NCBI RefSeq assembly: GCF_905475395.1
Contig: NC_058341.1
Span: 31,449,501 to 31,513,500 of the forward strand
Reading direction: 5' to 3'
DNA: 64,000 bases
DNA from: Chrysoperla carnea
Lineage: Eukaryota; Arthropoda; Insecta; Neuroptera; Chrysopidae
Shown here: piece by piece, positions 1-64,000 of the stretch
Numbering within the stretch: the stretch's first letter is position 1
Layout: every line of letters starts with the position of its first letter
Made by a program: the position numbers and the translations under genes
Notes under the pieces: generated by a model
The model's database searches: none
Told to the model about the DNA's origin: nothing
What the model saw: only the letters and a program-made list of their open reading frames with translations

Positions 1-70
1 GTTGTAAGAGGGGCGAAGGCTTCCTTTTTCTCTTTGCACCGGGTCCCTTACCCAATTAGCTACCCTACTG
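1..70. mobile_element. probable end of a hAT element (truncated by the window edge)
   Basis: Read on the minus strand from position 70, the sequence starts CAGTAGGGTAGCTAATTGGG and continues into a GGGACCCGG stretch. This resembles terminal sequences of hAT elements of the ZMYM1-like group (CAGTG..GTAGCTAATTGGG..), recalled from general knowledge. The next 8 bp (71-78, AATCAACT) would be the target duplication, but the other end lies outside the window, so this cannot be tested here. Confidence 0.45.
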
Positions 71-494
71 AATCAACTTATAAAACTAAGCAAACAAAAT
101 TTGTAGCCAGACGCATTGTTAATAAAAATGTATTTGGTAATTATAACTATTAGTTAAATAGTTCAATGACCAAGTGCTCTATTAAACAAAAATCAATCTC
201 CTCATAAACTATATTTACAAAGATTTTAATTTAAAAATTAAAAAATCGCCTCTAGAGTTCAATAAGCCGAGTAGTTCAACCATCTTATTAATACTAGAAT
301 TCTGCTTCGAGATTCTACACCACGCTGACGTACGGTTTACTGAGCTCCGTAATCGGTTAAGCAGATATATTAAAATTTTTACTAAAAGGACTAAGTTTTT
401 ATATTTTGGTGAATTGCGCCCGCTACGTTAATTTACGTGTCTAATAGCCCATGCAATGACAGTTGAACTCTCATCAGGACTTTAACAGTCCCAA
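71..494. other. AT-rich spacer without recognisable gene
   Basis: No open frame of note. Positions 262-360 are less AT-rich and look like worn repeat sequence, but I recognise no family. Confidence 0.5.
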
Positions 495-1094
495 CAGTGT
501 TGGATTTACCGGGAAGCAAAGGAAGCAATTGCTTGGGGATTGCCCCGCTTGGACAGAGGCCCCAAAAAATGGAAAATTTTGAAAACACATTCGAAAATTT
601 GAAAAAAAAAAAAAAACACATGAAAAAAAGAAAAAATCCATGTCAACAATATATATATTGTACCAAATCATTTTCAAGGATGAACTGTTTTCAGCGTTTC
701 CAAATGTTAAATGCCTCATCAGGCTATTCCTTACAATACAGATAGCTAATAGTACAGGGGAAAGATCGTTCAGCGCCTTACAACGCGTCAAAAATGATTT
801 ACGCTCATCGATGTGTCAAGAAAAAGTTAGTGATTTAGGCTTACTGTTTATCGAAAAAGACAAGCTTGAAAAACTTGACTTTGATGATGTCATTCATCAA
901 TTTGCGACTGAGAAAAGTAGAAAAAAGTTGTAATTTAGATAGTAAATTATAAGTTAACTGTAAAATATATTGATTATGCAAAATTAACTAGTTATTCATT
1001 ATTTTGAAATATCGGGGGGGGGGGGGTATTTTACAATGAGGGCCCCAAAAACCTGAGGTTGATTGGGGCCCCGTCAGAGGTAAATCCGGCACTG
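495..1094 (+). mobile_element. internally deleted hAT transposon with TIRs and 8-bp target duplication
   Basis: The left end at 495-510 reads CAGTGTTGGATTTACC. The right end at 1079-1094, reverse-complemented, reads CAGTGCCGGATTTACC, a 14/16 match. The flanking 8-mers are AGTCCCAA (487-494) and AGTCCTAA (1095-1102), a 7/8 match, as expected for the 8-bp target duplication of hAT elements. Inside, only the C-terminal transposase segment remains (640-933), followed by a 13-base G run at 1014-1026 and a GGGGCCCC-rich subterminal region. At 600 bp this is far shorter than an autonomous hAT (normally over 2.5 kb), so it is a deletion derivative. The conserved TIRs and duplication suggest a fairly recent insertion. 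Confidence 0.85.
640..933 (+). pseudogene. hAT transposase C-terminal dimerisation segment (ZMYM1-like), fragment
   Basis: The 97-residue frame has the pattern L-F-S-A-F-P-N-V followed by N-S-T-G-E-R-S-F-S-A-L-Q-R-V-K-N-D-L-R-S-S-M. This is the hallmark of the hAT C-terminal dimerisation domain, seen in transposases and in domesticated proteins such as ZMYM1-like. The ATG at 640 is only the first Met of the open stretch; the DDE catalytic region and the BED/TTF zinc finger are absent. The fragment lies inside the TIR-bounded element at 495-1094 and ends with a proper stop. It is a remnant and not an active transposase. Confidence 0.8.
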
Positions 1095-2026
1095 AGTCCT
1101 AATGACTATAATTATGGCATACTATTTGTGTTTTTTAATTTTAATTAACCATTTTGTCAGAGGAAGCCAAAAACAGAAAACAATTACAAAATATATTTTT
1201 ATATATATAGGATTATTTTAGTGAGCTGGCAACCCTGACTGTTAGGTCTTCAAATAATCATAAATCAGGTTCTGTGAAATCGTTTTTCTCAGAATTTTGA
1301 TGTGCTCATATTATCAAAGTGTGATCAACAATTTTGGTGTTGGTGTACTCAAGTGGTGTATAAAATTAGAATATTTAAATTTTTTTTATTGATCTGTAAC
1401 TAGATACATTAATATTGATTAATAAAAAGCTTTTGTTGCTCAATTAAACGATAGACAATAAATATTTTCTAATCATTTTTAATAACATTCAATGATATTT
1501 TAATTAAGCAATAGAGACCTATTATATGAAAAAAAAATATAAATACTGTAATAGAAATACAATTTAAAACTCTAAATATTATAGATACTGAAAGATGTAT
1601 CAAAGATAATTTATTATTTTGTAATCAAAGGGAAAGGCCCATGCATTTATCTTATGGGAATTGATTCTCGGTCAAATTTTCTCATATTGCGAAATATGAA
1701 ATATGAAAGGGAAATGTTTCATCATTATGGGTGTTGGACTGGTAATAATCAGTGTATAGAATGATATATGCGTTAAAAAATATAGACAACAAAATATCAA
1801 TTCCTTTTTAAAGTCGAATTTTTTAAAGTGAACGGATACCAGATAACTAAAAAAATTAAATGGTGGACAATACGCTAATCACACACACGTGAGAACCATA
1901 GGTGTTAATTAAATTTTTTGTTAAATAATAGGAAGTATTAATTATTATTATTGTGATTTATTTATGTAAATTTCAAGAATACATTGTTGTTCAAGGCTTA
2001 GGTATTATAATAATTATTGCGCACTA
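1095..2026. other. AT-rich spacer, no gene seen
   Basis: About 0.9 kb of AT-rich DNA with short homopolymers and no coding-like stretch. Its only notable part is the target-duplication copy at 1095-1102. Confidence 0.5.
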
Positions 2027-2750
2027 GCTGTGAACCACCCGCTTCGCTGGGTAATTTCAATTTTAAATACAAAGATTATTGTGTTATAATCTTCACTTCA
2101 GATGCCGTCACTTATCCTTCTTTTGTTCACAATTTCGTTGATTTTATTATTATGGTACGGAACAATAACTGTTTTTTTGAAAACAGCTCATGCTACTCGC
2201 TAATAATGAAGCTTTCTATACGTGAAATAACTTTTCAAATCGGTTAAGCACCTAGTACCTATACCTATCTATATCGTGGCATTTATCTTGAAGGTCGTGG
2301 CCTAGTTCATATCCTCTGTTGCTTTCAGCTTTCTAAATGACTTCGTAATTCTCTGTATTTCTTCTATATTTTTATTTTCTGGGCTGTAAGCTTTTTTGTC
2401 GACGTCATCACACAAAAACTTTCATCCCCTATTTTACCCCTTTTGGGTAAAATTTTCACAAACTTTGAATGCGTATTTATTTATATCTTATCAAAAGCTT
2501 AAAAAATAAATTTCAAGTATCAAGCTTTAAAATTGACGTAATATTCATACAAACTTGCATCCCCTATTTCAACCTCTTACAGCCCTTTTTTCGTATTAAA
2601 AAGTAGCCTATGTCCTATCTCAGGCCCCTAGAGTCTAGAGTATTTCTGTATGAAATTTCATTTAAATCGGCTCAGTAGTTTAGGAGCGATGACGTAACAT
2701 ACAGACAGACAGACAGAATTATTTTCGCATTTATAATATTAAGTAAGGAT
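2027..2750 (+). repeat. interspersed repeat (LINE/SINE-like 3' remnant)
   Basis: It begins near GAACCACCCGCTTCGCTGGG. It ends with a conserved-looking tail: a 'flanked by TCGGCTCAGTAGTTTAGGAG' segment, CAGACAGACAGACAGA at 2702-2717, then TTTCGCATTTATAATATT. Head and tail of this type recur across many insect genomes, probably as RTE-like or SINE-type 3' ends; this rests on memory. The open frame at 2017-2247 inside it has no coding character. Confidence 0.55.
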
Positions 2751-3339
2751 TTCATAGATAAACTATTCACGTTTCTTATTAATTTATAATACTTATTTAA
2801 TAATCACCAGTCTAGGATGCTTCATACTGCTTATGAATTAATAATATACTTGGTACAGGTGTGGTGTCTCGAAAAAGAAAATAACAAATAAAGATGTCTT
2901 TTCGACAGGTCGGGAGATATATTGTTCGAACAGTAAAAAATTTTGTATATCTATAAATCTATAAGTTCTATAAATGTCTATAAATATCTATAAATATTAT
3001 ATTTATTGCATTTAAAAAAAATCAATTTTACCTTAACAGTTAAGATCCTCTCAAATTTTTTAGCTTTCTTTGGGATTTTCTCAAATGTTGTCACTTCTGG
3101 TAACGTTATTTTTTGGGTCTAGCTTCGATATTTAACCTCAAGATCCTTGATGCAAAACTCCAAATTGAATATAAGCATAAGTTAAATAATTTTTAATTTT
3201 TTGAACGTTAAAATAAATTCTACTATACAAAAGAGTATAGCACAGGACTATTTATCCATTTGTAAAACATGTACTTATTTTATGGAATAATTTTTTGTCT
3301 TTTAATTAATTTACTAATTCTCACTATTTTCCATTTCAG

Positions 3340-6300
3340 ATGTCGAATACCTGAATGTGATAGTAACAACACAAATGAAATCGAATACACTCCATTATGG
3401 ATCTCGAATGCCGTGCCAGTAAAAAATAATAAACCATCATTTTGTAAGCGATATAAACCAAATATAAATGATACAGAAAATGTAATATTGGAAAATGAAT
3501 GTCCGTCGATATTATTTACAAAGAAAGAAATTACTTGTAATACCAGCGAATTAGTTTTCCCCAATAAACATACAACTATTGCAAATGATGTAAGTATTTT
3601 TAATCATTTTTATTATAATGTCATTGCTACCGTAAAAATATTAATTATAAACCGATTTTTTGTGTCCAAAAACATCACACTGCCGATTCGCTCAGACACT
3701 AAATTCAGATTTTTCTTTGGAAGAAAATAACAAAGTTATAATTGAATAGAATTTCTCACATTCCTTATTTTTTACAACCTAGTGGCCTTTTGAGGGTTAG
3801 TATAGTGAAATTTATTTGGAGTTCGTGAAAGCAAATTTCAGAATACTCCCTTATGCTTATACACGTAAGCATAGACTATTACATTCTTTCTTATTGAACT
3901 TGAACTGTTAAATACTCTGAAAAATGACTTGAATGTATTTTTGATCTGAAATTTGTTATTTTTGGGAAAAAACGATTTAAAAAAAGAACATATACCGTCT
4001 TTAATTTTTTGTACTATATTTTAAAACTAGTCGGGTTTCTATTATCAAAAATGCATGTAGTTAGCACCTGACTACATTCAGTTTGGTTTACGATAGCGTA
4101 TGTTGTCTACTGCAGTTCCGTTTACACCTGCTAGAAGTCGAATATAGTTTACGCGTATTGAAGTCGCGACAGATTGCCTGTAGTATTTCATCTGATAAAA
4201 GCCTTAGGGTTTAATAGATATATTTTTGTGGTAAATTGAAGCAGGAAATTATAAACTTGAAGCAATAATTAAATTGAACCAATTTCATTATTAATTTATT
4301 AATAACGAAGTCATAAAGTGACTATTGACCTAAAAAGATAATGTTGCTCAAGATATCATTGTTATAGTTCAATTGTTACTTTTAAAAGAATTGTAATAAA
4401 ATTATTGTATTTGCTTATTGACAAATACCTTAGTCTCTTGACCTAAATAATTACTAAAGTACAAAATTTTAAATGCAAATTTTTTATCTCAACTCTTACG
4501 TGTACTCTGTAAAACAATTTATACCTTGACTTCAGAATCAATTATCAATTCCAAAGTTATGCGTCAGTTCAATATAATTAATTTTCCTTTTAGTGATACT
4601 TATATGCTTATCTATGCCCGTGCAAAATGTAAAATCTTCCAAACTTTACAAGAATACATGTTTATGTCGTCACTAATGAAATCTGTTTTAGAAAATCCAA
4701 AACTTTAGTAGATTTACAGTCGATGCTTCTCCGAGATACATTCATTAATTTTTTTTTTTTTCAATATATTTCTGATTCCTCCTGGACTCTTAGATATTTA
4801 ACTAAGTTTTATAAATTACAGTTCGATATATATTGTGAAGAAAATCAATGGCGTTTGACAATTGTTGGGACATTAAATGGCTTTGGACAATTTCTGTGTT
4901 TACCATTTACTGGAATGATATCTGATCGGTAATATTCTCGCAAAGCTTAAGTTGACACGATGTATTTTGGTGAGTTGACTGACATGACATTGTATAAATG
5001 GACCATGGCTTAACGAAAAAAAAGAAACTGAGAGTTAAAGAAAAGTTTATCACCATTCTTATTTATTGGTGTCCCAGAAATTATATTAATATACGAGAAT
5101 GATTATAAACTAATTCCCAACTTTCATTTCTTGAGTGTGCAGTTTATTTTATCTCTACTCTGTGTCACAAAAAATACACGTATTTTGCCTTTCTAACTGT
5201 TATAACTATAACATTATGTGTTAATTACATATACTACTATGGTAATATCACTTAGAATGGTTTAATTTTGACTTAGAGTACGTCACTGCAGAAAAAACTT
5301 ACTTTACTCACCAAACTTTGTCTCAACTTGTGCTTTGCCTCAATTATCAAGTAAAATTTTTCTTAACAATTGTATTCCCTTATAGATATGGCCGTAAAAC
5401 AGTATTGATGGGGTCGATTCTCTTAAGTACCATTGTTGGAATAGGTCGTTCATTTTCAACCAACATCAATCAGTACATGATTTTGGAGATATTAGATACG
5501 TCACTAGGAGCAGGAGCTTTTAGTACTGGATTTATTCTAGGTGAGCCTTCAACTATGAGCTTTTAAACTATTTGGTGGCTTGTTATTTGCTTAATGGTTT
5601 TCCGGTTTAATGGGAAGGAGATGTAACTTAAATGGTTTTTTAAATATCTTGTGGAATTTTCTGATCTCTTACCGTTTTTTTTATCATTCTGTGCATATAA
5701 AAGTTTAAGTGTATATAGAAATTTTACAAAAAGATCTGTTTTCTAGCGCTTTGGAGACAAGGACGTCCCCAACCAATGTGCTAAAGGGGAGATGGAATAT
5801 AGAAAATTAAAATTTTCTTGTTTGAAGATATAATATCTTAATACACAAATCAATCTAATTAGAAAATTCAAAAACCTATTCTTAATTCCTTTCCAATCTA
5901 CTTGACTTAATATCCAAAATATTTTGTTTTAGGCATGGAATTAGTTGGACCTTCCTACCGGGTGTTAGCATGTGCGATATTAAGTATATGCTTTGCACTT
6001 GGTGAAATTTTATTAGGCGTTGCTGCCTGGTACATATATTCATGGCGAACATTTTTACGTGTCGTGTATGCACCTGGTTTTATATTAATATTTTATTATT
6101 GGTTGATACCAGAATCATTACGATGGTTGATATCAAAAAATCGTATATCGAAAGTACAACATGTTTTAAAGCGAATGTCAAAAATAAATAATAAACATTT
6201 GAGTGATAAAAGTCTGGAAGTACTCTTAAATGTAAGTAAGTACTGGAAAAAATCTTGTTTTTTAAGGGGGATTATTTTGTTTATACATTACTTGAAATAT

Positions 6301-8074
6301 TAATAATGGCCTAATCCATATTCTGTCAATATTTAAATTTGTAAGACAATATTTTATCATCTTTCAAGTCACAAGTATGGTAACGAGTATTGTTTCAATA
6401 ATCGCTGAGACAAGTTTCTAATGGACGAAATTTCTAGAACGTTTGCAAAATTGACAGTACAATCAGTAAGGATATTGTCCAACTTTATGTAAAATGTCAG
6501 AACGTTTTTGTTATTTGTGTTCACACATCAGAATTTGGTAGTTGGTCAGTCTAAATCTGTCGATTAGTCTTTTTGTTCAAAATCCTTGTTTTGACGATAC
6601 GTTTCTTCACACAAAACAATAATATCAAAATGCTCTGAAAATATATGTCGACTAACAAAAAAAAAAAAAAATGTAGAAACCTGCAATGGTTCCTTGTAAT
6701 CTAACAATAGTTTCCTACAAATTGGGTAATCTAAATTTTTTATGAAGCTATGACTATTAAATCAAAATTGTTTCAGGCTGAAGATAAAACAGAAGAAAGT
6801 GAACCAATAAAAACAGTAAATGTTTGGGCAGCATTGAAAAATAGAACACTACTTTTTCGATTTATAAATTGTTCAGTCGCATGGATTGTCAGTAACTTAA
6901 CTTATTATGGGTTATCTCTGAATTCGGTTGCTATATCGGGCAACAAATATATTAATTTCATAAGTGTAGCTGCAGCAGAGATTCCTGCATATATTTTGAC
7001 AACAGCATTGTTAGATCGACTTGGACGACGAATAACTTTATGTGGGTCATTCTTTATTGCTGGCGTGGCGTGTTTATCATTTGTCGTTATTCCAAAAGGT
7101 ATGATAATTATTATTTTTTCATTCCGGTTTCCAAATTAAAGTGCTTTCAAATGCTTTTCATATCATATTGTTACAGGTGGATACTTACAAATAATTTTTA
7201 TTATTATTGGAAAATGCGCAGCAACTACAGCGTTTACCGCAGTGTATATTTTTACAACAGAATTGTTCCCAACGTGTGTGCGCCATTCTGTTTTAGGCTA
7301 TTGTTCCATGTTAAGTAAATTTGCTGGTACATTAGCACCACATACTCCATTACTCGTAAGTTACCATGATAAAAACCATAACGTTATTGAAACAACTTAC
7401 ATTGAATACACATCCGTGCGAGTAAATACGATGTCAGAGTTCTATCAAATCAAAGTGGCACTGCGAAAGAGATATATACGTATGTGCACTCATATCTACA
7501 CTCTCTCTTGCTTAGTGTCACTTTGGTTTCATAGAACTATAACATAGTTATTATTCTGTTTGAAATAGACACTTCTGAAGTTTACAGTCTCTCTCATATG
7601 TTAAGTGGTATAATGTGTTAATATAACAAAAGTTATTAAAAGTATCATGTATGAGAGACTTTGACTTATAAAGTACACAAAATATTTGAAATAAATGTAA
7701 AAAGTTTAGTTTCATAATAAAAATATGAATTATAAAGATTTATAATGTGAGAATTGTAGGCACTGGGCTTATTCCTTCAGGAGATATCCGTTGCTACATC
7801 TTTTTTGATTACGGGTATGCGTAAATATAAGACATATTCAATGTAACATGTTTCGTTGGGGAACTCTGTTAATAATATAAATAATGGTGTTAATTTTTTT
7901 TTGTAGGCATTAATTTGGGGTCCGATGCCATTAGTAATATTTGGTTCAATTGGATTAATAGCTGGTTTTTCGGCATTATTTTTCCCAGAAACTTTAAATA
8001 CAAAATTACCAAATACAATTGAAGAATCAGTGAATTTAAGTAAAAGACGACGAAGGCAACAAGCGACAGGTTAA
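3340..8074 (+). CDS. SLC22-type organic ion transporter (MFS), gene 1, 5'-partial
   Basis: Twelve-pass plasma-membrane solute carrier of the SLC22 family; substrate unknown. Exons (GT..AG, all in frame): 3340-3589, 4822-4928, 5386-5540, 5933-6231, 6777-7098, 7177-7355, 7907-8074 (TAA), giving 493 residues. Exon 1, which codes the N-terminus and TM1 in the paralogues (about 56 residues), was not found from 1 to 3339 and probably lies upstream of the window. Exon 2 encodes the Cys-rich loop (C-R-I-P-E-C; N-D-T and N-T-S glycosylation sites). Exons 3/4 encode TM2 and S-D-R-Y-G-R-K. Exon 5 encodes TM5-6 and P-E-S-L-R-W-L. Exon 6 encodes TM7-9 with an intact L-D-R-L-G-R-R in loop 8-9. Exon 8 encodes TM12 and a basic tail ending A-T-G. 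Of the four paralogues only this one keeps the second D-R-x-G-R motif. TM11 has Lys at the charge-selective site. Confidence 0.88.
3590..4821. other. gene 1 intron 2 (1.2 kb)
   Basis: Intron with GTAAGT donor and a TTACAG acceptor at 4816-4821. It is AT-rich and I see no repeat family or additional exon. The open stretch at 4526-4708 has no similarity I recognise. Confidence 0.6.
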
Positions 8075-8181
8075 ATACTTGACAATGAGAAAACTCAGCA
8101 CAAATATAATTATATAAAACTGTGATTACTTATACATACAATCTAATGTTAATAATTCGTACATAAACATATTATTTGAAC

Positions 8182-8187
8182 AATAAA
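8182..8187 (+). terminator. polyadenylation signal of gene 1
   Basis: AATAAA about 108 bp after the stop codon at 8072-8074, followed by a T-rich stretch. It is the first canonical signal downstream of gene 1. Confidence 0.6.
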
Positions 8188-10179
8188 ATTCATTCGTTTT
8201 TATTCTGTGTTTTCATTGGTAATTTTTACAATTAAAACAGGTGGATCTCATTTTCCAGACCGATGGCATTTAAGGTATCTTTACGATTCAATTCTTTTTT
8301 CTTCTTTTGGTTCTAAACAATCGTGATTTAAAAATTTTTTTTGGAAGAGACACCTTCATAGTTTTTACTGATAAAAAAAATTTTTACTATATTTTTCTTA
8401 TCATTTTTTAATAAGTATTAAAATAATTGAACTTTTAATTTATATTTTAGTTTTTTTTTTCAAAGGAAAATTATAAAAATTAGTTTATGAAACAATATTG
8501 ACAAAATATTACTAAAAAGGTTATTAGCATTTTTAATTAGTAAAGGCCTTTTGACCCACATTTTTTATTCAAGGAATTTTTCTCATTCTATATATAAATA
8601 GTATAATACATATTATATTTGTACTAAATAAAATATCCTTGGCTTATACTCTTTAATAAAAATAAATGATTAGTCTTTTTATTTTCGCACTCTATATTTT
8701 GTCAAAGGATATTAATTAATCGTCAAAGGAACTGAATTTTTATGATTTAATTATCGTTCCTCGTAACTTTTTGGAGGCTGCAATTGCTCGTTTGTTTCTC
8801 TTTTTTCTGGATCTAAGTACGTGTTAATATTAAAGAGTTATACTTTGAAATCATGAAGTAGGTATACCTACTCAACCTCTCAAAATAATTGAGAAGCTTC
8901 AGAATGAAATTATCAACGGTAAAGGTAGTAAAACACATACCTATATGGTATCACAATTGGCCCTCTGGCTGACCTAGCCTGACCTGACCTAGCTCCAATG
9001 GTAATGACTCAAGGATAATTATTTTGAAAATAATTTGTTGAAATAAAACATTTTAAAATATATTTTATATTTATATTATACGACCGAAGCCGGCCAATTT
9101 TACAGGGTCTTACGTCATATATATTGTCAAAAAATAAAAATAAAATTAAAAACTGGTTTATTAGGCACACAACGCCTGAAAATGGTCAACTGAGGATTTG
9201 AAAAAATGTTATACGATATTAATTGCATTTTTTATTTAATGATCGTTAAAATTTTTGCCGTACTTTATATTAATGTTAAATAAGTCAACATAATGCTTGC
9301 CCATCAGCGAATAAGGAATGTGACATGGTAATTTAAAACGCTTTCAAACGCATCCTTTATACTAAACAAATCGATTGGATGATTTAAGGCAGTTCGAATT
9401 TAAGGATGTTGTCTATAGAAGCTATACTTTGATAAACTCTACCTTAATCTATTCTTTTTTCGAGATATAAACTCTACAGACCTCAAACTTAAAATTCAAA
9501 GAATCTGAATCAGTATAAAAGCTCACACATTTATAGTCAAGTTTATACAGGGCGTATAAACAATTGACTATATTGTTATTTTTGCTTGTTTACTTTCTGG
9601 TCTGATTAATCAAAAAAAAAGCAACTCAGGTCTTTATTTGCTAGGCGTAAACTACTGTAATGTACTTATAGAATGAAATAGTTATATTACTGGTTTTAGA
9701 GTTGTGTAATTGATACTGCCTAAAGCCAGTTGAAACGTAGGAGGGTTATTTTAAATTACGCAGCTCAAAAGTTGTAAACTGAAATTTTTTAAAAACTTTT
9801 CAAGTATGTAGCAGGAAATAACTTATTGACATTGTTTTATTTTCTAGGATAATTTATTAAAATTATAGTGTTATGGTTCATATCAAATTATCATTACTTT
9901 ACACCAATTTATCTAATTTTGTTATGGTGTTTCTAGATTTAGACAGTGGCGGAGCTATTAGCTCAGATTTATGCCAGTGTTTGATTTTATTGGAATCATT
10001 CATATATAATTTTTTCCTCAGAAAATGTCGCATATTTTATTTCGTGTTAATAACAATAATATGAAAATTGTACAACATTAAAAATAACGTGTACACACTT
10101 ACTCCTTTAATAGACAATAACTTTTATTCTAAAAATCACTGGTTTTTATATCATGTATATATGAAATATACATAGTATA
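8188..10179. other. intergenic AT-rich region between gene 1 and the repeat block
   Basis: About 2 kb without a credible gene. The open frame at 9873-10064 has no coding character. The only motif of note is three TGACCT hexamers at 8970-8990, described among the findings. Confidence 0.5.
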
Positions 10180-10695
10180 TTAAGTTTAGTCCCAAGTTTG
10201 TAACGCTTAAAAATAATGATGCTAGGAAAAAATTTTGTCATAGGTGTTCATAAAATTACCTAATTAGTCCATTTCCGGTTGTCCGTCCGTCCGTCTGTGG
10301 ACACGATAACTCAAAAACAAAAAAAGATATCAAGCTGAAATTTTTACAGCGTACTCAGGACGTAAAAAGTGAGGTCAAGTTCGTAAATGAGCATCATAAG
10401 TCAACTGGGTCTTGGGTCCGTAGGACCCATCTTTTAAACCGATAGAGATAGAACAAAAGTTTAAAAATAAAAAATGTTCCCTATCAAAAATTAAACAACT
10501 TTTGTTTGAAACATTTTTTCGTAATCATCACTGTTTACCCGTGAGGGCGCCAATTAGGAGGAAATTTTATAATATGTACTATACTTGATTATCAGTTATG
10601 TATGTGTCACATGTTTGTATGTGTAATGTGATAAAGAAATCAACACTGACTATGCATGGTATTTCAACAATTAACTCAGTCAATTGTTTGTTTTA
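10180..10695 (+). repeat. interspersed repeat family A, copy 1
   Basis: Contains, in order, CCCAAGTTTGTAACGCTTAA, a GTCC/GTCT-rich tract at 10278-10298, CACGATAACTCAAAAAC, a 'GTAAAAAGTGAGGTCAAG' block, 'AGAACAAAAGTTTAAAAAT', a TGTTTACCCGTGAGGGCG block and 'ATTTCAACAATTAACTCAG'. The same blocks recur in the same order at 11740-12620. Parts recur at 59795-60060 and 62048-62350. No protein is encoded, so this looks non-autonomous. Confidence 0.75.
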
Positions 10696-10796
10696 AAACT
10701 AAAATTTATTTAAACGAATAGGCAGCTCTACTTTGCATATTCCATTCAAAATTATTACTACAAAATTATTAATTATTCCAAAATTACAAGTATTGG

Positions 10797-11731
10797 TTTT
10801 TTCGATTTTTTGGAATTTTTTTAAGGGGTACCCCTTTAAAAAAATCGAAAAAATCGAGAAAATTTTTTTGTCTCTGATTTTGATAAAACTCTGTTTATAA
10901 GGTAATTTTGACCCAAAAAATTCAAAAATCGTATTAATATAACGGTTAGGCAACTAGTTTTGGAGATATCGAGCCAAAATATGGGATAATGGGTGATAAT
11001 TCAAAAATTATGCTTCCAATTATCAAATGAATACGATTTTTGAATTTTTTGGGTCAAAATTACCTTATATACTAAGTTTTATCCAAATCAGAAACCATAA
11101 ACTTTTTTGCGATTTTTTGGAATTTTTTTAAGGGGTACCCCTTTAAAAAAATCGAAAAAATCGAGAAAATTTTTTTGTCTCTGATTTTGATAAAACTCTG
11201 TTGATAAGGTAATTTTGACCCAAAAAATTCAAAAATCGTATTAATATAACGGTTACGCAACTAGTTTCGGAGATATCGAGCCGAAATATGGGATAATGGG
11301 TGATAATTCAAAAATTATGCTTCCAATCATCAAATGAATACGATTTTTGAATTTTTTGGGTCAAAATGACCTTATATACTAAGTTTTATCCAAATCAGAA
11401 ACCATAAATTTTTTTGCGATTTTTTGGAATTTTTTTAAGGGGTACCCCTTTAAAAAAATCGAAAAAATCGAGAAAATTTTTTTGTCTCTGATTTTGATAA
11501 AACTCTGTTTATAAGGTAATTTTGACCCAAAAAATTCAAAAATCGTATTAATATAACGGTTACGCAACTAGTTTCGGAGATATCGAGCCGAAATATGGGA
11601 TAATGGGTGATAATTCAAAAATTATGCTTCCAATCATCAAATGAATACGATTTTTGAATTTTTTGGGTCAAAATTACCTTATATACTCAGTTTTATCCAA
11701 ATCAGAAACCATAAATTTTTTTCGATTTTTT
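10797..11731. repeat. 307-bp fold-back satellite, about three copies
   Basis: Three GGTACC sites at 10827-10832, 11134-11139 and 11441-11446 are spaced exactly 307 bp apart, and the whole unit repeats with only scattered differences. Each unit is itself an imperfect palindrome centred on AAGGGGTACCCCTT, with arms of about 100 bp (for example 11031-11136 against 11137-11241). The arms are joined by a non-palindromic spacer with AACTAGTTTCGGAGATATCG. The fourth unit is cut off at about 11731. The identical 62-residue minus-strand frames in two of the units are by-products of the repeat. Confidence 0.85.
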
Positions 11732-11739
11732 GTTTATGT

Positions 11740-12620
11740 ACTTTAGTTTTTAGTTTATGTATATGAAATATGCCAAGGTGTACTAAGTTTTGTCCCAAGT
11801 TTGTAACGCTTAAAAATCTTGATGCTATGAAAAAAATTTAGGTATAGGTGTTCATAAAATCATTAAATTAGTCCATTTTCGGTCTGTCTGTCTGTCGTCT
11901 GTCCATCTGTCATCACGATAACTCAAAAACGAAAAAACATATCAAGCTGAAATTTTTATATAATGCATCTAAGTGGGCAGTATTATATACATGTGTTCTC
12001 TCCCACTCTATGCAGGCACACAACAGAAGAACTTTTGTATAGCTGAAAAGACATCGAAGCCACGATACAAGTCTTTTTTTGCAATTTCATATAACATCTA
12101 TAATATCTCTTACTTAGATGCATTGCTTAACGCATGTACTTTGTCATACTCGCGATATTTATATGCCTAGATGTAAATCGAACTAGTGGTATATGTGTGA
12201 CATGTATGTATGTGTAATGTGAAAGAGTTATCAACACTGCCTATACATGGTATTTCAACAATTAACTCAGTTAATTGTTTGCTTTCACTTGTTAGATTCT
12301 TTATACAGTAAAATTGAAAAATAATTGTATTGCTTGAGTTATTGTTTCCACGAAGCAATCCCCCTCGTATCGGTCACCAGGCACGAGTTTACTGAACAGG
12401 CAAAAACTGAAAACTGTTTTCGTAAACATCACTGTTTACCCTTAAGGGCGTAAATCAGGTACAAATATAGTAAGTATTATTATGTAGTATGTATTATATG
12501 GGAATATCAGTTCTGTGTGGCTATCTACTTACATTACGAAAAAAAATCAAACGATTCCGTAATCAATACTGTCTGTACATGGTATTTCAACAATTAACTC
12601 AATCAATCGTTTGTTTTCAC
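11740..12620 (+). repeat. interspersed repeat family A, copy 2
   Basis: Same order of blocks as at 10180-10695: CCCAAGTTTGTAACGCTTAA, a GTCTGTC-rich tract at 11882-11912, CACGATAACTCAAAAACG, the TGTTTACCC block near 12430 and ATTTCAACAATTAACTCA. The last block is present twice (near 12250 and 12580), so the copy is partly duplicated. The two copies bracket the 307-bp satellite. Confidence 0.7.
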
Positions 12621-12637
12621 TAAGTATTTTTTCAATA

Positions 12638-12668
<31 letters not shown>

Positions 12669-13135
12669 AACAAGAGAAATTAAAGAATGGTGCAAAAACA
12701 GCCAGCCGGCAAGAACTAATAAAAAAAAAGATATTTTAGGTTGCAATTTGTCTTGCCATAAATCATAAGGCAGTAAAATTAATATTGGGATTCTTGTTAA
12801 AACTCTGCTAGAGTATAGACGCATTTGTTTTTCGTCTACAACAATATCAAGAATTTTATTTTTATCAAAATAAAAACAACAATATTTCAATTATTAATTG
12901 TTTACGACAGTTACATAAGTATTTTTGTTTGTGTTTAAATTGTTACCTTTTTTACCTGGTGAGTACATACAATAGCTGTTTACTTAGTAGTTAGTTAATT
13001 TTTGTTTTTGTTTTTGTTTTTAATTTTTTTTTCGTATATACATACTTTTAATAATATACTTTTTCAATATTTTTTTTTACTATTATAAACTATTAGGAGG
13101 TGGCTGGAAATGAATCTCCACCAGACCCTTCTCGG

Positions 13136-14470
13136 ATGGGTCTGGAAAACCCTACTCCTAATGTACCAAATAATGATAAGCCATTAGTCCTACCTGATAA
13201 TTCCTCTGTACCTACCAAAGAAAAACCTATTTTTAAATACCAAAAAAATGCACTCGGGCCTTTTAAGATCTTCGTGGAATCCAAGGATCAAAATATAGGA
13301 CGCTTACATCCTTTAGCCGTTGGACGTATATTATACTCAAACAAAGTACCGAATATAGCCAAGATTGAGAATTTGGGTCGCAATAGGATTTGCGTCCAAT
13401 TTAAAACTTCCACATCAGCAAATGCATTTCTTGAAAATCCTATCCTAACAACCGAAAAACTCCATGCGTATGTTCCTACCCACTGTGTAACTCGGGTAGG
13501 TGTTGTTAGAGACATTGACATAAACATTGATGAACAAACTATTTTAGAAAATATGCAAAATAACAAGCAAGTAAAAATCTTGAAAGTACATCGTATATCT
13601 CGAAAAACAACATCTCCCGAGGGCGTACCGTCCTATAAACCTACCACCACTGTACTTATCACATTCGAAGGCACCTTTATTCCCGATTATGTAACAATGT
13701 TTTACTGTTCCCGCCCCGTTGAAACATACATCTTCCCAGTGACCCAATGCTACAATTGTTGTAGATTTGGTCACATTACCAAAAACTGTAAAAGCTCTCC
13801 CCGCTGTGCCATCTGTTCCGATTCCCACAAATCCTCCGAATGTGATAAAGATGATTCCCTACTAAAAACATGCATTAATTGTAATGGGGCCCACTCAGCC
13901 ACATATAAAAACTGCCCTGAGTATAAACGCCAAATAGCAATAAAGAAAATTATGGCCTCCAATGGGGTTTCTTATTTTGAAGCTTGTGGTGAAGTCCCCA
14001 AAATCCTGAGTAATGATATCCTTCCGAATCCAACAATAAACGTTAGCTCAACTCCCCAACAATTTCCCGCACTATCTTATTCTACTTCTCCACTACCCAC
14101 AACAAAACCTATTATCAGAAGAACATACGCTAAAATAACATCCCCAACCTCTGCTCCCTCGAATCCCAAAAAACGTAAAGATTCCTCTTCTCCTTCAAAT
14201 TCTATTGCGGCTCAAATTGATAATATTTTGTTAAACCCAAATGGTAGATCCAATACCCCTATTAATTATAATCTTCCTTCTACATCTACTGGACCCTCTC
14301 CAACTGACCCATTCTTCACTATTCTCATTTCCGTTTTAAATTCTGTTAATCTCGACCCAGCTATCAAAAAAAATATCTTACAAACTTCAATTAATCTATT
14401 AAATCATGGATCAGTTGGCTTCACAGCTGAACCTGCTTCAGTGGAACATCCGCAGTCTAAATCAAAATAA
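13136..14470 (+). CDS. LINE ORF1, nucleic-acid-binding (gag-like) protein
   Basis: RNA-binding chaperone of the retrotransposon particle. The first in-frame ATG after a stop at 13094 is at 13136, giving 444 residues. Around residues 205-255 are three zinc-knuckle-like motifs: C-x2-C-x4-H-x4-C (C-Y-N-C..G-H..C), C-x2-C-x4-H-x4-C (C-A-I-C..H..C) and C-x2-C-x4-H-x6-C (C-I-N-C..H..C). The N-terminal half contains an RRM-like segment ('Q-N-I-G-R-L-H-P'..'N-R-I-C-V-Q-F'), as in ORF1 proteins of I, Jockey and X elements. The C-terminal third is Ser/Pro/Thr-rich. The frame is uninterrupted and overlaps the start of ORF2 by 65 bp. Confidence 0.88.
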   Translation: MGLENPTPNVPNNDKPLVLPDNSSVPTKEKPIFKYQKNALGPFKIFVESKDQNIGRLHPLAVGRILYSNKVPNIAKIENLGRNRICVQFKTSTSANAFLENPILTTEKLHAYVPTHCVTRVGVVRDIDINIDEQTILENMQNNKQVKILKVHRISRKTTSPEGVPSYKPTTTVLITFEGTFIPDYVTMFYCSRPVETYIFPVTQCYNCCRFGHITKNCKSSPRCAICSDSHKSSECDKDDSLLKTCINCNGAHSATYKNCPEYKRQIAIKKIMASNGVSYFEACGEVPKILSNDILPNPTINVSSTPQQFPALSYSTSPLPTTKPIIRRTYAKITSPTSAPSNPKKRKDSSSPSNSIAAQIDNILLNPNGRSNTPINYNLPSTSTGPSPTDPFFTILISVLNSVNLDPAIKKNILQTSINLLNHGSVGFTAEPASVEHPQSKSK

Positions 14471-17400
14471 AGTTAACCTTTCCCTTATTTTATTCTCTTA
14501 TCCTATTGACATTGTACTACTAAGTGAAACTTGGTTAAAAGAAAATTCAACAACAAAAATTCGTGGTTATCAAATTTTCCGAAATGATAGATATGACGGT
14601 TATGGTGGAACTGCGATTCTTGTAAGAAGGGGTCTTTCTGCTCAAATCATTCCTGTTGAGTCGAATGACCGCTTTTTCCAGGTAATCGCGGTTAAAGTTG
14701 CTGGCATATCGATAGTTTCCATCTACAATAACTCCTCTCAAAACATTGTACCCTTAGATCAACTTAGCCTTATGTTTCGTAATGTACCTGAACCCATACT
14801 AATTGCTGGTGATTTAAATTATCATCATCCTTTATGGGGTTGCCATGCATCCGATAGAGGAGGTGATATACTGACGGAATTCATGGATTCCAAAAATTTG
14901 GTTTGCATGAATGACGGATCACCAACAATTATTCCTTCACCTCAACATAGATCATCTGCTGTTGACATCACCTTTTGTTCCCCCCAACTCAGTTTAATTT
15001 CCCATTGGAATATCCTCAATGATAGTTATGGTAGCGATCATATTCCTATTTTAATAACCCTAAATCATCGTCACAGCCTATCCCAACCCAAACATTCACC
15101 TCGTAGACAGTGCGAGAGAGCAAATTGGGATTTGTACTCTCGTAGTGTAGACGATTCCCTTCCAAACTTCATACCCGTAGACAATCCCTTGGAATGGTAT
15201 TCGGTCTTTCAACAAACTATCACCTCTGCTGCTGATCGGGCCATTCCATATTCCAAGCCTCCTAAAAAGTCAATTTCTCCTACACCCTGGTGGGATAACG
15301 AGTGCAGAATACAAATAAAAACAAGAAAAGAGGCCTTGAAATCTCTCAGGAATAATTTTACCCCTGAAAGATTCTGTACCTTTAGAAGGCTTCAAGCACT
15401 AACCAGGCGCCTATTTAAGGAGAAAAAGCGAAATTCCTGGAAGATTTTCTGTGAAAGTCTATCCAGGAATACGCCTATCAAAGAGATTTGGAATAAAGTC
15501 AAGATGTATAGCAGGTCTATTAACCCCTATCCCCAGACTCCTGTAAACCAAAACTGGCCGTTATCTTTCTTAGAAAACCTGACTCCGGATTTTGCTTCAA
15601 TACCTATACAAATCCCGTTTGTCCAGAACGATCATCCACTGGATTGTCCGTTCGAAACTTATGAATTGGAGGGAGTTTTGTCTGGTCTGGCGGATTCGTC
15701 CCCTGGTCCAGATAATATTTCCTATAGCATGTTGAAAAACTTATCTGACAACGCTAAAAGATCTTTTTTGTCAGCATTAAATCAACTCTTTATACATTCA
15801 TCTGTTCCGAACGAATGGAAACATACGACGATCGTTCCAATACTTAAACCTAATAAGGATCCTAATTCACATCAATCCTATCGTCCAATTGCGTTAGCCT
15901 CGTGCGTATCTAAAGTTATGGAACACCTGATAAAAAACAGGTTGGAATGGTGGTGTGAACACAACAATATTATCCCACCGTACTCGCGAGGCTTTCGCAA
16001 GAAATCCTCTACTCTTGATAACCTGTCTATACTCATGACCGATGTTCAGATTGCTCTCTCCGAAAATGGATACCTGGTTTGTTGCTTTATAGACGTGAAA
16101 GGAGCATTTGACAATGTTGATATTAACACCTTAATCAACATCCTCACGTCTTTGTCTGCTCCTCCTAGACTAATATCGTTCATTTATAACTTTCTGAAAG
16201 CTCGTTATCTCACTGTAAAGTACCAAAATCATTTATCTGGCCCTAGAACTGCATTCTTAGGCTTGCCGCAGGGTGCAGTTTTAAGTCCCCTCCTTTTCAA
16301 TATCTACACCACTGGTCTACAAATCGTAAATCAGCCTCCTATCCAGCTCCTGCAATACGCAGATGATTTTGTCCTATATTCGTCCTCCAAATCCTTACAA
16401 ACAGCTGTCGATAATGTTTCAAACGCTTTGTCCACATTACAAAACCATTTAATTTCTATCAATTTGGAAATATCCGTTACAAAAAGTTCAGCCATGGTTT
16501 TCACTAGGCACAGATGCAATGTCGAATCCATTCCCTTTCTCAATACATCCATTTCCTGTCAAACGAACGTAAAATTCCTAGGAGTCATTTTTGATAAAAA
16601 ATCGAATTGGAATTCGCATGTCGACTATATTATAAGTAAATGTACCCCACGAATCAACATCATACGTGCTCTCACCAAAGTTTGGTGGGGGGCCGATCAG
16701 AGTACTTTGCTTATGATATACAGACAAATTATTCGAAGTTTTATCGATTATGGTTCCTTCCTTTTGTCTCCACTTTCTAACCAACGATCTTTAAGGTTAG
16801 ATAGAGTCCAATTCCAAACTTTACGCATTGCTCTTGGACAAATGCGCTCCTGTCCCACTAACTCCTTACTGATTGAGGCAGCGGATGCTCCATTAACTGT
16901 CCGTCGTCTGTATTTAGCTAAAAAGTTCTTCCTCAACCAATATTCTTCCTTATCCCATCCCTTAATTCCGAAACTTATCCGATTAAACAACCACTGTACA
17001 AACTCCCCCTATTGGAGAAATAAAGAACTTCCTCTCCTTGTGGTGGCTTATCGTGTCTTTGGTATAATTCCCATTTACCAATCCTTATTACCACCCTTTT
17101 TTTCCTTTGAGTTTGTATCCCGTTATTCAAAAATCCCGGTGTTTGTTGATTGTGGCCTTGACAAGAACGATGCCGTTTATGGTTCTATTTTTGTCAATTC
17201 CACATTTAATAATTACCTGGACTCCATTCTTCCTAATTATACATTCATCTTTACAGACGCCTCCAAGTTGGACGCAGACGCACGTGTGGGAGTTGCGTAT
17301 CATTGTTCCTCTAGCGCACATTCTGCCTCTTTAAGCATATCAAAATTTTTTTCCATCTTTTCAGCAGAATGTGTAGCTATTTTGGAAGCACTCTCATACG

Positions 17401-18107
17401 TGGAGTCTGAGGGTATCAGAAAAGCAGCTATTGTATCTGACTCACTAAGCTCCCTTTCCCTTCTCAAACAAAATTCCATCTCTTCCAAAACTCCATTTCT
17501 TATAGTATTGATAAAAAACACCGTACTAAAACTAATTCAAAATCGTTTCTCCGTTGCCTTTGTGTGGTGTCCATCACACATTGGTATACGTGGAAACGAG
17601 TTTGTTGATATGTTGGCTAGGGACGCAGTTCAAAATGGTGCAGAAGATAACTCACCACCACCAGCACAAGATCTTTGGGCCGTCTGCAGAACGTCTATGT
17701 TGAATGATTGGAACCAAATATGGAGAAATTCAACAAAAGGTCGTAAACTATATGCACTACAGCCTGCTCCAGCACTTCAAACATGGTTCCATGAATGGGA
17801 TGTGGGCAGGAAAAATATTACAATGATTGGCCGCCTCAGAACGGGGCACAACAGTTTACCCGCTCATCTACATAAAATAAACGTTGTCCCCGACACAAAT
17901 TGTAGATGTGGCTACCCATACTGCGACATAAATCACGTCATCTTCGCCTGCCCACTCTTTAATCAACATAGACCAATGCTCCTAAGCTCCTTAGCCCGTA
18001 TGGGTGTTTTTGGTCCTTACTTTATACCCCATCTCCTATCCTTAAATAATTATGATATCCTCTCTACAATTTGCAGCTTCCTTAATAAGACCCAACTCCC
18101 AATTTAA
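14406..18107 (+). CDS. LINE ORF2: endonuclease, reverse transcriptase, RNase H
   Basis: 1233-residue polyprotein that nicks target DNA and copies the element RNA. The AP endonuclease covers about residues 8-220: N-I-R-S-L-N near 15, L-S-E-T-W near 39, G-D-L-N-x-H-H near 135, S-D-H-I-P near 211. The reverse transcriptase covers about 420-740, with R-P-I-A-L near 494, F-I-D-V-K-G-A-F-D near 562, L-P-Q-G-A-V-L-S-P-L-L-F-N near 620 and catalytic Y-A-D-D-F near 650. The RNase H domain covers about 945-1075: F-T-D-A-S near 949, E of S-A-E-C, S-D-S near 1011, and C-P-S-H-I-G-I-x-G-N-E-x-V-D near 1055. A terminal Cys-His motif (C-R-C-G..C..N-H..C) lies near 1168. No stop or frameshift is seen and all core catalytic residues are present, so it may be functional. 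The start is the first ATG, overlapping ORF1. Confidence 0.92.
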   Translation: MDQLASQLNLLQWNIRSLNQNKVNLSLILFSYPIDIVLLSETWLKENSTTKIRGYQIFRNDRYDGYGGTAILVRRGLSAQIIPVESNDRFFQVIAVKVAGISIVSIYNNSSQNIVPLDQLSLMFRNVPEPILIAGDLNYHHPLWGCHASDRGGDILTEFMDSKNLVCMNDGSPTIIPSPQHRSSAVDITFCSPQLSLISHWNILNDSYGSDHIPILITLNHRHSLSQPKHSPRRQCERANWDLYSRSVDDSLPNFIPVDNPLEWYSVFQQTITSAADRAIPYSKPPKKSISPTPWWDNECRIQIKTRKEALKSLRNNFTPERFCTFRRLQALTRRLFKEKKRNSWKIFCESLSRNTPIKEIWNKVKMYSRSINPYPQTPVNQNWPLSFLENLTPDFASIPIQIPFVQNDHPLDCPFETYELEGVLSGLADSSPGPDNISYSMLKNLSDNAKRSFLSALNQLFIHSSVPNEWKHTTIVPILKPNKDPNSHQSYRPIALASCVSKVMEHLIKNRLEWWCEHNNIIPPYSRGFRKKSSTLDNLSILMTDVQIALSENGYLVCCFIDVKGAFDNVDINTLINILTSLSAPPRLISFIYNFLKARYLTVKYQNHLSGPRTAFLGLPQGAVLSPLLFNIYTTGLQIVNQPPIQLLQYADDFVLYSSSKSLQTAVDNVSNALSTLQNHLISINLEISVTKSSAMVFTRHRCNVESIPFLNTSISCQTNVKFLGVIFDKKSNWNSHVDYIISKCTPRINIIRALTKVWWGADQSTLLMIYRQIIRSFIDYGSFLLSPLSNQRSLRLDRVQFQTLRIALGQMRSCPTNSLLIEAADAPLTVRRLYLAKKFFLNQYSSLSHPLIPKLIRLNNHCTNSPYWRNKELPLLVVAYRVFGIIPIYQSLLPPFFSFEFVSRYSKIPVFVDCGLDKNDAVYGSIFVNSTFNNYLDSILPNYTFIFTDASKLDADARVGVAYHCSSSAHSASLSISKFFSIFSAECVAILEALSYVESEGIRKAAIVSDSLSSLSLLKQNSISSKTPFLIVLIKNTVLKLIQNRFSVAFVWCPSHIGIRGNEFVDMLARDAVQNGAEDNSPPPAQDLWAVCRTSMLNDWNQIWRNSTKGRKLYALQPAPALQTWFHEWDVGRKNITMIGRLRTGHNSLPAHLHKINVVPDTNCRCGYPYCDINHVIFACPLFNQHRPMLLSSLARMGVFGPYFIPHLLSLNNYDILSTICSFLNKTQLPI

Positions 18108-18613
18108 ACATAAATAAAGTGTTTTTGTGTATCTTATGTAAAAACCCTACATACTTTCTCTATTGTAAACCTTTCCGTGGCCCCCAACCTATGTTATTAT
18201 TGTCAACCACCTTTGTTAAAAGTCTCGATGGGCCCCGACGACGAACATCCTTCTAATCTCCTTTGTGTCCCCGTCTCTATAATTACTTATAATTTCTTGT
18301 TATTACTCTATAATTATTCCTTCAATTAATAAGAATTTCCCTTTTTGTTTTCAAATTCCAAAGTCCTTATTAAGAATATACATTATTATTTGTTTGATTT
18401 CTTTTTTTATTCTTGATTTTTTTTTTTTTTTTTTTCTCGAATTAAAATTTTTTTTTTAGGACTTAGTAGAATATTATATATTGTTTCATTTTTTTTTTTA
18501 TGACTTTGTAGAATATTACATATTGTTTCAATCTTTCTTTTAAGTTTTGAATTGTATTTTAATTGTACTTTGTTAATGGCTGTATGGCAATTGCTGAAGC
18601 CAGTTTTTAAATA

Positions 18614-18639
<26 letters not shown>

Positions 18640-18645
<6 letters not shown>

Positions 18646-19388
18646 TTTTTGCTACAAAACACAAATTAGTTTATGTATCACCATAAGTCTTTGTTGAACG
18701 ATTAATTTGATCGCGCGGAAACCATATATCAATAAATATACTAACAGGCTTTAATGGTTTACTTAAAACAACGAGGGATCATTTTACCCTGAGGGATCAT
18801 TATAGACCACTTTCCCATAATTAGGGCATAATATTTGTGAAAAGTGAAAAAACATTTATAGTTTTGGCTTATTGTTGTTAAACAATTAGTTGTTTAATAC
18901 ACACATAGTGTGGTAGGAAGCGACCTTGATAAAATTTTATAAAAAAAAAAATAAAATAAAATAATTTAACACCACTACTGTAAGTCATTTATTAATTTTG
19001 TCATGTACTGCAACGGTAGGTCATTAAAATGATTTTTTTTTCTTAATATAAACAGTTCATAATTTTGTGTTGACTTTTCAATTATCACTTCAGAAAAAAA
19101 AAACCATAATTTAATTTTGTTAAAACAATTAAATAACAAAATGTACCATAAATATTGTTAGTTTTAATATAAAAATAATCTTAAAAAAAATATTAATTTT
19201 TTTAATAAGTATACACAAATCATAAAAGATTAAATTAAATATTTAATAGTATGCATAATAATTAATAATTGATAAAAAGTAAAAAATAAATAAACAATAA
19301 TTTATATTTAGGTGAGACATAACAAAAAAAAAAAAAAAAGAAATTGTATCGATTTTTGTTTTTATTGTTGCAACATAACTAAAAAAAA
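18640..19388. other. upstream region of gene 2
   Basis: Very AT-rich, about 750 bp between the LINE A-tail and the gene 2 start codon. It presumably carries the promoter and 5' UTR of gene 2. I see no dependable TATA box or initiator, and the LINE insertion leaves only this stretch as proximal promoter. Confidence 0.4.
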
Positions 19389-22300
19389 ATGTCTGAACAG
19401 CCTAAAAATACGGCTAAAACGAAAAGGCCATCAATTATAACTGTGTTTCATTTAGATGAAGTGTTAAAAGATTTTGGAAGTTTTGGAAAGTTTCAGTCAC
19501 AACGAATTTTTATTCTTTTGCTTGTTTTATATTCGTTTAGTATTGGTGGTTATAATTTTTTGTTTGCAACTTTAATCCCAGAATATCGGTAAGTGAATTT
19601 TAATAATATTTGCTTAAATAAAGGGTGATAAAATTTCAGTTTCCTATGTTTCCAACTTTGTAAATTAGAAAACCTGTGAATACTGTCGCATGTTTCAAAC
19701 GTTAGTTTCAAAAATTCCATTTACAGTATGAATCGTTTAACAAACTCTCAACAGTTGGAGGAAGCTGTAATCATTTGCGATAAGGATATTTCTTTGGATT
19801 TCTTTTTGTGGGTTTTCTTAAGAGTCGCGTCTATACCAACAAACCTGCAAGCTATGTCCGAAATAACCCCCGAAAAAAGAAGGCTCAAAGGCCTTTATTT
19901 TTTCATTAATTTTCGATTGGTAAATATATAGAAAACTCAATTTGGATCACTCTCCATAAACCGGCATTTAGTTATTCAAATTCCTTCAAATAGCAATCTT
20001 ATTTAATTATCATAATAAATTGACGTTGCATTTTAAAACACTCAACAAAAGAATTATTGTAAATGTTTATCAATAAAAACTATTTAAAGGAATCCTAATA
20101 ATTGGTTTGAGTGGCGTCCAGGTCTCGGGTTTTAGTCCAGACACATTTATCGTATTAAATCCCGGTATAAGCCTAGAATATGAGTTTTTAGAAGGTTTCC
20201 ATCAGAAGAGTCTTTTTAGTTCAGCAAATGTTTGGTCATGGTTGCGCTCGTTCTTTAAAGGAATGAATCGAATTTTTTGTAAGTTTTGTAGTTTTGCAAA
20301 AATTATTTATTATTTAAAATTTGTTTTTCTAATATAATATACGGAAAATAAATAAAAAACCCCTTAATCAAATTATCCGTGTTTCCATTAAAAAATTTTA
20401 TTTTCTAGTATAAAGCTACGACAATTTAATTGACTCGGAAAATAGAAATTTTAACTTTATGCCGTTTTTTACGTACTAAAACGTTCCAAAAAGGTACAAT
20501 TTTCGCACTATAAAAAAATATATGCTTAATTTTGTGTGTATATACCATTTTTGACATTCGATAAATCGAGAAAAATTATGTCTCGAATTTTTGACAGAAA
20601 GCAGGGCTTCATGAGACTTCAATCCCATTAGCTTTGCAGTCAAGTAGCACTCATAGGGGAAGGTATGCACACAATTTGGAATTTTTCGAATATATAGTTA
20701 CAATAATAGTAATAGTTATTGTATTGCAAAGTTTTGCAGAAAATGATTATAAAAAATGAATATAATAATTTACGTAAGCAGAACAAATGACCTCTAAAGA
20801 CCTTATCCATGAGTACGGACTGCTTGTTATACCAAAATGACGTAAAATCAAAAGAAAAATTTTTTAATGCTCGTAATTATAATTAAGTTATTTATAAATA
20901 ATTTTACGTGACAAAGTTCCCCTAATAATTCAGATTATATGTAAGAAAAATGTAACTGATAAATAAATATTTGATATACAATTATATCCGCAGTTTCGGC
21001 AGCTTATAGAATTTTTGTAGATCCTTTCCTTTTATCGTGGTACCGGTTTAGAAATAGAATAATGTTTGAAATTTTTATTGTACTTATGTACATATAGATA
21101 TGATTTATAGATATTACTTTAAATGTTTTTGGGATAATAGAAAGGGTAAAAGGGTTCCTACCTTTCTTAAAATTTGAAGTTCTCTCTATATTTTCGGACA
21201 ATTGAGGCATTTATATTGAAATTAGGCCATTTCCGAGCAAATAAGGCATTCACTTCCTCCCATCACTTTTTTTTCTTAACGTAACGTTGCCATATTTTTC
21301 AAGTAAGGCGTAAGTAATCGAATTGACAAAATCTAAATCACTCACAAGGGATCTTTGGAATTTCAAATGGCTGTCTTCATAAAATTTTCTCTGCCTTGCT
21401 TGTCTCTATACACAGCTTATAACATTTTAAAACAGTAGGTACTTATGTTTTTGGTATTCGAAAAAGATCAGTTAGAACTCTCTTCAAAGTGCAACTTTAG
21501 TTGGAGAATTGACATATTGACCACTTTGGACTACAAAATTTTTGTTTTATCATTTTTGCAAGATTCGATTTTGAATAGCTATTGAAAGAAAATAGCTGTT
21601 CTAGGTTAGTTACAAAATAACCTCAAGGGGTGGCAGAAATATTACTCTTAAAATACAATGTCACATATAATAATTATAAATAATCATTACAAGGCAATAA
21701 ATTTTAATTTAATAGGTACATAAATTTCGTAATTTATAACTGACTTCAAAAAGTTATTATTTAATGCAAATTGCAAATATAAAGGATTTCTCAAAAGAAA
21801 CTGCTATTTTATTTATAATAGTTCCTCCAATAACTGACACTAGCCTGATCAGTGCGAAATTGCGCTCCTGTAGTTACCGTAACCCGTGACTAACCTGTAC
21901 TCGTGGCTAAAAACAACAAACCACAAATTTCGTAGAAAAGTGGTGAAAAAAGTCAAAAATCCTTAAATTAATATTAGGATAACATGTATTAAAAATAGTA
22001 ATTATATGTCTAGAGTATTAGGAGAGCATCTGTAAACACTAACATGATTGCCTAGCGCGTTTTTTCCTAAGCGGTACATTTTTAGACCGTGAGTCTATTT
22101 TATAAGTTTGAGGGATGAATCATGGAATTTGATAGAGGAATAAGGAAGATAAGAGTAGGACAGAAAAAAACTTGCTAGAGTAGAAAAATTTAACCTTAAT
22201 GATAAATAAAAATTTGTTGTTACACATTCTTTCAAGTATATTTATTTGATATTAGATTATACCCTCAGTTTCCTGTTGTATATAATTATTAATAATATTA

Positions 22301-25300
22301 TAATCGTTGCATATTATTCGCACTTTTTCTTTTGATGCAATTTTTTTAAACAAGTATTATATTTTCTCTCGAACGCAAGATTTACTTCTAAATGTGGCAC
22401 TAATATTCAATGTTAATTGCATTTTTTTGGTCATTTGAGAGTGCGAGTAGTTTGCCGCACAGAAAATAATGTAGAGATTAGTATTATATCAAAACAATTT
22501 TGTTTTCACTATCGATCTGTATATTTTTTAGAGTCGGTTAGTTTTTAATTTAAAAAAATTATGGTTAAATAATTGTATAAAATTGAAAAATTTTGTTTGT
22601 CATGTTCATTTCATTACATTTATTAAGAAAAATTAAAATATTAATTATTAATAAAAATTAATTTTTATTACCTATTACATAATATCAATTAATAATTGTA
22701 GACAGTGCCAGGAATGTGGCTTTGACCTCCAGTTTAATCAAGAGGTATAATCGAATTTTGAAACCACTACATGACTGTTATGTGCTTTACTAACATATCA
22801 GTTGAGAGTGATTGTAGTGACCAATCACATATATTTTTTATATGGAATATGGAAAAAGCTCTGGATGTTTATGTACTTAACAACTATAGTTATCAGTCGC
22901 TAATTTTTAGCTGGATCTGAATCAGCAGAAATAAACCATAATCGTATTCGCAAAATTTCATCACTTTCGTGTTTCTTCATCATCATATCTCACGGATTAA
23001 AATTTAAACGGGCTATTACAAAAATAAAAATCACGTTTTAAAAATATTAACCTACACCAAAAACTTGACCATAGAAAAACAAACTGGATAAACTTGTTAT
23101 TGGTATTGAAATTTTTTATGCAATTTCATATTCATTTTTAGATTTTTTTTCTCCGAAAATATAGACTAACAACGACTGCTAAAAAAATTAAAATATTGTC
23201 CTTGAAAAAAATTTAAGCGTGTTTTTCCAAAATCTTATGTACTTGTCTTGAAAAATCTTTTTAAATGATCTATCACACAACCATACTTCTCCGTTTCCTG
23301 CCTTCTTTAAAAACACTGCGTGAGTGGTATTATCGTTAAATAATATATCTTACTCATTAAAAATTTCTATCATTTATCTTAAACCGTTTGAAAGCAATTT
23401 AAGAGTTGTCGAAGTAACTTAAGGGTTTCATCACAGTCTGTATATATTCATTAATTTGGAGGATATTACTCAAAGATTACCACTTTTTTCGAGGTTTACA
23501 AACCTTTATTCTTCCTTAATGCTGCTCCAAATTAAGTGTTAAAAATTAGCTAGAGTGTTGAAAATTTATATGTGGGTTTAGTTAGTGCTAAGGAAGTGCA
23601 TTTTTGCGGTCTCATATTCCCTCTTGCCATTCTATGTATATATTTAAAACGTAAAAAATCCTGAAAAACCAGTCTAGTATTTAAATAAAAAATGATACAG
23701 TAATATAACACACCAACTTGACTCTATGAAGGGAAAATAAGACCTTAGTGATAGAGTCTACACTTATCACTTTTAGTTGCGAGTTGTCATTGTGCTCTAA
23801 AACACACAATTTTCTTTTGATACACAGATCGATATACTTTGGAAATAAATATTATTATTCTCCAAAATGATGACTGAAAACTAGGAGTGAAAATAATTGA
23901 ATTTCGTCTTATCTTGTGCGCTAATCGATATTAATCCATTTAATATGAAATTTGTTTTAGATGCCTGATTCCAGAATGTGAAAATTATACACAATATCCA
24001 CTGGAGTATAAACCTGAGTGGTTGGAAAATGCTGTGCCATTTCAGAAAGAAAAACCTGAAAAATGTACAAGATATGAGCCTCAACTAGAAACAATACAAG
24101 AATGTTCAGCTAATTCATTTAATATAAATAAAACGAAAATCTGTGATACTTATGTTTTTAAGGATAATTCTTTTAAAGGGATTGCACAAGACGTAAGAAT
24201 TAATTAATTTTTAGAGTCTAAAATATATTATTATTCAATTTTCTGTTTTGAAAGTTATTACTCTACTCTCCTCAAATCGAAAAGGGCTAATTTAGCCATG
24301 TAGCTCTAATTTTAATTGGTAAATTTTATTAATTTTGGATTTTTCAGTTTGATATTTACTGTGATGATAAATTATGGATGTTAACACTACCATCGACAAT
24401 GTCATTTGTTGGTTTATTAATATCATTACCGTTCAATGGATATTTTTCTGATAGGTAAGAATAATTTTGATTGTATTTTTTACTGGAATTATTGAATGTT
24501 TTGTTTGCAGCCAAAGAAAACCTGGGTTATATATCAGGATGTCTCCGAAGATTTCTAATGATCAAAAAAATTTACAGTAGTTCATCTGTGTACATCAATG
24601 TACATAAGTGTATATCAGTATTGGTCTACTATACTACATCTGTTGATATGAGTGGCCACATCTACTCAGATATAGCCAGATTTATTATGATCTTAGTTTG
24701 ACCATTTTTTTGACCAAAAGAAATCATCGGAGATATCTTGACATATAATCCAGTTTTTCCTGGGAAGATAAAGATTTTCCAAAACAGCAACAGATTTAAC
24801 TTTTCTGCAGGCACAATTATGGTGAGTGGCATAAAAAAGTCACCCAATCTAAATTTATTGGATCTGTAAAGCATTTGACTTCCCAAAACAAATATTGGAT
24901 CGATAGAGGGGTCATTATTAAGCCATATTGTTATACCATAACTCAGCAATGAGCACATTAAACCCAAAGGGCTGTCTACTGTCATTCAACATAAGATGAT
25001 TCCTTCAACGGGACTTCAATTTATAAATCGTCTAATCATTTTGTCTTTATTTTAGATTCGGAAGAAAACGTACCTTAATTTTATTAATATTTATAACTGG
25101 ATGCATTGCTGAAATTCAGGCTTTCTTCTCATATAATTACTTCACTTACATTTCGACACAGTTTCTGGTGGGATTAGTTGGCAGTGGAGTATTTCCAATT
25201 ACATATACATTACGTATGTGAACAATTTTAATGTCCATAAAGTTAGCAAAGGATAATTGTAAAAAAACTTTGTATAATTATAAAATATTAAACATTTTCC

Positions 25301-28300
25301 GACAGTAGACTTTCAATATGCAGTCATGCAGTCAGTTCTTAGTCATATTTTCCTGAAAGTAAAAGGGTAATGATGCGTTATAAACTTGTATATTATTTTT
25401 TATTTAGTCAAAAAAAAAGATTTTTTCTTAATGCAAGGAAATCATTCACTTGTGTCGATAAATATACAGTTTTTGAACAAAATTTTTTAATTTTTTTTGA
25501 CTTAAAAAAATTCAAGATTTTGAACTGCTATTATATGGTTAAACAGAATATATTTCTTGATTCGAACGCAGTTTCATCTTTAATAAGTGTTTTTACATTT
25601 TGAACTAAAGGTTTTTGAATGTCTTCTCCTAAAAAAACCTTTTGTTAAAAGTTCAAAATTAATTGTCTTATTTTTAAAGTAACATTTTATGATACCACTA
25701 AATGGCCTAAAACCACTAATAAATTATACTTGTTAAGTTTATGGACTTTATATGGTGATCATAATAATATCAATTTAATGTTTAACTGTTTATTGAATTT
25801 TAGTCTTGGAATTACTTGGTCCAGAATATCGTTCTTTAGGATCCTTTGCAGTATTTTCAATTTCAGTATTAGGGGAAGCAACATTAGCTCTAATTGCAAT
25901 GCATGTATCACATTGGCGTACAATGGTGAAAATATCAACATTTCCAGCTTTATTAGTCGTGTTGTATGGATGGCTTATACAAGAATCGATAAGATGGTTA
26001 TTAGCTAAAGATAAAATTGGTAAAGCAAATAATGCTATTAAAAAAATGTTCGAAGGAAATGGTGTTACATTGGAAATGGAAAAGTATCAAACATCAAAGC
26101 CGAAAACCGCAGAATATATCAAAGAGGTAATTAGGTGTTACAGCGTTAATTTTGTACACTTTCACTGTAAGTGGATGAGTAAATGTATTTTACAAAGTGA
26201 AGAAAGTAATATAGTAATCGCGAAATATTTGGTGTTAGGTTTGCAGAAATATCCAATTGGCGGATCCCTGAATTCATTTTTAAGAGCACATAAAACTTTG
26301 AATTAACTTTAAAATTAAACTTTAAAGTGCTTATGGGAGCTTTAATACTATTTGCTCTTGAATCACTTATGGGGGTTTTAAAAAAGAAAAAATGAACCAA
26401 GTTAACTTGCTGCCTTCATTTTTTATAAATTTCTTACGGTCAATTAGTTAGTTATTCATTAAATCGTTGATCGAGCACATAAAAATTTAACGAACCATTA
26501 ATTGTTTTTACTATCTATTATGAATTACCAATTAAAGTTTCTTTGGAATCTAGGTCCAGATATGAAACAAAATTGATTTAAAGTAAAATGTTTATTGTAT
26601 ATTTTTGAAATGGAATTCGAGACGGTTTTCGTATGACTACTATCATGAAAGTGCACTTGTAATAGTTGCTTAAGTATCTGATATAAGAAGGCATCGCTGA
26701 AATGAAATTATTTAAGAATGTGGATTATTGAAATTACACTCTTTAAGTCAAATATAGGCACTAGTAGAAATTGCTATTTTACGGGGTCTGACTACTCATC
26801 ATTATTTATTTCTGGAAGATGGAAAATTTCATTTTATCTATTCGGAAAACGCATATTTATCTATTTTTGTTAAAAGTACTAAAAAAATTTTTTAATTTCC
26901 ATAAAATGTTCCATTTATGAATATTTTATGGAAATTAAAAAATTTTCTTCAGTAGTTTACATATATTTTCGATTTGTATAAGAAACCTTGTTGTAATATA
27001 TTTAGACATTGCAGATTAACATTCAGCGAAATAATCAATGTAAAAATCTTTAATGTTTCGTTGTTCACGTAGTTATATTTATGACCTTAAAGACAAAATT
27101 GTTCGTCAATTGTTTAAAATATTAATTTGCCTATTACTATTTTAGTCTGGATTATGAATGCATAAAATTTTAAAAATTTATTAGTCACCGTATAGAAAAA
27201 ATCTTTGTAAATTTAACTTTAGTCATGATATCCAAAGAAGTTTTAATTTTAAGATATTCAAATTAAATTCGTCGTGTGCCTATCCGCCTCAAAAGATGTG
27301 ATAAATTGAACATTGATCCAGGGTAGTGCAGATGTCCATTATTTTTTTTTTATAACTTCAGGAGAAGAATTCTCACTGCACGGGCAGAAAAGTGAAGTTG
27401 GATTTTGAAATCTGCAAATTCGATATCAAGCAACTACCGTTTTGCACCTTGCGACATCTTTAGTTATCATTAATATATATTGTGTTGGTATTTTCTCAAT
27501 TTTCCTGTTCAATTAAAACTAAAACTATCAGATTAATAAACCGACCGATAAATGTCACAATCTTTATTTAATTAGTACTGCACACAACAGACATTGAAAA
27601 CATATTACAATATTTAATACTTACTTTTACTTTAAGTACTATATATAGTCTAGCAAAAACAAGAAATTATCTGGACAATTTTGGAAAAAGATTTTTTTTT
27701 GTATTAATGCAAAAAAAGGTAAAACTTTCGATTTTAGAATTGCCATCTCACACCGAGAATAATTTTTCAATGTCTATATAATGAAAATTATCGAAAAAAT
27801 AAGTAGGTACTATCATTTATTGTTTTACAGAAAACTTTTATGGAACAAATCTGTTTAAAACTGACAAGTGCAATTTACAAAATTCATGTAACCCTCGACA
27901 AATTTTTCGGGTACGGAACCCTAAACTCGCACTTGAAACATATCTAAGGACATGTGAACTCTCCATTAAATTGCCTTTTTCTTTAGAGCCTTCTCTAAAC
28001 TGAACCGATTTTGAAGGTTATTGTTTTTTTTTAAGTGGTTCTGGAACACTAAACTCTCACTTGGAGCATAGCTAAAAACACTATTTAGCATCTAGTTTTT
28101 GCAAGTTATTATTGGCCTATTATTGAAATTTACGATCAATTTACTTTTACTTAAAGGTAATTTATCGCCTTGAATAAATTATTTAATATAAATACATATT
28201 TTAACATTGTAGATTTTTTTTTCATTCAAGGAAGGTTTTTAGGTATATTCACACTTAATTTGAATTAAATATAATCAATCAAATAAAAGATATAAATAAA

Positions 28301-30850
28301 ACAGACAACTTGCTGAATAGAATATTAACATTCTATAAATACCAGAAATTCAATTTTAATGACATAAGGTCATCCATACTTCTTGTGTCATTTTTGGTTC
28401 CGTATACCAGAAGCGACCCTGGCAAGTTATAAGTATGATGCGACATTTCATTATGGCGCCTCGATATACCAATCAATATACAATGACTTATTTGTAATTT
28501 AGAGGAAGAAACGAAGGAATAAAGTTCGAAAAATTGGGGCATTAAGTCGGATTTGAATGTGATTTTCGATTCGTTAGAGCGTCAGGAAGTTTTTTGACCT
28601 TGTCTCATTTATAAGAAGTTTAAAATATGTAATTAGCATAATAAATATGCATTTTAAATTGACCGTTGATTAAATTCACAATTCGGTTAATAGTGATGAA
28701 AATAATTTCAAACTTGTGACACGGTGGTTTTTGGGGTAGCTGAACACGAATATCGAACAGAATTGGTCTTAGAGGTACTTGGTGCAGCGGTATCCCCGTC
28801 GCCTCCTAGGGTTTCCGAGAAATTCGTCATATAATCAGTCCAAACTCGTTACTAGGAAGTTTTTTAGGTCGGTTTCCATTATTTCTTCAATGCCCCTCAA
28901 AGAAATTATTTCCTCACTTATTCTAATTTTTCGACAATTCTTCTTAAATGATATAATAAATTTACTTGTTCTTAACATTTATTTATGCATAAAGTAGTAT
29001 GAATCACGTTTTTTTTTAATTCCTAATAAGTGTTTTCATAATTTTATGCATGAAAAACTCGAAGGAATTACGATAATTGTGATGTTATTTGATTTTTATC
29101 ATTCAAGTAATTACCCGACTATCTAGAAGTGGTATGAATGTATGTTTGTTGGTAAATTTCTTTATTTCATAGTATCCTTCAAACGGCTAGATGGATTCCG
29201 ACATTTAATCCAAATATCCTTAGGTGGATGTTTGAAAAAAACAAAATGGTAGATTTTTGGGACAAAATAGTAATACGAATAATAAAAAAAAATTAACCGA
29301 ACCTATCGAGTGGGGTATCGAAATAAAGGAAATTAAAAAGGGATTACAAAAATATATATAAACTATAGTTTTAATATAGTATAAGAAGGACTTTTAGTGC
29401 CAAGACACTAAAAAGTCTAAAATAATTTAAAAAGAAAAAACCGGACTGCGTTAAATAAAACCTGAAAAGAAAGCAGCAAGTCCAGCAGTTACAAAGCGAC
29501 TTCAAAACTCGGGACTCATTTAAAACTAGACAGGCCCAAATCTTCGGTATAAGGGACCCCTTCTGTTGAAGCCGCTATTTAAACTAATGGACTTGTTTGT
29601 TTCTTTTCAGATTTTATTTAACGCAGTCGGGTTTTTAATTTTGATAATTAAATTTATTTTATAACAATTGTAATAATTGCTTCTTAAAAATTAAAATAAT
29701 TATTTTATTACAGAAACAAGAAACTTTTACGGACTTATTTCGTTCATGTCCAATGGTTTTACGAATTTTAACATGCATGTTTTGTTGGATATCCTGTGTG
29801 TTTGTATTTTATGGAATAACATTAGGATCTGTATCAATTTTTGGAAATTTATACTTAAATTTCATGATGGTAGCATTAATAGAAATACCTGGAAATTTGG
29901 CTGCGTTAATATTCAGCAACAAAATTGGACGTAAAATGACTTTAAGTGGATCCTTCATTATAGCTGGTTTATCGTGTGTAGGATTCACAGTGATACCAGG
30001 TAAATTTTTTTGCCTTAGAAGCATTGAACAGTTTATTTTTGTAATAGAGAGGTATCTCCTTGCGAAAGAGTTACATTTTTGGAATGTACACGTCATGCTC
30101 TTTTATTTGATACCCCACTTGGGTATATTTGAAAATATTCGATTACTCATCCCCACTTTCTCGCTCCACCTTCCCACTCCCCGAAAGTTAAAAATAGTAA
30201 AAACAATCCTTGAAGCTGATTGTATATCTTGTCAATATTTGAACTTAATCGATACACAACTTTTTAAGTTTTTGAAGCACATACCTTTCAATCCCTTACT
30301 CTACTATATTATGTTATGTACATTTATTGTACATAAAAACATTTCTCTTGAATCACTCTATCTATTAGAAAAGATATAAGCAATCATAAGGACAGGCAGC
30401 GGGAAGCGACGTGGAAAGATAAAACTCATGTCTTTCCACGTTGATCACGAATGTTAAATATTTCTGGATGTATAATATTATATTTTCTTCTTTGTAGGAG
30501 AAAGCTGGCTGAAATTATTAACATATTTACTAGGAAAATGTGCCATTACTTCAGCATTTAATTGCATATACATTTATACAACAGAATTATATCCAACACC
30601 ATTCCGACAAAGAGTTATGGGAATTTGTTCATCAGTGGGACGTATTGGATCAATTGTTGCACCACAAATGCCATTCTTGGCACGTATTTGGACACCATTA
30701 CCATATTTAATTTTCGCATGTATGGCTATTTCTGGAGGTTTACTTACACTCATATTTCCCGAAACATTAAATACGACATTACCTGATAGTATTGATAGTG
30801 CACTAAATATTGGAAAATCGAAAAATGATGATAAACAAAATAAGTCTTAA
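19389..30850 (+). CDS. SLC22-type organic ion transporter (MFS), gene 2
   Basis: Twelve-pass solute carrier with complete coding sequence. Exons: 19389-19588, 23961-24192, 24348-24454, 25056-25213, 25804-26126, 29714-29999, 30498-30850, giving 552 residues. The ATG at 19389 follows an A-rich context and opens a roughly 40-residue cytosolic N-terminus before TM1. The loop between TM1 and TM2 has conserved cysteines (C-L-I-P-E-C, K-C-T-R-Y, E-C, I-C, Y-C). S-D-R-F-G-R-K spans the exon 3/4 junction. Exon 5 has L-E-L-L-G-P-E-Y-R and Q-E-S-I-R-W-L (Gln for the usual Pro). Loop 8-9 is S-N-K-I-G-R-K, without the Asp-Arg pair. The last intron found in genes 1, 3 and 4 is precisely absent. TM11 has G-R-I-G (Arg at the charge-selective site). 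The C-terminus is ..D-K-Q-N-K-S. Introns 1 (4.4 kb) and 5 (3.6 kb) are repeat-filled. Confidence 0.9.
19589..23960. other. gene 2 intron 1 (4.4 kb)
   Basis: AT-rich, bounded by GTAAGT and TTTTAG. It contains a possible orphan exon at 19727-19919 (listed separately) and another short open stretch at 20107-20280 that I do not recognise. The rest shows no gene, clear tandem repeat or TE with ends. Confidence 0.55.
19727..19919 (+). other. possible orphan or cryptic exon inside gene 2 intron 1
   Basis: An open stretch bounded by an acceptor-like TTCCATTTACAG before 19727 and a donor-like GTAAATATA after ..CGATTG. It is visibly less AT-rich than its surroundings. The translation contains F-L-R-V-A-S-I-P, then E-I-T-P-E-K-R-R-L-K-G. 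This vaguely recalls the SLC22 'F-L-R..' and 'E-x-x-P-x-x-R-R' segments near TM4-TM5, but the spacing is wrong. It may be an exon relic, an alternative exon or chance. Confidence 0.25.
24800..24967 (-). pseudogene. antisense relic of a non-LTR reverse transcriptase (thumb region)
   Basis: On the minus strand in gene 2 intron 3, the frame reads C-S-L-L-S-Y-G-I-T-I-W followed by D-P-I-F-V-L. This matches the 'S-x-L-x-Y-G-I-x-x-W-G..I-F-x-L-Q-K' segment typical of Jockey/RTE-type reverse transcriptase C-terminal regions. Downstream the similarity fades. It is a 5'-truncated dead fragment and not part of the host gene. Confidence 0.4.
26885..26945. repeat. short perfect inverted repeat (23-bp stem, 15-nt loop)
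   Basis: Arms 26885-26907 and 26923-26945 are exact reverse complements, containing TTAATTTCCATAAAAT and its complement. The AT-rich stem lies in gene 2 intron 5 and would fold in the pre-mRNA. Confidence 0.8.
27890..28085 (+). repeat. interspersed repeat family B, degenerate copy
   Basis: Shares 'GGAACCCTAAACTCGC', 'TTGAAACATA' and 'CTCCATTAAATTGCC' with the better copy at 41078-41453 (there ACCCTAAAATTGCTC, TTGAAACATACCC, CTCCATTAAATTACC). It appears partly duplicated, since an 'ACACTAAACTCTCACTTGGA' block follows near 28050. Non-coding. Confidence 0.6.
29110..29400 (+). repeat. degenerate interspersed repeat
   Basis: Contains 'TCAAACGGCTAGATGGATTC' near 29178 and 'CGAGTGGGGTATCGAAAT' near 29308. 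This order resembles tails of insect repeats with 'AAACGGATGAATCGATTTTG', as at 54760. Recognition is by eye and family assignment is not possible. Confidence 0.4.
29436..29636. mobile_element. MITE with about 45-bp terminal inverted repeats, 80 bp before gene 2 exon 6
   Basis: The left end AAAAACCGGACTGCGTTAAA (29436 on) matches the reverse complement of the right end, AAAAACCCGACTGCGTTAAA (right end 29636). The match continues through 'TAAAACCTGAAAAGAAA' and 'AAGTCCA'. There is no coding capacity. A convincing target duplication is not visible; TTAA occurs near both ends but at unequal distance. The right arm carries TTTGTTTCTTTTCAG, a strong splice-acceptor-like sequence ending at 29610, about 100 bp before the real acceptor at 29712-29713. 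Confidence 0.75.
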
Positions 30851-30900
30851 ATATTGTAAAATTTATTTATTTATTTTAATATTTATTTATTTATAGAGCA

Positions 30901-30906
30901 AATAAA
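30901..30906 (+). terminator. polyadenylation signal of gene 2
   Basis: AATAAA 50 bp after the gene 2 stop codon, followed by GTGTTAATTTTGT. Confidence 0.6.
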
Positions 30907-33900
30907 AAGTGTTAATTTTGTACATATTTTCCTTACTTTATTTAATTTTCCAAGCAAATTGAGTCTGTCCAAAAAAATTAACTAAAATGATTTCAAATAA
31001 TCTTTTTAATTTCCTTCTTATGTCCTTTTATTATATTGGTTAAACTTAGGATCCATCGTTTGCCGTTACTATAAATATTACTTTAAAATAGCTCAATAAA
31101 AATAATTAAAATTTGTGTATGCTACAGTTTCTCTCCCTAGAAAGAAATTTTAGTCGAATGTTTAAGAGCGACACCAAAATACAGAGCTTACCTCTACTGA
31201 TTTAAATATGAAATGGAGAAGAGGGTGTAAATGTGTGTATAATCTTAGATCATATAATTAATTGAAAAAAAATGATTTTCTACTAATTAACTAAAGTTGG
31301 TCCTAATGTCCTACGGTTTTTTGTGTGTTTATACCATGGAGACAGATGTTTATACCGTCTTCAACCACCATTAAAGCGCCACCTGTATTTTCTTGGAGTC
31401 GCGAATTGTGTAAGTATTAGGGATTATGTGTATTTACAAAAAAGTATTTAAAAAGCCGCTTGAGCTACGCTATCCTAGCAAATTTCATATTCCGTTCTAT
31501 CTTACTCATAGATTTACCGTCTACGGAATGAAAATGAATCTTCAATCGTGCTTAAAAGATATTTCTGCTCTTGAATTTTATGCAATATAAATTACATATT
31601 TGTACGTATCTTCAAACAGCATAAACTTATTGAAAAATGAAATAGTTTTTGCTGCAGATATGTAGTAAATATTATTTTATTCAAAACAGGAAGTATAATT
31701 TTATTCAAATTATAATATGATTTTAAAATTATAAACGCAGCTGGAAATCACACAGACTTGCTTCTTTCACAAGATTTTAAATTCTTATTGCAAGGACCGA
31801 CTAATTAAAACAAATTTGTAGAAATAGGAACCTTAAGTTTTTAAAAACAGAAACTTTATGGATAAAATATGTAAGTTTTTAAATACACAGTAATTGAATT
31901 TGTCCTTTAATAGTACAGACAAATTTGCGGATATTAATGTTTAACATAAATGTTTGAAAGAATTATTCAATTATCATTAAACAGAATAATAAAAATTTCA
32001 ATTATTTTGTTAAACGTTTATGTTAAATTATTTCATAATAAAGGCATGAATAGAATAAAAGGTTTTCCATTAAGTATATCCAAAAGTTAAACTTAAATGA
32101 AACAATTCAAAATTATTTTTTGCATTCATAAAGCGAGCTAAGTGATAAACGCAGTTTTGTTGGGTAGTGCGATGTTATTGTGCATAATAACGCAAGCTTA
32201 TTATTTCTTGAAATTTTCACGTGGTTTCGTGTACGACATGATGTTCATGATTGACATATCGTCCTATTGAGCATCAACTCTTCGTAGTTTGGTAGAAAAT
32301 TATTAAATTATCTAATTTCATGCGAACATCGCGTCGTCGAATCGTTAGATTTAATCCAGTGCCTTTCGTTCTATCGAGTCCGATATGTGATTGAGTCATC
32401 AAAGAGCTAGTATGGTTCGAACTCATTTCGAACAGCGATTGCATCTCATACACTGATTGTTTAATATAAGCTTAAAACTCAGACACTCTTAATGGTAAAC
32501 TCTATTCTTATCATATTAAAAACAGAATGGTCCACTATAAATTATAGTGGAGTTATTCATACAAATGTTTTCACAGAAGATTTACAGTCTCATTTCCCAT
32601 GTTTTGAAATTTTATTGAGAAAATTTCATGAAATAAATTATTTGCGTGATAATCATCACTCTTATTATACAATTTTTTATGCTTTCATAATATGGATATT
32701 TGATATTTTATTAAGAAAATTTATCCCTATCGTTAGATATGCATTCTTTGTGAAAGAAGCTCCAAACATTCCGACCACAAGAGTGAAGAAAAATGCAGTG
32801 TCGACTAGGCAATAAGTGTTTAGAAGGAATCATAAATCTACAATCTTTGTAGGAGTATTGTGAAAGATTAGCATTAAATAGAATTTAGATAGACAAAACT
32901 GTCAAAACCAGAAAATGAGTGACCGTCAATACCTAAATGAGTTTGTCGAGCGTTGTCCTTTAAGGACCTCACACAGGGATGGTGACGCAGAGAGGTCCCA
33001 TTAAGTTATACCAACTTCGGCCTCAATGGGTAAATCCTCGAAATTTTTAATGTAAGACGTATTGGGGCCAAAAATAGATGCATAACCGGGCCTGCCCCCA
33101 TAGAGATGTCACGCAAAGCCCTGCCCTGTAAATTTATTAAATTAATTAATTGAATTAAGAACAAGATACATCCATTATTTACCGATCTAAGCAATAAGAG
33201 AGATAGCATGGCTCATGTAGTTAGGCTTAATAAAGACAGACCTCTTTGATCAATAGAGAGAAACCTAGAGATATGGGACGGCTAAGTCTATTACGTATTT
33301 GTTTCGGACTCACCGGAAACAATAGAATATTTTTTGCGTTGATGTCCGAAATTTTACAATGGTCAGAATCTCGGGACAAAGTTTTCTAAATGATCTAGGT
33401 GAGGCACTAGAAATAGACAGCGAAAAAATAATGAGCTTTGATAAATGCTGTAATAATGCTTCAAAAAGAAAATATAAGAAATATTAATTTCCCCCATTTG
33501 CCAAGATTTTTAAAGCGCCATATAGTAAAAACTAAACCATTTAAAATTAATGATTATTCACATTTTTGACAAGTTATTATCAGGAAATTAAAGTATTCAA
33601 GGTTTTTTTTTGAATAATTTAAAAGTTTTAAAAAAAAATCATCGTTTGTTTAAAAAACTAAATTATAATTATTTATGTTTGTGATGTAAAAACACACTAT
33701 TCGGTGAATTAAATAATTATTATTTAATAACTAGATAAAAAATTATTTAATATTTTGTGATTTTTGTTTTATTTATAGTTTTATTATGTTTTTTTTTATC
33801 TATAGTTTTATTTAATACAACTATATATATTATGCAGTATTCCAAATATCTTATATCTACGCATCCATTTCAAAAATTATTTTCAAAAATTTGTAGTTAT

Positions 33901-36900
33901 TATTGTTTCACCTAGAGATTTATATTTGACTTTAAACTTAAATTAATTAAATAAACAGAAGAAGTTAATAATTATCTCCTTTACATTTATTATATCTATA
34001 TAATCCTTAGTCTTATTCAAAACAATTGAAAACAAGTGAAAACATACAATTGATTGAGTTAATTGTTCAAATACTTTGTATAAAATGTGTTGAATATCAG
34101 TGCTTGCATTATATTTTATAAGTTAGAAGAGTTTAAAAATGCAACACAATTTTGGTTTTCGTCAATTAAATACAATAATGACATATTTTTAAGTAGCATT
34201 TCCTCCGAAAACTAACGTTTTTTGAAAAAATGTTTTAAACAAAAATTGTTAGTTTTTTTTTGAGGACTTTCTAAGTGTTATTCTGTCTTTAAAAGTTTAG
34301 GATTTAAATTGGCTATTATAGAGACCCAAATAACTAGGTCCAATCTTATGTCAGAACATGATGTACCCATCAAACTCTACAAATTTTGTTTAAGATATTT
34401 GATTGGCTGTCTACAAAACGAGATTTTCAAGTGTATAGATTAATATGGCCCACCCTATATATATTGAAATAATCACTGACTATATTAGTCATTAAGGGAT
34501 TGACACAAGAGTCAATGATTTTTTTAAAAGATAAAAGTTTTCTTTATAGAAATTTCCAATTAGTTTCAATTATTTTTAGAAATATACGTATCGATTCTGC
34601 AGAAACTCTGTTTGGACATGAGGTATATGGTTTTTCGAGTGCTTTTTTAGTGTTAAAATTCGTTTTTCCGAGAATTTCTTCAAAACACAAATTTTAAGAC
34701 AAAATTTTGGAGCTTAAATGTAATAGTTTCAGCAGATTAGTTCGTGTTTTTATAAGAAAAAACTTTCTAATTTATAGTGGTCATCTATCTCTTACCAGTC
34801 ACCTCAACAACTTGTCTTTAAGCTGCTCTTAAAAAGCAAGGTACAATCCAAGCGCATATGAGATGTTCTCTTTGATACGAACAACTTTTGTTGAAACATT
34901 TATCTGTATCTTATTTACCTTTAACGAAATGACTCATTAGGTCTTTTTTTAATGAAAGAGTGGCATTAAAGAGTGGCTAAGGGCTTCTCAGACATTCTGT
35001 ATGTTAATGCCTTTAAGGGTGACAATAAACTACGAACTATTTCGTTCGTATTGTCCATAAATTTTGTCGGATTCCAATGTCCACATAATATGTTCAGGGT
35101 CCTTTACTGCTGCTAATATCTTATTAATAATCGGATTGAATGCTTTAAATAAGTCTATTATTTTCTAATTATTGAACTCATCAACAACATTATACAGTAT
35201 GTCAACCGCATTATTCAGACTTTATTAGAGACACTTTATAATAGTCACATGTTTGCACACACGTGATAATTAAAATGTTTAAAGAGCGAGAATATACTTA
35301 ATTTAATAATCTATATTAACAGCAACGAATGTATAAATCTAAATTGTTTATATGTATACAGATTTTTAACGTATAATTTGCTGATGTATTGTTTAAAAAT
35401 TTGAACAAAGAATATGTCATTTGAAAATAATAAATAATGTTTTGTATAATATTTTTTTAAGCAAATGTTTTCACCTCGAAATTCGAAAATTTTATAATAT
35501 TTTTACCTTATGAACATTTAAAGAAAATCTGTATGAACTTCCAAGCACATTATTTGATCCGATTTGAAATGTTTACCGATGGTGGGGTCGAAATTTCTAA
35601 AAAAGAAATTGTAGACAATAAATTTTTGTATAATTAAGCATATCATTGTTTACTGCAAATTTAATATTTATCGAGATATTTCGATTTTAGGGAAAATAAA
35701 AAGTCTTCACGATTTTGAACTTTGAAGTGAATTTGAGCGAATTTACGTTATCTTCTATTAGGCTAAATACAAGGTGAAAAAAATTCATAGAGCAGGAACT
35801 GCATTAGATAAGCGAATTATCTCAGAGATTGAAAAAATAACACATTTTTCTTAAAATCGAATATTGCAATTTTTAATTTTCAAGAATTTTTATTTCGAAA
35901 ACTAAGCATCTAGAAAACAAATTACAAAATTACTTTTTTGGCCATTACATTACATTAACAGGCCATTTTAGAATTAAGATCACCTGGCGAAACATTCGAG
36001 TTGGTAGATCAAAATGGGACAAAACAGAAGTTATGGCTTTTTGGCAAATATATTACTTTTCGAAGGAAATTTGAACAAAATTTCTTTTTGTTTTTATAAG
36101 AAACAACTTTCTAATTTGATGTATTTACCCCTCTACGTCTTATTAGTTATGAAATTGAATTTTATTTTAATGGCACAATGGCCTACTGAGTTCACTGAGA
36201 TTTTTTTTGTATGGACACTTCCTTGGTGAAATTGGGGATGCTAGTTTAAAATCTTGTAGAACATCGTTTGAAATTAATTTTGAATTATCTGCAGTTTCTC
36301 GAGTTTGGACACAAAATGAAAATGATGATTGAAATTTTTCTTATTATAAAAATTAAATCCAAATATTCATCATAATTTCACTTCTTATTTAGTCGAATAT
36401 TTACGCCCCATCCACACTCTTGCCAAAGTATAGTCGCAAAAGTTAGCCGGGGTGAAGCACTCACCAACACACTCTTGTTTTACTTCGCCAGTTTCTCATT
36501 GCTATGGCTCACATCAAAATGGCAACAACTGCTGCGATTGCTCTCTGTGCGTTTTTACATAACTTTTGAGCTTACTACACAAGTATCACTTCCGAATTCT
36601 TGTTCTCCGCCCATTTTCGGGCTACTTCGCGAGATTGTGGAGGGGACTTAATAATAAGATAGATAAGCTCTTTAAAGATTTTAAACGTAATAATTGTTAT
36701 TTTTTAAGATGAAACTGGAAATATCTCGGCTAGTATACAAAATTCTAGCAAAGCAACTTTACTACATTTGTTCAAGTAACAATAATTTTATGAATCAGAA
36801 AGTTATTTATCTGTCTCCCAAAAACCATAAGCAGCACGATTTATTTAACTTTGTTGCGTGCATCAGTCATAAATTTCACACACATAAAAATGCTATGACA

Positions 36901-39900
36901 ATTATTAAACCTTCATGGATGTCTCATTGTCAATATTACATGGTGTCAATTGTGATGAAAAAAGCCACTGAAGAATTGTCGACATTTTTTTAAGACTCAA
37001 AATAGAGCTTTCAACAGTTGTAAATTGCGGCACGAAAAATATCTTTGTAATTAGAATTTGAAGATTTTTTGTACAAATCTCTAATAACTAATATTATAAT
37101 AACTGATTAGTTTTTCAACATGGATAAACCGAACTGAATAAAAAATTGATTTGGTCTACTAAATAACCATGTCAGATTTCCGTTTTTTATTTACACTGAG
37201 TGAGATCATAAATATATAACTAAAACATTGTAGTGGATTAAACTGGTAAAAACTGATTTTACAGAGCTTGGTACAGACCCAAGTGTTAATTGTAAATCTG
37301 CTTCGGGTAGTCTTAATCTAACATAAAACCAAAAGTATTTATTATAAAATTGCACTTTTGTTTTACTTTAATAGTAATTATTAAGACTGATTAAATAAAA
37401 AATAGTATAACAATTGTTTTTTGAAAATATACATATTAAATACCTATCATGGAGAGATGATGATAGGTTTGTCAGCCAATCATAAGCCGATTTATTTACA
37501 TCAAAATTCATTTATTTTTTAGAATTAATTTATAAAAAATTGAAAACGTTAATTAAAATCAACTATCAAAATAATACCTAATAAATAATAACAATACTTC
37601 AAATAAATGATTTCTTTCCTTTATGTACCGTTCCAGATACTCGTCCAAAAGAAGTAACTTTTTAACAGAAATAATTTTCTTCACAACCATTAAAAAGTGT
37701 TGTTGTTAAAGTTCACGGTACTTCGAAAAATAATAAATTATTGGGAAAAAATATAAATAAATTTTAAAAAGACATAAATACAAAATAGTGCTACCAAATT
37801 TTCCGAATGTTCATATCCGAGTTGGGAAAATTCAACTTAACTGTGTTAAATCCTCAAATTAAATAAAGAGGGTAGAAGTTTTTGATAGAAAGTGTACATT
37901 TCATGATTTTCATGAAATGTGTATAAACAAATATCAATTTTGAAAGGCACATAGCATTCAACGACTGTTTCCGCAACTAAACCAGCTAACATTATTATAC
38001 ATCAGTAGGTAAGCAAGCGATTGTACATCGAGTTGATTCATTCAACAAAACATGACATTTTCACTTATTTAAAGCCTGCGACGATATGAGCTTCATTATT
38101 TTTGTGACTTCCGCCATCACATTATCAAGAGATATAAGCCACTCTAAGCACGCAAGGTTTGTTCTACTGGTTCTGGTTCGCTTTTAGATCGAATTTGTGT
38201 TTTGTTTCAAAATCAACATGACATAGTACTTCAAACTTTGTGATCGGTGGTGTACCCAAAATATTTTGTCGCGTGATATCAATGGCATTCACGTTATTGG
38301 TTCGCTATCTCTGGTCTAGTCATTCCATAGACCTTTAATATTTTTTTAACATGCTTGACATCATTATTGATAGAATAGTAAAGGCTATTCTTCACACACT
38401 GTATAAACTTACGCAGGAGTAAAAATATACCTAAATAAAATTCACAATGGTATAAATAATTTCAACAAAATAGAAATTATCCATCAAGGTCTCCACTCGA
38501 TTATAATTGAATTTTCTGTAATTGAAAAATTTGAAAAAAAAATAATTTAGTTTGGTATATGTCTATATATCTAATTAGTTTACTTGACTTTTTATAATTT
38601 TTAACTAAAAACTACAAAATATATTTATAAGTAAATTAGGTTTTAATTCATCTTACAATTAGGTAGTGTATTTTGTGTATAAGTGCTGAAATAAATAAGT
38701 TATTAAATTCATTGTTTATATTTCTTAATTCATTGTTTTAAAATTTTTAAATACATAATTTACGTTTATTAATTGTTGAATAAATTCAAAATTTTAATTT
38801 TAAATTGTATAATTTAATTCAAATTTTAAACATTTATATCAAACGAATATTAAAGGGATATTTTAAATGTGTTTATTTAAAAACGATTTATTTTACTTGA
38901 AGAAAACATAGTGAGTACTTACTTGGCTAAAATTTTCTTTTAGTTGTATTAAATATTTGACTGATTTGGTATCTTCTAATTCAAGAATAGGCTAATGTTT
39001 AAAATTTAATATAATACATCCCTACAAGTCTCGGATAGAATAAAAATTTTAAAAATTTTCGAATTGCTAGTAAATTGAGGTAATTAATTGCAGTTTATAT
39101 TTTTAACAAGTAACTTAATTTTCTATGGTGTCCGATAGATCCGTTATATTGGTATCTAAAAAACGAGCTTCTGTCGTTCGAAACTAATAAACAGTTGAGA
39201 AAAGCGTGCATCTGCGAGATTTCATACTTTTATATTTTTGATGTGCCATAAATATAATATAATTTCAAATAAGCAGTAAATCTCTAGAAAAATATAATAT
39301 TGCTTAAATTGACGAATATACGTTTTTTTATTAGGTAATCTGAGAAAATAATGAACGCAAAAATTATTTTTTCCAGCAAACACTTTGTTTTAAATAAGTG
39401 TAGAGAAAAATGATTTTACATTATATACGCTCTAATTATCTTCTTGCTAAAATTAAAAAACGAATATTTGCTAAAAACATTTTCGAAAGTGAATGTGATC
39501 CTGTACCTTTTGTTTACTGCGATTAGTATGTTAATTACTTAAAATAACTTTTATTTTCGGAGAGGAAAATTGATCCGATTGTCCGAGTGTTAGAAACTAG
39601 AATAGATCAGTCAATTTTTTATTAAGTTTCAATTCGGAAATGCCAGTTTCATTCTGAAAGTTGGAGATTTCGCGATTGCTTAATTGAGATATAAGATATG
39701 CGTTATTTTTGTGTAAAAAATCAGCATTAGGCACGACTTTGGAGAAATTTAATAACCCCCAGGCAGGTTTTTCAAGCCCTTATTCCAACTTATACAGAAT
39801 GTATAGGCATTGTTGAGGGTCTTAGTAGTTTAAAAAATACTTGGACCACATATTTATATTATTTTCTTTTCATAATTTCATTTTTGTAATCTATATACTT

Positions 39901-41077
39901 ACAAGATACAAACATCCAAATTCTAAAAAATCAGCGAAAATCGATAGACATATGTATAAACATAAAATATATAATGGTGCTAAATATTACCAGGTGTTGT
40001 AAGAGTACGGGCTTCAAAAATCCTTTGAATTGGCACCTTTAGGTAGACATTGCTCGTTTTATAAAAGTAACCAAATGTCTTATAATAGATATGCAAATTA
40101 AATATTATTTATTTATGGACAAGTATTTACAATTACATATTATGCTATTGAACTTTATTTGAATTAAATCATTGCCTTCTATAAAATTTTATTAGTCATA
40201 ACAAAATTGCAATTATTTTCAAGCACAAAAAACTAAATTATATGAACTTATCATAAATAAATTATAAATTTTTTTTGAACTACCATGGACTAGACAATGT
40301 ATTTCCCCCCAATTAATTTAGTTTTGTTCAAGGTTACTGAAGAAAATTTTAAATTATTAAAAATTAAATCATTAAAAATTTTTTGTATGCACAGAACGTC
40401 GTACTTCATAATATAATTTAAATTTACCTTCAACATAACTAATTCAAAATAAGTCCTCTTTTGTGTTTGACTTTAAACGCCTGAATTAATATTAGTTGCT
40501 ATTGTTGTGTCCAACTGATAATATCAGTAACCCATATTTTGTAAACTTTGCAAGACCTCCAACAAAAATTGTATCATGCCAAGTTTCGACAGTGAAATCG
40601 GGTAATACTTTTTAAATGGTAAGTAAGTAGGTAATATATTAAATTTATAAAGAAAACGAGCCCGCTCTGTCTCTTAATGGTCGAACACGTCGACTTCTTG
40701 ATTTTTGGTGGCAAAACACCAAGACACTGGTAAATGGCGATAGGTTTCAGTTGAGATTGATGAAAAATATTAGTTTTTATATACCTTATAGCATTCTTTG
40801 AGAAATAATTTCAATTAATTTCTGATTACAAGCTTGAAAAGAAACAATTCTTTCATCTTAATTATAATCTCCAATTAATTTGAGTCCTTAAAACGTAAGG
40901 CTTGAAGTTCATGGCACCTCACGATCGCAGTTGAGGGTTAAACGCTAAACAATAATTTTTATAATGTTGCTTAATTTTTTTTTTTACGCAAAAATTTATT
41001 GACCATTACTAATGATGAATAATTTTTTATTTTATGATATACTGGCTGATTTCACTGATTTAAAATATTTATTTTTT
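30907..41077. other. 10-kb gene-poor AT-rich region between genes 2 and 3
   Basis: No host gene is supported. Open stretches at 32492-32815 (107 codons) and 36694-36993 (99 codons) lack recognisable domains, flanking splice signals or coding-like composition. A probable interspersed-element end lies at about 34418-34463 ('CACCCTATATATATTG', resembling the 'TATATAGGGTGGGCC' ends seen in many insect repeats). Positions 36400-36650 are conspicuously less AT-rich but unassigned. Positions 32120-32480 have a mixed composition suggesting an old transposon, but no frame confirms it. Confidence 0.5.
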
Positions 41078-41453
41078 AGTGTTCCGTCCGTCGGTCATAC
41101 AAATTTTTCTTACAAACTATTTCAATTAATACGATCATTTGACATATTTAAAGTAAACAATTATCTAAACAGAGATTATTATTAAGTAAATTCCAAGTAC
41201 TTGTTATTTCAAATTAGACATATGGACAAGTAAAATTTACAAAATTTAAAAATACTCCGACAAATTTTTCGAGTATAGAACCCTAAAATTGCTCTTGAAA
41301 CATACCCAAGAACACTCTCCATTAAATTACCTTTCAAACGAAACACAAATACTCAAAATAGCTTTACCCGTTTTTTGCCAGGCAGACAGACACTCATAGC
41401 AGTCAAACGTATAGCACCCCCTTCTATAAATAGGGGGTTAAAAATAGTATCTT
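41078..41453 (+). repeat. interspersed repeat family B, longer copy
   Basis: Starts near GTGTTCCGTCCGTCGGTC. It contains 'GAACCCTAAAATTGCTC', 'CTCCATTAAATTACC' and 'CAGACAGACACTCATAGCAG', and ends ..ATAGGGGGTTAAAAA. A related piece is at 27890-28085. Such 'ttccgt..gggggttaaaaa' units are common in insect intergenic DNA and non-coding. Confidence 0.65.
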
Positions 41454-41710
41454 GCAATATAATAAGATGTCTCCCAATTTTAATAGAGACACCAAAATCT
41501 TTAAAAAAGGGGGCCCCGAAACGCCAAATGCAACGTGCACGTTTTTGAATTTTTGTATTCTACAATCTAACAAATACGAATTCGTAATTTTAGCTTATTT
41601 ACAAAAATAATCTTAATAAAATTCCACACACAAAGAAAACGAAGTTTTGGTCTCTACCTTAACAATTATTTTGAGTAATTACCTAATACCTGTTGCTTAT
41701 TTTATTACAG

Positions 41711-41779
41711 ATGACGGTTATTTAAAAATAAAAATTAACCATTAAGTGCAATAATTTATAAAATTAAATAATTAATAAA
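41711..41779 (+). promoter_or_regulatory. probable 5' leader of gene 3 with a 4-codon upstream ORF
   Basis: A pyrimidine-rich acceptor-like TGCTTATTTTATTACAG ends at 41710, so the leader may be the start of a spliced UTR exon. It is followed at once by ATG-ACG-GTT-ATT-TAA (41711-41725), then 54 bp to the main ATG at 41780. The non-coding upstream exon itself is not identifiable. Confidence 0.35.
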
Positions 41780-44700
41780 ATGAGTGATTTAAAAAAACAT
41801 GGAGCTGCGGATATCGATGAAATTCTAAAACAACTTGGATTATTTGGAATTTATCAAAAGAAACGATGGATATTGTTTGTAATTACGATATGGGCATTAG
41901 CAATGGTTGAATTTACTTATATATTTACAACAATCAATCCAAAATACAGGTATTAATGTAAACCCGGTATGGATTTTTATTCCATTTACGATACCAACCG
42001 AATGTAACTGACAGATTCGCTGGATAGCGCCTGTCTTAAAAATACAATTTTTACATATTTTGAAGGCATAAATTCGGGTCGATACCATCTATGTATTGTT
42101 TGGCGGTGTATGATTACTTGCCAAGAAATGTGCAAGTATACCTTTTGAATGATTTTTGACACACTTTCAAGAAATTTGATCCTGAATATTAAAAAACCTT
42201 TTTTACCGTCGAAGCCATTTTACAGCAGGAAATAATTCCTTCACTCGAAACAATTTCTGTTATCATATTATATCATTCATATATTCATTCAAAAGTCATT
42301 TTTTAGTATACATTTTTTTTTCTTCTTTCAAGAAAGTTGACCCTGAATATTGACAAACCCTTTTTTCCAATATTCGAAGCCATTTTACAACAAGAAGTAA
42401 TTTCTTGCCTCGAAACAATTTATGTCATTCATCATATTATATCATTCATTACCCTTCAAAAGTCATTTTGTATTTTTTAATATATATTTTTTTCTCCAAG
42501 AAATCTATACATAACAAAAGTCCTTTTTTCCCTATATTCGAGGTGTGGGGTATTATATTAAATCGGTAAAAATTGACGGTATGAGAAAGTATCATTTTTT
42601 CCCCTTCAAAAGCTACATATTAATTTTCTCAATATACTCTTTTCCTCCAAGAAAAAGATGTGCATTTAACCTATCTTACCTGTAATACTTTCCGGTTTAA
42701 CGTGACTTCAAATGAAGAACAAAATAGTATTTCCCAAATTCAGCATGTAACCTATCTTACCTGTAATACTTTCCGGTTTAACGTGACTTCAAATGAAGAA
42801 CAAAAGAGTATTTCCCAAATTCAGCATGTAACCTATCTTACTTGTAATACTTTCTGGTTTAACGTGACTTCAAATGATGAACAAAAGAGTATTTCCCAAA
42901 TTCAGCATGTCAAAAACCTTCGGAAAAGTAATTTCACGTTTTTAGGCGTTTACTTTTCATTTTTGTTGTACACTGTAAGTATCAGGGCTGGATTAATGCA
43001 CGGATACGATTGGGCACAAGCCTAGTGCTACCGATTGAAATAATTAAAGTCAAAATAATTAAAGAAATTTTAACATAAAATTAAACTTACGTTTAAATTA
43101 TTTCAATATAATTTAAATAATTTTTCATATTACACGTGATGGTTATATTTTTTCATTAAAATAAAAAGGGCCACTAACTTGGGGGGGGGGGGGCCTCTTT
43201 TGATTTTCGGCTCTTAAATGTTTAATCGGGCCCTGGTAAGTACTATGTAGCAAAAAATAGTCGACCCATATTGACGATAAGCAATGCAGAAAAGAAAACC
43301 GTATTAGAATAAATTTTTAAGTAAAAAAAAACAATTCAAAGAATTACCAAATTCAAATTCATGGCATAAATATTAAAACTTATTTGCTTTATAATCTTAG
43401 GGCAAAATGATTTAATCGAATTTCAAGGCTGAAGTTCATGCAGCACTTTTTTATCGCATACAATTAGATAATTAAAATAATTTGTTAAATTTTAATTATC
43501 TCCCGCCTTTGTTATTAAAATTGCAGACAGAGCCCATAAAAAACCCTATTGCATTTAGAAGCAATTATTATTTATATATGTGAAAGTATTTAATGTTGTA
43601 ATTTCCCGTTAGACGGAAAACTAAGTAGGAAATATTGTTGTAGCTTCCAAAAAACGGGCCAAAATACACCCTAACCTGTGGTAACTTGACCCAGACCAAC
43701 TAAGCATAACGCAATGAGTTCATTTTCGGCAATATGTGTTGAGTTAGCGCTAGTTGGAGAGGTTTATGGTAACTTGTTTACAATCTGACGAAAATTACAA
43801 TATTAATACATTGGCATACAGGATACTTTTTGAAGCTGACATATGCTTGAAGCTCGAAAAATAAGTTTTATCGATAAAAATACTCCAAACAATAAATGTT
43901 GGGTCTATAGGTGCACATCTTACGCAGACATTAAACTTGACCTAGGTCATTTTAAAAATTTCAAAATTGGTGTGACTAAATTTATGAATTTTATTTTATA
44001 AGTTGAAGTGCAATAAATGTTTATACTTTTAAGAATATTTTTTAGTTAAAACTTTTATAATTCATTTTTTATTTTTAAATTGAATTTTTTGTATATTTTT
44101 TCAGATGTTCAGTACCATCCTGCGAAACACCAGACCAGACTGAATATAAACCAATATGGTTAAATAATGCTGTGCCCTACAAAGATATTCAGCCCGCTAG
44201 ATGTAAACGATTTCAAGTTAAAAACGAAACAGAACAAAGTTCATTAGGAGAATGTGATTCAGAATTATTTAATATTAATGTTATCGAAGACTGTGATGAA
44301 TTTGTATTTGACACTAAACACACACTAATTGTTCAGGATGTAATTAACTTTTATATTTTATCTTCCAGGGGCGTATACAGACAAATTTTCATCCCTTAAT
44401 AAGTACTCTTCCAGGGACGTATACACATACAAATTTATTTCCCTTTAAAAGCTTAAAATTATTTAATTTTATTTCCAAAAATTGTAGAAAATCAAATACT
44501 ATATAATATCACTCTGATTTTTATAATTATCAATTTTTAGGGTTATTTTGACCCGAATATAGCAAAAATTCACTTAAAAATTCGATTTAAGTCGCAGTTT
44601 TCAAAATAACTGACCATATAATAAAGCCGAATCCATATTTGCCTGCATAGGCGAAGATGTACTTACACAATATATTTTGAAAAATTGGCCTGACATTACT

Positions 44701-47043
44701 TTTATCTAGATTTTAGTTTTTCTAGGGGTTCAAAACATCTTTTTAAGCCTGAGCCTAATTATGCCCCAGTAATAAAAAACTTTTAATCTCTCTTAAAACT
44801 ATTCTTATTTTATTTTTCAGTTCAAACTGCTGTGTGACAAAGTTTGGATGATTGGAATTCCTGGAACAGCTCATTCTAGTGCTTTATTTGTTTCGTTGCC
44901 AATATCAGGCTATATTGCAGACAGGTATCTATGCTCGTCATTAAGTTCAAAAAAAAAGACATTTTTTGACCATTTTGATTTTTCAGAGTTGGAAGAAAAA
45001 AAGTGATAATATTTGGATTATTATTGGCTGGAATTTTTAATATAATTAAATCGTTTTCAGTATCATTTTGGATGTTTGTAGCATGTGAATTCTTGCAAGC
45101 TGGATCAGCTAGTGGAGTATTCCCGTCGATATTTACTTTAAGTAATTTGTGATTATTTAACCTTAATAAACTAAATGCTATAAAATTTGGGTAAAAGGTT
45201 TGAGTTTTCATTTACTAAACGCTAGGAATCGCCATGTAAAATGAATTCATTCATTTTTCCTTTACTAACAAGTACTTCATATTATATGAAGATACGTTTT
45301 TATAGGTTTTTTTGCAGATAAGACCATTTAAATCTAAAAAACAACTCGTTAAATATCTACTAAGTACAACTTCGTATGTACAAATGAATAAGTCGATTAA
45401 ATATCTGCGCAGTTGAGGTACTTTTGTGATGTTTTTTCTAAACGCTTAAGCTAATTAGCTTAAGTAAAAATCATTGAAAAATTAAAATTAAAAATGAAAT
45501 ATATAGTTCAAAACTTTTCATTTCCTACAAAAATATGCTATATTTACGGAATTTTTAGTATTTGTTTAGATTGTTTCTTGGGCTATATAATATCAAAGAA
45601 AACAAAGTAATTAATACAAATTCTCTTTAGTTGCAGAATTTTCACCAGCGGAAAGACGAGTTTTTGGAGGTGTTATCTCATTCTTATGCGTTGCTGTTGC
45701 CGAAGTTTCTATAGCATCAATAGCTTGGAATATCTATTCATGGCGCTGGTTTTTACGCTTTGCAACTATCCCGTGTGCCCTAATTATATTATTTACGCCA
45801 TTTTTACCGGAATCGATTAGATGGTTGATATCAAAGAATAGAATTGGCGAAGCAAATACTATATTGGAAACAATTGCTAAAGCTAACGGCACTAAATTGA
45901 CAGAAAAACATCAGTTACAATTAAAAGATTCACAGGGCGATTCAAAGGTGAAATTAGAAATTAATTAGTTAATTTTTTTAAATGAAATATGACCCAGATA
46001 TGACAGCCTCTAAAAAGTGAAACGCATTTCGCGCTACATTCATCGTCAGATGAATACATGGCATGAAAAATAGAAATAATCGGGAATTTTTTGGAAAGAA
46101 TTGGCAAAAAAATTGATTAATTAGCTGCAAGGCACAAATATCAAATAATATTTAGTAATAATAGGTATAAATTTCAGGGTGATAATGGTGAGAGTGAATC
46201 ATTAAAAGACGTTTTCAAAAGCGTTCCAATGATTTTACGCTTGGGAACATGTGCGTTTTGCTGGATAACTTGTGCGTTCGTGTTCCATGGATTATTATTT
46301 ATGGCTGGTGAAATATCCGGAAATAGATATTTAAATTTTATTCTGGTTGGATTAGTTGAAATTCCTGGAAGTTGCATATCTTACGTTTCATGTCGTCGAT
46401 TTGGACGAAAATTCACAATTAGCGTAGCATTAATTGTGGTTGGAATTTGTTGTGGATCATATATTTTTATTCCAGGTAAAAATTTTGCATTTAATAAACA
46501 GTATATAGGATTGAAGGCTAGTTGCTTTCCCTTAGTGATGATTAAGTAAAGATTTTAACTAGAAAACTATATTATTTTATCGAAAGTCATTTATTATTTA
46601 TTATTTTATTCGTCAAATTTTTCAGATGGACATTGGTTACGATTAGCTATGTTTTTATTGGGAAAATGTGCCATTACTACAGCATTCGGCAGTTTATACA
46701 TTATTACTGCTGAAATCTATCCAACACCATTTCGACAGACATTAATGGGTATATGCTCAATGCTTGGTCGTATTGGGTCCATGTCAGCCCCACAAATGCC
46801 AGTTTTGGTAAGAATGTTTAAGTAGATTGTAACAATAAAAAATATCTTTTATTTATGAATACTTCTTCATTTTTGTAGGCGACAATCTGGAGTACTTTAC
46901 CAATATTAATATTCAGCTTAATATCAATAATGGCAGGATTACTTTCACTTATTTTACCTGAAACATTAAATACAACCTTACCAGACACAATTGAAGAAGC
47001 TATAAATATTAATAAGAAAACTGTTGAAAATACAAAATTATAA
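41780..47043 (+). CDS. SLC22-type organic ion transporter (MFS), gene 3
   Basis: Complete twelve-pass solute carrier, 541 residues. Exons: 41780-41949, 44105-44339, 44821-44924, 44987-45141, 45631-45947, 46178-46475, 46626-46807, 46879-47043 (TAA). The N-terminus M-S-D-L-K-K..D-I-D-E-I-L-K-Q-L-G leads into TM1. The extracellular loop has C-S-V-P-S-C, C-K-R-F, E-C, D-C and L-C plus one N-E-T glycosylation site. A-D-R-V-G-R-K spans the exon 3/4 junction, and P-E-S-I-R-W-L follows TM6. Loop 8-9 is C-R-R-F-G-R-K. TM11 has G-R-I-G-S. The protein ends ..N-T-K-L, a class I PDZ-ligand pattern. It is closest to gene 4, whose start is only 703 bp downstream. Intron 1 (2.2 kb) is full of repeats; introns 3, 6 and 7 are short. 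Confidence 0.92.
42170..42660 (+). repeat. degenerate tandem repeat, about 150-165 bp unit, about three copies
   Basis: 'CAAGAAATTTGATCCTGAATATT' near 42170 recurs as CAAGAAAGTTGACCCTGAAT near 42333, and shorter echoes ('CTCCAAGAAA') occur near 42494 and 42644. Between them 'CGAAGCCATTTTACA', 'CTCGAAACAATTT' and 'TTCAAAAGTCATTTT' recur in order. It lies in gene 3 intron 1, immediately before the 81-bp repeat. Confidence 0.7.
42668..42910 (+). repeat. 81-bp tandem repeat, three copies
   Basis: Units 42668-42748, 42749-42829 and 42830-42910 are nearly identical (each starts AACCTATCTTACCTGTAATA or a one-base variant and ends CAGCATGT). Because 81 is divisible by three, a 121-codon frame runs through the array (42660-43025). 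It has no signs of being a gene and lies within gene 3 intron 1. Confidence 0.9.
42983..43235. mobile_element. hAT-type MITE (253 bp) with 8-bp target duplication
   Basis: The left end CAGGGCTGGATTAA matches the reverse complement of the right end, CAGGGCCCGATTAA (12/14). It is flanked by GTAAGTAT (42975-42982) and GTAAGTAC (43236-43243), a 7/8 duplication. Like the hAT copy at 495-1094 it has a 13-base G run near its right end (43181-43193). There is no coding capacity. It sits in gene 3 intron 1, and its duplicated target resembles a splice donor. Confidence 0.85.
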
Positions 47044-47049
47044 AATTTG

Positions 47050-47055
47050 AATAAA
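47050..47055 (+). terminator. candidate polyadenylation signal of gene 3
   Basis: AATAAA begins 7 bp after the stop codon, which would make a very short 3' UTR. No other exact AATAAA was noticed before the gene 4 leader, but variant signals cannot be excluded. Confidence 0.4.
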
Positions 47056-47360
47056 TCGCGTCAAAATCTAGTGGTTAATTATTTTTTCTCCTTCAAGATA
47101 TCAACTTCAATATTGCAACTTTAATGGAGATTGCTAATTTTTTTCATTTTACGTTAATTGTGTGACTTATTTCTCTAAATTATCTTAAGAAATGTAACGA
47201 CCTGGAACGTTTTTTAATTTGTTGCTCTAATCATTCTGATTATTTGTTCTCGGTTATCTTTTTAACTTCCTAGTGGACTATTAAAAGAGAGATCTATTTT
47301 TATTAGACATTTAGACAGTATTGTTGTGAGTTACTGTGATTTAAATCGTTATTCATTTCA

Positions 47361-47618
47361 ATGGCTCCGGTTGTCGAAAATTACAATCTAAATACGCAGA
47401 GATATAAAAAAATTTTCGATATCTTGCATACCATAAAAACTGTTATCCGTAGAATGTTGAAATTAAGTCGAACACTCCTCTTCTATTTGTACACCCTTAG
47501 ACAGAGTCCTATCGCTAATGAAGACATTTCTCTAATTATTAATAATCGTTCTTTCTGCATTGAAGGACAAAAAAAATTATTTGATAATCTATTTAATAAT
47601 GTATTAATTATAGAGTAA
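47361..47618 (+). other. 85-codon open frame between genes 3 and 4, doubtful
   Basis: Starts in a reasonable context (TTCAATGG) and encodes a basic 85-residue peptide beginning M-A-P-V-V-E-N-Y. I recognise no domain. It occupies the presumed promoter and leader of gene 4. It could be a small gene, an upstream ORF in a long leader of gene 4, or chance. Confidence 0.2.
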
Positions 47619-47746
47619 TTAAAATAGTCTTGCAGCGATAATGCTTTGAGGTGGCCGATAATAATTAAATTACTTATGTTAATGAAGTATATATTCGTTT
47701 TCAAGAAGCACCTAAATATACGTTTTTATTCATTATAACTAGTAAA

Positions 47747-50700
47747 ATGAGTGAATTTAAACAAAAAACAACAAATATCGATGAAATTCTTAAACAACTT
47801 GGATGGTTTGGGAGGTATCAACAGAAACGTTGGATATTATTTATAATTATTATATGGGTATTGTTATTAACCGAATTTAGTTATGTATTTTCAACAATTA
47901 ATCCAAAATACAGGTATGTTGTACTAAAACCAATGTTTCTGGAAAATCATGACTAATGTCCAAGATTACCAACTTTTTAAAATATCAATTTATATTGCCT
48001 TTACAATAAAAACAAATTTTGTTTTTACACAAATAATTTAAAAATAAAAATATTAATCGTAGCACCAAAAAATTTAAAAAAAAAAGTGAATCTTTGAAAT
48101 TTTCCAGAGTTGTTTATTGGATTGTAAAAACTACGCGCCAAAAATCGGCCACTCAGAGGAGTGAGGAGTACTTAATGTTAATTTTTTATAAGGCATAACT
48201 TTTAAATTTAAACTTTCTTTCTTTCTCTAACGATTTAAAAGATGGATACTTTTTCGTTTGATTAAATGAGCAAAACATGCACCATTTTAAAATTGGTATA
48301 TCTCAATCAATTTTGATGTTAGAAAGCTAGAATTTTTACATAAACTTTCTTTAATTTGATGCAACAACTACCACCCCTCAAAGAAGGGTAATTGAGGGTT
48401 TATCAAATTAAAAAGGGGGTTGAGAACCCCCTGAGTTTTTGATACAATGTTTTTACAAACTTATAAACATCTGTGGTAAATTTCAAGGATGCAACACTTT
48501 TTCCTTTTAGAAATTGAATTTCAGTGTACTATCGGAAATATATTGCTTGACAGATGTTTGGTACCAGATTGTGAAACAGCGTCCAACACTGAATATAAAC
48601 CAGTATGGTTAAGTAATGCTGTGCCTTTCAAAGGAAAACAGCCATCCAGATGTAAACGATTTCAAATTAAAGCGGATAAAGAACATAGGTCAACAGGAGA
48701 ATGTGATTCAGATTTATTTAATTACAATGTTATTGAAGACTGTGATGAATTTGTATATGATACCAAACATACAACAATTATTCAGGATGTAACTATACCA
48801 TGTTCCAAAATAAAAAAAGATACTGGGTTAAATGATTTTATTTTCGAAACAAAAGATCGCAATAAGCCACTCAAGAACAATCTTTGCCAGTTTTAAGAGT
48901 GGTGCGAAAATTCTTTTTGGCATGGATTTCGAACCATACCTTATTTGTTATTAAGCTCGCAAGCATCTGGATCTATAAACAGACCCTGACCCTAATTGTT
49001 AATAAAACAACCAAAAAAGATTTTTTAGGAAAAAAAAAACTGGGAAAAATTTGTTTTCATAACTTTTTTAGGACACCTAATGCGGGGGTATCACTCAACA
49101 GACTCTTGAAACATTATTAAGACCGTTTAACTGTTGAGAAATATTCCATCATTCATTTATTAAACATTTTAAAATCATAGCAGAAGGGTGAAAAAAAAAA
49201 TGTTACTTAACACCTGAACACTTTTTTTTTAAACTTTTTTTTCAAGCTTCTCAATGGAACTTATATCTTTTTCGTTCTAAATTCATTCTTTTTTCATATT
49301 TTGATTCACCAGTGCATTGGTAGGTACTAGAAAATTAATGTCTTTAATTAATTAATTTTTGTATTGTTTTCCCCTCTGCTATTAGTTATCCTGGGAAATA
49401 AATAAAAATAGCTTAGCAACTACAGATTTTCTCATGAAACGTTTAAGTTAATATCTGAAAATTTGCATCTTCAAATCATCTTACGATTTTCTCATTGCTA
49501 TGCAAGATTTGTTTGTGTCAACTCAGAACTTCTTTAACTGATGCTTCATTCACCTGATATTTTCAGTATTAAGAAGTTAGCCATATCAAACCATAAATGA
49601 TAAGTGCATTTCAACTGAATGCCATCGCTTTTTTAAAGTCTTAAAGTACATTATGACATATTTTAAGCGTCACATTTTTATTTTTAGTTCAATTTACTAT
49701 GTGAAAAAGTTTGGATGATTGCAATACCTGGGTCACTTCATGCTATTGCATTATTTTTGGCTTTACCAACAACTGGGTACATCGCAGACAGGTAATTTAA
49801 CAAAAAACTTTCACAATGGAGACTATAAAATTTTCATTTCAGGATTGGAAGAAAGAAAGTTATAATTTTTGGTGTAGTGCTAGGGGGATTATTCTGTTTT
49901 ATCAAATCGTTCTCTATATCAATTTCGATGTTTGTAATTTGTGAATTCTTACAAGCTGCAAGTGCTGGTGGATCATTTACATCAGTTTATACTTTAAGTA
50001 ACCAACCAAAATCTATTTAAATTGCAACGTAAGCAAATAAATTAATTACAAAAAATATATATACAAAAATTTTAGTTGCAGAATTTACTCCAGCAGAAAA
50101 CCGTCTTTTGGGTTGTGTTATATCATTTGGATGCCTATCTCTTGCACAAATGTCCATAGCAGGAATTGCTTGGATGAGTAATTCATGGCGTTTATTTCTA
50201 CGTTTGGTAACAATACCAACTGCGTTGGTATTATTTTTTATGCCATTTTTTTTGCCCGAATCTATTCGATGGTTAATATCTCAAAATAAAATAAGTGAAG
50301 CTACTGCTATTTTGGAAAATATTGCTCAAGAAAATGGTACTGAACTAAAGGAAGAACATAAGTTGCAATTAAAAGTTATGCTTGATAATTCAAAGGTATT
50401 TTGTTAATCATACAAATTATTTAGCCGCAAATATATCAATTGCAAAATTTATCCGACAATTTTAGGCGCTTTTACGCAGTCAAAAATTTTCCAATCCCCG
50501 TGGTAGATAATTTCTTTGAGAATCTTCCTACAGGAAATGATTGTTAAACTAATCATTTAAATATTATCAAAGATAATTAATGAGAGCTGTTGGATGTTTT
50601 ATTTAAATTTCGATTTGCCCCAATTTCTTAGATCAATTTTGTATTTTATAAATGGTCAACTACACGGTAAGAAATTTTTTAAGGTAAGCAATAGTTATGC

Positions 50701-52136
50701 CCGACGAGTCAATGCAATATTCATATCTACTGATTGGCGGTACCCACAATACTTCTGGTAGAAAGCCCTATACAATACTGTAATATTACTTATGCTAACG
50801 TAAACGCCATACATTTCTTACCGTGTACCATGTAGTCACCATCACTGTTTCTTACTGTAGTCATCAATGACTCGAAATACGTATTTGTATTTTACAAAGA
50901 TTGATCTAGGAAATTTCTAGAAGTTATTTATCCATGAAATCATATGCTGACGAGCATCTATTCTTCTTTTTTGTCTCTGAATTTTTATTATTAGATATAA
51001 TTGATTCATGATTCAGCTGGAATTTTAGGATTCAAACAAAATTCGTAACGAATCACTAAAAGACGTTTTTAAAAGTATTCCCATGGTTATACGATTAGTA
51101 ACATGTTCAATTTGCTGGATAAGCTGTACATTTATATATCATGGTCTTTTTATAATGGCTGGTGAAATATCTGGATATCGATATTTAAATTTTATTCTAG
51201 TTGGATTAGCTGAAATGCCTGGATCTATCATTTGTTACGTTTCTTGTAATCGGTATGGCCGAAGATTGACTATGAGCGTGGGATTAATAACAGTTGGTAT
51301 TTGTTGTGGATTTTATATATTTATACCTGGTAAATTATTATCATATATTAAATAGAAATTTCGGAAACTTTTCCGAAGTTTAATATGTTAAAAGCTACAG
51401 GTTTTTCAGCACATCATATAGCCTAAGTGGTTTGATGGATTTTGATAAATGATCAAAATAAAAACTTTTGTTTCGTCTTAATCATAGGAATCTTATAGAA
51501 TGCAGCTATTACTATCTATGCAGCTAAATTAGTATGGCCACTGTATGTGGTGACTTTCAAAGCATTCTGTATCAATAAATTTTCAACTGATTTATAATTT
51601 GTTGGGGTTCATATTCTAGGAAAAATGTACCACAAAAGAAATAAATAAACTCTCTTGTTCTTTATAAGATTATTTTCTTTAATGGGCATGCTTTTTAAGG
51701 TATTGTAAAATTATTGATAAATTTTCAGATGGACATTGGCTAAGATTAATAATGTTTTTATTGAGTAAAAGTGCGATTACTGCAGCGTTAGGAACTTTAT
51801 ATATTATTGTAGCGGAAATGTACCCAACATCATTTCGGGTAACATTAATAAATGGATGTTCAATGTTTGGACGTATTGGTCAGTTAATAACACCAACAAT
51901 GCCAATTTTGGTGAGAATATTAAAGAAAATTAACCAAAAATATTTTATCAATTTATCAATTATTTTTGAAGGCCACTTACTGGAATATATTGCCAATATT
52001 GATATTCAGCTTAGTATCAACAACTGCAGGATTCCTGTCACTTATACTACCGGAAACTTTAAATACAACTCTACCAGATACAATTGAAGAAGCGGTCAAT
52101 ATTAATAAAAAAACTGTTGAAATTACAAAATTGTAA
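47747..52136 (+). CDS. SLC22-type organic ion transporter (MFS), gene 4
   Basis: Complete twelve-pass solute carrier, 542 residues. Exons: 47747-47913, 48554-48788, 49688-49791, 49843-49997, 50076-50395, 51029-51329, 51729-51910, 51972-52136 (TAA). It shares with gene 3 the N-terminal I-D-E-I-L-K-Q-L-G, the six-cysteine extracellular loop, A-D-R-I-G-R-K after TM2, P-E-S-I-R-W-L after TM6 and a C-terminus ending ..I-T-K-L (class I PDZ-ligand pattern). Differences include S-K-S for the usual G-K-C in TM10, no N-glycosylation sequon in the loop, and loop 8-9 C-N-R-Y-G-R-R. Exon 8 is joined through a 61-bp intron with acceptor ..TTTTTGAAG, less pyrimidine-rich at its end than the others but in frame. 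It is a recent tandem duplicate of gene 3 or the reverse. Confidence 0.92.
50661..50827. mobile_element. Tc1/mariner-type MITE (about 165 bp) in gene 4 intron 5
   Basis: TACACGGTAAGAAAT (50661-50675) and its exact reverse complement ATTTCTTACCGTGTA (50813-50827) bound a 167-bp segment. The outermost TA on both sides fits a TA target duplication (element proper 50663-50825). Subterminal similarity continues weakly. There is no coding capacity. Confidence 0.7.
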
Positions 52137-52140
52137 TAAA
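52135..52140 (+). terminator. polyadenylation signal overlapping the gene 4 stop codon
   Basis: TAATAAA: the last two bases of the TAA stop are the first two of AATAAA. If it is used, the 3' UTR would be only about 15-30 bases. Other AT-rich variant signals follow near 52160. Confidence 0.35.
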
Positions 52141-54759
52141 AATTTTAGTTTAAAAATTTAAAAATTAAATATTATAATACTCTTTCACTACGAATTTTAG
52201 GTGATTAATCCCTTACTTTATGGTTAAACTGAAGATGCCCTCATTTAAACAATACAATTTTTGTTTGGATCATTTTTCTGATTAAAAATGTTTCTAAAGC
52301 GTTGGTATATACAATTCTAGAATATTATTATTCGCAACGGGTGCCTTAATGGCCAACTTCAAAGGAAAGTAGAGTTATCGGAACAAACAAAGTGAGTGCT
52401 GTTATCAGTCGAGAGGGTAGCAGCTTATCTGCACAAGTTATATAAATATTATTTCTCTTTTTATGCACGATTTCCGTTTAACGGCAAGTAACTAATGTTT
52501 ATTGTCCAAAATTTACTTATTGCTTTGACATAAGCTTTTGTGGATTTTGATATAATTTTTTGCGCGCGCAACGAGCAATTATAGCTGTATCACGAAATAG
52601 AAAAATTTTGCCCCATGAGTAAAAACAATTCATACTAAAAGTAAATAATTTGAAATATAAATATAAACATACAGTCTTACGTTGTTTTATTTTCAAGATC
52701 AATGACTTTTTGAGTACTTATTTTATGGACTGTTTTGTCTTTCATTGTAGTCCACCTGTTCATACCTAACGTTATAGTGTACTACACTATCAAACGCATT
52801 TGACAAACAAAATATTTGAAGATTTTAATCTTGAATAATATAATCCCGAATGCTAATTTCGATATTTCACCCCAGACATGTTTTAGAGTAATATTTATCG
52901 AGAAATTATGCCCGGTTAAAAAACTCTTATGTAGCTACTGAGTAATAAGAAAGAGAAATTAGAGCGTTTAGAGACATTTGACCGCTTAGAGACATTTGAG
53001 CTGTGGGCTAACACCCATGTTTCCCGCATTTCGTGGACCATTAAAGTCAGTAATTAAGAATTGCAAAATATATTTGATTAGTACTCCGGGGAAATAGGTA
53101 TAATACCCATGCCGCATGCAAGGAAAAATACAAGGATACCGGAGCATTCAGTGCGTAATTTACGCGAGTGGTCATGCTATTTTAAACTAAAAATAGCTAG
53201 GATAATCCCCAAACTCCGTGGATAGATGGCGACATAGGAAGAATAAGATTGCAAGGCAGAAATTCTCAAAAGTGTTTTTGTTCTGAGCTTGTACAGAAAT
53301 TTTCTGTGGACAATACATTATTATGTTGTATAATTAAATAATTCAATGTATTTCTATCACCCATAAGGGGCAGATAGTTGCAAGAATGTCTCGGGATACT
53401 CTCGACATCTTACGTTTTCTGTGTGAGCAAAATCAAAATACATTTATCCTGAGCCAAACAGTTACGAAAAGGAAGTGCGTATATTACAGATTTTATTGAA
53501 AAATTGTTAATTTTGACTTTCCAATCCCTTGTATCTTTGAAAGTATAGGTCCTAGAGAATTGTCACCATTTGAAAAATTGTTCAGTAAGTCCTAAACTAC
53601 AAAGTATCCAAATTTTCAAAATTTTTCCCATTTATTACTTCAGTATAAATGAAAACATACCTTCAGAGTGTATTGTACTGAAGAGTGAGGACAAATGACT
53701 ACCATAAACCTTGGCAAACACACTGTATTTTCATTGATAAAATACATTTATATATTTATTGATAATTGGTAAAGAGTAAACATTCACGTATTATTTAATG
53801 TATTTTGCTCACATAATATGTAAAATACTTTTTTATATGTGAAATATATTTCTTTTAGTATCTAGTATTACCCTTGACATACATTACTACAATGCAATGT
53901 TTAAATAATTTATTTCCATGTTTTTCAATGTTAACAATGATCCTTAACAAGCACATAAAATTCGCTTTCAGTAGATATATTTTACAGATTGTTTATTTAC
54001 CCTTATTACAATATGGGGACAATAATTTAAAATAATTTTATACACAAATACACAAATACAAGACCTGTTCTACATTTCAATTTTAATTCTAGAAAACAAA
54101 ATTCAAAGTATAAGAGTGAATTTTTGTAAATGGTTTCTAGTTGAGACATAGTTATTGAAATAAATACCACGATACTCGAAATAAAGTTGTAGAAAGAAAG
54201 AAGGAATTTTATTTGATTGTAATGCAATAATCATCAGTTGCTAAATTTATTCGTATAACACATCAAAAATATTCTTTACAAAGTTTAAAAATAAATATGT
54301 AAAACATTACCACAAATTACAGTACCTAACACTTAAAATACAAAATACAAAATTATCACAAAATCGAAAAAATAATTTCTCAAGACCGCCAAACTTTTTG
54401 TGTTGCAATTGAAATATCTATATTTAGCGAAGTGTAATTCCGAACCAAAAATTTAAAGTTTGTCTTAGATATTTAACTTTTGTAGAAAAGTTAGTTTTTG
54501 TGTGTGTTTTTTAATTCAATATTTTCATAATTTTTCAACATTAGGCAAAGCACAATACACAACTATTGTGAAAATAACATAAAACTTTCACACTATTAGA
54601 AGTAATATCGTGTAATTGAACAATCATTTTTTAAAATTATAACAATGGTTGTAAATACATATCTAAATCTGAAACTTGATACAGCACAATATTTAATTTT
54701 GGAATATATTAGTAATTGATTGAGTCATTTTAAAATATTTGGTTAAATAAATCCTTTTT
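52141..54759. other. AT-rich intergenic region downstream of the cluster
   Basis: No gene supported. There is a short internal duplication near 52960-53000 ('TTAGAGACATTTGA' twice). The minus-strand open stretches at 52517-52702 and 54027-54227 have no recognisable content. Confidence 0.5.
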
Positions 54760-54925
54760 AACTCCCGATCTGAAAAAAGGGGGGATTATAAGTTTGACCC
54801 GATGGGTGTGTGTATCTGTTTGTGGCATCGTTGTGCCTAAACGGATGAATCGATTTTGATTTTTTTGGTTTCGTATTAAAGGGCAAGACTAGTAGATAGT
54901 TTTAAGTTATACCTAGTCTTGAAGT
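54760..54925 (+). repeat. degenerate interspersed repeat
   Basis: Contains 'GATTATAAGTTTGACC', 'TGTGTATCTGTTTGTGGCAT' and 'AAACGGATGAATCGATTTTG', an order I know from insect non-coding repeats (probably RTE/SINE-related tails). No coding capacity. Confidence 0.5.
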
Positions 54926-57900
54926 TTTAAGCTACAGACCTGATATGAATAGGGCTTTGAATATAGTCATGATTTCTGTTTATTACTGGATATTTTGTTA
55001 TTCCAGACTTCAGACAAATTTCAACGTAAAATCTCATTTTTTTGTATTGGTTTTTGGCGGCTGGCTGTTTTTACTCTTGTCTTTGGTTGACTTTTAATAA
55101 TTTTATAACACATTTTCATAGGCGTGTAATAAATATTAAGGTAAGTTTTTATGACGAAATTCAAATATGTCTTGAATGTGTTGATTTAGATGAATTTACC
55201 AATGATTTTTCTTTTCATACTAACCGTTGATGCAATGTAAAAGAACAGTTAATATTTTTTGTGAACTGTTTGATAAAAAATGCAATGGGATCATTTTCCC
55301 CACTATCCTTACAAGGTTGTATAGAATTCCCTTTTGAGAAATATTGAATAGTTCTATAAATTTGAACAGATCAAAAGAAATTTTACATACCAATATTGTA
55401 ACATTTGAAAAAAGAACTCGAAAATATTTCGACGTTGTAACATATATCGAATAGTTTGCTCGTATAGCGTCAGCCTTAGGTGCTACAATGTAGATATCAT
55501 AAAATGAAATAAATGTAAAATATGTTTATGTGTATATATTTTTCAAGTTCAATTCTATTTTAAAAGAATGACAGGGAATCACAAATTATAGGTGATAATT
55601 TTTAATTTTTAATCTTTTTGCAACATTGTCTTTAGCATAATAATTCAAGGTAATATTGTTTCATACATTTTTAATAAATTATTTCATTTTTCATCATGTG
55701 TGAAAAAGTTTAAAACAATAATACTTTTAAAGGTTGAAGCCCGAGTGGGATAGGATTAGGCCATAAATAAATCCCTTTTTATATATTTTTTTCGCCAATT
55801 TCTCCAGCCCCTCATTTGTCTGGATAGGCTGTGTGAACCGTCATGCATGTGTTCCACCAGCCCATCACAAGTATTTAAATTTTTAACATCAAGTACTCGC
55901 AACCCTATTGAGCATCCCCATTTATCAATTGAGACACCCGTGGGTTGACAAAAAAACTAATTGAAAAAATATTTTGTTTTCATTGTTTTTTTTTTTTTTA
56001 ATCTCAAAGAAAACTCTAAATTATTATATTCCACATAACAGTTTTGTGAATGACCTTATAAAGAGTACTCAAAAAATAACACAAAAATTGCGGAAATAAA
56101 TCATTTTTATTTATTGACAAATTGCATTTTGAAGTCCATCTTAATCGTATTCTAAAAAAAAAAATTACTAAAAACTAAATTATTCACGTTTTATTCGCGT
56201 TGTACTCGGATAACCGCTTTGCGCGGTAATTTTTGAGTTAAAAAGACACAAATACAAGAATCGTTTAAAATGTCTCCAATCACAAACACGAATTTGAATG
56301 TCCCGCTAATGTACTTTATTTCGTTAACTAAGTTAAACACCAATAGATGTCAGGAAGAGTCGTATTTTGCAGTTTGTTTCAGTTTTTCCTGAAAACACGG
56401 AAAAAGGAAATTTTTTTAAAACCCAGCTATATCGATTTTGGAGCCGTTTCTCCAAAGCAAGGTTAATAATCTGAAGCAAAAGCTTTAATAATAAGCTTTT
56501 TATCCAATATGTGACCTTTTTTGTTTAGCAACCTTTAATTTTAATTGAATTATAAGACCATAAATCCAAAATGATTATTAAATTAATAAAAGGTAATAAA
56601 ATAAATGTTTTATTAAATCATAGTTGTCCACTTTAAATCTGCTTTTGTTATTTAAGTATCGAATAAACAGAATTACAACCATTAAGATTTGCTAAACGCT
56701 TATTTAAATTAATAAATGATTTATGTGTTTTTTAATAGTTAATAATTAGTTAATTAGATAAAAACGCAATTGTTATTACACTTGTACGTAAATTTATTGA
56801 TTAATTTAAAGAATACACATACACTTGACATAAATAAATTTTAATGCATGTAAATTAGTACAAATTAGATTTTGTATGTAAATTATAATCAAGTTTATAG
56901 TTTCAATTAGAAAAATATTTATGTAATTTTTTAAAACTTGTTTAAAATGAAAACTTCTGCAATAAAATCCAATCAGCAAAAATAAAAACTAGTCATATTT
57001 TTTCAATAAATAAAATAAGTTAATATCTAATAGACGACTAAACTGAAAGCAAGAATAAAACCCTTTGTATCTGTTTTAAAAAACTCTGTCTAATGAGACA
57101 TCACTCAACTTCCATAGCATTTAAAAATAAATTATTTGCACCCCTTCCCTCCCTGCGTTAATGGTATTGTCATAAAAAGATTCACATTCTAGTCTTCTAG
57201 AAAAAAATTTGCAGCCCTTTATCTTGAACCGTTTGAAAGTTATTTTGCTGTACATTAAATTATCTTTCTTTCCAATCTTTAGGGCTTACCATGTGTGCCG
57301 TATTGTTTATTCTAAAACAAATTTGCCTATATTCCTCGATCAACTGAAAGGATAGAAAAAAGAATCTTCTTGAATTCGAGGTTAATTTAAAGTGAAAGAA
57401 GTGAACTTTGAAGATGTTTCATTTGGTCCAATACTCTCCTTGTCGGCAGTACCTTGAAAATTAAGCTTGAAAATTAACCTGAACGTGAATATAAAAAACA
57501 GCTTTATATTCATGGGAAAAAGAGCATCATTTTAGTAGAAAATGTTACGTTCTTCATATTAATTCTCTATAATTTTTTTCTTAGTTCGTTTACCAATGTT
57601 GCTTTTTCTTAACTAAAAAAAGACACGAGAAGTTGAAATTTTTCCACAAAGAGATATGATCGTTTGAAATTTTTTTATTGTATCTATAAAATAAACAGTT
57701 TACACTTTTTTTTAATCTGTTTTTGATTAATTTTTTTTTTAATTATCTATATATTATCGTAAATAAATTTTAAACAGTTGAGTAGGTCGCTGTCACTACG
57801 TCGATTATGTTTTATTAAATATATTAATATAATTTTGTTTTTAACACAGTTTGGAAGTTGTTGTAATAGGTCCGCTAATCCTAATCGAATTTTTCAGCAT

Positions 57901-59124
57901 ATCATTTACGTTGCATAGGACAATGTGTTAACACCACTTGTGTTATAGTATCAAGATGTGCTGTGAAGATGAAGGGTAAAAAAAATAAATAATGACTTTT
58001 GAAATTAGTATTTTCAATCAATAAAGCAATAAATTTTTTAACGAAATACTAGAATAAAATGCTAATAATCTAGTTTCAAAATATCATATTCATAAGTCAT
58101 TTGTGCAATAAAAAGATTTTATTTCCCAGATTTTCCATTATATTTGTGTAATATTTTGTATATCTTTCAATTTGCTCCGCCATAATTGCTTCCGAACTAA
58201 TCTCTCATTCCTGTATAAGGTCCTCCATGGAAAACTTTTTTAGAGAATATAAAATTTTAGAGTTTTCTTACCGATCTTAATAAAAATTCGCAGAGAAAAT
58301 TATGCCATAAATTTTTCTGTAAAACTAAATATACAGAAGTTTTAACGATGATTGATTTTATGAATTTGCATAATATTATAAATATTATTTTTGCAAATGT
58401 TGACTATTGATCCCAGCACTTCTTGTAGAAAAAACGATACCTTAAGAATATAATCAATTTTTCTTTTCTTTTCATATTGATAAGATAAAATTTATAGGCT
58501 GTAGATATAAAATAGTATTGGCAAAAATAAAGCTGTTTTGTTTGATTCAGAATTGAAGCATGGTATAAAAATTTGGAGAAATATAATTTTGATAATTTGC
58601 AAAGTGCTTATATAAAATGATAATTAATTTCACACAGGTATCCTACTTGTTCACTGAAACCATGATAACAATAACAATCTATAAAAATTATTTTAGGATA
58701 TTTTTTAACTTAAGTTGCGTAAAAAATTACTTTGAAATTTTCCAGCTCTTATAATAGAAAAGCGATAATGGTGAAGCATTTGTTCGAGTTTCAGAGTGTT
58801 CATTTGGTTAGAAAATATTCCCTTCAAGAACCACAATAAAAATATTTAGCTAAATTAGATAAATTTATTTAAATGTGGATCCTAAAAGGCATATATTTTC
58901 ATAAGATGTATAAGACATCCCAAAAAAATGCTCATCTTAACTAAATCTTATCTAAATTTTTTATTTATTTAATTAATATTTTTTTAATTGGGAAATATCA
59001 TATAGCACAGCAGTGCGAATCGTAGATTAGTTTAAAATGGAAAATCGAAAATTGAAAGTGTAATGTATGATGATGTATATGTGAATGTATATGTGAAATG
59101 TGTATGCTTTTGCTGTGACTATAT
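54926..59124. other. 4.2-kb AT-rich region, nothing recognised
   Basis: No exon-like stretch, tandem repeat or element with ends was found. It is mainly low-complexity A/T with short homopolymers (for example T runs at 55987-55999). Confidence 0.5.
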
Positions 59125-59540
59125 ATACAGGACGTCAAATAGCCCTTTTTCACACCCTTATATCTCAGAAACTACTTGAGCTATAATGTTGCGCTTTTCA
59201 ACTTAAGGAGATATATACCCTGGGACGCCGTAAATCAAAGCTCACGTTCACGGCTCTCATCGTTTCCGAGCAATAACGCGTCAAAAAACGGCCACGCCCC
59301 GAAATTTTGTTACTCACTCATATAAATTCACAGCAAAACTGAGAAATGATAGAAAGATGCGGTTTTCATTAAATTAAATTAGAGAAAAATCATACCCCAG
59401 AAAAACTTCCAAATATCAAAATTTTTAACGGGAAATGGGAAATTTCGCTAATTTAAGGTGCATTTTTTCCCTATTTAAAAATACATGGGAAAATATGAAC
59501 CAATCAGAAGGCTAGTTTTTTTTCCTATACAATTTGTATG
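59125..59540 (+). repeat. probable interspersed repeat of unknown class
   Basis: Begins ATATACAGGACGTCAAATAG, resembling the 'TATACAGGGTGTCC' starts of common insect repeats. It continues with 'TATCTCAGAAACTACTTGAG', 'GGGACGCCGTAAATCAAAGC' and 'CGGCCACGCCCCGAAATTTT'. It is less AT-rich than its flanks. The right end is not identifiable. Confidence 0.35.
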
Positions 59541-59794
59541 GTAAAACTTAAATACGCTTAAAAATTTGTTATTTATATAATTTTAATTAAATATTGATTA
59601 AATTTGAATAAATATTATATAAATATTCAAAAATTAATTGTGTATTTCAATATTTCCAACTTAAAATATTATAAAAATTAAATAAAATATATCTTATTAC
59701 TAAGACCCTATGAAATTCAAAGTACCATGTAGAAAACATATTAAAATTATTATGTTACATTAATTAGGAAAATTTTAATTTGCTTTTATAGCGA

Positions 59795-60060
59795 AAACTG
59801 TAAGAGATAGAACAAAAGTTTAAATGCAAAAAATGTTCCTTGCATAAAATTAAACAATTCTGTATGAAAAATTTTGTTGTAAAGGTAATTGTTTTCCCGT
59901 GAAAAGCAAATAAAGTAAAAAATTAAATTGCAATTTTCGGAAAAAACGGTAAGAGATAGAACAAAAGTTTAAATGTAAAAAATGTTCCTTACATAAAAAT
60001 AAACAACTTTTGTTTGAAACATTTTTTCGAAAAAACAATCATTTTCCCTCGAGAAAGTAA
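59795..60060 (+). repeat. tandem pair (149-bp unit) of a repeat family A segment
   Basis: 'TAAGAGATAGAACAAAAGTT' occurs at 59801 and again at 59950, each followed by 'AAAAAATGTTCCTT', a '..TAAACAA' segment and a TTTTCCC block. The same segment occurs once in each family A copy (near 10445 and 62225). Confidence 0.75.
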
Positions 60061-60264
60061 ATAACCAGTCCTGTTTTTTTCGTTAATGCAAAATCCACCT
60101 ATTTTTGTCCTTAAATTTAAAAAAAGTATAAATATAATTTTACAAGAAGTTTTAAACCATTTTGCTTAAATGGCTTGTAGTGTTTACTACTAATTGTTGC
60201 AATGACAACGAATTTTATTTTCTTAAAAACAATGGTATTGTTATGTTCAACAATAAATAATCTT

Positions 60265-60560
60265 GCAACCCAATTTTGAAGCCGACACCCTCAATCGATT
60301 ACGTTGAAATTTTGTAAGCACGCTGACTTTGAATGACATTGAATTTTTATGGTTGACTTGATCAAATTTTCTCTTCGCTTCCGCCATATTTTGTTAAATG
60401 GGGGGGGGGGGATGTTATTACTCAATTTTAAAGCAGATATCTTCAACCGATTGAGTTGAAATTTTGTATACACGTTTAGATTTGATAACAAAACATGGTA
60501 AGGTTAGTGGCGTTATTATTTTTCCATCACTTCCACTATAATTGATTTATCTATAAATGA
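60265..60560 (+). repeat. diverged tandem pair, about 155-bp unit
   Basis: 'CCCTCAATCGATTACGTTGA' near 60289 matches 'TCTTCAACCGATTGAGTTGA' near 60440. Both are followed by AATTTTGTA..CACG and then a 'TTCCGCC'/'TTCCACT' segment. A 12-base G run is at 60400-60411. Confidence 0.55.
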
Positions 60561-60639
60561 TTCAGCTATACCGATTCTAAGGGACTTCTAAATTATAGAA
60601 AGATGCGATTTTGGACATTCGACAGAGACTTGCTTGAAT

Positions 60640-62047
60640 TGAGGGTCAACCTATGCGCAGTACTATTACATGTAATCCTCGTGTGCGCACAAGCAATTTT
60701 TAAGGCCTACATGTGCGCAGTAACAAAATATAAATTTAGCGTATGCGCAGTTGCAAGATTCAAGATAAATGCATGCGCACAACTATAATTATTGATTAAT
60801 CTGTGGGCACTTCCCGGATATAACACCCAAATATGCGCACTAACAAAATATAAAGTCCCTGTATGTGCAGTTGTAATATTCAGGATCAACCCATGCGCAG
60901 TATTATTACATGTAATCCACATGTGCGCACATGCAATATATAAGGCCTACATATGCGCAGTAGCAAAATATTAACCAAGCTAATGCGCAGTTCTAAGATT
61001 CAGGTAAAATGCATGCGCAGAACTATCCTTTGTGATTAATTTATGCGCATTTTCAATATTTAAGGACCAAATATGCCCATTTACAAAATATAGGGTTCCC
61101 GTTTGCGCAGTTGTAATATTTAGAATCAACCCATGCGCAGTACTACATCATGTAATCCACATGCGTGTACTAGCAATATATAAGGCCTATGTAAACGCAG
61201 TAACAAAATATAAATTCAGCGTATGCGTAGTTGTAAGATTCAGGATAAATGCATACGCACAACTATAATTATTGATTAATCTGTGCGCACTTGCCGGATA
61301 TAATACTCAAATATGCGCACTAACAAAATATAAAGTCCCTGTATGCGCAGTTGTAATATTCAGGATCAACCCATGCGCAGTACTATTACATGTAATCCAC
61401 ATGTGCGCACTAGCAATATATAAGGCCAACATATGCGCAGTAGCAAAATATTAATGAAACTAATGCGCAGTTCTAAGATTCAGGTAAAATGCATGCGCAG
61501 AACTATAATTTGAGATTAATTTATGCGCATTTTCAATATTTAAGGACCAAATATGCCCATTAACAAAATATAAGGTCCCTGTTTGCGCAGTTGTAATATT
61601 TAGAATCAACCCATGTGCAGTAATATTTCATGTAATCCACATGCGTGCACTAGCAATGTATTAGGCCTACATACGCGCAGTAACAAAATATAAATTCAGC
61701 GTATGCGTAGTTGTAAGATTTAGGATAAATGCATGGGCCGAACTATAATTTGTGATTAATCTGTACGTACTTCCAATATATAAGACCCAAATATGCACAC
61801 TTACAAAATTTAAGGTCAATGTGTGCGCAGTTGCTGTATTCCAGATTATCCCATGCGCAGAACAATTATATGGGATCAAAGTGTGCGCAATACCAATATA
61901 TAAGACCCAAATATGCGCACTTACAAAATATAAGGCCCCTGTATGAGCCGTTGTAATATTCAGGATCAATCCATGTGCAGAACTATTTTATGAAATCAAG
62001 CTGTGCGTATTACCCATAAATAAGGCTTAAATATTTGCAGTTACATA
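60640..62047. repeat. 30-bp minisatellite with 240/480-bp higher-order structure
   Basis: About 47 diverged 30-bp units, each carrying a [CT]GCGCA core (typically TATGCGCAG or ATGTGCGCAC). The 480-bp block 60781-61260 is repeated at 61261-61740 with few changes, and partial 240-bp similarity exists within it. The period is ten codons and most units lack stops, so several 60-100-codon frames with a decapeptide repeat (C-A-V-x-x-Y-K..) exist on both strands. They are by-products of the repeat and not genes. The array runs straight into a family A repeat piece at 62048. Confidence 0.9.
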
Positions 62048-62350
62048 ATATCTGTCTGTCCATATGCACATCTGTCTGCCAACACGATAACTCAAAAACG
62101 AAAAGAGATATTAAGATGAAATTTTTATAGCGTACTCAGGACGTAAAAAGTGAGGTCAAGTTCGTAAATGATCATTATACGTCAATTGATTTCTGGGTCT
62201 GTGGAACCCATCTTGTAAACCGTTAGAGATATAACAAAAATTTTAATGTAAAAAATATTCCTTATAAAGAAATAACCAACTTTTGCATAAAACATTTTTT
62301 CGAAAACATGACTGTTTACCCATGCGGACGCAAATTAGGCGTAAATTATA
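62048..62350 (+). repeat. interspersed repeat family A, copy 3 (partial)
   Basis: Has the GTCTGTC tract, CACGATAACTCAAAAACG, 'GCGTACTCAGGACGTAAAAA', 'TGAGGTCAAGTTCGTAAATG' and the TGTTTACCC block, in the order seen at 10280-10570. The 5' portion is replaced by the 30-bp minisatellite. Confidence 0.75.
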
Positions 62351-62567
62351 TAGAATGCATTATATAATAATCAATATCAGTTATATGAAAAGGAAATTTT
62401 CATTATAATATTTATAAATAACACTATTTTGATGACATCTTGTTCGGCATATTTCTTGACGTACGAGGCTCAGTATTCAACAGTAATTCAATGTATGCAT
62501 AATGGTGATTTAAAATTGTTACAAACACTTTCAACTTAAATACTATTGCCTGGCAAAAAGAAGTGAT
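62351..62567. other. short AT-rich spacer before the palindrome
   Basis: No feature recognised between the family A repeat and the left arm of the palindrome. Confidence 0.4.
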
Positions 62568-63548
62568 ATCCCACCAAAAACATAAATGTGTAAAAAGGCG
62601 TAGATGAATTCCAATAAACTCAATTACGTCAGCCCAAAAAAGTTGTGAAATCCCGTAGAGAAAAAAATTATTCGAAAAAAAATTATAAAAATGGCATAAA
62701 TTTATTGAGTAACTTTTCCGTAAAGAAACATTAAAGTATTACATTAGCAACTTTTCGGTGACTTCATACCTACACGCACCTGTATAGGAGAACAAAAGAT
62801 AATCGTTAACCCCCTACTATCTCCCTCCTCCCCTCTAATGTTATGACGTTATAATTTTTTCACAACTTTTATTAAACATCAAAATTTAAATTTAAACAAT
62901 CAAAGTATTCTTTAGATTAAAGTCAAGCACCTACTTAACAAAGGCCTAATTTTTTTACTAAAGTACGAAAATTGTTGGTTTAAATTTCTTGTGTAAGTTT
63001 CTCCTTAGTACGTATTTATTTAATATTTTACTTCGCAAGTTTTTTATTTTTAGATTCGTTTTTTGTATTCCGAAAACTTGCGAAGTAAAATATTAAATAA
63101 ATACGTACTAAGGAGAAACTTACACAAGAAATTTAAACCAACAATTTTCGTACTTTAGTAAAAAAATTAGGCCTTTGTTAAGTAGGTGCTTGACTTTAAT
63201 CTAAAGAATACTTTGATTGTTTAAATTTAAATTTTGATGTTTAATAAAAGTTGTGAAAAAATTATAACGTCATAACATTAGAGGGGAGGAGGGAGATAGT
63301 AGGGGGTTAACGATTATCTTTTGTTCTCCTATACAGGTGCGTGTAGGTATGAAGTCACCGAAAAGTTGCTAATGTAATACTTTAATGTTTCTTTACGGAA
63401 AAGTTACTCAATAAATTTATGCCATTTTTATAATTTTTTTTCGAATAATTTTTTTCTCTACGGGATTTCACAACTTTTTTGGGCTGACGTAATTGAGTTT
63501 ATTGGAATTCATCTACGCCTTTTTACACATTTATGTTTTTGGTGGGAT
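62568..63548. repeat. near-perfect 981-bp palindrome (476-bp arms, 29-nt loop)
   Basis: The left arm 62568-63043 and right arm 63073-63548 pair base for base with no indel (all checked positions sum to 126116). I saw no mismatch on reading through both arms. The loop is 63044-63072. The ends ATCCCACC and GGTGGGAT are sharp, and the flanking sequences differ on the two sides. No ORF or known transposon protein is present. It may be a fold-back element or an inverted duplication; transcription would give a long hairpin RNA. Confidence 0.92.
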
Positions 63549-64000
63549 TTAATTGACACGAACGAAATATTTAGAGTTCAATAATTTACATTAATATTAT
63601 TTATCATAATTGCAGACGGAAAGTTTTAATTTCACACCAAATTGTAAAAAAAAAATGCGAAAATAAGAATTATTATTTGTAAAACAAAAATGGAAAAATA
63701 CTTAATTCTTTTTTTTTTTTTTTTTTTTTAATTGTTGATAAAACAGAGGTCATTTATTTCTGGATTTAATCTTCATTACTCTCTATTCAACAATATTATT
63801 AGTTATATTTATATTCTTTTATCCAATTCCGGATTTATATAAAAATTACTTCATGTGAATCATTCTGACAAAAAAATTTTGTTTGTTTTTGGAAATATTT
63901 ATTAATAATTGTATATTATCTTTATTATACAATATAATTACGATGCATTGAAGTAATAATTTAGTAAAAATGAAAAATAAATACTATAAGATAAATTTAA
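63549..64000. other. AT-rich tail of the window
   Basis: Contains a T run at about 63711-63729 and no gene or repeat with ends that I can recognise. Confidence 0.5.

Follow-up and report, generated by a model that had tools for sequence, protein, structure and literature searches.

The window studied here, the whole 64-kb stretch of DNA that was analyzed (C5:31449501-31513500), contains near its right end a palindrome with long arms. Is it a unit that moves by itself, a hairpin-RNA locus, or part of something larger, and how have its arms stayed alike? A reading made before any database search had proposed a fold-back transposon without coding capacity or a hairpin-RNA locus feeding endogenous siRNAs. 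We searched the window's own assembly (559 Mb) and show that the palindrome forms the precise right terminus of a non-coding element of 4.55 kb that is dispersed and has spread recently.

A perfect palindrome in the window

All 476 bases of one arm pair with the other (476/476) with no indel and 100% complementarity, which bears out the perfect arms and 29-nt loop of the sequence-only reading. The chance expectation for exact 476-nt arms in 64 kb is about 2e-244. The arm sequence occurs nowhere else in the window; there are just the two arms. At the palindrome edges the only direct match of at least 2 bp is the self-complementary AT, and there is no 8-10 bp duplication. Pfam gave no match for the longest open frame that touches an arm, which is 104 aa long and extends from the left arm into its flank. 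In Rfam no family reaches its gathering score on the palindrome; there are 11 matches, all below it, and the miRNA families among them were rejected as reflecting the hairpin shape. Compared with phage, plasmid, and prokaryote collections, the palindrome gave nothing but one 18-mer in L001, an isolated 19-bp match.

The rest of the window holds genes and other repeats. Several MFS/sugar-transporter-like genes in tandem (Pfam Sugar_tr, MFS_1) have exons at 3266-7544, 23944-30847, 44079-47060, and 47669-52084, and the transporter stretches at 44-47 kb and 48-52 kb are clear duplicates. A LINE-like sequence at 13097-18107 has two long open frames, the second with endonuclease, reverse transcriptase, and RNase H domains. 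Both it and the transporter exons lie upstream of the palindrome, and they make the window look like animal DNA, probably of an insect. A fragment of a hAT transposase dimerization domain is found at 583-930.

The palindrome ends a 4.55-kb element

Copies of the palindrome share more than the arms. With 62053-64000 as the query (best 40 of 6,152), 38 of the 39 other copies stop at 63548 or at most 11 bases beyond it, and the single exception stops 82 bases short. All but two of the 39 match from the first base of the query, the remaining two from bases 3 and 75. None of the 39 other scored copies extends any farther into the right flank of the window. On the left, with 56001-62567 as the query (best 35 of 11,958), 34 of 35 other long matches begin at 58922-59002, with 26 of the 35 starting at 58993-58997. 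In the remaining long match a rearranged left piece precedes the start at 59416; the listing also had nine short fragments. As the right and left ends are common to the copies, we place the element at 58997-63548 (Table 1). It has no open frame longer than 106 aa.

The flanks had been described as unrelated, and to each other they are: no relatedness was found between the left and right flank of the palindrome (247 of 300 shuffles score as high). The right one is new DNA, as had been noted, while the left one is the rest of the repeated element.

Table 1. Features of the element and its terminal palindrome (window positions)
Feature	Position	Strand	Basis or remark
Whole non-coding dispersed element, 4,552 bp	58997..63548 (left boundary 58996 or 58997)	+	Ends common to copies
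Left subterminal stem, 59000-59013 with 59110-59124, 14 pairs, one bulge	59000..59124	+	Tentative
Partial pieces with internal duplication, related to the module at 62082-62352	59794..60064	+	Self- and sample comparison
Central tandem array, 120-bp period, 240- and 480-bp higher order	60638..62051	+	
Right module, about 77-86% to a very abundant dispersed repeat	62082..62352	+	Self- and sample comparison
Element's own 215 bp between right module and palindrome	62353..62567	+	Beside the palindrome in other copies
Left arm of terminal palindrome	62568..63043	+	Self-comparison of window; genome copies
Loop, 29 nt	63044..63072	n/a	Inverted relative to rest of element in 4 of 40 scored copies
Right arm	63073..63548	-	Outer end ...GGTGGGAT forms the element's right terminus

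The right module also matches 10301-10571 of the window at 84.5%. That match lies in a second module-array-module repeat (10142-12285), with 307-bp units between copies of the same abundant module. The start of C1 (L002) is filled with units of about 306 bp, probably the same satellite as at 10142-12285.

Copies across the genome

The arm query returned 78 matches in the best 40 of 240 candidates, which make up 38 pairs and two single arms. The gap between paired arms is 29 nt in 27 pairs, 28 nt in 10, and 27 nt in one. Both arms are identical to that of the window in 13 of the 38 scored pairs, the window's own included, and this is a stronger sign of recent spread than the perfect pairing of the window's arms alone. 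The terminal 21-mer of the arm occurs 202 times in the genome (94 forward and 108 reverse; its reversed control 0 times), and as these are exact arm ends we estimate about 100 copies of the element. Among the 100 places listed for the 21-mer, 82 form 41 pairs, 38 of them spanning 970-994 bp, and 18 are single, one of these only because the listing ends there.

The 200 bp left of the palindrome (62368-62567) were found at 98-100% identity in the best 40 of 102 candidates, window included. These lie directly beside a listed palindrome in 35 of the 40 matches, and a longer query recovers full copies at three of the other five. A search with the arm had been suggested as a check for a dispersed family with target duplications; the family was found (202 arm ends), and no target duplication was seen at the window copy. 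As the same palindrome recurs in the genome, a one-off template-switch duplication was rejected. No copy was found in 29 ten-kb stretches of the genome (290 kb), in line with a family of about 100 members in 559 Mb.

The sample was also compared for inverted repeats. Among those with arms of at least 100 bp, none combines near-identical arms with a tiny loop (satellite-filled L002 left out). A relation of the palindrome to 13 other inverted repeats from the window and the sample was rejected, with nine at chance level. Four have few of 60 shuffles scoring as high, namely L022 4925-5261 (2), L010 (4), L007 7889-8621 (4), and L005 2135-3060 (0); their matches to the palindrome are short or AT-rich and away from the termini. 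L020:5699-8135 is a young long inverted repeat; its 897-bp arms are 99.3% identical and separated by 644 bp of spacer, with an open frame that continues from the spacer into the right arm.

Arm variants and flipped loops

The identity of the arms had been attributed to recent origin, gene conversion, or selection. Taken alone, 0 differences in 476 bp are no proof of extreme youth, since an assumed mutation rate of 3e-9 per site per generation leaves room for as many as about 1 million generations. The variant copies do support homogenization. In 14 of the 25 pairs that differ from the window's arm, the two arms agree in both length and score. Five copies show an identical net gain or loss of length on the two sides (475/475, 477/477 twice, 482/482, and 483/483). 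Variants were compared by length and alignment score, and that the changes fall at the same positions in both arms was deduced from these rather than read letter by letter. The arms are unequal in the other 11 variant copies: six differ by no more than 4-9 bits, two have one arm slightly shorter than the other (473/476 and 471/475), and three have one clearly shorter arm. The equally changed arms suggest that one was copied from the other. Within a subfamily, identical arms are explained by descent from a single master; changes common to both arms between subfamilies call for arm-to-arm copying at some stage.

The loop is flipped in four of the 40 scored copies (C1:87095449, C3:53343956, C2:90895657, and C1:89722437). 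In their alignments the palindrome is 100% identical to the opposite strand of the window's, with no change in the direction of the left module, from which we conclude that the loop has inverted. Their scores are 1770-1773 bits, compared with 1674 when the window copy itself is read backwards. Loops can also be inverted by ordinary recombination of one arm with the other.

Insertion site and element ends

The window copy sits between T and T, at the site AAAT|TTAA, and no direct repeat of at least 3 bp flanks it, so that no target duplication is seen. The flanking T is enriched and not invariant among copies: 26 of 33 agree with the window at the left T, and 22 of 38 at the right one. Only 16 of 33 have the A that precedes the left T. 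Read inward, each end of the element starts with ATC (3 bp). Since 75 of the 78 arm matches start at query base 1, the terminal AT is part of the element. We looked for a subterminal inverted repeat pair of about 11-15 bp, and the longest found within 60 bp of the ends is 7 bp, a chance level (103 of 300 shuffles have one as long). The absence of an inverted motif above chance at the ends argues against a classical TIR transposon. A 14-pair stem is present at the left end only; its computed fold of -28.6 kcal/mol is equaled by 8 of 200 mononucleotide shuffles, which supports it weakly.

Two PHIS elements were compared and rejected. ISL2EU, as described, follows a rule of AT target duplication with a TIR starting GG, and here the ends start with ATC. 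Spy is described as having TIRs and as inserting within AAATTT without duplication; the site of the window copy is similar, but no inverted repeat above chance connects the ends here.

Tandem copies and Helitron replicases

Some copies lie head to tail. On C2 two palindromes are 4,582 bp apart, and a right-truncated copy at C130:190665-193936 ends 371 bp before a full copy at 194308. At C3:53330546-53344939 two copies are in opposite orientation with their palindromes outermost, 14.4 kb apart, an arrangement that may be due to chance.

The genome has 64 matches over the cut-off to Helitron_like_N (the Helitron replicase domain), many with long open frames, as compared with none in 14 control genomes. 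The 84 copy places listed have no such match within 13.9 kb, and none of the matches could be singled out as an autonomous partner. Of the 64 matches, 35 are on C6, a 38.6-Mb contig. Seven are found in C3:3767553-3809834, mostly at intervals of 5,813 bp, which resembles a tandem array of Helitrons.

How the element may move and keep its arms

Our favored reading, with a probability of about 0.55, is that this is a non-autonomous rolling-circle element of the Helentron/HINE kind. A Helitron-type Rep/helicase supplied by its host genome would move it in trans, and the arms would be copied or repaired from each other. A short 3' hairpin of the Helentron kind would have grown into the 476-bp stem, which could act as the transposition terminator by analogy with the hairpin of Helraiser. 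In a single-stranded intermediate the end of the element may fold back, and one arm could be copied from, or repaired against, the other. Such fold-back copying, or hairpin nicking, would leave the arms identical and the loop sometimes inverted. Less probably, the end of this eukaryotic transposable element, a 476-bp perfect hairpin, might be rebuilt in each round by fold-back priming and hairpin nicking, joining rolling-circle tandems with a parvovirus-like terminal hairpin transfer.

An element of another kind, with a terminal hairpin replicated by hairpin transfer as in the rolling-hairpin mode of parvoviruses, is unlikely, though it would account for the terminal position and identical arms, would have the flipped loops (4 of 40 scored copies) as its direct footprint, and could draw on the inverted pair on C3. 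The window copy is palindromic at one end only, and the head-to-tail tandems suit a rolling circle. We hold it similarly doubtful that this is a cut-and-paste transposon with asymmetric ends or some other unclassified DNA element. Its ends are precise on both sides and share the inward ATC, and the insertion site is not unlike the AAA|TTT target of Spy, which is also described without a duplication; against this are the missing target duplication, the ends without an inverted match above chance, and the A before the left T, matched in fewer than half of the copies (16/33).

The proposals made from the sequence fare less well. That the palindrome alone is a fold-back (long-TIR) DNA transposon, moved by a cut-and-paste transposase of the Mutator, P, or PHIS type, agrees with its shape and with a dispersed family of conserved arms; mobility and lack of coding capacity hold good. 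The claim that it stands alone does not, as the palindrome makes up the last fifth, on the right, of the 4.55-kb element. The left flank travels along (40 scored matches, with 37 of 39 from query base 1 and 34 of 35 to about 58997), and no 8-10 bp duplication lies beside the palindrome, which makes this reading very improbable. With the left flank and both boundaries common to the copies, a stand-alone fold-back element or MITE was rejected. Neither the inverted repeats at both element ends nor the 8-10 bp duplication of Mutator- and P-type elements was found. A hairpin-RNA locus selected for a role in feeding endogenous siRNAs is improbable as well. A transcript of the palindrome would fold at a computed -792 kcal/mol, but about 100 dispersed copies sit at an element terminus, no coding target was recognized in the arms, and all Rfam matches are below the gathering score. 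Fold-back reads are known (PMC12870357). An assembly or library turn-around artefact had nevertheless been judged less likely from the start, rightly so: the palindrome recurs in 38 scored pairs on chromosome-scale and small contigs and no scored copy has the right flank of the window, so that we regard an artefact as extremely improbable.

Three features are unusual here: how large the terminal palindrome is, how well it is conserved over about a hundred insertions, and the flipping of its loop. As a rule, long perfect palindromes are unstable; this one has lasted through about a hundred insertions, and its two arms have often changed alike. Should the arms be rebuilt from each other at every move, the family would be a natural record of a hairpin-templated transposition step, and the role of the Helitron 3' hairpin could be tested with an extreme natural example.

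Comparison with known systems

The terminal hairpins of parvoviruses have identical arms, occur in flip and flop orientations, and are present at both ends. The palindrome described here is likewise terminal with identical arms and flips, while those hairpins are viral and at both ends, and the analogy is one of mechanism only.

The fold-back transposons Tetris (PMC4079207) and Tm1 (PMC3169594) resemble the element in their long inverted repeats and internal tandem repeats, and Tetris is also non-coding. They differ, according to the cited descriptions, in having the inverted repeats at both element ends and target duplications of 8-10 bp.

With Helitrons the element shares tandem copies, including a 3'-truncated one; inner copies of tandem Helitrons are described as 3'-truncated (PMC7492417). 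As with Helraiser, its ends are precise and a hairpin is found at the 3' side. In the account of Helraiser, this hairpin is the terminator, and its loss raises read-through and truncation (PMC4778049). Helitrons as given there start with TC, end with CTRR, have a 19-bp palindrome, and insert at A|T, whereas the element here runs ATC...GAT and sits at T|T (PMC4778049). A literature search of partial coverage, which is no proof of absence, found no Helitron or Helentron with a long terminal palindrome.

The likeness behind the favored reading is to HINE/DINE-1 elements, which are non-autonomous Helentrons. In the published descriptions, HINEs have left and right modules around satellite-like tandem repeats and a T-rich target without duplication (PMC4067079, PMC7492417). 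Like them, the element is non-coding, with two modules around a tandem array. It has a palindrome at its right end, and the window copy sits at T|T without a duplication, flanking T being enriched but not invariant among the copies. We infer that it works like a HINE; full membership is not claimed, as the subterminal inverted pair was looked for and not found. The 3' palindromes reported for HINEs are 5-10 bp (PMC4067079). In place of such a short hairpin, and with no subterminal pair, the element has 476-bp arms at its very terminus and a loop that flips.
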